A stretch of 64,000 nucleotides of DNA. Source: Tepidimonas alkaliphilus. GTDB taxonomy: Bacteria > Pseudomonadota > Gammaproteobacteria > Burkholderiales > Burkholderiaceae_C. The stretch lies in the NCBI RefSeq assembly GCF_007556595.1, contig NZ_VJNB01000010.1:1-64000 (forward strand), in the 5' to 3' direction. The translations under genes and the position numbers were made by a program. Shown in pieces: positions 1-64,000 of this stretch (positions within the stretch are counted from its first letter, which is position 1; every line of letters starts with the position of its first letter). The notes below the pieces were generated by a model. It was given only the letters and a program-made list of their open reading frames with translations, was not told where the DNA came from and searched no databases.

Positions 1-557
1 GCAACCGCATCTACCGCGAAGTCATCCCGCGCGAACTCACCTTCAGCACCCAATACATGCTGCCGCAGCAGCAGGCCTGGTATGTCCGCCCCCAAGACCG
101 CCGGCTGGACATGGACAAGCTCCTTGCGGCCTTCCAGCAGTTCTTCCGCGAAAACGCCGACGCCTGGATCGAGCGCTTTCAATACAAGGAAGCCGGCCCG
201 CAGCTGCTCTTGCAAGCCTTCCTGCAGAGGATCGTCAACGGAGGCGGGCGCATCAGCCGCGAATATGGCCTAGGGCGTCGCCGCACCGACCTCTTCCTTG
301 AGTGGCCGCTGGATGAAGCGCAGGGCTTTCTCGGCCCCATGCAGCGCGTCGTCCTTGAACTGAAAATCCTGCACAAGAGCCTGGAGGCGACGATCGAGGA
401 AGGCCTCACCCAGACCGCCGCCTACGCCGAGCAGTGCGGAGCGCAGGAAGCGCATCTGATCGTCTTCGACCGCCGGCCCGGGCGCAGCTGGGAGGAGAAG
501 ATCTTCCATCGCACGGAGACCATCGGCGGCCGCGCGATTGGCGTGTGGGGGATGTGA
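1..557 (+). CDS. AAA ATPase / PD-(D/E)XK nuclease-like protein, C-terminal part (5' end outside window)
   Basis: The reading frame is open from the first bases of the window (first full codon at 3) to a TGA at 555-557, so this is the last ~184 residues of a longer gene and not a gene starting at the internal ATG at 57. It aligns without gaps to the end of the next gene (constant offset 1619 bp). It carries the nuclease-like region: an RRTDL aspartate, an LELK motif giving the E-x-K pair, and a TQTAAYAE helix with the Q and Y often seen after the core in this fold. The stop overlaps the next start by one base (TGATG), which suggests coupling. The AAA portion and Walker motifs lie outside the window. 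Cellular role unknown; such ATPase-nucleases are often accessory or defence-type genes. Confidence 0.75.
   Translation, partial: NRIYREVIPRELTFSTQYMLPQQQAWYVRPQDRRLDMDKLLAAFQQFFRENADAWIERFQYKEAGPQLLLQAFLQRIVNGGGRISREYGLGRRRTDLFLEWPLDEAQGFLGPMQRVVLELKILHKSLEATIEEGLTQTAAYAEQCGAQEAHLIVFDRRPGRSWEEKIFHRTETIGGRAIGVWGM
2..557 (+). repeat. Direct repeat copy A (pairs with 1621-2176)
   Basis: About 556 bp recurs at a fixed offset of 1619 bp. From about position 70 to the stop codon the two copies are nearly identical at nucleotide level, including third codon positions. A short block around 40-70 (about 13 codons) is clearly divergent. Such a pattern fits a tandem gene duplication with later gene conversion of the 3' ends, or recent duplication plus local replacement. 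Confidence 0.85.
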
Positions 558-2176
558 TGGAGAAGCAGTTCAACACCGCCGGTCCGTCGATTCCGGGTGA
601 TCACTATCTGCTGGATCCACTGACGCGCGTGGATCTGGCGGAGATCGAATCGCTGATCGAGGCCAAGCGCTACTTCGTGCTGCACGCCCCGCGCCAGACC
701 GGCAAGACCACGGCGCTGCTGGCGTTGATGCAGCACTTGAACGCCCAAGGTCGCTACCGCTGCGCCTACGCCAACATCGAAGGCGCGCAGGCCGCTCGCG
801 GCGATGTGCGAGCCGGCATCAGCGCCGCCTGTCACGCCATCGCTCGGAGCATTGAGGACAGCACCGGCGAGCGCGCACTCTATGAGTGGTATCGCCGTGA
901 AGGCGAGGCCATCGACCCTCGTGACCGGCTCACCGCCCTGCTGCGGCATTGGAGCCAGATGGATGGCAAGCGTCCCGCCGTGCTGCTGCTGGACGAAGTC
1001 GATGCCTTGGTCGGCGACACGCTCATTTCCCTTTTGCGCCAGATCCGCGCCGGCTACGCGCAGCGGCCGATGGCGTTTCCGCAGACGGTGGTGCTGTGCG
1101 GGGTCAGAGACGTGCGCGACTACCGCATCCACAGCGGCGACGGCGAGATCATCACCGGGGGCAGCGCCTTCAACATCAAGGCCGCCTCGATCCGGTTGGG
1201 CAACTTCAGCGAAGAGGAAACGCGCGCACTGTGGCTGCAGCACACCGAAGCCACCGGCCAGCGTTTCGATGAAGCCATCTGGCCGGAACTTTGGGAAGAC
1301 ACCCGCGGCCAGCCGTGGCTGGTCAACGCCCTGGGGCACGAATGCACCTGGCAGGACAAGGAGCTGCGCAAAAACCGCAGTCTGCCGGTGACGCTGGAGC
1401 GCTACAAAGCGGCGCGTGAGCGCCTGATCCAGAGCCGCGCCACGCACCTCGATCAGCTCACCGACAAGCTGCGGGAGCCGCGCGTGCACCGCGTCATCGC
1501 GGCGATCCTGGCCGCCGACGACCGCGAGGCCGACGCCCTGCACGAGCACGTGCCGCTCGATGACCTGCAATACGTCGAGGATCTGGGCCTCATCCAATCC
1601 CGGCCGCAGTGGAGGATTGCCAACCGCATCTACCGCGAAGTCATTCCTCGTGAACTGACCTACACCACGCAGACCCGCATCACCCACGAGCAAACCTGGT
1701 ATGTCCGACCGCAAGACCGCCGTCTTGACCTCGACAAGCTCCTTGCCGCCTTCCAGCAGTTTTTCCGCGAAAACGCCGACGCCTGGATCGAGCGCTTTCA
1801 ATACAAGGAAGCCGGCCCGCAGCTGCTCTTGCAAGCCTTCCTGCAGAGGATCGTCAACGGAGGCGGGCGCATCAGCCGCGAGTATGGCCTGGGGCGGCGC
1901 AGAACCGACCTCTTCCTTGAGTGGCCGCTCGATGAAGCGCAGGGCTTTCTCGGGCCCGTGCAGCGCGTCGTCCTTGAACTGAAAATCCTGCACAAGAGCC
2001 TGGAGGCCACGATCGAGGAGGGCCTCACCCAGACCGCCGCCTACGCCGAGCAGTGCGGAGCGCAGGAAGCGCATCTGATCGTCTTCGACCGCCGGCCAGG
2101 CATCAGCTGGGACGACAAGATCTTCCATCGCAGCGCAACGGTGGGCGCTCGCACCATCGGGGTGTGGGGGATGTGA
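557..2176 (+). CDS. AAA-like ATPase with C-terminal PD-(D/E)XK nuclease-like domain
   Basis: A 539-residue protein. The start is the ATG at 557, which overlaps the stop of the preceding copy; reading further upstream gives only out-of-family sequence. The N-terminal half is a P-loop ATPase: Walker A APRQTGKTT at residues 44-52 and Walker B LLLDEVD at about 143-149. A helical linker (about 270-370) follows. The C-terminal part (about 380-539) carries D451, E474-x-K476 and a Q/Y helix near 492-496, a PD-(D/E)XK-type arrangement. The pairing resembles widespread AAA-ATPase/PDDEXK proteins of unknown or defence-related role. Target and in vivo activity cannot be read from sequence. It is the second of two tandem paralogues; no partner toxin or transposase is visible, and metH follows after 123 bp. 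Confidence 0.75.
   Translation: MEKQFNTAGPSIPGDHYLLDPLTRVDLAEIESLIEAKRYFVLHAPRQTGKTTALLALMQHLNAQGRYRCAYANIEGAQAARGDVRAGISAACHAIARSIEDSTGERALYEWYRREGEAIDPRDRLTALLRHWSQMDGKRPAVLLLDEVDALVGDTLISLLRQIRAGYAQRPMAFPQTVVLCGVRDVRDYRIHSGDGEIITGGSAFNIKAASIRLGNFSEEETRALWLQHTEATGQRFDEAIWPELWEDTRGQPWLVNALGHECTWQDKELRKNRSLPVTLERYKAARERLIQSRATHLDQLTDKLREPRVHRVIAAILAADDREADALHEHVPLDDLQYVEDLGLIQSRPQWRIANRIYREVIPRELTYTTQTRITHEQTWYVRPQDRRLDLDKLLAAFQQFFRENADAWIERFQYKEAGPQLLLQAFLQRIVNGGGRISREYGLGRRRTDLFLEWPLDEAQGFLGPVQRVVLELKILHKSLEATIEEGLTQTAAYAEQCGAQEAHLIVFDRRPGISWDDKIFHRSATVGARTIGVWGM
1621..2176 (+). repeat. Direct repeat copy B (pairs with 2-557)
   Basis: Second copy of the repeat that encodes the C-terminal nuclease-like domain. 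It ends at the stop codon of the second ATPase gene, so the similarity stops with the coding sequence and the downstream DNA is unrelated. The variable block lies at about 1660-1690. Confidence 0.85.
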
Positions 2177-2299
2177 GTCCAGCGGCGCAAAGCATCGAGG
2201 CATATCATCGGAGGTGCTGGCTTCAATGCCCCGAGCGCCGTTGGAGGGCTGGCCCTAAAATGCGGCCCCTTTAAGCTGGCCAGCCCGATAGGTTTTGTC

Positions 2300-5062
<2,763 letters not shown>

Positions 5063-5079
5063 GCGCTGATGCCGCGTTT

Positions 5080-7554
5080 TTAGCTGCTGGCGGTGCCGGC
5101 GCGCACTTCCTCCAAGGTGGTCAGACCTTGCAGCACCTTCAAAATGCCGTCTTGACGCAGCGTGCGAAACGGGCTGCCGGCCATGGCGGTTTGCTGTAGC
5201 GTCTCCGCAGGGGCTTTGGTTTGGATGAGGCGGCGCAGCGTGGCGTCGATGCTGAGCAGTTCGTGCACGCCAACGCGCCCTTTAAAGCCAGTCTGATCGC
5301 AAGCGGCGCAGCCCACCGGATGCCCCACTTGCCAGCTGGACGGCGGCAGCAGCGCGGCCCATTCGGCGCGCACGGCTTCGGCTGTGGGCCGCACGGCTTC
5401 GGGAAAGGCGTGCCGGTAGTCTTCGATCAGCTCCTCAAGCTCTGCCTCGCTGGGCGGGGCCAGCCGCACGCACTGGCGGCACAGCCGCCGCACCAGCCGT
5501 TGCGCCAGCACCAACACCAGCGAGTCGGCGAAGTTGAATGGATCCATGCCCATATCCAGCAGCCGCACCACCGTTTCTGGCGCGCTGTTGGTGTGCAGGG
5601 TGGACAGCACCAGGTGGCCGGTCAGCGACGCCTCGATCGCCATGCGCGCGGTTTCGCTGTCGCGGATTTCGCCGACCATGATGACGTCGGGGTCGGCGCG
5701 CAAAAAGGCGCGCAACGCCTTGTCAAACGTCCAGTCGATCTTGGGGTTGACCTGCACCTGCCGCAGGTCGGGGTGGGTGATTTCAATGGGGTCTTCGGCG
5801 GTCCAGATCTTGCGGTCAGGGGTGTTGAGATGCTGCAGCAGCGCATGCAACGTGGTGGTCTTGCCGCTGCCGGTGGGGCCCACGCACAGCAGCATGCCAT
5901 GCGGGCGCTGCGCTGCGGCCAGCAAGGCTTGCCGGTTGGGCGCGCTCAAGCCCAGCTCGTCGATGCTCATCGCGCGGGCCGAGGCCAAAATGCGCAGCAC
6001 CACGTCCTCGGCGCCGCCGTAGGTGGGGATGGTGGCCACGCGCAGCTCGATGCGGTGTTGGGGCGAAAACCGCGCGAAATCGATCTTGCCGTCCTGCGGC
6101 TTGCGCCGCTCGGCGATGTCCAGATCGCACATGATTTTGAGGCGCGCCACCAGCGCGGCGCGGTAGGTGTGCGGCAGCTCCATGTAGGGGCGCAGCCGAC
6201 CATCCTTGCGCAAGCGGATGCGCACCTTGCGCTTGTCGGGATACGTTTCGATATGGATGTCGGAGGCGCCTTGCTGATGCGCTTCGATGATGATGGAGTT
6301 GATCAAGCGCACCAGTGAGTTGTCGGACTGCTCCACCGCCGCTTGCGGCTCATCGTCGCCTTGCGCGTCGGCCTGCAGCGACTCCAGCAGCGCCTCGGCG
6401 CTCAGCGGCGGCTCATCCGCCCGGGCGGGCGCGGTCGCAGCAGCGCTGTCCATGCCGAAGCGCGCGTAGGCTTCGCCGACGGCGGCGCTGTCCAGCGGCG
6501 CGCTGGCCAGGGTCGGCACCACTTTGCATTGCAGCGAAAATTCCAGCTCATCGATGACCGCGCGCTGCGAGGGGTCTTCCGCCGCGATGATGAGGGTGCC
6601 GTGCTGCCACAGCAGCGGCACAATGCGCAGCTTGCGCGCGGTGGCCAGCGGCACGCGGCGCAGCGCTTCAGGGTCGATGGGAAACTGCTTGAGATCGACC
6701 ACCGGGTAGCCCATCTTGCGCGCCAACGCCACGCGCAGCTGCTCGCGCGTGATCTGCCCGCTTTGCACCAGCAGCTCGCCCAGCGGCATGCTGCGCTCTT
6801 GACGCTGGCGCTGCAACGCTTCGTCCAACTGCGCCGGGGTGATGAAGCCCAGCGCGGTCAGCGCCTCGCCAATGCGCACCAGCGGCATGCGCTGCTGCTC
6901 CTCGAGCGCCTGCAGCAGTTGTTCAGGCTTGATGATTTCTTTGACGACCAGGTAGTCGCCCAGCTTGCGTTGCCGCATGGCCGCTTGCTCGCGGGCCGCC
7001 AGCTCCACCTGTTCGGGGCTGAGGGCGTGCTGCTCCACCAGCACATGGCCGATCGCTTCGCCGACTTGCAGCTTGAAATAGGCCGAACGCGGCACGAACA
7101 CGCGGCGCACGCGCCCGAGTTCGTCCAGCGGCTCAAACAAATAGACGCCGACATCGGTTTCCACGTAGCCGACGGTGTGGCCGTCGCGGCGCGAGCCATC
7201 GACCAGCTCCAGGTGATACGGCAGGCGCGGACGGTGCTCCATCAGCGCTTGCAGCGGGCCGTCGGAAGGCAAGTCACGGACGTCATCGGGCGCCAGCGGG
7301 GTGGTCAACGTCAGGCGCCGAAACATGTCCAGACGCAGCGGCAGCACAGCCTTGGACGGCGGCACCTGAATGCGCGCCTGGCCCTGCTCGGGCTCCCAGG
7401 CCACCAGTTGGCAGGCGCGCACTTGGCCGTTGACCCCTTCGATTTCGCAGGGCTGCGGGCTGGGCAAGGGCGCAGCGCCGTAGCCGATGAAGGGCGGGGT
7501 GGGCCAGCGCAGGGCAGGATCGGTAGAGGAGCTGGAGTCGGCAGCAGGGGCCAT
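5080..7554 (-). CDS. PilB/GspE/MshE-type secretion or pilus ATPase with expanded MshEN region
   Basis: Cytoplasmic hexameric ATPase of the type II secretion/type IV pilus assembly class, 824 residues (typical PilB is about 570). Residues 1-160 are poorly conserved. Residues 163-285 contain four consecutive L/I-G-x-x-L helical-hairpin units (VGEAIGHVL, KLGDYLVV, RIGEALTA, PLGELLVQ) typical of the MshEN c-di-GMP-binding module. The catalytic half has Walker [10 protein letters not shown] at 559-567, Walker [11 protein letters not shown] at 623-632, and a cysteine cluster (CRQC, then CAAC about 70 residues later) as in zinc-binding GspE proteins. It stands alone, with no inner-membrane platform or pilin next to it, and converges on metH with 17 bp between stops. 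It may drive a pilus-like machine under c-di-GMP control; the partner machine is unknown. Confidence 0.85.
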   Translation of the reverse strand: MAPAADSSSSTDPALRWPTPPFIGYGAAPLPSPQPCEIEGVNGQVRACQLVAWEPEQGQARIQVPPSKAVLPLRLDMFRRLTLTTPLAPDDVRDLPSDGPLQALMEHRPRLPYHLELVDGSRRDGHTVGYVETDVGVYLFEPLDELGRVRRVFVPRSAYFKLQVGEAIGHVLVEQHALSPEQVELAAREQAAMRQRKLGDYLVVKEIIKPEQLLQALEEQQRMPLVRIGEALTALGFITPAQLDEALQRQRQERSMPLGELLVQSGQITREQLRVALARKMGYPVVDLKQFPIDPEALRRVPLATARKLRIVPLLWQHGTLIIAAEDPSQRAVIDELEFSLQCKVVPTLASAPLDSAAVGEAYARFGMDSAAATAPARADEPPLSAEALLESLQADAQGDDEPQAAVEQSDNSLVRLINSIIIEAHQQGASDIHIETYPDKRKVRIRLRKDGRLRPYMELPHTYRAALVARLKIMCDLDIAERRKPQDGKIDFARFSPQHRIELRVATIPTYGGAEDVVLRILASARAMSIDELGLSAPNRQALLAAAQRPHGMLLCVGPTGSGKTTTLHALLQHLNTPDRKIWTAEDPIEITHPDLRQVQVNPKIDWTFDKALRAFLRADPDVIMVGEIRDSETARMAIEASLTGHLVLSTLHTNSAPETVVRLLDMGMDPFNFADSLVLVLAQRLVRRLCRQCVRLAPPSEAELEELIEDYRHAFPEAVRPTAEAVRAEWAALLPPSSWQVGHPVGCAACDQTGFKGRVGVHELLSIDATLRRLIQTKAPAETLQQTAMAGSPFRTLRQDGILKVLQGLTTLEEVRAGTASS

Positions 7555-7587
7555 GACACGTGGCAGAAAGGCGACAACTGCGTGCGA

Positions 7588-9643
<2,056 letters not shown>

Positions 9644-9689
9644 GCGCCACCCCCATCCACCACCGCCAACCATGCCTGAGGGAACTGCC

Positions 9690-11114
9690 ATGAAACGATT
9701 GCTCACGACCCTGTGCGTGGGGCTGGGACTGTGGTTCAGCGCCGCCGCCCTGGCCCAGACCGCCGAGCCGCCGAAGGATGCGGCGCCGGCCCCCGCCGCC
9801 ACCGCGCCGGCCGAGGCGCCCGCCGCCGAGGCCGCGGCCGCCGCGGCCCCCGCCGCCCCCGAGGGGGAGGCCAAGCCGGCCGTCACCGTCGACAAGGGCG
9901 ACGTGGCGTGGATGATGACCGCCACGCTGCTGGTGATCCTGATGGTGCTGCCGGGTCTGGCGCTGTTCTACGGCGGCCTGGTGCGCAGCAAGAACATGCT
10001 GTCGGTGCTGATGCAGGTGATGGTGGTGTTCTCGCTGATCAGCGTGCTGTGGGCCATTTACGGCTACAGCCTGGCGTTCGGCGGCGAGGGCGCGATCATC
10101 GGCACGCTCGACAAGGTGTTCCTGATGGGGGTGACGACCGAGTCGCTGGCGGACACCTTCACCGAGAACGTCAAGATCCCGGAGCTGATCTTCGTCGCGT
10201 TCCAGGCCACGTTCGCCGGCATCACCTGCGCGCTGATCGTCGGTTCGTTCGCCGAGCGCATCAAGTTCGGCGCGGTGCTGCTGTTCTCCGCGATCTGGTT
10301 CACGTTCAGCTACCTGCCGATCGCCCACATGGTCTGGGGCCCGGGCGGCTACCTGCTCGGCAAGGGCGCGCTGGACTTCGCCGGCGGCACCGTGGTGCAC
10401 ATCAACGCCGCGATGGCGGGCCTGGTGGGCGCCTACATGCTGGGCAAGCGCATCGGCTACGGCCGTGAGGCGATGCCGCCGCACAGCCTGACGCTGACGA
10501 TGGTGGGCGCCTCGCTGCTGTGGGTGGGCTGGTTTGGGTTCAACGCCGGCTCCAACCTGGAGTCCACCGCCGGTGCGGCGCTGGCCTTCCTGAACACGCT
10601 GGTGGCCACGGCCGCGGCGGTGCTGGCCTGGGCGATCGGCGAGGCGCTGCTGAAGGGCAAGGCCTCGATGCTGGGCGCGGCCTCCGGCGCGGTGGCGGGC
10701 CTGGTGGCGATCACGCCGGCGTGCGGCTCGGTCGGCCCGATGGGCGCCATCGTGATCGGGTTGGTTGCGGGCTTCCTGTGCCTGTGGGGCGTGACGGGCC
10801 TGAAGAAGATGCTGGGTGCGGACGATTCGCTCGACGTCTTCGGCGTGCACGGCGTCGGCGGCATCGTCGGCGCGCTGCTGACCGGCGTGTTCGCCGCGCC
10901 GGGCCTGGGCGGCACCGGCGCTGAGGACTTCAGCATCGCCAGCCAGCTGCTGGTGCAGGCCGAGGGCGTGGTCATCACGATGGTGTGGTCCGCCGTGGTC
11001 GCCGCCATCGCCTACAAGATCGTGGACATGATCATCGGCCTGCGCGTCACCGAGGAAGAGGAGCGCGAGGGGCTGGACATCACTTACCACGGCGAGTCGG
11101 CCTACAACCGCTGA
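9690..11114 (+). CDS. amtB: Ammonium transporter
   Basis: A 474-residue AmtB/Mep/Rh channel in the inner membrane. It begins with a signal peptide (residues 1-23, ending ALAQ), as AmtB precursors often do, followed by a low-complexity Ala/Pro/Glu stretch to about residue 65 that is longer than usual. The trans-membrane core then follows, with the conserved ALFYGGLVRSKN and the FAGGTVVHINA histidine segment, and FGVHGVGGI late in the protein. The start at 9690 is chosen for the GAGG Shine-Dalgarno 8 bases upstream and the signal peptide. Cotranscribed with glnK; a strong terminator follows at 11151. Confidence 0.96.
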   Translation: MKRLLTTLCVGLGLWFSAAALAQTAEPPKDAAPAPAATAPAEAPAAEAAAAAAPAAPEGEAKPAVTVDKGDVAWMMTATLLVILMVLPGLALFYGGLVRSKNMLSVLMQVMVVFSLISVLWAIYGYSLAFGGEGAIIGTLDKVFLMGVTTESLADTFTENVKIPELIFVAFQATFAGITCALIVGSFAERIKFGAVLLFSAIWFTFSYLPIAHMVWGPGGYLLGKGALDFAGGTVVHINAAMAGLVGAYMLGKRIGYGREAMPPHSLTLTMVGASLLWVGWFGFNAGSNLESTAGAALAFLNTLVATAAAVLAWAIGEALLKGKASMLGAASGAVAGLVAITPACGSVGPMGAIVIGLVAGFLCLWGVTGLKKMLGADDSLDVFGVHGVGGIVGALLTGVFAAPGLGGTGAEDFSIASQLLVQAEGVVITMVWSAVVAAIAYKIVDMIIGLRVTEEEEREGLDITYHGESAYNR

Positions 11115-11150
11115 TCGCCTGACCCCGACACGACGTCCGCTGGGGGTTGG

Positions 11151-11186
11151 GGCCCGGGCTGCCGCGCAGGCGCCCGGGCCTTTTTT
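11151..11186 (+). terminator. Rho-independent terminator of glnK-amtB
   Basis: A 9-bp G/C-only inverted repeat (11151-11159 with 11172-11180) with a 12-nt loop, followed directly by six T residues. It lies 37 bp past the amtB stop. Confidence 0.9.
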
Positions 11187-11257
11187 GCGCGCGGCAGCGG
11201 TCGCGGGGGCGTCAGCGGCGCGCCGGCGCGAGCGCCGCCAGCGGCTACCATCGCGCG

Positions 11258-12031
11258 ATGGAATGGATCTGGCTGTCGGCCGCCTCGGCGCTGGCCGGCT
11301 TCGTCGATGCGATCGTGGGCGGCGGGGGGCTGATCCTGGTGCCGGCGCTGTTCGCGGCGTTCCCGCAGGCGGCGCCGGCCACGCTGCTCGGCACCAACAA
11401 GAGCGCCTCGATGTGGGGCACGGCGGCGGCCACGTGGCGCTACGCGCGCCGCGTGCGGCTGCCGTGGGACGCCCTGCTGCCGGCGGTGGCGGTGTGCTGG
11501 GCCGGCGCCTGGGCCGGGGCGTGGCTGGTGACGCAGGCGCCGGCCGAGCCGCTGCGCCGCGCGCTGCCGTGGGTGCTGCTGGCGCTGCTGCTCTACACGC
11601 TGGCGCGCAAGGATCTGGGGCGGCACCACGCGCCGCGTTGGCGCGGCCGTGCCGAGACGCTGGCGGCGTGCGCGGTGGCCGGCGCGATCGGCTTCTACGA
11701 CGGCTTCTTCGGCCCCGGCACCGGCAGCTTCCTCGTGTTCGCGTTCGTGCGGGTGCTCGGCTACGACTTCCTGCACGCCAGCGCCGCGGCCAAGCTGCTC
11801 AACCTCACCTCCAACGTGGCGGCGGTGGGGCTGTTCGCCTGGAAGGGGCACGTCTGGTGGGCGCTGGGGCTGGCGATGGCGCTGGCCAACGTGGCCGGCA
11901 GCCTGCTGGGCACGCGGCTGGCGCTCAGGCACGGCGCCGGCTTTGTGCGCGGGGCCTTCTTGCTGGTGGTGACGGCGCTGATCGCCAAGACCGGCTGGGA
12001 CGCTTACGCGCCGCTCGTGCGCGCGTCGTAG
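11258..12031 (+). CDS. TSUP (TauE/SafE) family permease
   Basis: A 257-residue inner-membrane protein of the 4-toluene-sulfonate/sulfite uptake permease family (DUF81). It has two repeats of hydrophobic helices with the glycine-rich family motifs GFVDAIVGGGG near the N-terminus and IGFYDGFFGPGTGSF in the second half. Family members move sulfite, organosulfonates or other anions; the substrate cannot be assigned. It sits after the amtB terminator and converges on the cyanophycinase gene, so it is probably transcribed alone. Confidence 0.85.
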   Translation: MEWIWLSAASALAGFVDAIVGGGGLILVPALFAAFPQAAPATLLGTNKSASMWGTAAATWRYARRVRLPWDALLPAVAVCWAGAWAGAWLVTQAPAEPLRRALPWVLLALLLYTLARKDLGRHHAPRWRGRAETLAACAVAGAIGFYDGFFGPGTGSFLVFAFVRVLGYDFLHASAAAKLLNLTSNVAAVGLFAWKGHVWWALGLAMALANVAGSLLGTRLALRHGAGFVRGAFLLVVTALIAKTGWDAYAPLVRAS

Positions 12032-12066
12032 CGGCGTCGGCTCGCGGGCGCGCGGCGTGGCGCTGT

Positions 12067-13014
12067 TCAGCCGCGGATTGGACCCGGTCGCACCAGCAGC
12101 TCTAGCGCTTGGCGCAAAGCCGGCGGCGGAGCCGGCACGCGGGGATCGAGATCGACCACTTCGTAGCGCGTGCCTGCCGGCAGCAGGTGCAAGCGCACGT
12201 CCAACATCTGCAACGGCTGCTCAGGGTCGGCTTCGCGCACGTTGGTGCGCATTTGGCGTGCATCGACCAGCGTGACCGCGCCGTTGCCCAACACCTCAAC
12301 GCTGCGGCCGCGCTCGATCAGCAACGCGGTGTCTTCGTCGATGCCCACGCCGAGCAGATCGGGGCGCAGGGCCAGGGCCGACAGCAGCCGCGCCAGCCGG
12401 TGCCGCTCATTGAAATGCTGATCGATGATGGCGCTGGCCAGCAACCCCAGGCCGATGTCCAGCGACACCGCATCACGGTAGGGGCGCAGGGCCGGCTCGC
12501 CGATGGCCAGCATCTGGCGTGACAGCGCCGCCGCCCCCGCGCTGGTGCCGCCGATGCAGCAGCCGCGCACGTGAAAAGCCAAATGCAGCGCCCGCGCGGC
12601 TGCGCTTTCCCACAGCACCCCCATCAAGCGGCGCTGATCGCCTCCGCTGAGGTAGATGCCATCGGCGTCCAGAATGCGATCGACCACGGCGGGGTCATTG
12701 GCCTGGGCCGGCTCGCGCAGATCCAACGGCTCCACGCGCTGCGCCCCGAGCGCCTCGAACACGCGCCGGTAGCCTTCCCACGACGCGGCAGGGTCGCTGC
12801 TGGCGACGGTCAACACCAACAGCCGGGCCTGCGGCCCGCCGCTGAGCTCGATGAAGCGGCGCAAGATCAGCCGGTCGCGCTCGCGGTCTTCGGCGCCGCC
12901 AACGGCCAGAAGGTGGCCATAACGTCGAGGGGGCGTTGCCGCTCTTGCCGAGGCAGCCACGGTTGGTCCTCCGAGCAACGCGGCCAGCGTCCCCAAGCTC
13001 TGCCGGCGATTCAT
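12067..13014 (-). CDS. Cyanophycinase-like peptidase S51, exported
   Basis: A 315-residue serine peptidase of the cyanophycinase group, which hydrolyses multi-L-arginyl-poly-L-aspartate to beta-Asp-Arg dipeptides. Key motifs are YLSGGDQ at about 121-127 and the nucleophile in GGTSAGA (Ser158). The N-terminus has adjacent arginines and a hydrophobic stretch (NRRQSLGTLAALLGG), followed by a likely cleavage site near ARAA. That points to export by the Sec or Tat route, so the enzyme would act on external or periplasmic polymer, not on a cytoplasmic store. No cyanophycin synthetase (cphA) is in the window. The start is supported by the signal peptide. It lies 21 bp after hemL on the same strand and may be cotranscribed. 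Exact substrate is inferred. Confidence 0.85.
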   Translation of the reverse strand: MNRRQSLGTLAALLGGPTVAASARAATPPRRYGHLLAVGGAEDRERDRLILRRFIELSGGPQARLLVLTVASSDPAASWEGYRRVFEALGAQRVEPLDLREPAQANDPAVVDRILDADGIYLSGGDQRRLMGVLWESAAARALHLAFHVRGCCIGGTSAGAAALSRQMLAIGEPALRPYRDAVSLDIGLGLLASAIIDQHFNERHRLARLLSALALRPDLLGVGIDEDTALLIERGRSVEVLGNGAVTLVDARQMRTNVREADPEQPLQMLDVRLHLLPAGTRYEVVDLDPRVPAPPPALRQALELLVRPGPIRG

Positions 13015-13035
13015 GGGGGCGGCAAGCAGGTGTGC

Positions 13036-14331
13036 TCAGAGCGCAGCCAGCACCGCGCGCGCGGCTTGCAACGTCGCCTCGATCTCGGCATCGCTGTGCG
13101 CGGCGCTGACAAAACCTGCCTCATACAAAGCCGGCGCGAAATAGACGCCGCGCTCCAGCATCCCGTGGAAGAAGCGGTTGAAGCGCGGTGCATCGCTGGC
13201 CATCACCTGGGCGTAGTTCTGCGGCAGCTCGGGCAGGAAGAAAAACCCGAACATGCCGCCCTCGCTGTCGGCGCTGAACGGCACGCCGGCGCGGTCGGCC
13301 TCGGCCTTGAGGCCCTCGACCAGCGCGCGCGTGCGCGCCGCCAGCTGCTCGAAGAAGCCCGGGCGCTGGATGACGCGCAGCGTGGCCAGCCCGCAGGCCG
13401 TGGCCACCGGGTTGCCCGACAGCGTGCCGGCCTGATAGACGGGGCCGAGCGGGGCGAGCTGCTCCATCACCGCGCGCTTGCCGCCGAAGGCCGCCAGCGG
13501 CATGCCGCCGCCGATGACCTTGCCCATCACCGTCATGTCCGGCTCGAAACCCGGGATCAGGCGCGCGTAGAGGCTTTGCGCGCCGCCCAGCGCGACGCGA
13601 AAGCCGGTCATCACTTCGTCGAACACCAGCAGCGCGCCGTGCTGCGTGCACAGCTCGCGGCAGCGGCGCATGAACGGCACGCTGGCGCGCACGAAGTTCA
13701 TGTTGCCGGCGATCGGCTCGATCATCAGAGCGGCAATCTGCGGCCCGTGCTCGGCGAACGCCGCCTCCAGCTGTTCGACGTTGTTGTATTCGAGCACCAG
13801 CGTGTGCTGCACCACCTCCGGCGGCACGCCGGCGCTGGTCGGGTGGCCAAACGTCGCCAGCCCCGAGCCGGCCTTGACCAGCAGCGCATCCGCATGGCCG
13901 TGGTAGCAGCCCTCGAACTTGATGATCTTGGGCCGGCCGGTGGCGCCGCGCGCCAGGCGAATCGCGCTCATGCCGGCCTCGGTGCCGGAGCTGACCAGGC
14001 GCACCATCTCCAGGCTCGGCAGCAGGCGGATGATCTCCTCCGCCAGTTCGATCTCGCGCTCGGTTGGCGCGCCGAACGAGAACCCATCGCGCACGGCGGC
14101 CTGCACCGCCTCGACCACCTCCGGGTGGCCGTGGCCGAGGATCATCGGCCCCCAGGAGCCGATGTAGTCGATGTAGCGCCGTCCGTTGGCGTCCCAGAAG
14201 CAGGGCCCTTCGGCGCGGGTGATGAAGCGCGGCGTGCCGCCGACGGCTTTGAAGGCGCGCACCGGGGAGTTGACGCCGCCGGGGATGACGGCCTTGGCGC
14301 GGTCGAACAGGAGTTGATTGCGGTCGGTCAT
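13036..14331 (-). CDS. hemL: Glutamate-1-semialdehyde 2,1-aminomutase
   Basis: A 431-residue PLP-dependent class III aminotransferase that makes 5-aminolevulinate from glutamate-1-semialdehyde in C5-pathway haem synthesis. The PLP lysine lies in [37 protein letters not shown] and [10 protein letters not shown] are all intact. Length is normal for the family. The gene runs downstream of the ThiD-like kinase with 6 bp between them, a conserved neighbourhood in betaproteobacteria. Confidence 0.97.
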
Positions 14332-14337
14332 GGCGGC

Positions 14338-15213
14338 TCAGCGTTCGCTCGTGGAGGCGTCCTCGTCGTCGTCGGCCTCGTCGGCCCAGAACAGGCGCTG
14401 CGGGATGGCGTGGCCCATGCCCGGCTGAAAGCCGTGCACCAGCGCCTGGTCGAGGTAGGCCAGCGCCTGGCTGGCGGCCACCGGCAGCTCGGTTTCTTGC
14501 GCCAGCAACCCGGCCAGCGCCGCGGCCAGCGTATCGCCCGCCCCGGCGAAGGTGGCGTCGATGCGCTCGAACGGCACGCTGGCCAGCACCACCTCCGGCG
14601 TGGCCAGCAGGTTGTCGAGCTGCTCGCCGCGCGCCACGCCGGTCAGCAGCGTGGCCGCCACGCCGTGCGCGGCGGCGGCGCGCGCCACGTCGCGCGGTCC
14701 AGGGGGGCGCTCGTCTTCCCAGTCCGGCAGCAGCCAGCGCGCCAGCGTGTGGTGGTTGCCGACCAGCACGTCGGTCTGCGGCAGCAGCAGCTCGGCGGCG
14801 GCCTCCAGCAGCGCCTCGCGCGCGCCGTCGTCCAGCGCGGCCAACTCCGGCACGTAGGTCACCACCGGCAGCTCGTCGTAGTCGCTCAGGATCGAGCCGA
14901 TTGCCGCCACGCCGTCGGCCGCGGCGGCCAGCGTCACCTTGACCGCGTGCACCGGCATGTCCTCTAGCACCGCGCGCGCCTGCTCGTCGATCCAGTCGGC
15001 CTCCAGCGGCAGCAGCTGGTGGCGCTGGCGCGTGTCGCCAACCCAGACGGCGGTTGCCACCGGCAGGGGGTGGCACGATGCGCTGACCAGGGCGGTCATG
15101 TCCGCAGCCAGCCCCCCCGCGCCGCTGGGATCGTTGGCGTTGAAGCACAACACGCATGGCGTGCCGCTTGCGCTGGTCGGGGCATCAGGAGGGGCGAGCG
15201 CGGCGTCGGTCAT
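14338..15213 (-). CDS. thiD: ThiD-like hydroxymethylpyrimidine/phosphomethylpyrimidine kinase
   Basis: A 291-residue ribokinase-fold kinase. N-terminal NANDPSGAGGLAADM matches the ThiD nucleotide/substrate region, and FAGAGDTLAAAL provides the catalytic Asp and anion hole, although the usual G-T-G-C-T context is changed to A-G-A-G-D-T. The start at 15213 (MTDAAL) is preferred over the upstream in-frame ATG at 15237, whose extra residues lack conservation. The tail ends with an acidic run (DEADDDEDAS). It diverges from rubredoxin with only 56 bp between starts. Likely a thiamine-biosynthesis kinase, but this Burkholderiales subgroup is diverged and may have a different pyrimidine substrate. 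Confidence 0.8.
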   Translation of the reverse strand: MTDAALAPPDAPTSASGTPCVLCFNANDPSGAGGLAADMTALVSASCHPLPVATAVWVGDTRQRHQLLPLEADWIDEQARAVLEDMPVHAVKVTLAAAADGVAAIGSILSDYDELPVVTYVPELAALDDGAREALLEAAAELLLPQTDVLVGNHHTLARWLLPDWEDERPPGPRDVARAAAAHGVAATLLTGVARGEQLDNLLATPEVVLASVPFERIDATFAGAGDTLAAALAGLLAQETELPVAASQALAYLDQALVHGFQPGMGHAIPQRLFWADEADDDEDASTSER

Positions 15214-15269
15214 GGCAACCACTACAATGCCATGCATTCTAACGGTGTGCTTTTTTGCCCGAGCGCGTC

Positions 15270-15446
15270 ATGACAACCCCCTATCGCACCTGGATGTGCC
15301 TCATTTGCGGCTGGATTTACGACGAGGCTGCCGGCGATCCGGAGCATGGCATCGCTCCCGGCACGCGTTGGGAAGACGTGCCGGTCAACTGGACTTGCCC
15401 TGAGTGCGGCGCGCGCAAAGAAGACTTCGAGATGGTGCCGCTGTGA
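15270..15446 (+). CDS. Rubredoxin
   Basis: A 58-residue mononuclear iron protein with both Cys pairs: MCLICGWIYD and CPECGARK. The N-terminal aromatic and the central GIAPGTRWEDVPVNW segment match rubredoxins. Electron carrier; partner not identifiable here. The ATG at 15270 is chosen because the upstream in-frame ATG at 15255 would add residues not seen in the family. Its last 62 bp are overlapped in antisense by the end of the photolyase gene. Confidence 0.95.
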   Translation: MTTPYRTWMCLICGWIYDEAAGDPEHGIAPGTRWEDVPVNWTCPECGARKEDFEMVPL

Positions 15447-16971
15447 CGGCGGCGCCGCCTCCGACCCTTGTTGCTTCGTTTGCGGCCTTGACGACGGCGT
15501 AGCGCTCCAGCGTCTTCTGGCGCGCCTCGGCGTGATCGACGATCGGGCGCGGGTAGGTGACCCCCAGCGTGACGCCGGCGGCGGCCAGTGCGCCGAGGCT
15601 GGCTTCCCACGGTGCGTGGATCGCGGTGTCGTCCAGCGCGGCCAGCTCCGGCACGTAGCGGCGGATGAACTTGCCGTGCGGGTCAAACTTGCGGCTCTGC
15701 GCCACCGGGTTGAAGATGCGGAAATAGGGCTGCGCATCGCAGCCGCTGGAGGCGGCCCACTGCCAGCCGCCGTTGTTGGCCGCCAGGTCAAAGTCCAGCA
15801 GGTGGTCGGCAAAATACTGCTCCCCCAGTCGCCAGTCCAACCCGAGGTCTTTGGTCAGAAAGCTGGCCGTCACCATCCGCAGCCGGTTGTGCATGTAGCC
15901 GGTTTGGTTGAGCTGGCGCATCGCCGCATCCACGAGGGGATAGCCGGTCTGACCAGCGCACCAGGCGGCGAAGCGCTCGTCGGCCTGCTGCCCGCGCTCC
16001 CAGCGGATGCGATCGTATTCAGGCTTGAAAGCATGCCCGACGACATGCGGGAAGTTGGCCAGGATCTGGTGGTAAAAATCGCGCCAGATCAGCTCGTTGA
16101 GCCAGGCGCTGCCTCCGGCTTGCCCGCGCGCGTGCAAGGCGTGCGCGGCGGCGGCCAGCTCGCGGATGCTGAGCGTGCCAAACCGCAGGTGGGCGCTGAG
16201 GTAGCTTGGCCCCTTGATGCCGGGGTAGTCGCGCGTTTGGTGGTAGCGCTCGATGCGGGTGAGGAAATCTTCCCACATCGCGCGCGCGCCGCTGGAGCCG
16301 GTGCACATCGGCAGCTGGCGCAGGTTGGTCGTCTCAAAACCGAGGTCTGCCAGCGTCGGCAGCGGGGTGGCGCACTCCGCCGGCACCGGCGCCAGCGCCG
16401 CGCCGAAGCGCTCCACCGGGTAAGGCTTCAGGTAAAACGGGCCAAGCGTGCGCAGCCAGGCATTTTTGTAGGGGGTAAAGACCGTAAACGGACGCCCCAG
16501 GCTGCTGAGCACCTCACGCCGCTCGAAAATCACATGGTCTTTGAAGGTGTGCAGCACCGCGCCTTGGTGCGCCAGCGCGCCGAGCACGCGCGCATCGCGC
16601 GTCAGCGCGTAAGGGTCGTCGTCGTGGTTCGCCCACACCGCCTGTGCGCCCAGCTGCGCAGCCAAGCGCGGAATTTCCTCCACGGCTGCGCCGTGGCGCA
16701 CGATCAGCCGCACGTCGTCGGTGCCGAATGAGCGCCCAAGGGCGTGCAGCTGCGCGTCCAGATCTTCCAGCGCCGCCAGGATGAACTCCACGCGCCGGTC
16801 GGCGCGCAGGCCGCGATCCAGCAGCGGCTGCAGGATGGCCGTATCGAACACAAACGCGCACCAGACGCGCCGGCAGCTGCGCAGCGCGTGGTAAAGCGCG
16901 GCATTGTCGTGCGCGCGCAGGTCGCGGCGGAACCACATCAAGCCGGTGTCGTAACGAGCAGCGGGCGTCAT
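15385..16971 (-). CDS. phrB: Deoxyribodipyrimidine photo-lyase (class I CPD photolyase)
   Basis: A 528-residue DNA-repair flavoprotein that splits cyclobutane pyrimidine dimers with light. Start at 16971 (MTPAARYDTGLMWFRRDLR) matches the family N-terminus. The antenna-chromophore domain runs to about residue 135, followed by the FAD-binding helical domain with WLNELIWRDFYHQIL, RMVTASFLTKDL and NNGGWQWAASSGCDAQPYFRIFNP (shown in parts). Photolyases usually end near ARQKTLERYAVVK; here a non-conserved tail of about 35 residues extends into the antisense of rubredoxin, ending with a TGA inside that gene. The divergent yqgE starts 26 bp upstream. Confidence 0.93.
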   Translation of the reverse strand: MTPAARYDTGLMWFRRDLRAHDNAALYHALRSCRRVWCAFVFDTAILQPLLDRGLRADRRVEFILAALEDLDAQLHALGRSFGTDDVRLIVRHGAAVEEIPRLAAQLGAQAVWANHDDDPYALTRDARVLGALAHQGAVLHTFKDHVIFERREVLSSLGRPFTVFTPYKNAWLRTLGPFYLKPYPVERFGAALAPVPAECATPLPTLADLGFETTNLRQLPMCTGSSGARAMWEDFLTRIERYHQTRDYPGIKGPSYLSAHLRFGTLSIRELAAAAHALHARGQAGGSAWLNELIWRDFYHQILANFPHVVGHAFKPEYDRIRWERGQQADERFAAWCAGQTGYPLVDAAMRQLNQTGYMHNRLRMVTASFLTKDLGLDWRLGEQYFADHLLDFDLAANNGGWQWAASSGCDAQPYFRIFNPVAQSRKFDPHGKFIRRYVPELAALDDTAIHAPWEASLGALAAAGVTLGVTYPRPIVDHAEARQKTLERYAVVKAANEATRVGGGAAVTAAPSRSLLCARRTQGKSS

Positions 16972-16996
16972 AGGGCGGGCCGTACAATCGAACGCG

Positions 16997-17674
16997 ATGA
17001 GCGAGGATGCTACCCCGGTTGATCTGACGAACCATTTTTTGATCGCCATGCCCGGTCTGAACGACGAGCTGTTCGGGCGCAGCGTGGTGTATGTGTGCGA
17101 GCACAGCCCCAAAGGGGCGTTGGGCTTGATCGTCAACAAGAGCGCGGGGGTGACCCTTGGGGAGTTGTTTGAGCGGCTGGAGCTGCCGCTTGGGCGGCCT
17201 GAGTGGGCCGACCAGCCGGTGCTGCGCGGCGGGCCGCTGCAGATGGAGCGCGGCTTCGTGCTGCACGACGACATGGGCGAGCCGGTGCCGTTGCTGATCG
17301 ATGAGCCGCAAGACGAGTCTGCCCAAGCCGAAGCGGGCGAGGCCGCAGAGGCCAACCCTGCGCGCCCGCGCCCCGCCACCGTCTATGCTTCGTCGCTCAA
17401 GGTGCCCGGGGCGGGGCTGGAGTTGACCACCTCGCGCGACGTGCTGGAGGCGGTTTCGGTCGGCGCGGGCCCGAGGCGACTGCTGCTGGCGCTGGGCTTT
17501 TCCTCCTGGGGCGAGGGACAGCTGGAGTCAGAGCTCGGCGACAACGCCTGGCTGACGGTGCCGGCTGATCCCGCCATCCTGTTTGAGGTGCCGCTGGCGC
17601 AGCGCTACGAGCGGGCGTTGGGGCTGCTGGGCTTGCAGCCATGGATGTTGACGCCGGGCGCGGGGCGCGCATGA
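16997..17674 (+). CDS. yqgE: YqgE/AlgH family protein
   Basis: A 225-residue UPF0301 protein, with [23 protein letters not shown] at the N-terminus (first part typical) and [12 protein letters not shown] centrally. A Glu/Ala-rich insert at about residues 97-120 is longer than in most homologues. Biochemical role is unknown; the family is conserved as a pair with ruvX (yqgF). It overlaps ruvX by 4 bp (ATGA), the first link of an operon that continues into the pyrimidine genes. Confidence 0.93.
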
Positions 17675-18081
17675 ACATCTGGGGCAAAGTGCCGACGCAG
17701 GCGCAAACCTTCCTCGCCTTCGACTGGGGCCTCAGGCGCATCGGCGTGGCCAGCGGCAACCGCCTCACCGCCACCGCCTCCCCGCTGGGCACCGTGGTCG
17801 AGCAGGGCGAGGCGCGCTGGGCGCGGCTGCAGGCGCTGGTGCGCGAGTGGCAGCCCGATGCGCTGGTGGTGGGCGTGCCGTTGCACCCCGACGGTGCGCC
17901 GCATGAGCAGACGCGCCAGGCGCAGCGTTTCGCGCGCCAGCTGCACGGGCGCCTGGGCCTGCCGGTGGTGGAGGTGGATGAGCGCTACAGCACCACTGAG
18001 GCGCTGGCCGCCGGCGCGCGCGACGCGGACGCGGCCGCCGCCTGCATCATTCTGGAACAATACTTGAGGAGCTTGCCATGA
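17671..18081 (+). CDS. ruvX: RuvX/YqgF Holliday-junction resolvase-like nuclease
   Basis: A 136-residue RNase H-fold protein. [13 protein letters not shown] carries the first catalytic aspartate, [10 protein letters not shown] the central strand, [13 protein letters not shown] the second acidic residue, and [15 protein letters not shown] the last. The family is linked to Holliday junction resolution and, in E. coli, to 16S rRNA 5'-end maturation. The ATG at 17671 overlaps yqgE; its stop overlaps pyrR by 4 bp (ATGA). Confidence 0.93.
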
Positions 18082-18638
18082 ACGCTGCCCCGCCCCCGGC
18101 GGCTGGGGGGACGCTGGCGCTGGACGCTGAAGCGCTGTATGCCGAGCTTAAGCGGGCCGTGCAGGCGCTGCTGGCCGCCGGGCCGCAGCCGACGCACTTG
18201 GTCGGGGTGGCCTCCGGCGGGGCGTGGCTGGCCGAGCGGCTGCAGCGCGAGCTGGGTCTGCCTGGACAGGTCGGGGTGGTCAGCTCCGCCCTGCACCGCG
18301 ACGACTACGCCCAGCGGGGCTTGAGCGCCAGCGCCGCGCAGACGCGCCTGCCGTTCGACGTCGAGGGCGCGCACATCCTGCTGATCGATGACGTGCTCTA
18401 CACCGGCCGCACGCTGCGCGCAGTGCTCAACGAGCTGTTCGACCACGGGCGGCCCGCGAGCGTGCGGCTGGCGGTGCTGGTGGACCGCGGCGGGCGTGAG
18501 CTGCCGGTGGCGGCGGACGCCGCCGCCGTGCGCCTGCCATTGCCGCCGCAGCAGTCGTTCGAGCTGACGCGCGACGAGGCCGGGCGCTTCGGCTTTGTGC
18601 TGCTGGAGCACGGCGATCCGGCGGAGGCGGCGCGATGA
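18078..18638 (+). CDS. pyrR: PyrR bifunctional uracil phosphoribosyltransferase / regulator
   Basis: A 186-residue type I phosphoribosyltransferase. The PRPP loop is [13 protein letters not shown]; the N-terminal [14 protein letters not shown] and [19 protein letters not shown] match PyrR, not Upp. In Gram-positive bacteria PyrR binds attenuator RNA; in beta- and gammaproteobacteria of this layout it is mainly assumed to be a UMP-forming enzyme. No PyrR-type attenuator was seen between these genes, which overlap. Overlaps ruvX and pyrB by 4 bp each. Confidence 0.92.
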
Positions 18639-19594
18639 GACGGCCCAATCCCCAGCTCAATCGGCACGGCGAGCTCATCCACCTGCTGTCCACCGAGGGG
18701 CTGCCGCGCGAGATCCTGCTGCAGATCCTCGACACCGCGCAGCAGTTCGTCGGCGTCAACGCGCGCGAGGTCAAGAAGGTGCCGCTGCTGCGCGGCAAGA
18801 GCGTGTTCAACCTGTTCTTCGAAAACAGCACGCGCACGCGCACGACGTTCGAGATCGCCGCCACGCGCCTGTCGGCCGACGTGTTCAACCTCGACATCGC
18901 GCGCTCCTCCACCGCCAAGGGCGAGACGCTGCTGGACACCATCGCCAACCTGTCGGCGATGGCCGCCGACATCTTCGTCGTGCGCCACAGCGAGTCCGGC
19001 GCGCCGTACCTGATCGCGCAGCACGTGGCGCCGCACGTGCACGTCATCAACGCCGGCGACGGCCGCCACGCGCACCCCACGCAGGGGCTGCTGGACGCCT
19101 ACACCATCCGCCACTACAAAGGCGACTTCAGCAACCTGTCGGTGGCCATCGTCGGCGACGTGCTGCACTCGCGCGTGGCGCGCTCCGACATCCACGCGCT
19201 CACCACCTTGGGCTGCCCGGACGTGCGCGTAGTGGGGCCGCGCACGCTGGTGCCGAGCGACCTGTCGCACCTGGGGGTGCGCGTCTGTCACTCGCTGGAG
19301 GAGGGCATCCGCGACTGCGACGTCGTCATCGCGCTGAGGCTGCAGAACGAGCGCATGAGCGGCGCGCTGTTGCCGTCCAGTCAGGAGTATTTCAAGAGCT
19401 TTGGCCTGACGCCGCAGCGGCTGCGCTGGGCCAAGCCGGACGCCATCGTCATGCACCCGGGGCCGGTCAACCGCGGCGTCGAGATCGACTCCAGCGTGGT
19501 CGATGGAGCGCAAAGCGTCGTGCTGCCGCAAGTGACCTTCGGCATCGCGGTGCGCATGGCGGTCATGAGCATCCTGGCAGGAAACGAAGCATGA
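18635..19594 (+). CDS. pyrB: Aspartate carbamoyltransferase catalytic chain
   Basis: A 319-residue enzyme joining carbamoyl phosphate and aspartate in de novo pyrimidine synthesis. Carbamoyl-phosphate loop STRTRTTFE, the conserved HPTQGLLD segment, and ALRLQNERM late in the chain are all present. No pyrI regulatory chain is nearby; instead the gene is followed by an inactive dihydroorotase homologue, as in the Pseudomonas-type ATCase dodecamer. Coupled to its neighbours by 4-bp overlaps on both sides. Confidence 0.97.
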
Positions 19595-20913
19595 AGCTGC
19601 TCATTCAAGGCGGGCGCGTGCTCGACCCCGCCAGCGGCGCCGACCGCGTGGCCGACGTGGCCATCGCCGCTGGGCGCATCATCGGCCTTGGCAGCATCCC
19701 GCCTGACTTCACGCCCGAGCGCGTGCTGTCGGCAGCCGGCTGTTGGGTGCTGCCGGGGTTGGTGGATCTGTGCGTGCGGCTGCGCGAGCCGGGTGGCGAG
19801 CACGCCGGCCTGCTGGAAAGCGAAACCGCCGCCGCGGTGGCCGGCGGCGTCACCAGCCTGGTCTGCCCGCCCGACACCGACCCCGTGCTGGATGAGCCGG
19901 GCCTGGTGGATATGCTGCACATGCGCGCCGCGGCGCTGCACCGCTGCCGCGTCTTTCCGCTTGGGGCGCTGACGCGCGGGCTGGCCGGCGAGGTGCTGGC
20001 CGAGATGGCGCACTTGAGCGAGCGCGGCTGCGTGGGCTTTAGCCAAGCCGATCGCCCGATCGTCAACACCCAGGTGCTGCTGCGCGCGTTTCAGTATGCG
20101 GCCACGTTCGGCTACGCGCTGTGGCTGCGGCCAGAGGAGCCGTGGCTGTCCAAGGGGGCGATGGCCAGCGGCCCGCTGGCTACGCGGCTGGGCCTGCCCG
20201 GTGTGCCGGCGGCGGCGGAAGTCATCGCGCTGCAGACGATGCTGGAGCTGCTGCGCGGCGTGGCGGGCCGCGCCGAGGGGGCCCCGGTGCGGCTGCATGT
20301 CTGCCGATTGAGCACCGCCGCTGGCGTCGAGCTGGTGCGCCGCGCCAAGGCCGAGGGTCTGCCGGTGACCGCCGACGTCAGCGTGCACAACCTGCTGCTG
20401 ATCGACACCGACATCGGCTACTTCGACACCCGCATGAAGCTGCGCCCGCCGCTGCGCCAGCAGCGCGACCGCGAAGCGCTGCGTCAGGGGCTGGCCGACG
20501 GCACGATCGACGCGCTGGTGTCGGACCACACGCCGGTGTCGGCCGACGACAAGCTGCTGCCGTTTGGCGAGGCCGCTCCTGGCGCCAGCGCGGTGGAGCT
20601 GCTGGCGGGCCTGGCGCTGAAGTGGGCCGAGCAAGACGGCGTGCCGCTGCAGCGCGCGCTGGAGGTCGTCACCGCCGGGCCGGCGCGGGTGCTGGGCGCG
20701 CGCCTGGGCACGCTGCAGGCCAGCGTCGGGCGGCTGGCGGTTGGCGGCGTGGCCGACCTGTGCGTGCTCGATCCGGCGGCGCCGTGGCGCGTGGAGCCGG
20801 CGGCGCTGATTAGCCAGTCGCGCCATACGCCGTTCGAGGGGCACGAGCTGCCGGCGCGCGTGCGCGCCACGGTGGTCGGCGGGCATGTGGCCTACGAAGC
20901 CGATGCCCGCTAA
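19591..20913 (+). CDS. pyrC': Inactive dihydroorotase homologue (ATCase-associated pDHO)
   Basis: A 440-residue class I dihydroorotase-like protein that lacks zinc-binding residues. Where active enzymes have D-x-H-x-H-x-R-x-P-G, this one reads [10 protein letters not shown] (Cys61, Arg63 in place of both histidines). HVCRLST replaces the usual H-x-S-T histidine, VSVHNLLL loses one of the paired histidines, and [11 protein letters not shown] alters the last active-site loop. The chain is otherwise full length. In Pseudomonas, such a pseudo-DHOase is a structural partner of PyrB. A catalytic PyrC must be elsewhere in the genome. Often annotated simply as dihydroorotase, which would mislead here. 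Overlaps pyrB by 4 bp and plsC by 11 bp. Confidence 0.9.
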
Positions 20914-21685
20914 GCCGGTTCCGGCGCCGCGTCGTCCGTGGCCGCAGGCGCTGCTGCGGGCGCTGCGGCTGCTGGGGCACGTGTTGCGCGGCCTGTGGAC
21001 GGTGCGGCACCACTTTCCGCGCTGGGACGAAGCCGAGCGCGCGCGGCGCGTGCAGGACTGGGCGCGGCGGCTGCTTGAGCTGCTGGGCGTGCGGCTGCGC
21101 GTGCACGGCGCGCCGCCGCCGCAGGGCAGCCTGGTGGTGGCCAACCATGTGTCGTGGCTTGACATCATGGCGGTGGACGCGGTGCGACCGTGCCGCTTCA
21201 TCGCCAAGGCCGACGTGCACCGCTGGCCGCTGCTGGGCGCGCTGGTGGCTGGCGCCGGCACGCTGTTCATCGAGCGCACGAGCCGCCGCGACGCGTTGCG
21301 CGTCGTCCACCTGGCCGCCGAGCGGCTGCAGGCTGGCGACGTGCTGGCGTTCTTCCCGGAAGGCACGACGAGCGACGGCAGCACCGTGCTGCCCTTCCAT
21401 GCCAACCTGCTGCAAGCGGCGCTGGCCACCGGGCGGCCGGTGGTGCCGCTGGGAATCGCCTACCGTCACGCCAGCGCCCCCCAGCAGCGTCATGACGCGC
21501 CGGTCTATGTCGGCGACATGACGCTGCTGGCTTCCCTGTGGCGCGTGCTGCGTGCGCCCGACTTGGCGGTGGAGCTGCACTGGGGCGCGCCGCAGACCGC
21601 GCAGGGGCGCGACCGCCGGGTCTGGGCCGCCGATCTGCGCGCCGAAGTGGCGCGGCTGGCCGGGCTGCCACCGCCGTGCGGCTGA
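20903..21685 (+). CDS. plsC: 1-acyl-sn-glycerol-3-phosphate acyltransferase (PlsC family)
   Basis: A 260-residue membrane-bound acyltransferase making phosphatidic acid from lysophosphatidic acid. Motif I is NHVSWLD (H-x4-D), motif II FIERTSRRD, motif III FPEGTTSDG, motif IV VVPLGIAY. The ATG at 20903 overlaps the end of pyrC' by 11 bp. The N-terminal 40 residues are rich in basic and hydrophobic residues, consistent with membrane association. Acyl preference cannot be predicted; ornithine-lipid-type relatives are an alternative. Confidence 0.88.
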   Translation: MPAKPVPAPRRPWPQALLRALRLLGHVLRGLWTVRHHFPRWDEAERARRVQDWARRLLELLGVRLRVHGAPPPQGSLVVANHVSWLDIMAVDAVRPCRFIAKADVHRWPLLGALVAGAGTLFIERTSRRDALRVVHLAAERLQAGDVLAFFPEGTTSDGSTVLPFHANLLQAALATGRPVVPLGIAYRHASAPQQRHDAPVYVGDMTLLASLWRVLRAPDLAVELHWGAPQTAQGRDRRVWAADLRAEVARLAGLPPPCG

Positions 21686-21749
21686 AAAGGGCCGGTCGGC
21701 CCCAATGCGCGAGCCGCGCGCCGGACTGCATGCGGCACAATCGCCCCCC

Positions 21750-22778
21750 ATGCTGCAACACTTTCGCTTCTCGCTGGCGTTTTCGGCGGTCTGTCTGGGT
21801 CTGGCGGCGTGGTGGGGCTTGCAGTCGCCGCTTGGGCTGTGGACGGCGCTGTGGCTGACCGCGGTGCTGGCGGTGCTGGAGGTCAGCCTCTCGTTCGACA
21901 ACGCGGTCGTCAACGCCAGCGTGCTGCGCGGCATGAGCCGGCTGTGGCAGCAGCTGTTCCTGACGGTGGGTATCCTGATCGCCGTGTTCGGCATGCGGCT
22001 GGTGTTTCCGATCGTCATTGTCGCCGTGGCGGCCGATCTCGGCTGGATGGACACCGTGCGGCTGGCGCTGCAGCGCCCGGACGAATACTCGCGCGCGCTG
22101 ACCAGCGTCTATCCGGTGATCTCGGCATTCGGCGGCACCTTTCTGCTGCTGGTGTTCCTCAACTTCCTGTTCGATGCCGACAAGGAGACGCACTGGCTCG
22201 GCGTGCTGGAGCGGCGCATGGTGCGCGCGGCCAAGTTCGACGAGATCGCCGTGTTCGTGGCGCTGCTGGTGGTGTTCTCGACGCGCTGGTGGGTGCCGGA
22301 AGCGGAGCAGAACCGCGTCTTCGTCGCCGGCATCGCCGGCATTCTGCTGTACCTGGCGGTGGACGCGGTGGGCGCGCTGTTCGAGGACGAGGACGAAGGC
22401 CGCGCCGCGGTGGCCACCGTGCAGCGCAGCGGCTTTGCGGGCTTCCTTTACCTTGAGGTGCTCGACGCCTCGTTCTCGTTCGACGGCGTCATCGGGGCGT
22501 TTGCGATCACCAAAGACGTCGTCATCATCATGCTGGGGCTGGCCATTGGCGCGATCTTCGTGCGCTCGATGACGGTGTATCTGGTGCGCCGCGGCACGCT
22601 GCAGGCGTACCGCTACCTTGAGCACGGCGCGCACTACGCCATTGGGGCGCTGGCGGCGATCATGCTGATGGGCACGGTGGTGCACGTGCCGGAAGCCGTC
22701 ACCGGCCTCATCGGCGTGGCCTTCATCGCCGCGTCGGTGCTGTCGTCGGTGCGCGAGCGTCAGCGCGCCGCAGGCTGA
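21750..22778 (+). CDS. DUF475 integral membrane protein (TerC-like)
   Basis: A 342-residue polytopic inner-membrane protein with about nine hydrophobic segments. It matches DUF475, a relative of TerC, with acidic residues in membrane segments (LEVSLSFDNAVVNA near residue 45, and LEVLDASFSFDGVIGAF near 235) resembling TerC metal-binding motifs. Members are associated with tellurite or metal stress, and some TerC proteins export manganese; the role here is unproven. Start at 21750 follows the plsC stop by 64 bp. The 3' end overlaps the convergent lipoprotein gene by 19 bp. Confidence 0.82.
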   Translation: MLQHFRFSLAFSAVCLGLAAWWGLQSPLGLWTALWLTAVLAVLEVSLSFDNAVVNASVLRGMSRLWQQLFLTVGILIAVFGMRLVFPIVIVAVAADLGWMDTVRLALQRPDEYSRALTSVYPVISAFGGTFLLLVFLNFLFDADKETHWLGVLERRMVRAAKFDEIAVFVALLVVFSTRWWVPEAEQNRVFVAGIAGILLYLAVDAVGALFEDEDEGRAAVATVQRSGFAGFLYLEVLDASFSFDGVIGAFAITKDVVIIMLGLAIGAIFVRSMTVYLVRRGTLQAYRYLEHGAHYAIGALAAIMLMGTVVHVPEAVTGLIGVAFIAASVLSSVRERQRAAG

Positions 22779-23443
22779 GCCACGCTGTCTTGCGCCACGG
22801 CACGGCTGCTGCGGCTGGCTGGACGGCTGGCCGTGCGAGGGCGCGCGGCAGGCGGACGCGCTGCGGGTTTGGGGACGGCGGCCGGCGTGGCCGTCGGCAA
22901 GCGGTCGAGTTGCCCTTCGGTCAGCGTATCGAGCTGAAAACGCCCGCTTTTGTCCCACAGCCAACTGTCGGTATAGACGACGCTGCCCAGGCGTTGCGGG
23001 GCCGGGTAGGGCGCGGCGGCCAGCACCATGCGTTCAATTTCCGCCTTGATGTGCGGCACATGATCCGGCGCGCGCATCCATTCGAAGCGCTGCACCTCGC
23101 CGCGCGCGCCAATGGTCACGCGCATGACACCCACGGCTTGCAGCAGTGGCGGCAGCTTGCCGCGGTAGATGCGCTCAGCGTAGCGTTCGTACAGGTGGGA
23201 GGCGCCGTCGCGGCGGTATTCGCGCTCGCTGGCAGCCAGCGAGACTTTGCCCGTCCATGGCGGTTCAGGGGCTGGGGCGGCAGCGGGAGGAGGCGCGGGC
23301 GGCGCAACCGCCGCCGGCGCAAGTTCAGGCGCAGGCGCGGGCGTTTCGGTGACCACGGGCTTGGGGGCGGTGCTGCAGCCAGCCAGCCAGCTGGTCAAAG
23401 CCAAGGCGGCCGATGCGGCGATCCAGCGCAACGAGGCGGACAT
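22760..23443 (-). CDS. Putative lipoprotein with TonB C-terminal-like region
   Basis: A 227-residue protein. Start at 23443 is set by a GGGAG Shine-Dalgarno 6 bases upstream and by the lipoprotein signal that follows: hydrophobic stretch to residue 20 and lipobox LAGC with Cys23. Residues 28-75 are Pro/Ala-rich (periplasm-spanning type). The folded part (about 80-185) includes a GVMRVTIGARGEVQRFEW segment resembling the TonB C-terminal domain. A Pro/Ala/Arg-rich tail ends the chain. Function not recognised; similar Burkholderiales proteins are annotated hypothetical or TonB-like. The open frame runs upstream through the tRNA gene, but that part is not coding. Confidence 0.7.
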   Translation of the reverse strand: MSASLRWIAASAALALTSWLAGCSTAPKPVVTETPAPAPELAPAAVAPPAPPPAAAPAPEPPWTGKVSLAASEREYRRDGASHLYERYAERIYRGKLPPLLQAVGVMRVTIGARGEVQRFEWMRAPDHVPHIKAEIERMVLAAAPYPAPQRLGSVVYTDSWLWDKSGRFQLDTLTEGQLDRLPTATPAAVPKPAARPPAARPRTASRPASRSSRAVAQDSVAQPAAR

Positions 23444-23672
23444 CGCGGACTCCCAGACATCGATTTTGGCGTCAACAAACGCCACTGTAGCGTGATTGTG
23501 ATGGATTCGCTGCGTTGGGCGAAGCGAACGAGCAGACGGCCAAACGGCCAGTTGCCTCCGACAGCCACTGGCGACGTCAGCTTGTGAATGAGGAACGTTG
23601 GGGGTGGGAATGCGGACGCAAACGGATAACTGACCGTTTGGGTGCGAGGCGCGATTTCCGCGAAAGGAAATT

Positions 23673-23748
<76 letters not shown>

Positions 23749-23759
23749 GTGAGGCCCAC

Positions 23760-23765
23760 ATTATA
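23760..23765 (-). promoter_or_regulatory. -10 element of the tRNA-Ala promoter
   Basis: Minus-strand TATAAT 11 bp upstream of the tRNA 5' end, predicting a start within a few bases of the mature end. The -35 region is weak and lies within the last codons of the upstream response-regulator-like gene. Confidence 0.6.
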
Positions 23766-23782
23766 CAACGGAAAGAAACTCC

Positions 23783-25429
23783 TCAGCTCGTTTCGGCGCC
23801 CGCCTCCATCGTGCGCAAGCTGACGCCGCCGGGCGGCCGCCCCCCTTTGTCGCCCAAGGCGGCCCGACTCGCCCAAGCGGGGTAGCGCGCGCGCAGCGCC
23901 TGAATGCGTTGCGCCAGCTCGGCCGCGTCGTCGATGCGCGCCTCGTAGCGCTTGAGCGTGCCCCAGGCGGACTCGATGATGCGCGTGTTGCAGGTGGCTT
24001 CGGCGTGCGCCAGCAGCTCCAGCACGGCGGCGCGAGGCTGGCCAGCCAGCACTTGGCGCATGGCCTGCTCCACCAGGCTGAGCACCTCGTGGTGCAGGGC
24101 GCTGAGCCGCTCAGCGTAAGGGGGATGCACCGCGGCGGCTTGCGCCAGCAGCGCGGTCAACGCCTTGGTGCTGCAAAAACGCCGTCCCAAGACGGTGAGG
24201 CGCTCCTCGACCTCCTCCATCTGGATGGCGCGCGCGGCGGTGTGCGCCAGCAGCGTAGCGAGGTTGCAAGCCGCTTCAAAATCGAAGTCCTCATCCAAGA
24301 TGGTGGCCATCATGGCCCGCAGGCGCTCCAGCACGCGCGCCACTTGCGCCTCTTGCAGCAGGTTGGCGATTTCCAGCGTCTGCGCCAAGCGCTGCAAGCG
24401 CCTTGAGTGGGGCTGGCGCTCCAGCACGCGCAGCGCATCATCCAGGCAGCGTTGCAAGCCCTTGCGCTGGCCTGTTTCCAAGTGCATGAAGCCCAACAGC
24501 ACCAGCGTCTGAGCGTCGAACATCTTGGAGTCCAGCCCCAGCTGCGCGCTGCGCGCCAGCAGCTGCTCGGCCAGCTCGCGCTGGCCGCAATAGTGCGCCA
24601 GCATGCCGTGGCGTTGCAGGCGGCTGATCGAATACGGGGTGAGGTCGGTGGCGATTTTGTAGGCGGCCAGCGCCGCGTCGAAGTTGCCTTGCTCGATGTG
24701 CGCGCGACCCAGCACGTCGTAAGCGTCGGGGTAGTGCGGATCGTTGTCGAGCAGCGCTTGCAGCGTGGCGCAGGCTTTTTGCGGCTGGCCCGCATCGAGC
24801 TGCGCGCGCGCCACGCCCAGCCGCGCCCACGGCAACGCTTTGGCTTCGACGACGGCCTCGTAGAGCTGCTGCGCCTCGTCGTAGCGTTGCAGCCGCAACA
24901 GCAGCTCCGCGCCCACGCGCGCGGCGTACAGCCAGTAATCGCCGCGCTGCGCAAAGCGCTGCCGGCACAATTGCGCGGCGCGCTCGAAGTCCTGCGCTTC
25001 CACTGCGGCGAAGATGTCTTTCAGCACCGCTTTGCGGTGGCGCGCCTGCGCGATGCGGGTGGCCAGCTCGTTGGCGGTGAACGGCTTGAGCAGGTAGGAG
25101 TCCAGCGCCGACTCGGCCGCCTCCGCCACCCGCGCGTAAGACGCCTCGGCGGTGACCATGATGAACACGGTGGCAAACGGCAGCAATCCGGCGCGGCGCA
25201 GGTCGTCCAGCAGCGCCTGGCCGGTGCCGTGGTCGTTGGGAAAGTTTTGCTCGCAGACGACGACATCAAAAGTGCGAAATTCCAACAGGCGGCGCGCATC
25301 GGCGATGCGCGGCGCTTGGGCGACGCTGCGCGCGCCGAGGTCGCGCAGTTGGGCCACCAAAATCGAGCGCGAGGTCGGGTTGCCATCGACCACCAGCGCG
25401 GTGGCGTCGTAGAGGTCGCAGGGGATCAT
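23783..25429 (-). CDS. Pseudo-receiver domain plus TPR-like helical protein (paralogue 2)
   Basis: A 548-residue soluble protein. Residues 9-125 form a response-regulator receiver fold (ALVVDGNPTS, FDVVVCEQNF, VTAEAS, SYLLKPF). The position of the phosphorylated aspartate is Glu60, while Asp15, Thr93 and Lys115 are kept. The rest (about 135-540) is helical, with TPR-like pairs such as WARLGVARAQLDAGQPQKAC and YDVLGRAHIEQGNFDAAL. Start at 25429 overlaps the upstream paralogue by 4 bp (ATGA), so it is translated with pilB, pilC and that paralogue. Glu in place of Asp could mimic a phosphorylated state. It probably regulates or scaffolds the pilus machine; that is inference from position. The stop precedes the tRNA gene by 34 bp. 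Confidence 0.82.
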   Translation of the reverse strand: MIPCDLYDATALVVDGNPTSRSILVAQLRDLGARSVAQAPRIADARRLLEFRTFDVVVCEQNFPNDHGTGQALLDDLRRAGLLPFATVFIMVTAEASYARVAEAAESALDSYLLKPFTANELATRIAQARHRKAVLKDIFAAVEAQDFERAAQLCRQRFAQRGDYWLYAARVGAELLLRLQRYDEAQQLYEAVVEAKALPWARLGVARAQLDAGQPQKACATLQALLDNDPHYPDAYDVLGRAHIEQGNFDAALAAYKIATDLTPYSISRLQRHGMLAHYCGQRELAEQLLARSAQLGLDSKMFDAQTLVLLGFMHLETGQRKGLQRCLDDALRVLERQPHSRRLQRLAQTLEIANLLQEAQVARVLERLRAMMATILDEDFDFEAACNLATLLAHTAARAIQMEEVEERLTVLGRRFCSTKALTALLAQAAAVHPPYAERLSALHHEVLSLVEQAMRQVLAGQPRAAVLELLAHAEATCNTRIIESAWGTLKRYEARIDDAAELAQRIQALRARYPAWASRAALGDKGGRPPGGVSLRTMEAGAETS

Positions 25430-27108
25430 GCCGCGGATCCTGCGATCGCCAAGGGGTTGAGCCGATTCAGCACCGCCAGGGCGATGCCGCCGGCGGGACG
25501 CAGTCGTGGGTCGCCCAGCAACGGGCGGCGCCGCATGGCCGTCAGCGCTTGACGCCACGGGCTGAGGCGGCGCCGCCACTCGCTCGCCTCGGGCAGCGCC
25601 GCGCCGTGCCGCTGCAACGCCAGCCAGGCAGTGTCCACCGCCCGACCGTTGAGGGTCTGCAAGGCCAGCTCGCCCAATTCGGCCAGCCCGTGTGACGGCG
25701 AGCCGTGGTTGATCAGATGCAGCGCCTGCTCGATCCGCTGCACGATGGCGGCTTCGCACTGTCGCAGCTGCTCGGCGTAGGGTGGATGCGCCTCAGCGGC
25801 GCGAGCCAGCAGCTCACTCATCGCCTTGGAGACGCCAAAGCGCAGGCCCAGCCGCTGCACCAGCGCCGGTTGAGGCGGCAAGGCGCCGTGTTGCGTGAGC
25901 GCGGCCAGCGCGGCCAGCAGGTTGCAGGCGGCCTCTGCGTCGAAATGGGGTTGCGCGCAGTCTTGCATCCAGCGCGCCACCTCCGCGCTGACGTCGCGGC
26001 CGTCGTGAGCGTCGCGCAGCGCCTCAACCAGATGGCTGAAACGCTGCAGCCGCTCATCATCGGGCGCAGCATGGGTCCGCCGGCGCAGCTCGGCGTCTTG
26101 CCGATGCAACGCGTCGGCGTCGCCGCGCTCAAAGGCGGCCAGCGCCAGCAAGACCAGACTTTCGGCGTCGAACATTTTGGAGTCCAGCCCCAGCGTGGCG
26201 GCGCGTTGCAACAATTCCACGGCTTGGCGGCGGTCGCCGAGAAAAAACGCCAGCATCCCCAGGCGCTGCTGGCGTCCGATGGCCAGCGGCGTGGCGGCCA
26301 GCGCGCGCGCAAGGCTGTCCAAGGCGTCGGCGAATTGGCCCAATTCCGTCTGAGCGCGCGCCAGCGCGTCCAGCGCGTCGGTGTAGTCGGGGTGCAGCTC
26401 CAGCAGCCGCTGCAGGGTGATCAGCGCCGCAGCCGCCGCGCCATCGTCCAGTTGGCAGCGCGCCACGCCCAGCAGCGCCCAAGGCTGCGGGTCGGAGTCC
26501 CAGATCGACTGAAACAGCGCTTGCGCTTGTCCCAGCCGGCCCCGTCGCATCAGGATTTCGGCGCCCCAGCGCGCCGCTTGCAACGCCTGGGGGCCCCGGC
26601 TGGCGAAGCGCTGCAGGCAGCGCTCGACCGCCTCATCGGCGCGGCCGTCTTCCAGCAGTTGGTGGATGTCGTCCAGCGCGGCTTTGCGCCGCTGCGCTTG
26701 CTCGATGCGATCCAGCAGCGTGCCGGTTGAAAAAGGCCGCACCAGGTAGCTGTCCACGGCGGATTCGGCGGCTTCGATCACCTTGGGGTAGGTGGCTTCG
26801 TCGGTGATCAGGATGAACACCGTGCGATACGGCAACAGGCCGCTGCGGCGCAGATCGTCCAGCAACGCTTGGCCCGTGCCGCCGTGCGCAAAGCTGTCGC
26901 CGCAGACCACCACGTCGAAGGTATGGCGCTCGATTTCGCGGCGCGCGTCATCCAGCCACCCCACCTGGGCGACGCTGGCAAAGCCAAACGCGCGCAATTG
27001 CCCGGCCAGCGTCATGCGGGCCGTGGGGTGGGCTTCGGCTACCAGCGCGGCTGACCCTGGCCCGATTGCCGGCCGCGCTGCGGGGGCAGTCGCGGCCGGG
27101 GTCGTCAT
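25426..27108 (-). CDS. Pseudo-receiver domain plus TPR-like helical protein (paralogue 1)
   Basis: A 560-residue paralogue of the next gene downstream, alignable over its length (for example TGQALLDDLRR, LGLDSKMFDAE/Q, AEAHPPYAE are shared or nearly so). The receiver-like domain (about 18-137) is more decayed: Glu25 in the acidic pocket, Gly70 at the phosphorylation site, and Arg124 for the conserved Lys. It cannot be phosphorylated in the normal way. The remaining ~420 residues are helical TPR-like repeats. It overlaps pilC by 4 bp (ATGA) and the next gene by 4 bp, an unbroken coupled set. A pilus-related role is inferred; no family name is known to me. Confidence 0.82.
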   Translation of the reverse strand: MTTPAATAPAARPAIGPGSAALVAEAHPTARMTLAGQLRAFGFASVAQVGWLDDARREIERHTFDVVVCGDSFAHGGTGQALLDDLRRSGLLPYRTVFILITDEATYPKVIEAAESAVDSYLVRPFSTGTLLDRIEQAQRRKAALDDIHQLLEDGRADEAVERCLQRFASRGPQALQAARWGAEILMRRGRLGQAQALFQSIWDSDPQPWALLGVARCQLDDGAAAAALITLQRLLELHPDYTDALDALARAQTELGQFADALDSLARALAATPLAIGRQQRLGMLAFFLGDRRQAVELLQRAATLGLDSKMFDAESLVLLALAAFERGDADALHRQDAELRRRTHAAPDDERLQRFSHLVEALRDAHDGRDVSAEVARWMQDCAQPHFDAEAACNLLAALAALTQHGALPPQPALVQRLGLRFGVSKAMSELLARAAEAHPPYAEQLRQCEAAIVQRIEQALHLINHGSPSHGLAELGELALQTLNGRAVDTAWLALQRHGAALPEASEWRRRLSPWRQALTAMRRRPLLGDPRLRPAGGIALAVLNRLNPLAIAGSAA

Positions 27109-28319
27109 ACCACAGCCCCGAGTTTGAAGATCGGCAGGTACATCGCCACCACGATGCCGCCGATGAGGCCACCCAGCACAACGATGATGATGGGTTCCAG
27201 CAGGCTGGACAAGCCCGCCACCATGTCATCGACTTCCTGCTCATAAAAATCGGCGGCCTTGCCAAGCATGTGGTCAAGCGCGCCGGATTCTTCCCCGATG
27301 GCGCTCATTTGCAGCACCATCGATGGAAACACCCCGGTGGCGGTCATCGCCTGCGTCAGGGCGGTGCCGCTGGCCACATCTTGCTGGATCTTGGCGGTGG
27401 CGTCCGCATAGACCGAGTTGCCGGCGGCGCCGCCCACCGAATCCAGCGCTTCCACCAGCGGCACGCCCGCCGCAAACATGGTGGACAGCGTGCGCGTCCA
27501 GCGCGCTACAGCTGATTTTTCCACCAGTTGGCCAAAAATCGGCACGCGCAACAGCAGCCGATCCATGACGCGCTGCACTTTTTCGCTGCGCTTCCACGCT
27601 TGGAAAAAGAAATACAGCCCGCCGCCCAGCGCGCCAAAAATCAGCCACCAGTAAGCCACAAAGATTTCGCTCAGGGCGATCACGGCCAGCGTCGGGGCCG
27701 GCAAGTCGGCGCCGAAGGAGTTGAACACCTCCTTGAACGCGGGCACGACAAAAATCATGATCACCGCCACCACGATGAACGCCACGATCAACACCGCCGT
27801 GGGATACATCAGCGCGGATTTGACTTTGCTTTTGAGCGCTTCAGTTTTTTCCAGGTAAGTGGCCAGCCGCTCCAGGATGTCTTCCAGAATGCCAGCGGCT
27901 TCGCCGGCTTCGACCAGGTTGCAATACAGCGGGCTGAAGTAGGCCGGATGCTTGCGCAGCGCCGCCGACAGCGAGGTGCCGGTTTCGACGTCGGAGCGGA
28001 TTTCATAAAGCAGGCGCGTCACGCTCGGATTGGGGTTGCCGCGGCCCACGATGTCAAACGCTTGCAGCAATGGCACGCCCGCTTTCATCATGGTGGCCAT
28101 CTGCCGCGTGAAGATGGCGATATCTTTGGGCTTGATGCGGCGGCCCGAGGCGAAGCGGCGCTTGCGCACCTTGAGCACCACGATACCTTGGCGGCGCAGC
28201 TGGGCCTGCACCTGAGCCTCGCCGGCAGCGCGCAGTTCGCCTTTGATGATTTTGCCGTTGCGGTCTTTGCCCTCCCATTCAAAGACGTGTTCGCGAACGG
28301 TCGATGTTGCCGTGGCCAT
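27105..28319 (-). CDS. pilC: Type IV pilus inner-membrane platform protein PilC
   Basis: A 404-residue GspF/PilC platform protein with two T2SSF domains (about 70-195 and 275-395) and three membrane segments (near 175, 225 and 380). Family motifs: FTRQMATMMKAGVPLLQAFDI and the paralogous TRTLSTMFAAGVPLVEALDSV. The ATG at 28319 is preferred over 28328 because an AGGA Shine-Dalgarno is 9 bases before it but abuts the upstream ATG. It lies 48 bp after pilB and overlaps the pseudo-receiver gene. No pilD is present, unlike the common pilB-pilC-pilD order. Confidence 0.95.
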   Translation of the reverse strand: MATATSTVREHVFEWEGKDRNGKIIKGELRAAGEAQVQAQLRRQGIVVLKVRKRRFASGRRIKPKDIAIFTRQMATMMKAGVPLLQAFDIVGRGNPNPSVTRLLYEIRSDVETGTSLSAALRKHPAYFSPLYCNLVEAGEAAGILEDILERLATYLEKTEALKSKVKSALMYPTAVLIVAFIVVAVIMIFVVPAFKEVFNSFGADLPAPTLAVIALSEIFVAYWWLIFGALGGGLYFFFQAWKRSEKVQRVMDRLLLRVPIFGQLVEKSAVARWTRTLSTMFAAGVPLVEALDSVGGAAGNSVYADATAKIQQDVASGTALTQAMTATGVFPSMVLQMSAIGEESGALDHMLGKAADFYEQEVDDMVAGLSSLLEPIIIVVLGGLIGGIVVAMYLPIFKLGAVV

Positions 28320-28367
28320 GGAACGCATTCCTCTTGGTGTGACCGTTTGGCGGCGCCCAGCGGCCCA

Positions 28368-30119
28368 TTAACCCTCGTGGGTCGCCGACAGCACCTCCTC
28401 CAACGACGTGATGCCCATCTTAACCTTGCGCAGGCCGTTTTCGCGCAGGGTGCGCACGCCTTCGCGGCGCGCCTGCGCGGCGATGTCCAGCGCATGCGCG
28501 CCGCGCAGGATCAATTGCTGGATCGCCTCGCTGACCGGCATCACTTGATACAGCCCAATGCGGCCCTTGTAGCCGTCGTGGCAGGCCGGGCAGCCCACCG
28601 CTCGAAACGGCTGCCAGCCGTCGGCCAGATCCTCCTCGGTGAAGCCAGCTTGCAGCAACGTCTGCCGCGGCAGGCCGCGGTGCGGTTGCTTGCAGTGCGG
28701 GCACAAGCGCCGCACCAGCCGTTGCGCGGTGATCAAGTGCACGCTGGCGGCGATGTTGAGCGGCGCCACGCCCATGTGCATCAGGCGCGTCAGGGTGGAG
28801 GGCGCATCGTTGGTGTGCAAGGTGGACAACACCAGATGGCCGGTCTGCGCCGCTTTGATGGCGATGTCGGCGGTTTCCAAATCGCGGATTTCGCCGACCA
28901 TGATGACATCGGGGTCCTGGCGCAAAAACGCGCGCAGCGCGGCTGCAAAGGTCAAGCCAGCCTTTTCGTTGACGTTGACCTGATTGATGCCGGGTAGGAT
29001 GATTTCGGCTGGGTCTTCGGCGGTGGAGATGTTGACCCCAGGCTGGTTCAGCAGGTGGAGGCAGCTGTAGAGGGTGACGGTCTTGCCCGAGCCGGTGGGG
29101 CCGGTGACCAGCACCATGCCATGAGGGCGCTGGATGGCGGCCAGCAGGCGGGCTTGCTCGTCCGGTTCGTAGCCCAGCGCGTCGATGCCCATTTGCGCGC
29201 TGCTGGGGTCCAGGATGCGGATGACGATTTTTTCGCCGAACAACGTTGGCAGGGTGCTGACGCGAAAGTCGATGACCTTGTCCGGCGCGACGCGCAATTT
29301 CATGCGCCCGTCTTGCGGCACGCGCTTTTCTGCAATGTCCAGCCGCGACAGCACCTTGATGCGCGCAGCCAGCCGGTCTTTGATGGCCAGCGGCGGCGCG
29401 GCCACCTCCCGCAATTGGCCGTCGATGCGAAAGCGCACGCGATAAAACTTTTCATACGGCTCAAAATGCAGGTCGGAGGCGCGCATCGCGTAAGCGTCCA
29501 GCAGCATCTTGCGCAAAAAACGCACGATCGGCGCGTCTTCCACTTCCGCGGCCACCGGCTCGGCGTGCACCGTCTCGATGGGCGGTTCGGGCAAGCCAAA
29601 GTCGATGGTCTCGTTCGCCGTGGGCGCCGGCTGGCCTGGCGCATTCCCTTCGGCGTAGCGCTGCACCCAGCGATCCAGCTTGTCCACCTCGGCTACCACC
29701 CAGTCCACCTGCAGCTGGGTTTCGAATTTGACTTTCTCCGCGGCCAGGGGGTCGGACGGGTCGGCGCAGGCCAGCGTCAGCCGGTGGCCGCGCCGTGCCA
29801 GCGGCAGCAGGCGGAATTGCTGGCAAGTGCGGGCCGACAGCACGCCATACGGCAGCCGTTGCGGATCGACCGCGTCCAGGTCGATCAGCGGGGCGGCAAA
29901 GGCCGCCGACATGATGTGCGCCAGCTCGCGCGGCGACACCGCGCGCTGCTCAATCAACTCGGCAATGAACGAGCTGCGCTTGCGTTGCGCATCGGCGTAA
30001 AGTTGCCGGGCGCGCGTCAGCGTCAACGCTCCTTGAGCGATCAAGGCGCGCGCCAGACCCGGCAGCGCCATCGTGGCGGCCAACTCACCGTCCGGGTTTG
30101 GCTGGGGTTCGGCGGTCAT
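28368..30119 (-). CDS. pilB: Type IV pilus assembly ATPase PilB
   Basis: A 583-residue extension ATPase. An N-terminal MshEN/T2SSE_N domain (about 30-150) precedes the catalytic part with Walker A GPTGSGKT (340-347), Asp box EDPAE, Walker [11 protein letters not shown] and His box [13 protein letters not shown], then the zinc tetracysteine (CPHC, CPAC). The start at 30119 gives a normal PilB length; the open frame continues upstream across the accB promoter region but without conservation. It is divergent from accB with 96 bp between starts. Confidence 0.94.
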
Positions 30120-30215
30120 GGCAGCGTGCGGTGGTTCGTGTATATTGCGCGCTCCTTGCGTGCCGTTGCGGCGCGATCGGAGCCCGTTCGGAGCATAGTA
30201 CGGTACGGAGTCGCC

Positions 30216-30677
30216 ATGGATCTGCGTAAGCTCAAAACGCTCATCGACCTGGTCTCGGAGTCCAATATCTCCGAACTCGAAATCACCGAAGCCGAGGGCA
30301 AGGTGCGCATTGTCAAGGCTGCCCCCGCCGCCGCGGCGGCGGTAGCGCCCGCGCCGGCTCCGATGACGCCGCTGACCGTGCAGGCTCCGGCTCCCTTGCC
30401 TGAGCCCGCCGCGCCAGCCGTGGCGGTTCCAGTGGCGCCGCAAGGGCACGTCATCAAATCGCCGATGGTCGGCACCTTCTACCGCGCCCCCAGCCCTGGC
30501 GCCAAGCCGTTTGTGGAGGTCGGCCAGGCGGTCAAAGAAGGCGAGACGGTCTGCATCATCGAGGCGATGAAGATCCTCAACGAAATCGAAGCCGACCGCG
30601 CCGGCGTCATCAAAGAAATCTTGGTGGAAAACGGCCAGGCCGTGGAATACGGTCAGCCGCTGTTCGTTCTTGAGTGA
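30216..30677 (+). CDS. accB: Biotin carboxyl carrier protein of acetyl-CoA carboxylase
   Basis: A 153-residue BCCP. An N-terminal helical part (about 1-35), a Pro/Ala-rich linker (about 36-78) and the C-terminal biotinyl domain with the biotin lysine in EAMKILNE. Complete and of usual length. First gene of accB-accC-prmA; the shared 96-bp upstream region contains no promoter that I can assign with confidence. Confidence 0.97.
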
Positions 30678-30687
30678 GCCGGCGGCG

Positions 30688-32040
30688 ATGTTCAAAAAGA
30701 TCCTGATCGCCAACCGCGGGGAAATCGCGCTGCGCGTGCAGCGCGCCTGCCGCGAGCTGGGCATCAAGGCGGTGGTGGTGTACTCCGAGGCCGACCGCGA
30801 CGCCAAATACGTCAAGCTCGCCGACGAGGCGGTGTGCATTGGCCCGGCGCCCTCCGCCCAGAGCTACCTGAACATGCCGGCCATCATCTCGGCGGCGGAA
30901 GTCACCGACGCCGAGGCGATCCACCCCGGCTACGGCTTTCTGTCGGAAAACGCCGACTTCGCCGAGCGGGTGGAAAAGAGCGGCTTTGTCTTCATCGGCC
31001 CCACGCCCGAGTCGATTCGGCTGATGGGCGATAAAGTTTCGGCCAAGCAGGCCATGCAGCGCGCCGGCGTGCCGACCGTGCCGGGCTCCGACGGGGCGCT
31101 GCCGGACGATCCGGCCGAAATCAAGCGCATCGCGCGCGCGATCGGCTATCCGGTCATCATCAAGGCCGCTGGCGGCGGCGGCGGGCGCGGCATGCGCGTC
31201 GTGCACACCGAGGCGGCGCTGCTGCACGCGGTGCAGACCACCAAAAGCGAAGCGGCGGCGGCGTTCAACAACCCCGAGGTGTATATGGAGAAATTTCTCC
31301 AAAACCCTCGGCACATCGAGATCCAGGTGCTGGCCGACCAGCATCGCAACGCCGTCCATCTGTTCGAGCGCGACTGCTCGATGCAGCGCCGCCATCAAAA
31401 AATCATCGAAGAAGCCCCAGCGCCGGGCATCCCGCGCCGCCTGATCGATCGCATCGCCGAGCGCTGCGCCGCCGCCTGCAAAAAGATCGGCTACCGCGGC
31501 GCAGGCACCTTTGAATTTCTTTACGAAAACGGCGAGTTCTATTTCATCGAGATGAACACGCGCGTGCAGGTGGAGCATCCGGTCACCGAGATGATCACTG
31601 GCGTGGACATCGTGCGCCAGCAGATTCTGATCGCCGCCGGCGAAAAACTGCCGTTCACACAGCGCCAGCTGCAGCTGCGCGGCCACGCGATCGAGTGCCG
31701 CCTCAACGCCGAAGATCCTTACAAATTTACGCCGTCGCCGGGTCGCATCACCGCCTGGCACGCCCCGGGTGGCCCTGGCGTGCGCGTGGACTCGCACATC
31801 TACACGGGGTATTGCGTGCCGCCCAACTACGATTCGATGATCGGCAAGATCATTGCGCATGGCGACACGCGCGAGCAGGCGCTGGCGCGCATGCGCGGGG
31901 CGCTGGCGGAGGTGGTCATCGAGGGCATCAAGACCAACGTGCCGCTGCACCGCGAGTTGATGGTGGATGCCAACTTCGTGGCCGGCGGCCCCAACATCCA
32001 CTACTTGGAAAGCTGGTTGGCCCAACGTGAGCGCGGCTGA
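30688..32040 (+). CDS. accC: Biotin carboxylase subunit of acetyl-CoA carboxylase
   Basis: A 450-residue ATP-grasp enzyme carboxylating the biotin on [21 protein letters not shown] is the standard N-terminus, fixing the start at the ATG 30688 (a TTG at 30670 would add spurious residues). Glycine-rich ATP loop [13 protein letters not shown], catalytic [14 protein letters not shown] and the [12 protein letters not shown] segment are intact. It follows accB by 10 bp and overlaps prmA. Confidence 0.98.
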
Positions 32041-32962
32041 ATCCGGACCGAACGACGGCGCGGCGCGCTGGCACGAGTTGGTGCTGCGCGTGCCCGAGGC
32101 GCACGTCGAGGACGTCTGCGACGCGCTGGAGGCGCTGCAGGCGCTCAGCATCAGCGTCGAGGATGCCGATGCGGACACGCCGCAGGAGCAAGCCTTGTAT
32201 GGCGAGCCGGGTTTGCCGCCGCCGGCGGCGGGCTGGCAGCGCTCGCGCGTGACGGCGCTGTTCGACACCGAGACGCAGGCGCGCGAAGCCGCGGCGCTGC
32301 TGCAGCCCCAGGACTTCTTCGCCGACTGCGAGGTCGTTGAGGTGCGTCCAGTGCAGGAGGTTGATTGGGTGCGGCTGACGCAATCGCAGTTTGAGCCGGT
32401 GCCGGTCACCGAGGACTTCTGGATCGTGCCGAGCTGGCATGAACCGCCGGCGCAGGCGCGCACGGTGCTGCGGCTGGATCCGGGGCTGGCGTTTGGCACC
32501 GGCACGCACCCGACCACGCGCATGTGCCTGCGCTGGATCGCCACGCGCGGCGCGGTGGCGGCTCAGCGCGTGCTCGATTACGGCTGCGGCTCCGGCATCC
32601 TGGCGATGGCGGCGGCGCGCTTCCGTGCCGCCGAGGTCGACGCGGTGGACATCGACCCGGCGGCGGTGCAGGCCACGCGCGCCAACGCTGCGGCCAACGG
32701 CGTGGCGCTGCGCGCCGGCCCGCCGGAGCTGGCGCAGGGCGCCTACGGCGTCGTGCTGGCCAACATCCTGGCCACGCCGCTGAAGGTGCTGGCGCCGCTG
32801 CTGTGCGGCCATGTCGCGCCCGGTGGTCATCTGGTGCTGGCCGGCATCCTCGCGCGCCAGGCCGACGAGCTGCGCGCCGCCTACGCGCCGTGGCTCGCGC
32901 TGGAGGTGGGCGATGAGGAGGAGGGTTGGGTGCTGATGAGCGCCCGGCGCCCTACCGCCTGA
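32027..32962 (+). CDS. prmA: Ribosomal protein L11 methyltransferase
   Basis: A 311-residue SAM-dependent methyltransferase for ribosomal protein L11. N-terminal substrate domain ([18 protein letters not shown]), then the Rossmann domain with [14 protein letters not shown] and the family LANILATPL motif. The most sensible start is the GTG at 32027 (VSAAESG), overlapping the end of accC by 14 bp; an ATG farther upstream is in frame but reads accC antiphase sequence. Partnership with accBC is common in betaproteobacteria. Confidence 0.93.
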
Positions 32963-32996
32963 CCGTTCTCCCTGGGCCGCGGCCATAATGGCGGGC

Positions 32997-33980
32997 ATGC
33001 GCTTCATCACCCGCTGTCCGTCATGCGGCACGTGGTTTCGTGTCGTGGCCGATCAGCTCAAGATCGCCGACGGCTGGGTGCGTTGCGGGCGCTGCCACCA
33101 CGTCTTCGATGCGTCCGTCCAGCTGCGGCCCGAAAGCGAAGGCGCGCTGGCAAGCGCAACCCTCGCCAGCTCGGTGTTGGCGTCCGGCTCGCACCGCCCC
33201 AATCCCCCGATTGAACCGGCGGAGCAACCGTCCACGCCAGCGCCGCCGACCGATTCATCCACCTTGCCTGGGGTCGGCAGCGAGCAAGACGACCCCGCGG
33301 CTGCGCAAACCCCCGAGGCGGTATCGTCCACGCCTGCGCCGGCCTGCGATGGGGGCAGCGCGGCAATCGAACAAGATCCATCGGCTGTGACCGCAGCGGG
33401 TGAGGCTGCTCCCAACGCCTTGCATGGGCTGCCGCGCGGCGCCGCCGCGGCGCAGGAGTCAGAGCCAACTTTCGTGCGCTCGGCACGGCGACGGGCGCGC
33501 TGGCGGCATCCGGCGGTGCGGGCGCTGTTGGCGTTGCTGGCGCTGGGGTTGTCTGCGCTGCTGGCGGCTCAGGTGGCTTGGCTGGCCCGCGAGCCGCTGC
33601 TGGCGCGCTGGCCAGCTTGGCAGCCGCTGCTGGCGGCGGCGTGCGCGCGGCTGGGGTGCGAGCTGGGGCCCCGACCCGCGGCGCACCGCGTGGTGGTCGA
33701 AGGCTCGGCGCTGTTGCGGCGCGCCCCGGATCGCTACAGTTTTCAATTGGTGCTGCGCAATCCCACCTCCACCGACATCGCCGCGCCGGCGTTGGAGCTG
33801 ACCTTGCTGGATGAGCAGCAGCAACCGATGGTTCGTCGCGTATGGCTGCCGGCCGAATGGCCGCAACCCTTGGCCGTGCTGGCGGCGGGGCAGGAATGGC
33901 CGCTGCTGTTGGAGCTGGCGTTTGATCACCCGCAGGCTGGCCGCATGAGCGGCTACCAAGTGGTGCTGTTTGACCCTTGA
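32997..33980 (+). CDS. Zinc-ribbon DUF3426 membrane protein
   Basis: A 327-residue protein. Residues 5-37 are an MJ0042-type zinc ribbon (Cys7, Cys10, Cys30, Cys33). A long Ser/Pro/Ala-rich, low-complexity linker (about 45-160) leads to an Arg-rich patch (RSARRRARWR, 161-170) and one membrane helix (about 173-196). The C-terminal DUF3426 domain then lies across the membrane. The start at 32997 places the first zinc cysteine where homologues have it. Function unknown; it usually follows prmA in Burkholderiales. Its stop overlaps the region just before the PfkB kinase gene. Confidence 0.85.
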   Translation: MRFITRCPSCGTWFRVVADQLKIADGWVRCGRCHHVFDASVQLRPESEGALASATLASSVLASGSHRPNPPIEPAEQPSTPAPPTDSSTLPGVGSEQDDPAAAQTPEAVSSTPAPACDGGSAAIEQDPSAVTAAGEAAPNALHGLPRGAAAAQESEPTFVRSARRRARWRHPAVRALLALLALGLSALLAAQVAWLAREPLLARWPAWQPLLAAACARLGCELGPRPAAHRVVVEGSALLRRAPDRYSFQLVLRNPTSTDIAAPALELTLLDEQQQPMVRRVWLPAEWPQPLAVLAAGQEWPLLLELAFDHPQAGRMSGYQVVLFDP

Positions 33981-33991
33981 ACCAAGCCATC

Positions 33992-34894
33992 ATGACCATT
34001 CTCGTTTGCGGTTCCCTGGCCTTCGACACCATCATGGACTTCGAGGGCCGTTTCGCCGACCACATCCTGCCGGATCAGCTGCACATCCTCAACGTCGCCT
34101 TCCTTGTGCCAGCCCTGCGGCGCGAGTTTGGCGGCTGCGCCGGCAACATCGCCTACGGCCTGCGTCAGCTTGGCGCCGCGGTGCGTCCAGTGGCCACGTT
34201 GGGGGCGGACGGCCAAGACTACCTGCAGCGGCTGCGTGCGCTAGGGGTGGACGTCTCGGCCGTGCGTGTGCTGCCGCAGCACTACACCGCGCAGGCGATG
34301 ATCATGACCGACCGCGACAACAACCAGATCACCGCCTTTCACCCCGGCGCGATGGCGCTGGCGCACACCAACCCAATCACCGACACCGCCGGGGTGCGGC
34401 TGGCGATCCTGTCGCCGGACGGTAAACAGGCCACCTGGGAGCACGCGCATCAGCTGCATGCCGCAGGCGTGCCGTTTGTGTTCGACCCTGGCCAGGGCCT
34501 GCCGCTGTTCGACGGTGAGGAGTTGCGCCGCTTGCTGGAGCTGGCCGACTGGGCGGCGCTGAACGACTATGAGGCGCGGCTGCTGTGCGACCGCACCGGG
34601 CTGACCCTGGCGGCGCTGTCGCAGCGGTTGCGCGCCTTAGTCGTAACGCTGGGCGAGCACGGCTGCGAAGTCTGGCAAGGGGGACAGCGCACCGTGGTGC
34701 CCGGCGAGCGCGCCTCAGCGGTGGTCGATCCCACCGGCTGCGGCGACGCCTTTCGCGCCGCGTTGCTGCACGGTCTGGCCAACGGTTGGGATATTGTGGA
34801 GGCCGCACGGCTCGGCAACCGCCTTGGCGCGATCAAAGTCGCCAGCCGTGGCGGGCAAAATTGGTGTCTGTCTGCGCGCTCAGCTGCCAACTAG
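33992..34894 (+). CDS. PfkB-family sugar/nucleoside kinase
   Basis: A 300-residue ribokinase-fold kinase. FGGCAGNIAYGLRQLGA is the N-terminal substrate/glycine region and VVDPTGCGDAFRAALL carries the catalytic Asp and anion hole. Closest in style to adenosine kinase-like members of betaproteobacteria; the substrate (adenosine or a sugar) is not determined. The ATG at 33992 is preferred over the TTG at 33977, which overlaps the previous stop. Confidence 0.88.
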   Translation: MTILVCGSLAFDTIMDFEGRFADHILPDQLHILNVAFLVPALRREFGGCAGNIAYGLRQLGAAVRPVATLGADGQDYLQRLRALGVDVSAVRVLPQHYTAQAMIMTDRDNNQITAFHPGAMALAHTNPITDTAGVRLAILSPDGKQATWEHAHQLHAAGVPFVFDPGQGLPLFDGEELRRLLELADWAALNDYEARLLCDRTGLTLAALSQRLRALVVTLGEHGCEVWQGGQRTVVPGERASAVVDPTGCGDAFRAALLHGLANGWDIVEAARLGNRLGAIKVASRGGQNWCLSARSAAN

Positions 34895-34961
34895 GCGAGC
34901 GCCGCGGCGCGCCAAGCGCGGGGCGACGCGGCGGCGGCTGCCACCCACACCGCTGTGCCGA

Positions 34962-35774
34962 TCAGGGCCGCGCCCCGGTCGGGAAGGGCCACGCAGCTTG
35001 ACTGGACAGCTTGGTGCGCGCAGCCGGCTCGGCGGGCTGGCTTGGCTTGGCGCGAGCACGCGCTGGGCTGCGACCCCTCGATGCAGCAGGGGGCGCCGAC
35101 GCAGCGGTGGTTGAGGTCTTGGGCTCAGCGGTTTTCTGGGCGGGTAAGGAATGGGCGTCTTGGCGGGAAGCATCCTCGCGCTGAGCCGATTCGGTCTTCT
35201 TCGCCTTGTCCTTGGCCGGCTTTTGGGCTTTGGCTTTTTTCTCGGTTTTGACGGCGGGGGTGGCTGCCTCCAGGTCGGCTTCCTTTTGTTTGGATTTTTT
35301 CTTCTTTTTCTTTTTCTCGCTGGATGCCTCGGCCACCGTTTCCAGCAAGACTTCGTTCTTGTCCTTGGCTTTTTTCTTTTTGGATGCCTTCACCCCCTCG
35401 GGGGCGGCCTTGGCGGGCTCGGTGGCGGCCGGGGCTGGCTGAGCCGCTTGGATCTCTTTGGTTTTCTTGGCCTTGACGGGGCTGTCAGCCGCTGGCGCGG
35501 CGCGGCTTGCGGAGGCCGTCGGTTGCGCCGCAGGCGAAGAGACGGGTTTGCGGCGACGCGACGATCCTGGGGTTACGCCGGCTGGATCGATGGACGCGGC
35601 GGAAGCAGGCGGTGTGTCAAGCGGCTGCGCGGCAGCGGCGGAGGTGGCCCGACGCGTGCGGGTCGCTTGAGCGGCGCGGGCTTGAGCCTGTTCGGGCGCG
35701 GCGGTGGCGGGGGCTTTTTTGCTTTTGGGCGCCTGCGGCTGCGCCGCCGCGACGGCTTTTTTTGAGGTGGCCAT
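34962..35774 (-). CDS. Histone H1-like Lys/Ala/Pro-rich DNA-binding protein
   Basis: A 270-residue low-complexity basic protein. Lys runs (ASKKKKAKDKN, EKKKKKKKSK), Ala-Lys-Pro spacing and scattered SRGRSPARARAKP-type Arg patches recall eukaryotic H1 tails and the bacterial H1-like proteins of Bordetella and relatives. No globular domain is seen. The ATG at 35774 has an AGGAG Shine-Dalgarno 6 bases upstream. Likely a nucleoid or RNA-binding protein. It lies after nrdB on the same strand (81 bp), a position seen in other Burkholderiales. The 67 bp to the PfkB gene holds no obvious terminator. Confidence 0.8.
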   Translation of the reverse strand: MATSKKAVAAAQPQAPKSKKAPATAAPEQAQARAAQATRTRRATSAAAAQPLDTPPASAASIDPAGVTPGSSRRRKPVSSPAAQPTASASRAAPAADSPVKAKKTKEIQAAQPAPAATEPAKAAPEGVKASKKKKAKDKNEVLLETVAEASSEKKKKKKKSKQKEADLEAATPAVKTEKKAKAQKPAKDKAKKTESAQREDASRQDAHSLPAQKTAEPKTSTTAASAPPAASRGRSPARARAKPSQPAEPAARTKLSSQAAWPFPTGARP

Positions 35775-35855
35775 CAAGGTCTCCTGTCGGTCGGGTGGTT
35801 GAAAGACGGGTTCAATCCCGAGAACGCCAGACCGAGCAGCCGCCGCGCGGGCGCG

Positions 35856-37109
35856 TCAATCCCACGACAGCGTGCCGCCCGACTGGTATTCGATGACGCG
35901 GGTTTCAAAAAAGTTGCGTTCTTTTTTCAGGTCAATCATCTCGCTCATCCACGGAAACGGGTTGTCTTCGTTCGGGAAGAGCGGCTCTAGCCCGATTTGC
36001 GTGGCGCGGCGGTTGGCGATGTAGCGCAGGTAGCCCTTGAACATGCTGGCGTTCAAGCCCAGCACGCCGCGCGGCATGGTGTCCTCGGCGTAGCGGTATT
36101 CGAGTTCGACGGCGGTCAGGAACAGCTCCTTGATCTCTTGCCGGAACTCCGGCGTCCATAGGTGCGGATTTTCCAGCTTGAGCTGGTTGATCATGTCGAT
36201 GCCGAAATTGCAGTGCATCGACTCGTCGCGCAGGATGTATTGATACTGCTCCGCCGCGCCGGTCATTTTGTTTTGCCGCCCCAGCGCCAGGATCTGCGTG
36301 AAGCCGACGTAGAAGAACAGTCCCTCCATCAGGCAGGCGAAGACGATCAGCGATTTCAGCAGCTTTTGGTCGTTTTCCGGCGTGCCGGTCTTGAACGCCG
36401 GGTCCATGATCGCGTCGATAAACGGAATCAAGAATTCATCTTTGTCGCGGATCGACGGGATTTCGTGGTAGGCGTTGAAAATTTCGCCTTCATCCAGCCC
36501 GAGCGACTCGACGATGTATTGGTAGGCGTGGGTGTGAATGGCCTCCTCGAACGCCTGGCGCAGCAGGAACTGGCGGCATTCCGGCGCGGTGATGTGGCGG
36601 TAGGTGCCCAACACAATGTTGTTGGCCGCCAGGCTGTCTGCGGTGACAAAGAAACCCAGGTTGCGCTTGACGATGCGGCGCTCGTCCTCGGTCAGGCCGT
36701 TGGGGTCTTTCCACAGCGCGATGTCGCGCGACATGTTGATCTCCTGCGGCATCCAGTGGTTGGCGCAGGAGGCCAGGTATTTTTCCCAGGCCCACTTGTA
36801 TTTAAATGGCACCAGCTGGTTGACATCGGTCTGGCCGTTGATGATGCGCTTGTCGGCGACGTTGACGCGACGGTAGCTCGCCGCTTGCGCGCGCGTGGCC
36901 TGCGTGGGGCCGCTGACGATCGGGGCGACGGGCGCTGCCGTCTCGGTGGCGCGGGGGGGCTGCGGCGGGACGTGGCCGAAGCCTCTGCTGGAGGGCAGCA
37001 CAGGTTGCAACCCAAGCGCGCCCACCCCCGGGTAGGGCTGGCCGCCGCCCATCGAGGCGCGGGCCGGGGAGGGCGTGACGGTGGGGGTATCGTCGTCCCA
37101 GCTCAGCAT
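35856..37109 (-). CDS. nrdB: Ribonucleoside-diphosphate reductase class Ia, beta subunit
   Basis: A 417-residue radical-generating subunit. Di-iron ligand region [15 protein letters not shown] and the second DESMHCNFG motif are intact. The N-terminal 85 residues are Pro/Gly-rich and non-conserved, an extension typical of betaproteobacterial NrdB. The start at 37109 has a GGAG Shine-Dalgarno; the long open frame upstream crosses nrdA in another frame and is not coding. It follows nrdA by 113 bp. Confidence 0.96.
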
Positions 37110-37175
37110 GATGCACTCCAATCGTGATGGATTATTCGAGGATGTCGATGGCTTGACAAGAGCAGGGCGGGCGGC

Positions 37176-37191
37176 CCCTGCCGTGGCAGGG
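37176..37191 (-). repeat. Hairpin in the nrdA-nrdB intergenic spacer
   Basis: A 7-bp perfect inverted repeat (37176-37182 with 37185-37191) separated by 2 bases, in the 113-bp gap. There is no T tract, so it is not a standard terminator; it could stabilise or process the nrdAB message. Confidence 0.4.
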
Positions 37192-37222
37192 CGCCTTTCC
37201 GCCCAGATTGCGGCGCGCGGCG

Positions 37223-40093
37223 TTACTGACAGGCTTCGCAGCCGGGGTCGTCCAGGGCGCAGAACTTGATGTCGGTGGCCGGCTCGGCCATCGCCACGGC
37301 CGGCGTGCCCACTCCAGCGGCGGGCACGGCGTTGAGCGCGCCGCTGCGCACGGTGGCTTTCTCGGCGTGGGTGGCGCCGGTGGTGCGCAGGTAGTAAGTG
37401 GTCTTCAGGCCGCGGATCCAGGCCAGCTTGTAGGTTTCGTCCAGCTTCTTGCCGGAGGCGCCGGCCATGTAGATGTTGAGGCTTTGCGCCTGGTCGATCC
37501 ACTTCTGGCGCCGCGCGGCGGCTTCCACCAGCCACACCGGCTCGATCTCGAAGGCGGTGCGGTAGAGCTCCTTGAGCTCGCGCGGCACGCGGTCGATCGG
37601 CCACAGCGAGCCGTCGAAGTGCTTCAGATCCATGATCATCACCTCGTCCCACAGGCCCAGGCGCTTGAGGTCCCGCACCAGGTAGTGGTTGATGACGGTG
37701 AACTCGCCGGAGAGGTTGGACTTGACCGACAGGTTGCCGAAGCACGGCTCGATCGAGGCATCGACCCCGACGATGTTGGAGATGGTGGCGGTGGGCGCAA
37801 TCGCCACGCAGTTGGAATTGCGCATGCCGTCGCGCTGGATCTTGGCGCGCAGCGCGTCCCAGTCCAGCGTGCGCGAGCGATCCACCTCCAGGTAGCCGCC
37901 GCGCTCCTGCGCCAGCAGGTCCAGCGTATCCGGCGGCAGGATGCCGCGATCCCACAGCGAGCCTTTGAAGGTGGAGTAGCGGCCGCGCTCCACCGCCAGG
38001 TCGCTGCTGGCCCAGTAGGCGTAGTAGCACACCGCCTCCATCGAGCGGTCGGCGAACTCCACCGCCTCCGGTGAGGCGTAGGGGATGCGCATTTCATATA
38101 GCGCATCCTGAAAGCCCATGATGCCCAGCCCCACCGGACGGTGGCGCAGGTTGGAGGTGCGCGCTTTGTTGACCGCGTAGTAGTTGATGTCGATCACGTT
38201 GTCGAGCATGCGCATGGCCACCGTGATGGTGCGCTTGAGCTTGTCGTGATCGAGTTCCTTGCCATTGGGGCCGTCTTTGAGGTGCTGCACCAGGTTGATC
38301 GAGCCGAGGTTGCAGACCGCGATCTCGGTGTCGCTGGTGTTGAGCGTGATTTCGGTGCACAGGTTGGAGGAGTGCACGACGCCGACGTGCTGCTGCGGGC
38401 TGCGGATGTTGCACGGATCCTTGAAGGTGATCCACGGGTGCCCGGTCTCGAACAGCATGGTCAGCATCTTGCGCCAGAGGTCGACGGCGCGCACCTTCTT
38501 GCACGGCTGAATTTCGCCGCGCGCGGCCTTCTCCTCGTAGGCGACGTAAGCCTCCTCAAACGCCTTGCCGACCTTGTCGTGCAGATCCGGCACGCTGGAC
38601 GGCGAAAACAGCGTCCAGTCGCCGTTTTCCATCACGCGCTTCATGAACAGGTCCGGGATCCAGTTGGCGGTGTTCATGTCGTGCGTGCGGCGGCGGTCGT
38701 CGCCGGTGTTCTTGCGCAGCTCCAGGAACTCCTCGATGTCGAGGTGCCAGGTCTCCAGGTAGCAGCACACCGCGCCCTTTCTCTTGCCGCCCTGGTTGAC
38801 GGCGACCGCCGTGTCGTTGACGACCTTCAGGAACGGCACCACGCCCTGGCTTTCGCCGTTGGTGCCCTTGATGTGGCTGCCCAGCGCGCGCACGCGCGTC
38901 CAGTCGTTGCCGAGCCCCCCGGCAAACTTGGACAGCAGGGCGTTTTCTTTGATGGCGTCGTAGATGCCTTCCAGGTCGTCCGGCACGGTGGTGAGGTAGC
39001 AGCTCGACAGCTGCGAGCGCAGCGTGCCGCTGTTGAACAGCGTGGGAGTGCTGCTCATGAAGTCGAAGCTGGAGAGCACCTCGTAGAACTCGATGGCGCG
39101 CGCCTCGCGGTCGATTTCATTGAGGGCCAGACCCATCGCCACGCGCATAAAAAACGCCTGCGGCAGCTCGATGCGGCGCTTGCGCACGTGCAGGAAGTAG
39201 CGGTCGTAGAGCGTTTGCAGGCCCAGATAGCCGAACTTGAGGTCGCGCTCAGGCTTGAGCGCCGCGCCCAGGCGGGCCAGGTCAAAGGTGAGCAGCTCGG
39301 GGTTGAGCAGCTCGGCTTCCACCCCTTTCTTGATGAAGGCGGGAAAGTATTCCGCGTAGCGCTCGCGCATCTGGGCGTGGGTGGTCTCTTCGCCCAGCAC
39401 CTCTTTGTAGATGGTGTGCAGCAGCAGCCGCGCGGTGACGTAGCTGTAATCCGGGTCGGTCTCGATTTTGGTGCGCGCGGCCAGGATCGCGGCCTTGTGC
39501 ACTTCCTCCATCGGTACGCCGTCGTAGAGGTTGCGCAGCGTCTCGGCCACGATCGGCTCGGCCTGCACGTCGCCTTGCAGCCCCTCGACCGCGGAGTGGA
39601 TCAGCGCCTTGAGCTTGTCGAGGTCGAGCGGACGGCGCTCGCCGCCATCGAGGACATGGATGACCGGCTGCGCCGGGGCGGCTGGCGCTTCGCCGCGCGC
39701 GGCGCGCTCCTGGGCGCGGCGCTCGCGATACAGCACGTAGGCGCGCGCGACCTCGTGGTGGCCGTCGCGCATCAGCGCCAGTTCGACCTGGTCCTGCACG
39801 TCCTCGATGTGGAAGGTGCCCCCTGCGGGACGCGAGCGCGTCAGCGCGCGCACCACCGTCTGCGTCAGGCGCTCCACCGTCTCGCGCACGCTGGCGCTGG
39901 CCGCGCCTTGCGGCCCGTGCACGGCCAAAAACGCCTTGGTCATGGCGATGGCGATCTTGGCCGGCTCAAACGGCACCACGGCGCCGTTGCGGCGGATGAT
40001 CTGGTAGTTCGGCAGCGTCGTGCTGCTGGTGGCGCGCGGCGCCTCGGCGCCGGTGCTGGAGACGGTGGCGGCAGGGGAGAGGGTGGTCTGCAT
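37223..40093 (-). CDS. nrdA: Ribonucleoside-diphosphate reductase class Ia, alpha subunit
   Basis: A 956-residue catalytic subunit. Two ATP-cone domains in tandem occur at the N-terminus: [20 protein letters not shown] at about 35-55, and a second beginning [18 protein letters not shown] near 145. The reductase barrel follows, and the chain ends with a mobile Cys pair (CEAC). Two cones suggest extended allosteric control by ATP/dATP. The start at 40093 (MQTTL) is used; an in-frame ATG 12 bp upstream is possible. It is preceded by two NrdR boxes. Confidence 0.96.
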
Positions 40094-40139
40094 GGTTCCT
40101 CGCACGGGTCGTCGTGGGACGTCGGGGCGATGCCGTCAG

Positions 40140-40187
40140 ACACTAGATCTAGTGTCTGAGGCACCGCCGAAACACTAGCGGTAGTGT
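40140..40187 (-). promoter_or_regulatory. Tandem NrdR boxes upstream of nrdA
   Basis: Two 16-bp near-palindromes matching the NrdR consensus (acaCwAtATaTwGtgt). Box 1, 40140-40155, is the perfect palindrome ACACTAGATCTAGTGT. Box 2, 40172-40187, is ACACTAGCGGTAGTGT. Their centres are 32 bp apart, about three helical turns, the spacing typical of cooperative NrdR binding. NrdR represses nrd genes when (d)ATP is high. Confidence 0.9.
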
Positions 40188-40288
40188 AGCGGCTGTGCGC
40201 GACGCCGCGCGCGGCGGGATCCATCGAAAATTTCAACCGTGGCCGGCGCGGCCGATATCTGCGGGAGAACCCGCGGGCGTTCGCCGGC

Positions 40289-40912
40289 TCAGGCGCCGGG
40301 CACGGGGGGCTGGCCGCAGGCGTTCGGGCGGGCCGGCGCGTCGCTGGCGAACCACGCCGCCGGCCAGCCGGTCAGGCGGATCAACCGCGCCCAGTCGAAG
40401 CCAGGGCCGGGGTCACGTTTGCGCCCGGGGGCGACGTGCTCGTGCCCGGCCACCGCGCGCAGCGCCGGCAGGCGCTCGCGCAGCGCCGCCAGCAGTGCGG
40501 CCAGCGCCGCGTACTGAGCGTCGGTGAAGGCGTCCCCCTCCAGCCCCTCCAGCTCGATGCCGACCGAGAAGTCGTTGCAGTTGTCGTGCCCCTGCCACGA
40601 CGAGCGGCCAGCGTGCCAGGCGCGGCGGTTCAGCGCGACGAACTGCACGCACTCGCCGTCGCGGCGGATCAGAAAGTGGGCCGAGACTTCCAGCCCGCGG
40701 ATGCTCTCAAAATAGGGGTGCGCGTCCCAGTCCAGCGTGTTGGTGAACAGCCGCTCGATCCACGGGCCGCCGTACTCGCCCGGCGGCAGGCTGATGCTGT
40801 GCAGCACCACGAGCCATGGCTGCACGCCCGGCGGGCGCGGGCCGTGGTTGGGCGACGGCACGCGGCGCGCGCCAGGCAGCCAGCCGTCGTCGGGGTCGGG
40901 CAGCGCGGCCAT
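40289..40912 (-). CDS. ampD: 1,6-anhydro-N-acetylmuramyl-L-alanine amidase AmpD
   Basis: A 207-residue cytoplasmic zinc amidase of peptidoglycan recycling. Zinc ligands match AmpD: His38 in VVLHSIS, His157 in AGHEHVAPGRKRDPG and Asp167 in the same motif. The start at 40912 follows the gspF stop by 2 bp, so it is the last gene of the type II secretion run. Loss of AmpD activity in other bacteria induces ampC beta-lactamase; no ampC or ampR is nearby. Confidence 0.94.
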   Translation of the reverse strand: MAALPDPDDGWLPGARRVPSPNHGPRPPGVQPWLVVLHSISLPPGEYGGPWIERLFTNTLDWDAHPYFESIRGLEVSAHFLIRRDGECVQFVALNRRAWHAGRSSWQGHDNCNDFSVGIELEGLEGDAFTDAQYAALAALLAALRERLPALRAVAGHEHVAPGRKRDPGPGFDWARLIRLTGWPAAWFASDAPARPNACGQPPVPGA

Positions 40913-40914
40913 GG

Positions 40915-42117
40915 TCAGCGCACCAGCTGGTTGAGCTGGATGATCGGCAGCATCACCGCCAGCACGATCAGCAGCACCACGCCGCCCATGGCGATGATCA
41001 GCAGCGGCTCCAGCCACGTGGTCAGCCGCAGCAGGCGGCGCTGGGCGTCGTCGGCCAGCTGCTGCGCCGCGCGCTGCAGCAGGGGGCCGAGCTGGCCGGT
41101 CTGCTCGCCCAGCCGCGCAAACGTCACCAGCAGGCCGGCGAGCGCCGGGCGCGTGGCCAGCGCCGCGGCCAGCGGCGCGCCTTCGCGCACCAGCGCCAGT
41201 GCTTCGTGCACGTCGCGCTGGAGTGCGGTGTTGCGCAGCGTGTCGGCGGCGGTGGCCAGCGCCCGCAGCAGCGGCACCCCGGCCTGCACCAGCAGCGCCA
41301 GCGTCGCGGCCAGCCGCGCCACGTCGAGCTGGCGCGCCAGCCGCCCCAGCAGCGGCAGGCGCAGCCACGTGCGGTCCAGCGCCAGCCGCGCCGCCGGTTG
41401 CCGCCGCGCCAGCCGCCAGGCCGCCACCCCAGCGGCCAGCAGCGGCAGCAGCGTCCAGCCCCAGCCGCGCAGCCAGGCGCTCGCCTGCAGCACCAGCACC
41501 GTCAGCGTCGGCAGCGCGCGCTGGCCGCTGGCGAACGCCTGCGCCACCTGCGGCACGACGTAGGTCATCAGGAACACCACGATGACCAGCGCGAAGGCGG
41601 TGACGATGGCCGGGTACAGCAGCGCCGACAGGATGCGCTGGCGCAGCGCCTCGGTGGCCTCGCGCTCGTCGGCCAGGCGCTGCAGCACGGTGCCCAGGCG
41701 CCCGCTGGCTTCGCCGGCGGCCACGACCGCGCGGTACGGCGCATCGAACACGCGCGGATGGCGCGCAAGCGCCGCCGCCAGCGTGCTGCCGGCGTTGACC
41801 TCGGCGCGCAGCTCGGCGACGAGGGCCTGCTGCGCGGCGTCGTCGGCCTCGCGCGCGAGTTCGGCCAGCGCCCGCTCCAGCGGCAGGCCGCTGTCCACGA
41901 GCGCGGCCAATTGCCGCGTCCACGTCGCCAGCCGCGCCGCCGGCCAGCGGGGCGCGCCGCCACGGGCCGGGGCCGCTCCTTCGAGCGCCGTGACCTGCAG
42001 CGGCACCAGACCCTGCGCGCGCAACTGGGCGCGCGCGGCGCGCGCGTGTTCGGCCGCCAGCGTGCCGCGCTGGCGCCGTCCGTGCGCGTCGAGGGCCTGG
42101 TAGCGGAAGGTCGGCAT
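40915..42117 (-). CDS. gspF: Type II secretion inner-membrane platform protein GspF
   Basis: A 400-residue platform protein with two T2SSF repeats (TWTRQLAALVDSGLPLERAL near 85 and LAATLALLVQAGVPLLRAL near 290) and three hydrophobic segments. It follows gspE by 26 bp and is distinct from pilC at 27-28 kb. Confidence 0.95.
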   Translation of the reverse strand: MPTFRYQALDAHGRRQRGTLAAEHARAARAQLRAQGLVPLQVTALEGAAPARGGAPRWPAARLATWTRQLAALVDSGLPLERALAELAREADDAAQQALVAELRAEVNAGSTLAAALARHPRVFDAPYRAVVAAGEASGRLGTVLQRLADEREATEALRQRILSALLYPAIVTAFALVIVVFLMTYVVPQVAQAFASGQRALPTLTVLVLQASAWLRGWGWTLLPLLAAGVAAWRLARRQPAARLALDRTWLRLPLLGRLARQLDVARLAATLALLVQAGVPLLRALATAADTLRNTALQRDVHEALALVREGAPLAAALATRPALAGLLVTFARLGEQTGQLGPLLQRAAQQLADDAQRRLLRLTTWLEPLLIIAMGGVVLLIVLAVMLPIIQLNQLVR

Positions 42118-42143
42118 CGCGGGTCGGCAGGGCTTGGGGTCGC

Positions 42144-43559
42144 TCAGTCGCGCGTCACGCGCCAGACTTCCTCGGCGGTGGTGACGCCCTGCGCCACCAG
42201 CGCGTCGCCGGCCTGGCGCAGCGGCACCAGGCCGTGTTGCAGCGCGTGCGCGCGCAGCGCGGCTTCCGGCGCGCGGTCGTGGATCAGGGCGCGCAGGCCC
42301 TCATCGACCACCATCAGCTCGAACAGCCCCGTGCGCCCGGCGTAGCCGGCCTGGCCGCAGTCGGCGCAGCCGGCGCCGCCGCAGGCCGGGCAGACCTTGC
42401 GCACCAGCCGCTGCGCCAGCACGCCCAGCAGGGAACTCGCCAGCAAAAACGGCTCGATGCCCATGTCCACCAGGCGCGTGACGGCGCTGGGCGCGTCGTT
42501 GGTGTGCAGCGTGGCCAGCACCAGGTGGCCGGTCAGCGACGCCTGGATGGCGATCTGCGCGGTCTCCTGGTCGCGGATTTCGCCGATCATGATGACGTCG
42601 GGGTCCTGGCGCAGGATCGCGCGCAGCGCCGTGGCAAACGTCAGGTCGATCTTCGGGTTGACCTGCGTCTGGCCGATGCCGGGCAGCTCATATTCGATCG
42701 GGTCTTCCACCGTCATGATGTTGAGCCGCTGCGCGTCCAGGCGCTTCAGCGCCGCGTAGAGCGTGGTGGTCTTGCCGCTGCCGGTGGGGCCGGTGACGAG
42801 CACGATGCCGTGCGGCTGCGCGATGAGCCGCTCGAACGCCTGCAGCGTGGCGCCCTGCATGCCGACGGCCTCGAGGCTGAGCACGCCGTCGGACTTGTCC
42901 AGCAGGCGCAGCACCGCGCGCTCGCCGTGGGCGCTGGGCAGGGTGGAGACGCGCACGTCCACCGCGCGGCCTCCCAGCCGCAGGGCGATGCGGCCGTCCT
43001 GCGGCAGGCGCTTTTCGGCGATGTCGAGCTCGGCCATGATCTTCAGGCGCGAGATCAGCGCCGCGTGCAGCGCGCGGTTGGGCTGCACCACCTCGCGCAG
43101 CGTGCCATCGACGCGGAAGCGCACGCTGGAGTGGCGCTCGTAGGGCTCGATGTGGATGTCGCTGGCGCGCTCGCGCACCGCCTGTGTCAGCAGCGCGTTG
43201 AGCATGCGGATGATCGGCGCGTCGTCGGCGGCTTCGAGCAGATCCTCGATCTGCGGCAGCTCCTGCATCAGGCGCGACAGGTCGGCTTCGCTTTCGACCT
43301 CGCTGACGATGGCCGCAGCGGTGCTGCTGCCGTCGGCGTAGGCGGCCTGCAGCCGGGCGTCGAAGGCGGCGGCGGGTTCGCGCTGCAGCCGGCAGGGGCC
43401 ATGCACGCGCTGCGCCTCGGCGATGGCGGTCAGCTGCGCGGTGGGCAGAGGGGCCGTGGTGTCGGCGCGCACGATCAGCCAGCGCTCGCCGCGGTCCACG
43501 TGCAGCAGCACGCCGTGGGCGCGCGCCCAGGGGTAGGGGAGCGGATAGGCGGGGTTCAT
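42144..43559 (-). CDS. gspE: Type II secretion ATPase GspE
   Basis: A 471-residue secretion ATPase. A short N1 domain (about 1-100), then N2 and catalytic regions with Walker A GPTGSGKT (257-264), [17 protein letters not shown] and [13 protein letters not shown]. The C-terminal zinc site is [13 protein letters not shown], a four-cysteine cluster closer than usual. The start overlaps the end of gspD by 4 bp. Third PilB/GspE-type ATPase in the window. Confidence 0.95.
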
Positions 43560-45733
43560 GGCGCGGTCGGGGCAGCGGAAGGCGGTGCCGGGACGGCCGC
43601 GTCGGCGGGGATGGCCACGCCGGGCCAGCTGGGCGGCAACAGCGGGGCGTCCTGGATGGGATGCAGGCGGCTGGGTTGCGGTTGCGCTTGCTGCTGCAGG
43701 CTGCGCATCCACTGGTAGCGGTCCAGCGCCAGCGCGTCGGCGGCGCGCGCGTCGCGCACCACCACCGGGCGCAAAAACACCATCAGGTTGGTTTTTTTGC
43801 GCGAGCGCTTTTCGCTGCGGAACAAGTGACCCAGCACCGGCACGTCGCCTAGCCCCGGTACCTTGTCCTGATTGCCGCCAAACTCGTCCTGCAGCAGCCC
43901 GCCCAGCACGACGATGCCGCCATCCTCCACCAGCACGGTGGATTCAATCGAGCGCTTGTTGGTGATCAGACCGCTGGGGTTGTTGATGGAGCTCGGCAGC
44001 ACGCTGCTGACTTCTTGAAAGATTTGCAGCCGCACCGTGTCGCCATCCTGGATTTGCGGCCGCACGCGCAACGTCAGGCCAACGTCGCGCCGCTCAATGG
44101 TCTGAAACGGGTTGACCGCGCCCTGGTTGCTGTTGTTGGCGGTGTATTGCCCGGTGATGAACGGCACGTTCTGACCGATGACGATCTTGGCCTCTTCGTT
44201 GTCCAGCGTCAGCAGCGTCGGGGTGGAAAGAATGTTGGCGTCGCCTTGGGTTTCAAGAAACCGGGCCAAGGCGCTCAGCACATAAGTGCCGCCGATGCGC
44301 TGCGCCAGGCCGATGTTGAAGCCCGGCGCCGGCAACTGGCCCTGGCCGCCATTTTGCGTGGCCAAGTTAAGGATGTTGGCCCCGCCGCTGCCGAAGTTGG
44401 TGCCGAGCAGCCCGATGGCGCCGTCGCCGCTGCGCCCGATGATGCTTTGCCACTGCACGCCGATCTCGGAGGCTTTTTCGGCGCTGACCTCGGCGATGAG
44501 GCTTTCGACATATACCTGCGCGCGGCGCACGTCGAGCAAGTCGATGATGCGTCGCAACTCGCGATACAGCGGCTCCGGCGCCGTGATGATGAGCGCGTTG
44601 TTGGCAGGGTCGGCCTGCACCTGACCGCCTGTTGCCGCGGTGCTGGCGGGCGCGCTGGCGTTGAGACGAGCGCCGGCGCTGGAGACGTTGACGCTGGCGG
44701 CGGCGGGCGCAGCGTTGACCGACGTCGTCGAGCCGCTGGGCGAGACGCTTGCACTCGTGCTCGGATTCGTGGCGACGCCGTCTGCAGCGGGGGGCGCGCC
44801 GCCGGCAGCTCCAGCCAGCGCGGCGCGCAGCGTCGTGGCCAGCTGCACGGCGTCGGCGTGGCGCAGATACACCACATGGATGTTGGCCGCCGCGCTGGCA
44901 GCGCTGGGCCGATCGAGCTTGTCGATCAGCGCTTTGGCCAACTGCAGCCGCGCCGGGTGACTGGCGCGCAGCAGCAGGCTGTTGCTGCGCGGGTCGGCCA
45001 GCACCGTGGTGCGCGGCCCGCCCGGCGTGCGGTTGGGGCCGGGGGCGCCGTCGTCGTCGAGCAGCTGGCGCAGCCAGCCGACCACGTCGGTGGCGATGGC
45101 GTGCTTGAGCGGCACCACCTCCAGGTCGGTGGCGGTGCCGACGTCCAGCGCCGCGATGATGCGCGCCAGCCGCTGCAGGTTGTCGGCGTAGTCGGTGATG
45201 ACCAGGGCGTTGTGCGTGTTGTTGACGGTGATCGGGTTGTTTGGGCTGATCAGCGGGCGCAGGATCGGCAGCAGGTGGTTGGCGTTCTCGTGCTGCAGGC
45301 GAAAGATCTGCGTGACGAGCAGGCCGTCGCGCGCCGGGGCCGGCTCCTCGGTCAGCACCGGGCCGCCGAGCAGCTTGGCCTCGGCCTCCGGCACGATTTT
45401 CAGGATCCCGGCCGACTCCACCAGCGCGAAGCCGCGCAGCCGCAGCTCGGCGCCGAACTGCGCCAGCGCTGCGGCGGGGCGCACCGGCGACTCGGTGATC
45501 AGCGTCAGCGGCCCCTTGACGCGCGGATCGACGACGATGGCGCGTCCGGTGGCCACGGCCAGCGCCCGCGCCACGGCCTCGATCTCGGCCTCGACGAAGT
45601 TGAGCGTGATCGGCTGGCCGGGGCGGATCGCCGGCGGCGGGGTCTGCGCGGCCAGCGGGCCGGCCAGCGCCGCCGCCAGCAGCGCCCGCGCCGCGGCGCG
45701 GCCCAGGCGGACGGAGAGGGTGGCGTCGTTCAT
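43556..45733 (-). CDS. gspD: Type II secretion secretin GspD
   Basis: A 725-residue outer-membrane secretin precursor with a signal peptide (about 1-29, ending PLAAQ). The N0 domain opens with [17 protein letters not shown], followed by N1-N3 repeats with [16 protein letters not shown] and similar motifs. A Ser/Thr/Ala-rich insert of about 75 residues (roughly 320-395) interrupts an N-domain loop. The secretin core includes the VPFITGQYT and [10 protein letters not shown] segments. Start overlaps gspN by 4 bp. Confidence 0.95.
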
Positions 45734-46533
45734 GCGGGGTTTCCGATGCGCAGGTGGGCGCGCGCGCCGTCGCGGCGGCCCAGCAGGTTGAGCAGGTTGG
45801 ACAGGGCTTCGAGCCGATCGGGGTTGGCCTCGGCCAGTCCCTGCAGCTGCAGCCGGCCGCCGGGCCAGCCGCCGCTGGCCTGCAGCCGCAGGTCGCCGCG
45901 CAGCGTGGCCAGCTCGAACGTCGGCGCGGCGCCCGGTGCGGCCTGCAGGGTGAGCCGGTAGCTGCCCAGCGGCCGCAGCGGGCTGACGGCGGAGGCGACG
46001 TCGAGCAGCTCGACGGTGACCGAGGCGGGGGCGGCCGTGGCTGCGGCGGCGGGCGCCCTAAGCGGCCAGCGCAGCGCCGGCAGCGCCAGGTGCGCGCGCC
46101 CTTGCAGTCCGAAGGTGTTCCACGGCGCGCCCAGCGCCTGCAGCCAGGCCAGATCGAGCTGGGCCTGCCACGGTTCGGCCTGCAGCCACCAGCCGCCGTC
46201 GCGCCGGGCCAGCGTGGCGCGCCAGGGCGCGTCGGCGGTGGCGTCGGGCTGCAGCGTCAGGCGCGCGCCGAGGGTGGCGAGGTCGGGCGAGAGCGTCCAG
46301 CGCAGCCGCCCAGGCAGCGTCAGCGCCGCGCCGTCGCCGGCCACGCGCAGCACGCCGGAGCCGGCCCACAGCGTGCCGGCCGGCTGCAGCAGCCGCAGCC
46401 GGCCGTCGCTGGCGGCGGCCAGCGCCACGTCGGCCCAGCGCGCCGGGGCCCAGGCGACGCTGGCAACCAGCACGCCCAACAGCGCGCCCAGCGCCGCGGC
46501 GCGCCAGGGGGGGCGGGAGCCGCGCGCGTTCAC
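45730..46533 (-). CDS. gspN: Type II secretion protein GspN
   Basis: A 267-residue membrane-anchored periplasmic protein. One hydrophobic segment near residues 11-30 is followed by beta-rich sequence. The GTG at 46533 overlaps gspM (GTGA), with a GGAGG Shine-Dalgarno upstream. GspN is not essential in all type II systems. Identification rests on position, length and a GspN-like pattern (GTLWAGSGVLRV). Confidence 0.85.
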   Translation of the reverse strand: MNARGSRPPWRAAALGALLGVLVASVAWAPARWADVALAAASDGRLRLLQPAGTLWAGSGVLRVAGDGAALTLPGRLRWTLSPDLATLGARLTLQPDATADAPWRATLARRDGGWWLQAEPWQAQLDLAWLQALGAPWNTFGLQGRAHLALPALRWPLRAPAAAATAAPASVTVELLDVASAVSPLRPLGSYRLTLQAAPGAAPTFELATLRGDLRLQASGGWPGGRLQLQGLAEANPDRLEALSNLLNLLGRRDGARAHLRIGNPA

Positions 46534-47027
46534 TGGGCGCCTCCCATGGGGGCAAGGCGCGCCTGGCCGCGCCAGAGCTCGCCCTCGCGCTGCAGGTCGA
46601 GTTCGACCACCTGCAGCGCCAGCCGCTCGCGCACGGCCACCAGCCAGTGCGCCAGCGCCTGTGCCGGCACGCCGGCCAGCTCGACGCGCCAGCCGCCACC
46701 GTCGTCGGCGCGCACTTGGGCGCTGGCGCCAAGCCGTTCCTGGGTTAGCGCGCGCACCGCCTCCAGCGTGGCAGGGAGAGCGGTGCTGGCGTCGGCGGCG
46801 GCTTTGCGCTCGGCCAGCGCCTGCGCCAGTGCGGCGGTGCGCTGCGCCTGGGCCTGGGCGTGCGCCAACCGCTGCGGGGCCTGCTGCAGCGCGCGCCAGG
46901 CGGGCCACGCCACGCCGAACCCCCACGCGAGCAGCAGCCCCAGCGCCAGCAGCAGGCCGGCGTGCCGACGCAGCGGCGCCGGCAGGCGCGCGGTGAGCGT
47001 CGGCAGCGCGGCGCGGACCGCCGTCAT
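46530..47027 (-). CDS. gspM: Type II secretion protein GspM
   Basis: A 165-residue bitopic inner-membrane protein. A single helix (about 24-44) follows a short cytoplasmic N-terminus, and a periplasmic coiled segment rich in Ala/Gln precedes a ferredoxin-like fold. It pairs with GspL in the inner-membrane platform. Overlaps gspL and gspN by 4 bp each. Confidence 0.85.
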   Translation of the reverse strand: MTAVRAALPTLTARLPAPLRRHAGLLLALGLLLAWGFGVAWPAWRALQQAPQRLAHAQAQAQRTAALAQALAERKAAADASTALPATLEAVRALTQERLGASAQVRADDGGGWRVELAGVPAQALAHWLVAVRERLALQVVELDLQREGELWRGQARLAPMGGAQ

Positions 47028-48265
47028 TGCCCGGCCTCCGCTTGCAGCCGCCACACCGGGCCGCTGTCCTCGGTCACGGTCAGCCCAGCGGCGCGGGCGG
47101 CGGCGCGCACCTGCGCGGCGGGCGGGGCGGCATCCCAGCGCAGTTCCAGTCGATCCCCTTGCAGACGCACCTGCTGCGGCGGCGGCCCGCCCAGCGCGCC
47201 CCAGGCGTGCAGCCAGCGCTCCAGCACGCCGGGGGCCGCCGGTCCGCCCAGCCGGGCCAGCGCCTGCGCAAGCTGGCGCGGCGGGTCGAGCAGCACCGGC
47301 GCCTGCGGCAGCGCCGCGCGCGCGATGCGCTGGGTCTCGGCGTGCAGCGCGCGCTCGGCCTGACGCGCCTGCCAGGCGGCCAGCGGCACGGCCAGCAGCG
47401 GGACGGCGACCCCCGCCGCCACGCCCCAGCGCGCCGGCGCCCAGGCCGGATCGGTGCCGACGGCGCGCATGGCGCGCAGCGCCCGCTGCCACCCCGCGCC
47501 GCCGATGCGCCGCCGCCAGGCAAACTGCGCCAGATCCGGCCTGTCGCGCCCAGCGTCGGCCCAGCGCCGCGCCGCCGGCAGCGCCTGCCAGGGGGCCTGC
47601 GGTCGCGCTGCGCGCGCGTCGTCGAAGGCGGCTGGATCGGCGGTGTAAGTCAGCGAGGCCGACCATGCGTCGCGGGCGGCCTGGTCGTCGTCCTGCGGCA
47701 TACCGGGTGGCAGCAGTGCGTCGAGGTCGGTCAGCGGCACGGCGGCCACGCCGTGCGGCCCGGCCAGCACCGCCATCGGCGCGCCGTCCAGCGCGTGCAC
47801 CCACAGCACCGGCGCGGGCTGAGGGTAACTTTCAGCCAGCAGCCGCTGCACGGTCCACCCAAGGTCCTGCAAAGCCGCCACGGTGGCGTGCAGGCGCTCT
47901 TCGCGCGTCACGGCGACCCAGGTGTGGCCCTGTGGCGCCGCCGGCCCCAACGCCCAGTGCAGCCGGTCGGGGGGATCCAGCACCTCGTCTTCCAACAAGC
48001 CGGCCAGCGCCTGGGGTGTTCGAGCCGCACGCTGGGCGGGCAAGGCCACCGCATGCCATGCCAGCCAGCCGACGGGCAGCGCCAGCGCGACGTGCTCGCG
48101 GCGACCCAAAGCGGCCAACTCATCCGCAGGGGCGCGCCCCTGAGCCTGCACCGCGCCGGAGGCATCCAAACGGGCCCAATGCCAAGCCGATGGCGCAGCT
48201 TGCGGCGTAGCGCCGGCGGGTTCGGTCTCGGATGCGCAGCGGTCAACGGGGCGCAAAATCAGCAT
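47024..48265 (-). CDS. gspL: Type II secretion protein GspL
   Basis: A 413-residue inner-membrane protein linking GspE to the platform. The actin-like cytoplasmic part covers about 1-255, a membrane helix lies near 270-290 (GVAAGVAVPLLAVPLAAW), and a periplasmic domain follows. The ATG at 48265 gives the expected N-terminus; upstream in-frame sequence lacks conservation. Follows gspK by 43 bp. Confidence 0.87.
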   Translation of the reverse strand: MLILRPVDRCASETEPAGATPQAAPSAWHWARLDASGAVQAQGRAPADELAALGRREHVALALPVGWLAWHAVALPAQRAARTPQALAGLLEDEVLDPPDRLHWALGPAAPQGHTWVAVTREERLHATVAALQDLGWTVQRLLAESYPQPAPVLWVHALDGAPMAVLAGPHGVAAVPLTDLDALLPPGMPQDDDQAARDAWSASLTYTADPAAFDDARAARPQAPWQALPAARRWADAGRDRPDLAQFAWRRRIGGAGWQRALRAMRAVGTDPAWAPARWGVAAGVAVPLLAVPLAAWQARQAERALHAETQRIARAALPQAPVLLDPPRQLAQALARLGGPAAPGVLERWLHAWGALGGPPPQQVRLQGDRLELRWDAAPPAAQVRAAARAAGLTVTEDSGPVWRLQAEAGQ

Positions 48266-48308
48266 CGGCGGTGCGGCAACGTCGCGGCGCGGCAAGCATA
48301 GCACCGCC

Positions 48309-49256
48309 TCAAGGCAGGCTGGCGGGCCCGGCCACGCCTTGCTGGCGCCACAGCACCTCCACCCGCGCTCCATTGCGGCGCAGCAGCGCGGTCTGCTGCA
48401 CAGTGAGCTCGCCCAGCCGCAGCTGTCCGGTGACGAGAAAGTGCTGGCTGCTGACGCTCAGCAGCGCGGGCTGCCATGAGGCCGCCAGTCGTGGCAGCGC
48501 TTCCACCAGCGCTTCGGTGCGCTCGAACGGGCGCTGGTTGCGCAGCGCGAGCAGACGCTGCGCTTCGGCGCCGTCCAGCCCGGCGATGGCGGCGCGCAGC
48601 ACCACGGGGCCGGCGGTGTTGAGGTTGACCGGCGTTGGCTGCGGCAGCCAAATGGTGTGCGGGGCCAGTCGCGCCCAGCTCGCGGCGCTCAAGCCCAGCG
48701 CTTGCAGGTCAGCGGCGCGTTCGGGCAAGGGGTGTCGCGCCGGGCGCTGCGGCCCGGCGGGCCAGGCTTGCTGCAACGCTTCGGCTACTGCGCGTAACTC
48801 TTCTGGGGGCAGATCCAGTTGCGCGTAAAGTCGCTCGAACGCCGCCAGCGCCATGGGGTTGAGGCGCGGCGTGGCACCGGTGACGTCGATGAGGTTGCGC
48901 CAGTTCAGGCGCGCCTGCGCGTCTTCGATACGGCCGGCCAGCCACGCGTCGTCCAGCACGTCGGCGCCGTCGTCGGCGCTGGCGCGCAGGAAGGTGGACA
49001 GGCGCGTCGGCTGCAGCGGCACCGCCCACGGCTCGGCCAGGTGGTCGGTGCGCGAGGCGCGACCGTCCTCGCGCACGATCAGCCGCGCCCAGTCCAGCGC
49101 CCCGGTCAGCAGCCACGCGGCCTGCGCCTGGTCGCGCGCGGCGCGCTCCACGGCCCAGGCGCGCCACTGCAGGCTCCAGGCGGCGGCCCCCAGCGTGGCC
49201 ACCACCGCCATCAGCATCAGCGCCATCAGCAGCGCCGCGCCGCGCGTGCGCCTCAC
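48309..49256 (-). CDS. gspK: Type II secretion minor pseudopilin GspK
   Basis: A 315-residue minor pseudopilin capping the pseudopilus tip. Short leader ending at RG, then the hydrophobic helix AALLMALMLMAVVATLG with no Glu at position 5, as is usual for GspK. The large globular domain has the T2SSK motifs LNWRNLIDV and TPVNLNTAGP. The GTG at 49256 overlaps gspJ (GTGA) and has a G-rich Shine-Dalgarno. Confidence 0.92.
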   Translation of the reverse strand: MRRTRGAALLMALMLMAVVATLGAAAWSLQWRAWAVERAARDQAQAAWLLTGALDWARLIVREDGRASRTDHLAEPWAVPLQPTRLSTFLRASADDGADVLDDAWLAGRIEDAQARLNWRNLIDVTGATPRLNPMALAAFERLYAQLDLPPEELRAVAEALQQAWPAGPQRPARHPLPERAADLQALGLSAASWARLAPHTIWLPQPTPVNLNTAGPVVLRAAIAGLDGAEAQRLLALRNQRPFERTEALVEALPRLAASWQPALLSVSSQHFLVTGQLRLGELTVQQTALLRRNGARVEVLWRQQGVAGPASLP

Positions 49257-49861
49257 GACTTGCCCCCGGCGACGCGGGCGGAGGCCCAGTCCAGCGTCAG
49301 GGCGCCGTCGAAGCCGGTGCCGGCGGCCGGCACCAGCACCAGCCGCACCGCGGCGGGGGGTACCCCCTCGGCGCCCGCGGGGCTCCACTGCGCGCCGTCC
49401 CACACCCGCACCTCGGCGGCGCTGATGGCCACGGTACGCACGCCGTCGGCGCGCACGCGCTGCGGGGCCTGCGCCCACGCCTGCGCCAGCGCCTCCCGCG
49501 TGGTCAGCGGCGGCGACTGCCAGCGCGCCCAGCGTCCGCCATCATCGACCGCGGCCCACGCCACCACCTGCCAGCCGGCGCCGTCGGCGGCGTGGCGCAG
49601 CAGGCGCACCGTGCCACCCTGCAGCGACCAGGCCGGCGGCGGGTCGATGGCGCCGTCCGCCGGCATCACCATCTGGTCGAGATCGCGCTGCCACTGCGCC
49701 AGTACGTCGGCCCAGCCGAGCTGCGCGGCGCTGCGCGCCTCGGTGGCTTCGCGCACGCGCAGCAGCCCGTCTAGCGCGCGCCAGCCGAGCGTGGCCAGCA
49801 GCGCCAGCACCGCCAGCGCGGTCAGCAGCTCGATCAGCGTCAGGCCCCCGGCGCGGCGCAT
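49253..49861 (-). CDS. gspJ: Type II secretion minor pseudopilin GspJ
   Basis: A 202-residue pseudopilin. The prepilin leader MRRAGG is followed by LTLIELLTALAVLALLATLGW, in which the Glu at position 5 is present. The globular domain contains WQRDLDQMV, typical of GspJ. The start at 49861 gives a correct leader and lies 11 bp downstream of the gspI stop. Confidence 0.93.
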   Translation of the reverse strand: MRRAGGLTLIELLTALAVLALLATLGWRALDGLLRVREATEARSAAQLGWADVLAQWQRDLDQMVMPADGAIDPPPAWSLQGGTVRLLRHAADGAGWQVVAWAAVDDGGRWARWQSPPLTTREALAQAWAQAPQRVRADGVRTVAISAAEVRVWDGAQWSPAGAEGVPPAAVRLVLVPAAGTGFDGALTLDWASARVAGGKS

Positions 49862-49872
49862 CGTCGGCCCCG

Positions 49873-50280
49873 TCAGTGCCGGCCGAGCACGGTGGTCAGC
49901 CGCGTCAGCACCAAGTCGCTGCCGGCAGGCCGCACGCGCACCTCGACGCGGCGAAAGCTCGGGTTCGGCGTTGGGTCGATGGCGATCTGCACCGTGTGCT
50001 CCACGCCGCCCTGCGTGCAGGTGAGCTCGCGCGTGCCGGGGGGCGGGAAGGCCGGCTCCAGCCGCAGCGCGACCTGCGCGTTGTGCGCGCACAGCTGTGC
50101 CAGCCACTGGGCCGGCTGGCGCTCGGCGGTGCGCAGCAGGGCCTGGCCGGCCTGCTGGGCGGCCAGCGCCGCGGTGGCGACGATCGCCAGCGCCACCAGC
50201 ACCTCCACCAGCGTGAAGCCGCCGGGGTTCCGGCGGCGCGGGACGCCCGGGCGGGGGGCTGCGGCGGGTGCGGGCGCCAT
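49873..50280 (-). CDS. gspI: Type II secretion minor pseudopilin GspI
   Basis: A 135-residue pseudopilin with a long, Pro/Ala/Arg-rich leader ending RNPGG before FTLVEVLVALAI. An ATG at 50280 is chosen because GGAG lies 8 bases upstream; a GTG at 50289 overlapping the gspH stop is the alternative. Two cysteines (CAHNAQ, LTCTQGG) fit GspI. Confidence 0.88.
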   Translation of the reverse strand: MAPAPAAAPRPGVPRRRNPGGFTLVEVLVALAIVATAALAAQQAGQALLRTAERQPAQWLAQLCAHNAQVALRLEPAFPPPGTRELTCTQGGVEHTVQIAIDPTPNPSFRRVEVRVRPAGSDLVLTRLTTVLGRH

Positions 50281-50285
50281 GCGGT

Positions 50286-50759
50286 TCACTCCACGCGCAC
50301 CGCGCCCCAGCCGTCGAAGGCCAGCGTGCGCGTGCGCTCGCCGTGGCGCAGCGTCAGCCGCCACGGCGGGCCCATCGGTTCGGTGCCGAGCTTGAGCGTC
50401 GGCTGCGGCGGCTCCAGCGTCAGCGCCACGTTCTCGAGCGGCCACGGGCGCGCGCGCGGCAGTTCGGGCAGCGCGCCCTCCGGCAGGCCGCGCCAGCGCA
50501 GGCCCTCGGCGTCCCAGGCCAGCTCGGCACGGGTGTCGCTGGCGCGCGCCAGCGCCCGCACGGCCTCGATCTGGTCGCGCAGTTCGGTCGCCAGCCGATC
50601 CAGCCGCCGGTCGGCGTCGCCGCGCCACGCCTGCACGACGCCGACGCTGGCGATGCCGACGATGGCCAGCACCACCAGCAGCTCCAGCAGCGTCAGCCCG
50701 CGCGGGCGCCGCGGGCCCCAGGCGGGCGCAGGGTCACTGCCAGCTGCCGATGTCGGCAT
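50286..50759 (-). CDS. gspH: Type II secretion minor pseudopilin GspH
   Basis: A 157-residue pseudopilin. Leader ending RPRG before LTLLELLVVLAIVGIAS. The start at 50759 overlaps the end of gspG by 26 bp and has GAGG 7 bases upstream. The globular part is short but has the expected beta-rich pattern. Confidence 0.88.
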   Translation of the reverse strand: MPTSAAGSDPAPAWGPRRPRGLTLLELLVVLAIVGIASVGVVQAWRGDADRRLDRLATELRDQIEAVRALARASDTRAELAWDAEGLRWRGLPEGALPELPRARPWPLENVALTLEPPQPTLKLGTEPMGPPWRLTLRHGERTRTLAFDGWGAVRVE

Positions 50760-51180
50760 CAGCGCCCTCGCCGCCGGGCTGGCCGTCGGCGCCGAGCGAA
50801 AACACATCCACCTCGCCGTGCACACCAGGGTTCAGGTATTGATAGGGGCGGCCCCAAGGATCGTTCGGTAATTTATCGAGATACGGGCGCCAGTTGGGCG
50901 CGGGCGGCCCCGACGTTGGCCGCTGCACCAGCGCCTGCAGACCTTGCTCCTGCGAGGGATAACGCTGGTTGTCCAACCGGTAGAGCTTGAGCGCCTGCAT
51001 CAGGTTGGCCACGTCCGCGCGCGCGGCGGTGACGCGCGACTCCTCGGCGCGGCCGATGACGTTGGGCACGATCAGCGCCGCCAGCACCCCGATGATGACG
51101 AGGATGACCAGCAGCTCGATCAGCGTGAAGCCCCGCAGGACGCGGCGGGCGGAGGGTGCAGGCGCGCAGGCGGATGTCAT
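50734..51180 (-). CDS. gspG: Type II secretion major pseudopilin GspG
   Basis: A 148-residue major pseudopilin. A leader ending RG precedes FTLIELLVILVIIGVLAALIVPNV. The C-terminal PNDPWGRPYQYLNPG and VFSLGADGQPGGEG segments are the calcium-site loop typical of GspG. First gene of the minus-strand gsp run; the start at 51180 is 22 bp from the divergent gspC start, so any promoter must lie inside the start of one gene or the other. Confidence 0.95.
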   Translation of the reverse strand: MTSACAPAPSARRVLRGFTLIELLVILVIIGVLAALIVPNVIGRAEESRVTAARADVANLMQALKLYRLDNQRYPSQEQGLQALVQRPTSGPPAPNWRPYLDKLPNDPWGRPYQYLNPGVHGEVDVFSLGADGQPGGEGADADIGSWQ

Positions 51181-51202
51181 GGCAACGATGATAATGCAGC
51201 CC

Positions 51203-51739
51203 ATGACGCCGCCTGCCGTTCCCCCTGTCCGCCCGCCGCCCGTTTGCCGCTGCCGCGCGCATGGGCGGGCGCGGCTGCCCGCGCTGGCCGCGCTGCTCGC
51301 GTGGGGGGTGGCCGGCTGGCTCGCGGCGGCGTGGGGCTGGCGGCTGTGGGGGCAGGCGCAGGGCGTGGCGCCTGCGGCGCCGCCGCCGTCGTCGGCCCCG
51401 GTCGCGCAGGCGGAGACGATGGCCCGGGCGCTGGGCGGTGGGGAGGGCGTGGCCGCAACCCCGCCGCCGGCGCCGGCTGCCGTAGCCGCTGCTGGCGCGG
51501 CGTGGCGCCTACTCGGTTTGGTGGCCGATGGCGGCGGGCGCGGCGCGGCGCTGCTCGCTGCCGACGGCCAGCCCGCCAGGCCCTACCGCGCGGGTGCGGC
51601 GCTGCCGGACGGCTGGCGCGTGCAGCGCATCGAGCGCGACGGGGTGTGGCTGAGCCCGCCGCAGGGCGGCGAGGTGGTGCGACTGCCCGCGCCGGTGCGG
51701 CCGGCGGCATCGACTGCGGCGCCGCCGCCCGGCGGTTGA
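51203..51739 (+). CDS. gspC: Type II secretion protein GspC
   Basis: A 178-residue bitopic protein coupling the platform to the secretin. The membrane helix is at about 24-48 (ALAALLAWGVAGWLAAAWGW). After a Pro/Ala linker comes an HR domain (WRLLGLVADGGGRGAALLAADGQPARPYRAG, shown in parts). No PDZ or coiled C-terminus is present. ATGs at 51194 and upstream are in frame, so the start is uncertain. Divergent from all other gsp genes here, as in Burkholderia. Confidence 0.85.
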   Translation: MTPPAVPPVRPPPVCRCRAHGRARLPALAALLAWGVAGWLAAAWGWRLWGQAQGVAPAAPPPSSAPVAQAETMARALGGGEGVAATPPPAPAAVAAAGAAWRLLGLVADGGGRGAALLAADGQPARPYRAGAALPDGWRVQRIERDGVWLSPPQGGEVVRLPAPVRPAASTAAPPPGG

Positions 51740-51798
51740 GGCGGTCGTCAGCCCACGCTTCGCAGCCGTGCGGCGAGCGGGGGCGCCGCGTCCCTCCC

Positions 51799-53361
51799 TC
51801 ACCCCCGCAGGAACAGCCGGTAGACCGGGTTGTCGGTCTCTTCGACGTAGGGGTAGCCGAGTTCGCGCAGGAAGCGCTCGAACGCCCGCGCGTCCTTCGG
51901 CGGCACCTGCAGGCCGACCAGGATGCGGCCGTAGTCGGCGCCCTGGTTGCGGTAGTGGAACAGGCTGATGTTCCAGCTCGGGCGCATCAACGTGAGGAAC
52001 TTCAGCAGCGCGCCGGGCCGCTCCGGGAAGATGAAGCGCAGCAGCCGCTCGTCCTGCGCCAGCGGCGAGTGGCCGCCGACCATGTGGCGGATGTGCTCCT
52101 GCGCCAGGTCGTCGTGCGTCAGGTCCAGGGTGGCGAAGCCCTGCCGCTCGAAGGCCGCGGCGATCTTGCCGCTTTCCCCCTTGCCGTGGGTGGTCAGGCC
52201 CACGAACACGTGCGCCACCCTGGCGTCGTGGATGCGGTAGTTGAACTCGGTGACGTTGCGCGGGCCGCCGGGCAGCGAACCGATGGCCTGCAGGAAGCGC
52301 AGGAAGCTGCCGCGCTCCTCGGGGATGGTGACGGCAAACAGCGCCTCGCGTTCCTCGCCGACCTCGGCGCGTTCGGCGACGAAGCGCAGCCGGTCGAAGT
52401 TCATGTTGGCGCCGCACAGGATGGCGGCGTAGGTCTCGCCGCGCGTCTTGCGCCCGGCGACGTGCTTCTTGATCGCCGCCACCGCCATCGCGCCGGCCGG
52501 CTCGACGATGCTGCGCGTGTCGACGAAGACGTCCTTGATCGCGGCGCAGACCTCGTCGGTGTCCACTGTGACGAAGTCATCGACCAGCTCGCGCGCGATG
52601 CGGAAGGTCTCCTCGCCGACCAGCTTGACGGCGGTGCCGTCCGAAAACAACCCGACGTCGGCCAGCTGCACGCGCTGGCCCGCGCGCACCGAGCGCAGCA
52701 TGGCATCCGAGTCGCTCATCTGCACGCCGATGACGCGGATGTCGGGCCGCACGGCTTTGAGATAGCAGGCCACGCCGGCGATCAGGCCGCCGCCGCCGAT
52801 GGCGACGAACACCGCGTCGAGCCGGTTGGAGCCCAGGCCCTGCAGCTGGCGCAGCATCTCCATCGCGATGGTGCCCTGGCCGGCGATGACGTCGGGGTCG
52901 TCGAACGGGTGCACGAAGGTGAGACCCTCGCGGCGCGCCAGCTCCGCGGCGTGCTGCGCGGCATCCGAATAGCTGTCGCCGTGCAGCACCACCTCGCCGC
53001 CCAGCGCCCGCACGGCGTCGATCTTGACCTGCGGCGTGGTGGTGGGCATGACGATGACGGCGCGCGCGCCGAGCTTGTGCGCGCCCAGCGCCACGCCCTG
53101 TGCGTGGTTGCCGGCCGAGGCGCAGATGACGCCGCGCTGCAGCTGCTCAGCCGACAAGTGCGCCAGCTTGTTGTAGGCGCCGCGCAGCTTGAAGCTGAAC
53201 ACCGGCTGCTGGTCCTCGCGCTTGAGCAGCACCTTGTTGTGCAGGCGGCGGCTGAGGTTGCGCGCCGGCTCCAGCGGCGTTTCGCGCGCCACGTCATAAA
53301 CGCGAGCGGTAAGGATTTTTTTGAGGTAGTCCTGCGGGGTGAGGTTTGCGTGGGTGCTCAT
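51799..53361 (-). CDS. ilvA: Threonine ammonia-lyase, biosynthetic
   Basis: A 520-residue PLP enzyme making 2-oxobutanoate for isoleucine. Schiff-base Lys58 in SFKLRGAYNK, SAGNHAQG and the GGGGLIAGVACY loop are intact, and two ACT-like regulatory domains occupy about 335-515. The start at 53361 (MSTHAN) matches the family. The reading frame continues open upstream through the small-RNA region, without conservation. A TATGAT -10-like element lies about 45 bp upstream. Confidence 0.95.
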   Translation of the reverse strand: MSTHANLTPQDYLKKILTARVYDVARETPLEPARNLSRRLHNKVLLKREDQQPVFSFKLRGAYNKLAHLSAEQLQRGVICASAGNHAQGVALGAHKLGARAVIVMPTTTPQVKIDAVRALGGEVVLHGDSYSDAAQHAAELARREGLTFVHPFDDPDVIAGQGTIAMEMLRQLQGLGSNRLDAVFVAIGGGGLIAGVACYLKAVRPDIRVIGVQMSDSDAMLRSVRAGQRVQLADVGLFSDGTAVKLVGEETFRIARELVDDFVTVDTDEVCAAIKDVFVDTRSIVEPAGAMAVAAIKKHVAGRKTRGETYAAILCGANMNFDRLRFVAERAEVGEEREALFAVTIPEERGSFLRFLQAIGSLPGGPRNVTEFNYRIHDARVAHVFVGLTTHGKGESGKIAAAFERQGFATLDLTHDDLAQEHIRHMVGGHSPLAQDERLLRFIFPERPGALLKFLTLMRPSWNISLFHYRNQGADYGRILVGLQVPPKDARAFERFLRELGYPYVEETDNPVYRLFLRG

Positions 53362-53402
53362 GATCGGCGGGCCATGGCCGCGCGCGGCGTGCGGCCAAGG
53401 AG

Positions 53403-53415
53403 CCGTATCATACGG
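53403..53415. repeat. Palindrome at the presumed ilvA promoter
   Basis: Perfect 13-bp palindrome CCGTATCATACGG, containing a TATGAT -10-like element on the minus strand. A related arrangement (AGCCGT-N7-ACGGCT, 53498-53516) surrounds the -10 of the small-RNA promoter 95 bp away. Confidence 0.5.
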
Positions 53416-53428
53416 GGCGCCGAGAGGC

Positions 53429-53462
53429 AAAAAAAAGCCCAAGCGGACAGACCACTTGGGCT
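53429..53462 (-). terminator. Rho-independent terminator of the small RNA
   Basis: An 8-bp stem (53455-53462 with 53436-53443) and 11-nt loop followed by eight T residues on the minus strand. It lies between the TATAAT promoter and ilvA, so it ends the short transcript before ilvA. Confidence 0.9.
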
Positions 53463-53498
53463 TGTGAACCACCCTTTTGAGGGCAGAGGAGACAACGA
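53429..53498 (-). ncRNA. Candidate small RNA upstream of ilvA
   Basis: About 70 nt on the minus strand bounded by a near-consensus promoter (53504-53531) and an intrinsic terminator. Its unpaired 5' part contains TCTCCTCT, complementary to Shine-Dalgarno sequences, then a short CCCT-CAAA-AGGG hairpin, then the terminator hairpin. This layout resembles trans-acting small RNAs that block ribosome binding. The alternative is an ilvA leader attenuator; no run of Ile, Val or Leu codons was found to support classical attenuation. No known family was recognised. Confidence 0.6.
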
Positions 53499-53503
53499 GC
53501 CGT

Positions 53504-53531
53504 ATTATACACGGCTTATATTGCGGTGCAA
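53504..53531 (-). promoter_or_regulatory. Sigma-70 promoter of the small RNA
   Basis: TTGCAC (53526-53531) and a perfect TATAAT (53504-53509) on the minus strand with a 16-bp spacer. It predicts a start at about 53497-53498. It is the best-matching vegetative promoter seen in the window. Confidence 0.75.
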
Positions 53532-53566
53532 CATGGGGCCGTGCGCGGCCCGCGGGGGCAAAAGCG

Positions 53567-54016
53567 ATGGAATGCACAGTGGCGTGGGGCGGTGGTCTGG
53601 GGCTCGGCACGGGCATGGGCTTCGTGGCCCGCACCGGCAGCGGCCACGTGGTGGCGATGGACGGCGCGCCCGACGCGCAGCGCCCGGAGCACGGCGGCGC
53701 GAACCTGGCGCCGCGGCCGATGGAGCTGGTGCTGGCCGGCACCGGCGGCTGCACCGCCTACGACGTGGTGCTGATCCTGCGCCGCGGCCGCCACGACGTG
53801 CGCGGCTGCCAGGTGCAGCTGAAGGCCGAGCGCGCCGAGACCGACCCGAAGGTGTTCACGCGGATCCACATGCACTTCGTCGTGCAGGGCCGTGGCATCC
53901 CGGAGGCGGCGGTGGCGCGCGCGATCGAGCTCAGCCACGAGAAGTACTGCTCGGCCAGCATCATGCTCGGCAAGACCGCCGAGATCACGACCAGTTTCGA
54001 GGTCGTCGAGGGCTGA
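53567..54016 (+). CDS. OsmC/Ohr family peroxide-resistance protein
   Basis: A 149-residue OsmC-type thiol peroxidase-like protein. The two catalytic cysteines are present: Cys62 in GTGGCTAYDV and Cys128 in KYCSASIM. It reduces organic or fatty-acid hydroperoxides in other bacteria. The start at 53567 (MECTV) matches the YhfA-like subgroup; upstream in-frame codons cross the promoter region. Converges on coq7 with 92 bp between stops. Confidence 0.9.
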   Translation: MECTVAWGGGLGLGTGMGFVARTGSGHVVAMDGAPDAQRPEHGGANLAPRPMELVLAGTGGCTAYDVVLILRRGRHDVRGCQVQLKAERAETDPKVFTRIHMHFVVQGRGIPEAAVARAIELSHEKYCSASIMLGKTAEITTSFEVVEG

Positions 54017-54108
54017 GCGCCGGCGGGCGGCGGCCGCATCCGCGCGGGCCCCTCGGCGCGAGCCTGGCGGTCACGCCGCCGGCGAAGCCGGCCCCGCTGC
54101 GCGTCCGG

Positions 54109-54777
54109 TCAGATGCGGTGGGCCACCGTCGTCATCACCTTGGCGGCGGCGCGCATCGCCCACCGGACCGGCGCCGGCAGCTCCACGCCGCCGGCGTGCA
54201 GCGCGTCGCGCGCGTGGCGGATCTCGTCCTCCTTCATCTGCTGCACGATGGCGCGCGAGGCGTGGTCCTGCGGCGGCAGGCGGTCGAGGTGGCCGTCCAG
54301 GTGCGCCTCGACCTGACGCTCGGTTTCGACGACGAAGCCGAGGCTGACGCCGCGGCCGGCGAGCCCGGCGGCCACGCCGATCGCGAACGCCCCTGCGTAC
54401 CACAGCGGGCACAGCAGCGAGCGGCGCTCGCCCAGCTCGTCGAGCCGCTGCTGGCACCAAGCCAGATGATCGGTCTCGTCCTGCGCCGCGGCCTCCAGGT
54501 GGCGCGCGGTGCGCTCGCGCTCCGCCGGCGTGCCGCGCCGCCCCAGGCGCGCCGCGTACGCCTGCCCGGTGTAGAGTGCCTGCGCGCAGATCTCCCCGAC
54601 GTGGTTGACGCGCATCAGCGCGCCGCTCAGACGCCGCTCGCCGTCCGACAGCGCCGCGGTCTGGGCGGCGAGCTCCGCTGGCGGCTGCGGCGTCGGGCGC
54701 GCGGCGCGGTGCGGGGCCAGCAGCGTGCGCAGGGCGTTGTCGGCGGCGATCAGCGTGGCATCGACGAGCGTATTCAT
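54109..54777 (-). CDS. coq7: Demethoxyubiquinone hydroxylase COQ7
   Basis: A 222-residue membrane-associated di-iron hydroxylase of ubiquinone synthesis. Iron ligands are visible: Glu62 in [10 protein letters not shown], the DETDH motif (Glu101, His104), a Glu in ETERQVEAH and the second E-x-x-H (Glu185, His188). The start at 54777 (MNTLVD) is preferred to the upstream ATG at 54804. It follows the DUF411-CusF gene by 23 bp on the same strand and could be transcribed with it. Confidence 0.95.
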
Positions 54778-54800
54778 GGCGACGCATCGTAGCCGCGCGT

Positions 54801-55577
54801 TCAAGACCCCGGTTTGATCTCGGTCACGAGGTAGGCGCCGTGGACCTGGGTGGCGCGGAAGCGCACCCGCTGCCCCGGCTGCAGGCCCTGCAGCAGCGCC
54901 GCATCGCGCACCTGGAACACCATCGTCATCGGCGGCATCGCCAACGCCGCGATCTCGCCGTGACGCAGCGTGATCTTGCGCGCGGCCAGGTCAATGCGGT
55001 GCACCTCGCCATCGACCCAGTCGCTGACCACGGGCGCGCCACCGGCGGCGCCATGGGTCTCGTGCCCGTGCGCCTGCACCGGGCGCAGGCCGCCGCCGGG
55101 GTAGCGCGCCCAGACGCGGCTTGAGCCGTCGCGCTGCACCAGCAGGACGTCGTATGGATCCCGCCGGCCGCCGTACTCGGGGCCGTCCATGCCGGGGCTG
55201 CCGACCGGCATGCCCGGCACCGCCAGCCCGAGCGCTGGGGGGCGCTCGCGCAGCAGGCGCAGGATGTCGGGCGCCGGCACGTGCCCCTCGATCACGTAGC
55301 CGCCGGCGCGCGCGGTGTGGCACGAGGCGTAGCGCGCCGGCAGCCCCAGGCGCTGGCGCAGCGCGGCGTTGCCGGTGTCGTGCGCGCGCACGCGCAGGCC
55401 GTGCGCCTGCAGGTGCGCGATCCAGTCGTTGCAGCAGCCGCAGTTGGGATCCTTCCAGACCTCCACCAGCGGGCCGGGCGGTTCGGCGGCCCGGGCGGCG
55501 GGCCAGGCCAGCGGCAGCGCCGCCAGCCCGGCCAGCAGCGTGCGGCGAAGAGGCAAGGATTCAGTGCGAGTGGCCAT
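54801..55577 (-). CDS. DUF411-CusF fusion, periplasmic copper-binding protein
   Basis: A 258-residue exported protein. Signal peptide to about residue 30 (twin Arg at 11-12). The DUF411 domain (about 35-145) starts with CGCC-type cysteines (Cys46, Cys48, Cys49), a metal-binding signature. A CusF-like beta barrel (about 185-258) has His206, Met217 and Met219. The tryptophan that packs on copper in CusF is replaced by Met214 (MPPMTM instead of W-P-x-M-T-M). Two usually separate copper proteins are joined by a His-containing linker. It overlaps the multicopper oxidase gene by 17 bp, so both are made together. It probably passes or buffers Cu(I)/Ag(I) in the periplasm. Confidence 0.85.
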
Positions 55578-56985
55578 GGTGACCTCCTTGGGGTTTGCGG
55601 GCCTGGAAAGGGGCCGCCGGGGTGGCGGACGGGGGTTCCACGGCCCCGTGGGCCGGGTGGGGGGCGGGCGGGGCGGCCTGACCCTCGACCGGGCGCGCCC
55701 GGGAGCCCGGTGGTTGGGTGTACCAGCCCGGGTCGCTCAGGCTGCCGGTGGGCAGGTCGCGGCGCACCTTCAGCACCGTGAACATGCCGCCCATCTCGAT
55801 CGGGCCGTAGGGGCCCTGCCCGGTCATCATCGGCAGCGTGTTGTCCGGCAGCGGCATCTCCATGGCGCCCATGTCGGCCATGCCGCGCTCGCCCATCGCC
55901 ATCCAGTCCGGCGCCAGCCGCTGCAGCCGGTGCACCAGCCCGCGGTGATCGACGCCGATCAGCGTCGGCACGCCGTGGCCCATGGGGCCCATGGTGTGGT
56001 GGCTCTTGTGGCAGTGCATGGCCCAGTCGCCTTCCTCGTCGGCGACGAACTCGATCTGGCGCATCTGTCCGACGGCGATGTCCACCGTCACCTCGGGCCA
56101 GCGCGCCTCGGGCCGCACCGGGCCGCCGTCGGTGCCGGTGACCTCGAACTCGAGGCCGTGGATGTGAATAGGGTGGTTGGTCATCGTCAGGTTGCCGATG
56201 CGCACGCGCACGCGCTCGCCCAGGCGCGCCAGCAGCGGGTCGATGCCAGGAAAGACGCGGCTGTTCCACGCCCAGAGGTTGAAGTCCAGCATGGTGTTGA
56301 CGTTGGGCGTGCGCGCGCCGGGCGTGATGTCGAAGGCGTTGATCAGGAAGGCGTAGTCGCGCTCCACGTCGGCGATCCACGGATGCGGCTGGCGCGGGTG
56401 CGTGATCCACAGTCCCATCATGCCCATGGCCATCTGCACCATCTCGTCGGCGTGCGGGTGGTACATGAAGGTGCCGGGCCGGCGGGCGACGAACTCGTAC
56501 ACCCAGGTCTGGCCGGGGGGGATCGGCGGCTGGTTGAGGCCGCCCACACCGTCCATGCCGTTGGGCAGGCGCTGGCCGTGCCAGTGGATGGTGGTGGGCT
56601 CCGGCAGCCGGTTGGTGACGAAGATGCGCACGCGGTCACCTTCCACGACCTCGATCGTCGGACCGGGACTCGCGCCGTTGTAGCCCCACAGATGCGCGAC
56701 CATGCCGGGCGCGAGCTCGCGCACCACCGGCTCGGCGACGAGGTGGAATTCCTTGACGCCGTCCTTCAGGCGAAACGGCAGCGTCCAGCCGTTGAGGGTG
56801 ACGACCGGGCGGTAGGGGCGCCCGGCGCCGGTGACGCCGGGCGGCAGCCAAGGGACGGCGGTGGCCGGGTCGGTGCGCGAGACCGGCTCCGGCACCGCGG
56901 CCAGCGCCGCGCGCGCCACCGGCGCGGCGGCCAAGGCGCCGGCCACGCCGGCCAGCGCGTGGGTGAAGAAGCGTCGGCGTTGCAT
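55561..56985 (-). CDS. Multicopper oxidase (CopA/CueO-like)
   Basis: A 474-residue periplasmic oxidase that likely converts Cu(I) to Cu(II). A Tat-type signal (QRRRFFTHALAG) leads the chain. The copper motifs are complete: HWHG, HPHAD, HPIHIHG and HCHKSHHTMGPM, which together bind type 1, 2 and 3 coppers. The C-terminus is Pro/His-rich, ending HHGHSH, a likely extra metal site. The start at 56985 is the only one giving the signal peptide. It follows the TolC-like gene by 4 bp. Confidence 0.93.
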   Translation of the reverse strand: MQRRRFFTHALAGVAGALAAAPVARAALAAVPEPVSRTDPATAVPWLPPGVTGAGRPYRPVVTLNGWTLPFRLKDGVKEFHLVAEPVVRELAPGMVAHLWGYNGASPGPTIEVVEGDRVRIFVTNRLPEPTTIHWHGQRLPNGMDGVGGLNQPPIPPGQTWVYEFVARRPGTFMYHPHADEMVQMAMGMMGLWITHPRQPHPWIADVERDYAFLINAFDITPGARTPNVNTMLDFNLWAWNSRVFPGIDPLLARLGERVRVRIGNLTMTNHPIHIHGLEFEVTGTDGGPVRPEARWPEVTVDIAVGQMRQIEFVADEEGDWAMHCHKSHHTMGPMGHGVPTLIGVDHRGLVHRLQRLAPDWMAMGERGMADMGAMEMPLPDNTLPMMTGQGPYGPIEMGGMFTVLKVRRDLPTGSLSDPGWYTQPPGSRARPVEGQAAPPAPHPAHGAVEPPSATPAAPFQARKPQGGHHGHSH

Positions 56986-56989
56986 GGCG

Positions 56990-58294
56990 TCAGTGTCCTT
57001 TCGCAGGGGTGGAGGCGGCGGCGTCGACGGCGGGGGCGAGGCCGAGGCCGGGTGGTTGCCACGGCAGGCCGGCCAGCACCGCCTGGCGCGCCAGTTCGGC
57101 CAGCCAGACCTCGAGCTCGGCGCGCAGCGCCTGGCGCTCGGCCTGCTGGCGCTCGCGCACCGCGGCCAGCAGCTCCCAGGGGCTGGCCAGCATGCCGTTG
57201 ACGCGCAGCAGGGTTTCCTCTTCCAGAAGGCGCGCCGCCGGCAGGCGCTGCGTGCGCCAGCGGGAGGCTTCGGCGTCGGCAGCGCGGCGTGCCTGCCAGG
57301 CGAGGTGCAGGTCGCCGTCGCGCTGGCGCTGGAGCTGCTGCAGCGCCAGCGCGGCCTGCAGCGCCCGTTCCCACGCATGGGGCCAGCGTGGCGTGCCGTC
57401 TGCGGGCTGCGGAGCCTGCGGCGCGTGGCGCCGCACCTCGTCAGCCCAAGCGGCCTGCAGGCGCGCGCGCTCGGCGGGGTCGAGCGCCGCCTCGGCGCGC
57501 TGGTGGTCGCTCCAGCGCATCGTCCATTGCGGGTCGTTTGCGCGGGCTTGCCGCAAGGCGTCGATCGGGGGCTCGGGCGACTGCAGCGTCGGGGGAGTGG
57601 GCGGCAGCGTGGCCGGGGCCAGGCGGCGCAGCGAGCGCGCCTCGTCCGCGCCGCCCAGGCGCTGCCACAGCCGCACCCAAGCGGTGCGCTCGGCCTGCTC
57701 GGCGGCGCGCAGGGCCGCCTCGGCCTGCTGCAGCGGCAGGGTCTCGCGCAGTGCACGCTCGGCGCTGAGATTGCCGGCGCGCTGCGCGCGCGTGGCCAGC
57801 TCGGCGGCCAATGTCGCCGCCTCCAGCGTCTCGCGCCACGAGTCGGCTTCGGCCCGCGCGGCCAGCGCCCGCAGCCACAGCGCTTGCGCCTGCAGCACAG
57901 CCTCGGCGGCGGCGCGGCGCCGTTGCGCCTGCTCCAGCGGGCCGAGGCCGGGTTCGAGGCGCAGGTCGGGCCGCTGGCTCAAGGCGGCGCGCGCCACGTC
58001 ATCCAGTGTCCACGGTTGGGCCGCCACCGGCTCGGGGTCGGGCGCGCGGTGCAGGCCACGCGCGCGCTCCCATTCGATCAAGTCGGCGTGTCCGCGCGGG
58101 AAGGCGCCGACCGCCTCGTTGGCCGCGCGCCAGTCGGCGACGGGGTCGGGTGTGTGGGCGGTGGGCGCGGGCTGGGGTGGCGGATTGCCGTGGCCGTGCG
58201 CGGTCTGGGCACGGAAGCCCAGCGCCAACGCCGCCACGGCAGTCGCCAACCCCACTCCCCAGCGCCACCGCCAGGAGGGGGGAAGAGACGTCAT
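56990..58294 (-). CDS. TolC-family outer-membrane efflux protein
   Basis: A 434-residue TolC/OEP-like protein with a signal-type N-terminus (about 1-33) and long Ala/Gln/Glu/Arg-rich helices characteristic of the periplasmic tunnel, repeated twice. The start at 58294 has AAGGAG 6 bases upstream. It resembles CzcC/CusC-type members of copper clusters, though the inner-membrane pump and adaptor are not in the window. Assignment to TolC rests on helix pattern and context; sequence identity looks low. Confidence 0.75.
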   Translation of the reverse strand: MTSLPPSWRWRWGVGLATAVAALALGFRAQTAHGHGNPPPQPAPTAHTPDPVADWRAANEAVGAFPRGHADLIEWERARGLHRAPDPEPVAAQPWTLDDVARAALSQRPDLRLEPGLGPLEQAQRRRAAAEAVLQAQALWLRALAARAEADSWRETLEAATLAAELATRAQRAGNLSAERALRETLPLQQAEAALRAAEQAERTAWVRLWQRLGGADEARSLRRLAPATLPPTPPTLQSPEPPIDALRQARANDPQWTMRWSDHQRAEAALDPAERARLQAAWADEVRRHAPQAPQPADGTPRWPHAWERALQAALALQQLQRQRDGDLHLAWQARRAADAEASRWRTQRLPAARLLEEETLLRVNGMLASPWELLAAVRERQQAERQALRAELEVWLAELARQAVLAGLPWQPPGLGLAPAVDAAASTPAKGH

Positions 58295-58365
58295 CGCAAG
58301 CTCCTTAAAGCGTCCACGAGGGGACGGCGTGGCAGGGGCGCACGCCGCCCGCAATCAGGGGCGCT

Positions 58366-58770
58366 TTAGACGATCGGGGGCTTGCGAGGGGGCGGGGGGA
58401 TGTGGGTTGGCCGAGGCTTAGGCTCGTGGCGCTGCCAGGCTTGCGGCGGCGCGGGCAGGCAAGCCAACCCCACGGTGGCCGCACCCAGCGGATTGTGGCA
58501 AAGGTCGCAGGCCACGCAGCCGGCGTGGGTTGGGGCGGCTTGGGTCGAACCGCCGTCGATTGGCGTGCCACTGTGATCGCCTACGGCATGGCAAGGCTGC
58601 GCGTGATGCGAGTCGGCGGGCTGCGAGCCACCGCTTTGGGACGTCCGCTCGGAAAAGCCAACCCAAGCCGTGGCCAAGGCTCCTTGGGTGTGTTGCACCG
58701 CCATAGCGTCGTACGCCCACAGCCGCCACGGCAGCAGGGCGAGCAAACACCAAACCAGCGCACGACGCAT
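58366..58770 (-). CDS. Small secreted Cys/His-rich protein (copper-cluster associated)
   Basis: A 134-residue exported protein. Signal peptide 1-19 (ending LWA). The mature chain has several histidines and a C-x2-C-x2-C cluster (GCVACDLCHN). It resembles short DUF2946-like proteins encoded before copper operons. A metal-binding or accessory role is inferred. It is 71 bp upstream of the TolC-like gene. The 183 bp upstream, to acuI, hold no other gene and no clear metal-regulator box was recognised. Confidence 0.65.
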   Translation of the reverse strand: MRRALVWCLLALLPWRLWAYDAMAVQHTQGALATAWVGFSERTSQSGGSQPADSHHAQPCHAVGDHSGTPIDGGSTQAAPTHAGCVACDLCHNPLGAATVGLACLPAPPQAWQRHEPKPRPTHIPPPPRKPPIV

Positions 58771-58953
58771 ACGCCGATCTTAGGCCAAACGCGCCCAACG
58801 TGCATCCCACGGGAAGCGCATAGCGGGAGCTGGGAGTGCGCCCAGCGCCGCCGTCGCGCCAGTGACAGGCGGTCGCGGATCGGGGGCGTCCAGCCAGAGG
58901 TCCCACGTGCCAGAATGCCGGCATCGGATGGTCTGAGGTGACGAGGAGCCCCC

Positions 58954-59949
58954 ATGTTGCGTGCCCTGTTGATCGACAAGACCGACGCCGGCCAGACCTG
59001 CACGCTGGCCGAGCTGCCCGAGGCGCGGCTGCCCGCGGGCGACGTGACGGTGCGCGTGGCGTATTCGACGCTGAACTACAAGGATGCGCTGGCGATCACC
59101 GGGCGCGCGCCGGTGGTGCGGCAGTTTCCGATGGTGCCCGGCATCGACCTGGCCGGCACGGTGGAGGCCAGTGACGATCCCCGCTTTCGCCCTGGCGACG
59201 CGGTGCTGCTCAACGGCTGGGGCGTCGGCGAGCTGCACTGGGGCGGGCTGGCGCAGCGCGCCCGCGTCCGGGCCGACTGGCTGTTGCCGCTGCCGGCGGG
59301 TCTCACGGCGTGGGACGCGATGGCGCTGGGCACGGCCGGCTACACCGCCGCGCTGTGCGTGCAGGCGCTGGAGGCTCACTGGGCCGCGCAGGGGGTGGCG
59401 CCCGGCAGCGGCGACGTGCTGGTGACCGGGGCCGCCGGCGGCGTTGGCAGCGTGGCGGTGCGGCTGCTGGCGCGCGCCGGACACCGGGTGGTGGCCAGCA
59501 CCGGCCGGCCGCAGGAGGAGGCATGGCTGCGCGCGCTGGGCGCCGCAGAGGTGATTGACCGCGCCACGCTTGCGGCTCCCGGCAAGCCCTTGCAGAAGGA
59601 GCGCTGGATCGGCGTCGTGGATGCGGTCGGCAGCCACACGCTGGCCAACGCCTGCGCCAGCACGCGCTACGGCGGCGCGGTGGCAGCGTGCGGGCTGGCG
59701 CAGGGAATGGACTTTCCGGCCACGGTGGCGCCGTTCATCCTGCGCGGCGTCACGCTCTACGGCATCGACAGCGTGATGGCGCCGCGCGCGCGGCGCGAGG
59801 CGGCCTGGCAGCGGTTGGCGCGCGACTTCGACGCCGCGACGCTGCAGTCGATGACGCGCACCATCGCGCTTGAGGAGGCGATCGCCGCGGCCCCGCAGGT
59901 GCTGGCCGGCCGGGTGCGCGGGCGGCTGGTGGTGGACGTCAACGCGTGA
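58954..59949 (+). CDS. acuI: Acrylyl-CoA reductase (AcuI/YhdH family)
   Basis: A 331-residue medium-chain dehydrogenase/reductase, zinc-independent. NADPH-binding [15 protein letters not shown] and the [17 protein letters not shown] and GTAGYTAAL motifs match the YhdH/AcuI group, which reduces acrylyl-CoA to propionyl-CoA and protects from acrylate. The start at 58954 has GAGGAG upstream. Converges on the DUF2189 gene, overlapping it by 11 bp. Confidence 0.92.
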
Positions 59950-60754
59950 GGTCGGGGCGGTTGGGGGCCGGCACGATGTGCCGGTAAGCGTGCCAGGTGG
60001 CATGACCCAGCACCGGCCCCACCACCAGCAGCCCGAGGAAGGCCGGCGCCATCGCCAGCCCGCACAGCAGCGTGATCAGCGCACCCCACAGCAGCATCAC
60101 GCCGGGGTTGGCCAGGCAGGCGCGCAGGCTGGTCAGCGCCGCCGACACCGCGTCGGTCTGGCGGTCCAGGATCATCGGGATCGAGATCGCGCTGCTGACG
60201 AAGATCAGCCCGGCGAAGATCGCCCCCACCGCCAGGTAGCTGACGATAAACTCGAGGTTGTCCCAGCTCAGCAGCGCGGCCAGCATGTTGCTGCTGGACG
60301 GCATGGTGTTCATCGTCACCGCAAACACCACCATCGCGGCGCGTGCCCACAGCATCTCCAGGATCAGCAGCACGCCGCCGAAGATGGCCATGGTGGACAG
60401 CGTGGGCCGCCACGCCACCAGCGAGGCGCGCAGCGACGGGGTCTCGCCGCGCTCCAGCGCCCGGCTGGCGTGATAGAGCCCCAGCGCGAAAAACGGCCCC
60501 ACCAGCAGAAAGCCGGCGCTGAGCGCCAGCACGTAGGCCGGCGCGTGCAAAAACGCCTGCCACAGCGCCTGCCCCATCAGCGCAAAGCACGCGCCGTAGA
60601 ACAGCCCGATGCGCGGGCAGCGGCGGAAGTCCGCCCAGCCGCGCGCCAGCCAGCGCAGCGGGTCGCTGGGCTGCAGCGCCGCCAGCTTGAGATCCAACAC
60701 CGACTCGCGTGCCGCTGCCGCCGGCTCCGGCGCGTCTTGAGGAATGGTCGCCAT
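59939..60754 (-). CDS. DUF2189/BPSS1780-type membrane protein
   Basis: A 271-residue polytopic membrane protein with about six hydrophobic helices. Conserved features include [22 protein letters not shown] at the N-terminus (first part) and [20 protein letters not shown]. The start at 60754 has an ideal GGAGGG 6 bases upstream. Members are often found near respiratory genes; no biochemical function is known. A perfect FNR box lies 23 bp upstream of the start. Confidence 0.85.
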
Positions 60755-60776
60755 CGCAAGCCCTCCGTGCCTCAGA

Positions 60777-60790
60777 TTGATTTAAATCAA
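60777..60790. promoter_or_regulatory. FNR/ANR box
   Basis: TTGATTTAAATCAA, a perfect match to the FNR/CRP-type anaerobic regulator consensus TTGAT-N4-ATCAA. It lies 23 bp upstream of the DUF2189 gene and 92 bp upstream of the 2OG-Fe(II) dioxygenase gene. For DUF2189 the centre is too near the start for classical -41.5 activation; it would overlap the promoter, consistent with repression by FNR under low oxygen, or it may act on the divergent gene. Confidence 0.85.
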
Positions 60791-60881
60791 TAGCACCGTA
60801 GCGCAACCGCTGGGCTTTGTCCAGCGGGCTGACCCTCAGGCGTCATGAGGACGGGCGGCCAGCGGCTACACTGTGCAGCGC

Positions 60882-61634
60882 ATGAGCGCGCTGTGGTCAC
60901 CCCCTTACACCTCACCGAATGACTGCCTGATGGCCTTGCAGAACCAAGGCTTTGCGGTGCTGGACGCTGCTGGCGTGCGTGCCTGGCTGGGCGTGCCGGC
61001 GGAGGCGCTGCAAGCGCTGGAGCCGGCCTGGGACGACCTGCCGCCGGACGAGTACCTGAAGGACGGCGGGCGCTACCGCCGCCGCCGCCACGGCTGCTAC
61101 CGCATCGACGGTGAGGCGGTGCAGCCGGTGCCGCATCGGGCGCACTACCAGCCGGTTGAATACAACGCGCTGCACGGCGGCATGCGGCGCTGGTTCGCGC
61201 CGCTGACCCCGGCGCTGACCGCGCAGCCGGCCTGGCCGCGCCTGCTGCTTGGCGTGGCGCGGCTGGCCAGCGCGCTGCGCGGGCCGCAGCCGTGGTTCGT
61301 CGAGGCGCATTCGTTTCGCATCGATACCACCGGCGGCATCGGTCGGCCCACCCCGGAAGGCGCGCACCGCGACGGCGTGGACGTGGTGGCGGTGTTCCTG
61401 CTGCGCCGCCACGCGATCAAGGGCGGCGAGAGCCGCGTCTTTGAGGCCGACGGGCCGCGCGGGCAGCGCTTCACGCTCACCGAGCCGTGGTCGGCGCTGC
61501 TGCTGGACGACGCGCGCATGATCCACGAGACCACGCCGATCCAGCCGCTGCGCGAAGGCGAGCTGGGCTGGCGCGACACGCTGGTGCTGACGGTGCGCGG
61601 CGGCGGCTTCCTCGGCGACGACGAAGGGGTGTGA
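60882..61634 (+). CDS. 2-oxoglutarate/Fe(II)-dependent dioxygenase (2OG-Fe_Oxy_2)
   Basis: A 250-residue protein of the family that includes the Bacillus L-isoleucine dioxygenase. The iron facial triad is visible as His162-x-Asp164 (AHRDGVD) and His215 (MIHETTPI), with basic residues for 2-oxoglutarate. The N-terminal part contains RYRRRRHGCYRID, typical of the group. Substrate unknown; free amino acids are the usual targets. The start at 60882 is favoured (a GTG at 60873 is possible). It lies beyond an FNR box and is divergent from the DUF2189 gene. Confidence 0.82.
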   Translation: MSALWSPPYTSPNDCLMALQNQGFAVLDAAGVRAWLGVPAEALQALEPAWDDLPPDEYLKDGGRYRRRRHGCYRIDGEAVQPVPHRAHYQPVEYNALHGGMRRWFAPLTPALTAQPAWPRLLLGVARLASALRGPQPWFVEAHSFRIDTTGGIGRPTPEGAHRDGVDVVAVFLLRRHAIKGGESRVFEADGPRGQRFTLTEPWSALLLDDARMIHETTPIQPLREGELGWRDTLVLTVRGGGFLGDDEGV

Positions 61635-61741
61635 CGGCGGCCGACCCGATCGGCCCTCGCGTCCGCCGGCCGTTCACGCGGGTCGGGCCGGCCCGCCTCG
61701 TCAGGGCGACGTCGTCCGCCGCCCCGCGCGGTGGCGGGCCC

Positions 61742-62725
61742 TCACTGCGGCTGGAAGCCGCTGTCGCGGATGATGCGCGCCCACACCTCGCGGTAGGCGC
61801 GCTCGCGCGCGGCCAGCTGCTCGCCGCTCATGTGGCCGACGTTGAGGCCCATCGCGGTCAGCCGCTCGCGCACCGCCGGCTGCGCGATCACTTTGGCCAG
61901 CGCCGCATCCAGCTGGGCCAGCGTCGCCGCCGGCGTGCCGGCGGGGGCGAACAGGCCGTAGAACGGCACCTCCTCGAAACCGGCGATGCCCAGTTCGGCA
62001 AAGGTCGGCACGTCCGGCAGCGCCGGCTGGCGCTGGCGCCCCATCACCGCCACCACGTGCAGCTTGCCGGCGCGGTGGTTTTCGATGAAGTCCGGGATCG
62101 AGCCGACGCCGGCGGGGATCTGGTTGCCGAGCATGTCGGCCATCATCGGCGCGCTGCCGCGGTAAGGCACCGGCACCAGATCGAGTTGCTGCTGGCGCGC
62201 CAGCACCTGCACGAGGAACTGCGGCACCGACGCCGGCGCCGGAATGCCCACCGCGGCCTTGCCGCCCTGCGCGCGCACCCACTGGGCGAACTCGCGCAGC
62301 GAGCGTGCCGGGGTGCCGCCGGAAACCGCCAGCGCGTTGACAAAGGTGGCCAAGCCCCCGACGGCGACGAAGTCGCGCGCCGGGTCGAATCCAGGGTTGC
62401 GCGTCACCAGCGGCAGGATCGAGACACTGTGGTCGTGCGTCAGGAACAGCGTCGTGCCATCCGGTGCGGCGGCCTTGAGCGCCTGCGCCGCCAGCTGGCC
62501 GCCGGCGCCGGCGCGGTTCTCGACGATGACCGGCACGCCCAGCGCCTCGCGCAGCGGCTCGGCCAGCAGCCGCGCGATGGCGTCGGTGCCGCCGCCCGGT
62601 GGAAAGCCGACCAGGATCTTGACGGTGCGACTGTCGGCGTGCGCCAGCCACGGCGCGGCCAGCAGCGCGCCGGCGCGGGCGATGTGGGCCAGAAATCGAC
62701 GGCGGGCAGTGAAGGCGGACGACAT
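61742..62725 (-). CDS. Bug-family (TctC) tripartite tricarboxylate transporter substrate-binding protein
   Basis: A 327-residue periplasmic binding protein. N-terminal ARRRFLAHIARAGALLAAPWLAHA is a Tat-like signal. The mature part begins with the family VKILVGFPPGGGTDAIARLLA and contains VENRAGAGGQLAAQAL and GFEEVPFYGLFAPAGTP. Ligand unknown (dicarboxylate or amide). No tctA/tctB membrane genes are nearby; orphan Bug genes are common in Burkholderiales. Converges on the dioxygenase gene with 107 bp between stops. Confidence 0.92.
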   Translation of the reverse strand: MSSAFTARRRFLAHIARAGALLAAPWLAHADSRTVKILVGFPPGGGTDAIARLLAEPLREALGVPVIVENRAGAGGQLAAQALKAAAPDGTTLFLTHDHSVSILPLVTRNPGFDPARDFVAVGGLATFVNALAVSGGTPARSLREFAQWVRAQGGKAAVGIPAPASVPQFLVQVLARQQQLDLVPVPYRGSAPMMADMLGNQIPAGVGSIPDFIENHRAGKLHVVAVMGRQRQPALPDVPTFAELGIAGFEEVPFYGLFAPAGTPAATLAQLDAALAKVIAQPAVRERLTAMGLNVGHMSGEQLAARERAYREVWARIIRDSGFQPQ

Positions 62726-62960
62726 CGAGAAAGCGAGGCGAGCCTAACGAGGGTTGTGTCAAAGGTGAACGAGCGGCGCAACCGCCGACCGGGCCATCCC
62801 ATCTCGGTGCCGGCGGTCGCGACGCAAGGCCATGAAGCAAGCTTAAGCGTTTGCCAATGGTAGCGCGTTTTGCACTGCCAACGGCTGGCTCGGTGCGTCG
62901 CTTCGTCGTCGCGCGCGGGGCAAGTGGGTGGCGCGGCGCTTGCGGATAATCTTCCATCCG

Positions 62961-63812
62961 ATGTGGATCGATACCCATTGCCACTTGGACGCGCCGGAAT
63001 TTGGCGCGCAGGCCGCGGCGGAGCGCGCGCGCGCCCGCGCCGCCGGGGTGGCGTGGTGTGTGCTGCCGGCGGTGCGCGCGGCTGACTTTGCGCGCGTGCG
63101 CGTGCTGGCGCACGAGCTGGGCGACGTGTATGCGCTGGGCATCCACCCGCTGTGCGTGCCGGAGGCGGATGAGGCGGACCTGGCGGCGCTGGAGGACTGC
63201 CTGACGCGCTGGGCCGCTGACCCGCGGCTGGTGGCGGTGGGCGAAATCGGGCTCGACTTCTTCGTGCCGGAACTGGCCACCGAGCCGCTGCGCGGCAAGC
63301 AGCTCGCCTTCCTGCGCGCGCAGCTGGCGCTGGCCCAGCGCCACGGCCTGCCGGTGATCCTGCACGTGCGCCGCAGCGTCGATGCGGTGACGGCGGCGCT
63401 GCGGCAGGCCGGGCGCGGGCTGGTCGGCGGCATCGCGCACGCTTTCAACGGCAGCGCGCAGCAGGCGCAGGCGCTCTTGGCGCTGGGCTTGCGGCTCGGC
63501 TTCGGCGGGGCGGCCACGTTCGAGGCGGCGCAGCGGCTGCGCCGGCTGGTGGCGCAGCTGCCGCTTCAGGCGCTGGTGCTGGAGACCGACGCGCCCGACA
63601 TCCCGCCACAGTGGCTTTACGTGCCGGCGGCCGAGCGCGCCGCGGGCCGCCCGGCGCCGCGCAACACGCCGGCGGAGCTGCCGCGCATCGGCGCGGCGCT
63701 GGCGGCGCTGCGCGGGCTGGAGCCGCTGGAGCTGGCGCGCGCCACCGCTGCCAACGCGGCGCAGGCGCTGCCGCGGCTGGGCGCGCTGATCGCGGCGGAG
63801 GCGGCGCGATGA
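62961..63812 (+). CDS. TatD-family metal-dependent hydrolase
   Basis: A 283-residue TIM-barrel hydrolase. Metal-binding WIDTHCHLD at the N-terminus, [23 protein letters not shown] and [10 protein letters not shown] are all present. The ATG at 62961 is the standard start, although an in-frame ATG lies at 62928. TatD enzymes are 3'-exonucleases or DNases. Overlaps the next gene by 4 bp (ATGA). The 235 bp upstream hold no gene. Confidence 0.94.
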
Positions 63813-64000
63813 GCGGCGGCGCTGACTGGCTGCACGGCCTGCCGCCGGTGCTGGACGCGCGCACGCGGGTGGTGGTGCTCGGCAGCTTTCCCGGCGTGGC
63901 CTCGCTGCAGGCGCGGCAGTATTACGCGCACCCGCGCAACCAGTTCTGGCCGATCCTGGCGCGGTTGCTCGGCGTGCCGCTGCCGGCGCTGCCGTATGAG
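63809..64000 (+). CDS. DNA-deoxyinosine glycosylase-like protein, UDG superfamily, N-terminal part
   Basis: The first 64 residues are open to the window edge. The [12 protein letters not shown] and [11 protein letters not shown] segments match the UDG-family 6 hypoxanthine-DNA glycosylases, which remove deaminated adenine from DNA. The ATG at 63809 overlaps the tatD stop. Incomplete at the 3' end. Confidence 0.85.

Follow-up and report, generated by a model that had tools for sequence, protein, structure and literature searches.

Two paralogous genes of Tepidimonas alkaliphilus, here called A and B, lie directly behind the pilus-motor genes pilB and pilC in the window (the whole 64,000-nucleotide stretch analysed), and each encodes a receiver domain without the phosphorylatable aspartate, followed by a TPR-like solenoid. 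We found this gene order throughout the genus, and the gene comparisons suggest that the pair is locked into the pilus-motor operon of this one genus, with relatives elsewhere not tied to pili. We propose, at close to an even chance, that A and B are phosphorylation-independent docking adaptors, produced along with the pilus motor and perhaps acting on it.

Gene order behind pilC

The unit and the adjoining tRNA gene comprise the following features:

28368..30119, minus strand: pilB, pilus extension ATPase, 583 aa (Pfam T2SSE 499 bits, MshEN 58.6 bits)
27105..28328, minus strand: pilC, inner-membrane platform protein, 407 aa (Pfam T2SSF 232.9 bits)
27105..27108, minus strand: ATGA overlap of pilC and A (sequence; 4-bp overlap (GTGA) in 7/8 other Tepidimonas loci)
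25426..27108, minus strand: gene A, REC-TPR protein, 560 aa (P0001; ORF, Pfam, AlphaFold2 model)
26689..27054, minus strand: A receiver domain, residues about 19–140 (Pfam Response_reg 22–136; model strands and helices)
26899..26901, minus strand: codon 70 of A, Gly where CheY has Asp57 (alignment to CheY)
25531..26673, minus strand: A TPR-like solenoid, residues about 146–526 (Pfam TPR_19 and others; model helices)
25426..25429, minus strand: ATGA overlap of A and B (sequence; 4-bp overlap in 7/8 other Tepidimonas loci)
23783..25429, minus strand: gene B, REC-TPR protein, 548 aa (P0002; ORF, Pfam, AlphaFold2 model)
25040..25402, minus strand: B receiver domain, residues about 10–130 (Pfam Response_reg 12–126; model)
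25250..25252, minus strand: codon 60 of B, Glu where CheY has Asp57 (alignment to CheY)
23867..25021, minus strand: B TPR-like solenoid, residues about 137–521 (Pfam TPR_16 and others; model helices)
23673..23748, minus strand: tRNA-Ala(cgc), directly 3' of B, not part of the unit (ARAGORN)

The two paralogues of 560 and 548 aa that an earlier note on this DNA had placed behind pilC are real, with exact coordinates, and are 44% identical to each other. Its 4-bp overlaps "throughout" apply to pilC/A and A/B, that is, only from pilC onward, because pilB and pilC are separated by a 39-bp gap. The top NCBIfam match of pilC was PilC (NF052606; 420 bits, under its 700-bit cut-off).

A and B also occupy the place of pilD, as had been proposed. 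A pilC survey of 60 genomes gave matches in 57, and among the best 30 loci fetched, 28 of them non-Tepidimonas, pilD was near pilC in 25/28 (one of these, L175, has a further gene separating the two); in the other 3/28 it was not observed near pilC. The sole prepilin-peptidase match of the window's own genome lies on another contig, with zapD nearby.

Domain architecture and receiver residues

Both proteins begin with a receiver fold, as the earlier reading held, with Pfam matches above the 30.2-bit cut-off (A 36.3 bits, B 54.3 bits); TPR profiles hit the middle part of each, and AlphaFold2 models gave a receiver plus a helical solenoid for A (pLDDT 91.7, pTM 0.88) and for B (pLDDT 89.2, pTM 0.82), which bears out the long TPR-like helical region. 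We aligned both receivers to a CheY marker sequence. The phosphorylatable set D12, D13, D57, T87, K109 reads E, A, G, T, R in A (E25, A26, G70, T102, R124, with Y121) and D, G, E, T, K in B (D15, G16, E60, T93, K115, with Y112). The Glu60 and Gly70 assignments at the acceptor position, with D15 and K115 kept in B and E25 and R124 changed in A, were thus correct; the earlier note had overlooked that the second Mg-binding acid (CheY D13) is gone from both. With a receiver fold, no acceptor Asp and the switch Tyr in place, A and B have the makeup of FrzS-type pseudo-receivers. Ordinary two-component output, with the phosphate carried by a different residue or received by some atypical route, could draw on the retained Thr87 and Tyr106 (plus Lys115 in B), but the acceptor Asp and second acid are absent from both proteins, and we regard it as highly improbable.

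We then compared divergence of the receivers with that of the rest of each protein. The ratio of median dN to dS was about 0.12 for the receiver versus 0.33 for the rest in A, and about 0.11 versus 0.21 in B; amino-acid divergence of the receiver relative to the rest was 0.50 (95% CI 0.37–0.67) in A and 0.53 (95% CI 0.33–0.77) in B. These values make it unlikely that the receivers are decaying pseudogene parts. Purifying selection, stronger on the silent receivers than on the remainder of the proteins, suggests that both are probably working pseudo-receivers. Gene A evolves faster in the window's species than in the sister species.

The VieB-like class and its kinase neighbours

The earlier note knew of no described family; REC-TPR proteins are, however, already named as the VieB-like class of response regulators in passages of PMC2222644 and PMC4352251. 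A and B belong to this class, with VieB itself compared by description: like VieB of Vibrio cholerae (as portrayed in passages of PMC4352251), they have an N-terminal receiver, a TPR region, a C-terminal half with no recognised domain, and no DNA-binding domain by Pfam and models. Homology to canonical REC-TPR proteins extends beyond the receiver, many order- and class-level homologues giving alignments of roughly 300 residues or longer. The differences lie in the site and the setting: VieB is described as having its acceptor, Asp62, and as putatively sharing an operon with its kinase, whereas A and B carry G70 and E60, lack the second acid, have no histidine kinase beside them and lie behind pilC.

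Across 123 homologues (identical proteins counted once, rows with the same last 300 residues merged, L045 omitted in favour of L091, apparently the same gene), the receiver site forms a series: canonical sites, sites without the second acid, Glu57 sites and Gly/Ala/Ser57 sites, most of the last group carrying Arg109. The fetched loci included a small histidine kinase for 32/46 canonical and 1/12 Asp57-only rows, and for 0/49 Glu57 and 0/16 Gly/Ala/Ser57 rows, where the count covers immediate neighbours for loci L029–L057 and L106–L140, which reach only about 1.5 kb per side. The one such kinase scanned by profile was HATPase_c; the locus of L087, a short match outside the residue table, also carries a small kinase. 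In the window's own genome the small-kinase profile gave 15 matches that all lie away from A and B; the top-scoring one was an open frame of 476 aa (63.5 bits). Asp57 was kept in 35/35 aligned order- and class-level homologues; one more order-level locus, L150, has Glu there as judged by eye. Position 87 was Thr or Ser in 65/65 Glu57 and Gly/Ala/Ser57 rows, and Tyr106 was kept in 64/65.

As a repeated correlation, the association of kinase with Asp57 was discarded: an independent-pairs test had only 4 usable pairs (median p 1), too small a number for a verdict, and the pattern is essentially one clade-level split. On the tree, with its root set by hand on kinase-bearing rows, kinase absence and receiver decay fall together essentially at this single split.

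A and B might act as VieB does, binding kinase transmitters and holding down phosphotransfer, with Glu60 as a weaker inhibitor and Gly70 as a constant one. In passages of PMC4352251, VieB D62A inhibits like the wild type and D62E more weakly, neither mutant being phosphorylated; canonical relatives often lie beside a small kinase, and at L074 a canonical REC-TPR gene, a small kinase and a degenerate REC-TPR gene lie side by side in one genome. The fetched loci of Glu57 and Gly/Ala/Ser57 rows contained no small kinase, though, and with VieB compared by description we consider such inhibition decidedly unlikely. The family runs in natural steps from regulators that can be phosphorylated and lie next to their kinase, to receivers without any acceptor; because of this series, and because the receiver stays the more constrained part, it is a good system for testing receiver function without phosphorylation.

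Linkage to pilC within and outside Tepidimonas

A and B are adjacent in 10/11 genomes of the genus, the eleventh being 73% complete. Among nine Tepidimonas loci of the genome collection, all eight that reach far enough keep pilB-pilC-A-B, with pilC-A-B overlapping or nearly so. Protein genes beyond B match those of the window in only 3/6 loci with enough flank; because a tRNA-Ala lies within about 80 bp behind B in 6/8 loci, gene-order conservation does extend beyond the pil unit.

Outside Tepidimonas, pilC was adjacent to a homologue in 0/17 loci (three under 6 kb long), and among 30 fetched orphan-branch loci it was in view at one, more than 5 kb distant; conserved linkage to pil genes was not found in the loci of other genera examined. 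Conservation of the pair behind pilC, which the earlier note had proposed to look for in other Burkholderiales, was seen only within Tepidimonas among the loci examined, and the frequent occurrence without pilC that it had named as counter-evidence does hold for the family, while Tepidimonas keeps the coupling. Glu57 genes are found across the family: 39/49 such rows are not Tepidimonas B, and the stored flanks of those examined outside Tepidimonas showed no pilC. A-type (Gly57/Arg109) genes occur in five genera with no B-type copy among the matches listed. Of the earlier reading, the degenerate receivers, the TPR scaffold, the coupling to pilC and the departure from ordinary two-component signalling are supported; the idea of a graded pair whose residue states were made for the motor is not.

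Co-occurrence with type IV pili was rejected as evidence. Matches at E 1.2e-67 or better were present in 55/150 family genomes, and PilP in 53/55 of these versus 87/95 of the others; the comparison is uninformative, because almost every member of the family has type IV pili (140/150 genomes with PilP). The two match-bearing genomes without PilP, G102 and G104, are 65% and 76% complete.

The neighbours bear on a further explanation, by which A and B would be pseudo-receiver adaptors of a non-pilus process and the Tepidimonas operon fusion a by-product of rearrangement, merely supplying a promoter. Outside Tepidimonas, no neighbour gene that would point to the pathway was common to all lineages; ureD and an HD-domain/kinase cluster (by Pfam) and aspS, dnaK-dnaJ and plsC-pyrC (by reading) each adjoin in some lineages only, and pilC only in Tepidimonas among the loci examined. 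A-type genes of G089 and G073 lie near plsC-pyrB without adjacent pilC. Yet the pilC-A-B overlap or near-overlap is kept in 8/8 loci while downstream protein genes match in 3/6, although the tRNA-Ala is mostly kept too. We consider a non-pilus role doubtful but quite possible.

A proposed docking role at the pilus motor

Since relatives elsewhere are not tied to pili, A and B have the look of a kinase-free offshoot of an established regulator type, one that was probably put to new use for docking. In the proposed order of losses, the A/B branch of the REC-TPR family would have lacked a small histidine kinase beside the gene, next lost the second Mg-binding acid, and then exchanged the acceptor Asp for Glu, the state of B; in the A branch, the acceptor would have become Gly, Ala or Ser, and Lys109 would have changed to Arg along with it. 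With no phosphate switch involved, one partner could dock on the receiver face, where Thr87 and Tyr106 persist, and another in the TPR groove. In G106 and G073, pilB-pilC is followed by opposite-strand transporter genes and then by A, which has the same orientation as pilC. If pilD moved away in Tepidimonas and an intervening transporter (liv) cluster was lost, A and B would have come to lie directly behind pilC. Because the genes lie there with overlaps, production along with the pilus motor is probable, and the proteins may act on this motor, its assembly or its placement, much as the pseudo-receiver FrzS and the TPR protein SgmX do in Myxococcus.

A bolder and rather unlikely version is that, in Tepidimonas, a VieB-like lineage free of kinases gave rise to two accessory subunits dedicated to the pilus motor; one with a Glu-locked receiver and one with a silent receiver, both on TPR arms, they would jointly clamp or position PilB/PilC. 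If true, this would be phosphate-free control of pilus extension, evolved independently of FrzS/SgmX; a real pilus link of any kind would provide, beside FrzS, an independent case of a pseudo-receiver controlling the pilus motor.

A search of open-licence PMC papers (titles and abstract starts) found no description of a REC-TPR pair behind pilC. In the passages describing it, FrzS of Myxococcus xanthus resembles A and B at the receiver level, as a pseudo-receiver with no acceptor Asp, the second acid replaced and the switch Tyr kept, and it acts in pilus-driven motility without Asp phosphorylation; unlike in A and B, a coiled coil takes the place of the TPRs, the Lys is retained and Gly replaces Thr. 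SgmX of the same species is likewise a TPR protein, and is responsible for localising PilB to the pilus machine; unlike A and B, it is portrayed in the passages on it with no mention of a receiver, with 14 TPRs and with the GTPase MglA as its partner.

Gene order and architecture of the pilC-A-B operon

Directly behind pilC, the window encodes two paralogous proteins, A and B, in which a receiver domain (REC) is joined to TPR repeats:

28368-30119, minus strand, pilB
27105-28328, minus strand, pilC
25426-27108, minus strand, gene A (560 aa)
23783-25429, minus strand, gene B (548 aa)
23673-23748, minus strand, tRNA-Ala, after B

The pilC/A and A/B junctions both overlap by ATGA, 39 bp separate pilB from pilC, and pilB-pilC-A-B is flanked by accB-accC on one side and the plsC side on the other. 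A further minus-strand run at 40915-51204, apart from pilB-pilC, contains GspF-, GspE- and GspD-like genes with pseudopilin-like genes (by eye from translations) and resembles a type II secretion cluster.

A and B are 44% identical (536-column alignment); each scores above the Pfam cut-off for a receiver and also matches TPR profiles. AlphaFold2, supplied with alignments of 56 and 41 proteins derived from the window and the loci, predicted for each a receiver fold leading into a helical solenoid (A: pLDDT 91.7, pTM 0.88; B: pLDDT 89.2, pTM 0.82). Foldseek matched the modelled receivers to CheY (TM by target 0.85–0.87 for A, 0.88–0.90 for B) and the solenoids to TPR superhelices, e.g. O-GlcNAc transferase. 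REC-TPR architecture is already known as the VieB-like class (PMC2222644); the pilC-A-B operon is a genus-specific variant.

Receiver active sites and constraint

At D12/D13/D57/T87/Y106/K109 of the CheY marker sequence, B aligned as D-G-E-T-Y-K and A as E-A-G-T-Y-R. This alignment bore out the active-site residues that the earlier note had assigned to both proteins, and also revealed a point missing from it, the absence of the second acid from A and B alike. Among the A-type rows, only the window's sequence lacks the first acid (E25); Asp fills this position in the other 14, bar one that starts after that residue. Across the Glu57 and Gly/Ala/Ser57 homologues (CheY numbering), Thr/Ser occupied position 87 in 65/65 rows and Tyr106 was present in 64/65. 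By sequence, both receivers are pseudo-receivers.

Median pairwise values among the eight other Tepidimonas loci, window excluded, were dN 0.068 and dS 0.555 for the A receiver (rest of A: 0.204 and 0.623), and dN 0.060 and dS 0.567 for the B receiver (rest of B: 0.131 and 0.632); pilC gave 0.051 and 0.541. With the window included, the receiver/rest ratio of amino-acid divergence was 0.50 for A (95% CI 0.37–0.67) and 0.53 for B (95% CI 0.33–0.77). By group the ratio was 0.66 for Glu57, 0.53 for Gly/Ala/Ser57 and 0.77 for canonical receivers (Asp57 plus the acidic pair), thus no higher in the silent groups, a comparison that is rough because the canonical group is more diverged. The low receiver dN and these ratios therefore indicate that the silent receivers are under selective maintenance. 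The window's own A receiver evolves faster than its sisters' (window pairs: dN 0.154, dS 0.715). In the tree, the window's gene A (25426-27108) has a terminal branch of 0.38 vs 0.03–0.10 in its nearest sisters.

Linkage to pilC and its origin

A GTDB genome scan returned 26 homologous loci. Both A and B were present in nine (L001-L009; eight named Tepidimonas, and L004, a MAG named Hydrogenophaga), with the order pilC-A-B in all eight long enough to show pilC (L007 starts within A). The genus sample agreed: A adjoined B in 10 of 11 genomes, and the eleventh (73% complete) had no A/B match. The 4-bp overlap recurred in 7/8 Tepidimonas loci at each junction, the exceptions being L004 (+2) and L005 (+9). 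A tRNA-Ala lay near the end of B in six loci (L001, L002, L003, L005, L008, L009) and 1.4 kb from B in L006; none was found behind B in L004. Among the six loci with 8 kb beyond B, the window's next protein genes were seen in L001, L003 and L005, and not in L002, L004 or L006. The remaining 17 loci, named as Comamonadaceae genera or unplaced Burkholderiales or Betaproteobacteria, each held a single B-like gene, with no pilC seen in the stored flanks. Action of A and B on PilB/PilC is plausible because the coupling to pilC spans the whole genus; a chance fusion is nearly as likely, because no such linkage to pilC was seen in the loci from elsewhere.

A search of 60 genomes gave matches in 57, and from the best of these we fetched 30 pilC loci. 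Of the 30 loci, 28 were non-Tepidimonas; in these, pilD was near pilC in 25, once with a gene between, and not found there in three. In the window's own genome, the sole prepilin-peptidase match lies on another contig (C1), with zapD nearby. Adjoining zapD in locus L149 is a 546-aa protein (L149 3719-5359) that looks AAA-ATPase/nuclease-like by eye.

An A-type gene occurred in five genera (G057, G073, G089, G106, G137), with no full-length B-type copy among the matches listed. In G106, with the transporter, plsC and pyrC named from our reading of the sequences, pilB-pilC precedes an oppositely oriented cluster for branched-chain amino-acid transport; A comes next, on the pilC strand, and plsC lies ~8 kb on. 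G073 has the same order, except that several extra genes separate pilC from the transporter and that A is followed immediately by plsC-pyrC-pyrB. In the simplest account, pilD would have departed from pilC in an ancestor, and later loss of the transporter cluster in Tepidimonas would have placed A and B under pilC.

Possible mode of action

The A and B receivers would most likely serve as docking modules without phosphate switching, their TPR arms most likely holding a second partner. In a study of VieB, the characterised REC-TPR protein, which binds and inhibits its kinase VieS, D62A inhibited as well as wild type and D62E more weakly, neither being phosphorylated (PMC4352251). If this logic transfers, A would be permanently set to bind and B permanently set to a weakened state. 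FrzS is a precedent for a receiver that lacks the acceptor Asp and yet acts in pilus-driven motility (PMC1974792), and SgmX, a TPR protein that interacts with the FrzS pseudo-receiver, causes PilB localisation (PMC11580455).

Residue 57 and the small kinase in the wider family

Matches were found in 55/150 genomes of the window's family (E <= 1.2e-67), 79/200 of the order sample and 34/274 of the class sample (both E <= 1e-20), and Asp57 was kept in 35/35 aligned order- and class-level homologues. Outside those 35, a distant order-level REC-TPR homologue (L150 6910-8532, genome G231) has Glu12, Ser13 and Glu57 by eye, and may represent an independent change to Glu.

The 123 pooled homologues comprised 46 with Asp57 and the acidic pair, 12 with Asp57 without the second acid, 49 with Glu57 and 16 with Gly/Ala/Ser57. 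Their FastTree tree, rooted by hand on rows bearing a small histidine kinase gene, divides into two branches. One has 38 rows, and in 32 of them this kinase is in the locus; the other has 85 rows, a single one with the kinase, and near its base stand receivers with Asp57, the acidic pair and no nearby kinase in view. The tree requires at least eight changes at residue 57 (Asp/Glu/other), at least two at residue 13 (Asp vs not) and at least five in kinase presence. The kinase-receiver correlation is essentially one tree split, with only four usable pairs in an independent-pairs test.

The small kinase is about 200–270 aa long, with the motif HDLKN or HDMKN (seven examples) and an HATPase_c domain in the one scanned. 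Its profile gave 15 matches in the window's own genome; the highest-scoring, at 63.5 bits, is a 476-aa open frame, and none of them adjoins A or B. In L074 (7051-11010, genome G033), a canonical REC-TPR gene, the small kinase and a degenerate REC-TPR gene (Asp57, Ser13) stand side by side, a possible intermediate. By eye, REC-TPR genes also lie near dnaK-dnaJ in L068, L070, L072, L078, L079, L095-L097 and L103, canonical with the small kinase in L078 and L079, the other kind being degenerate without it; these are apparently one site, with and without the kinase.
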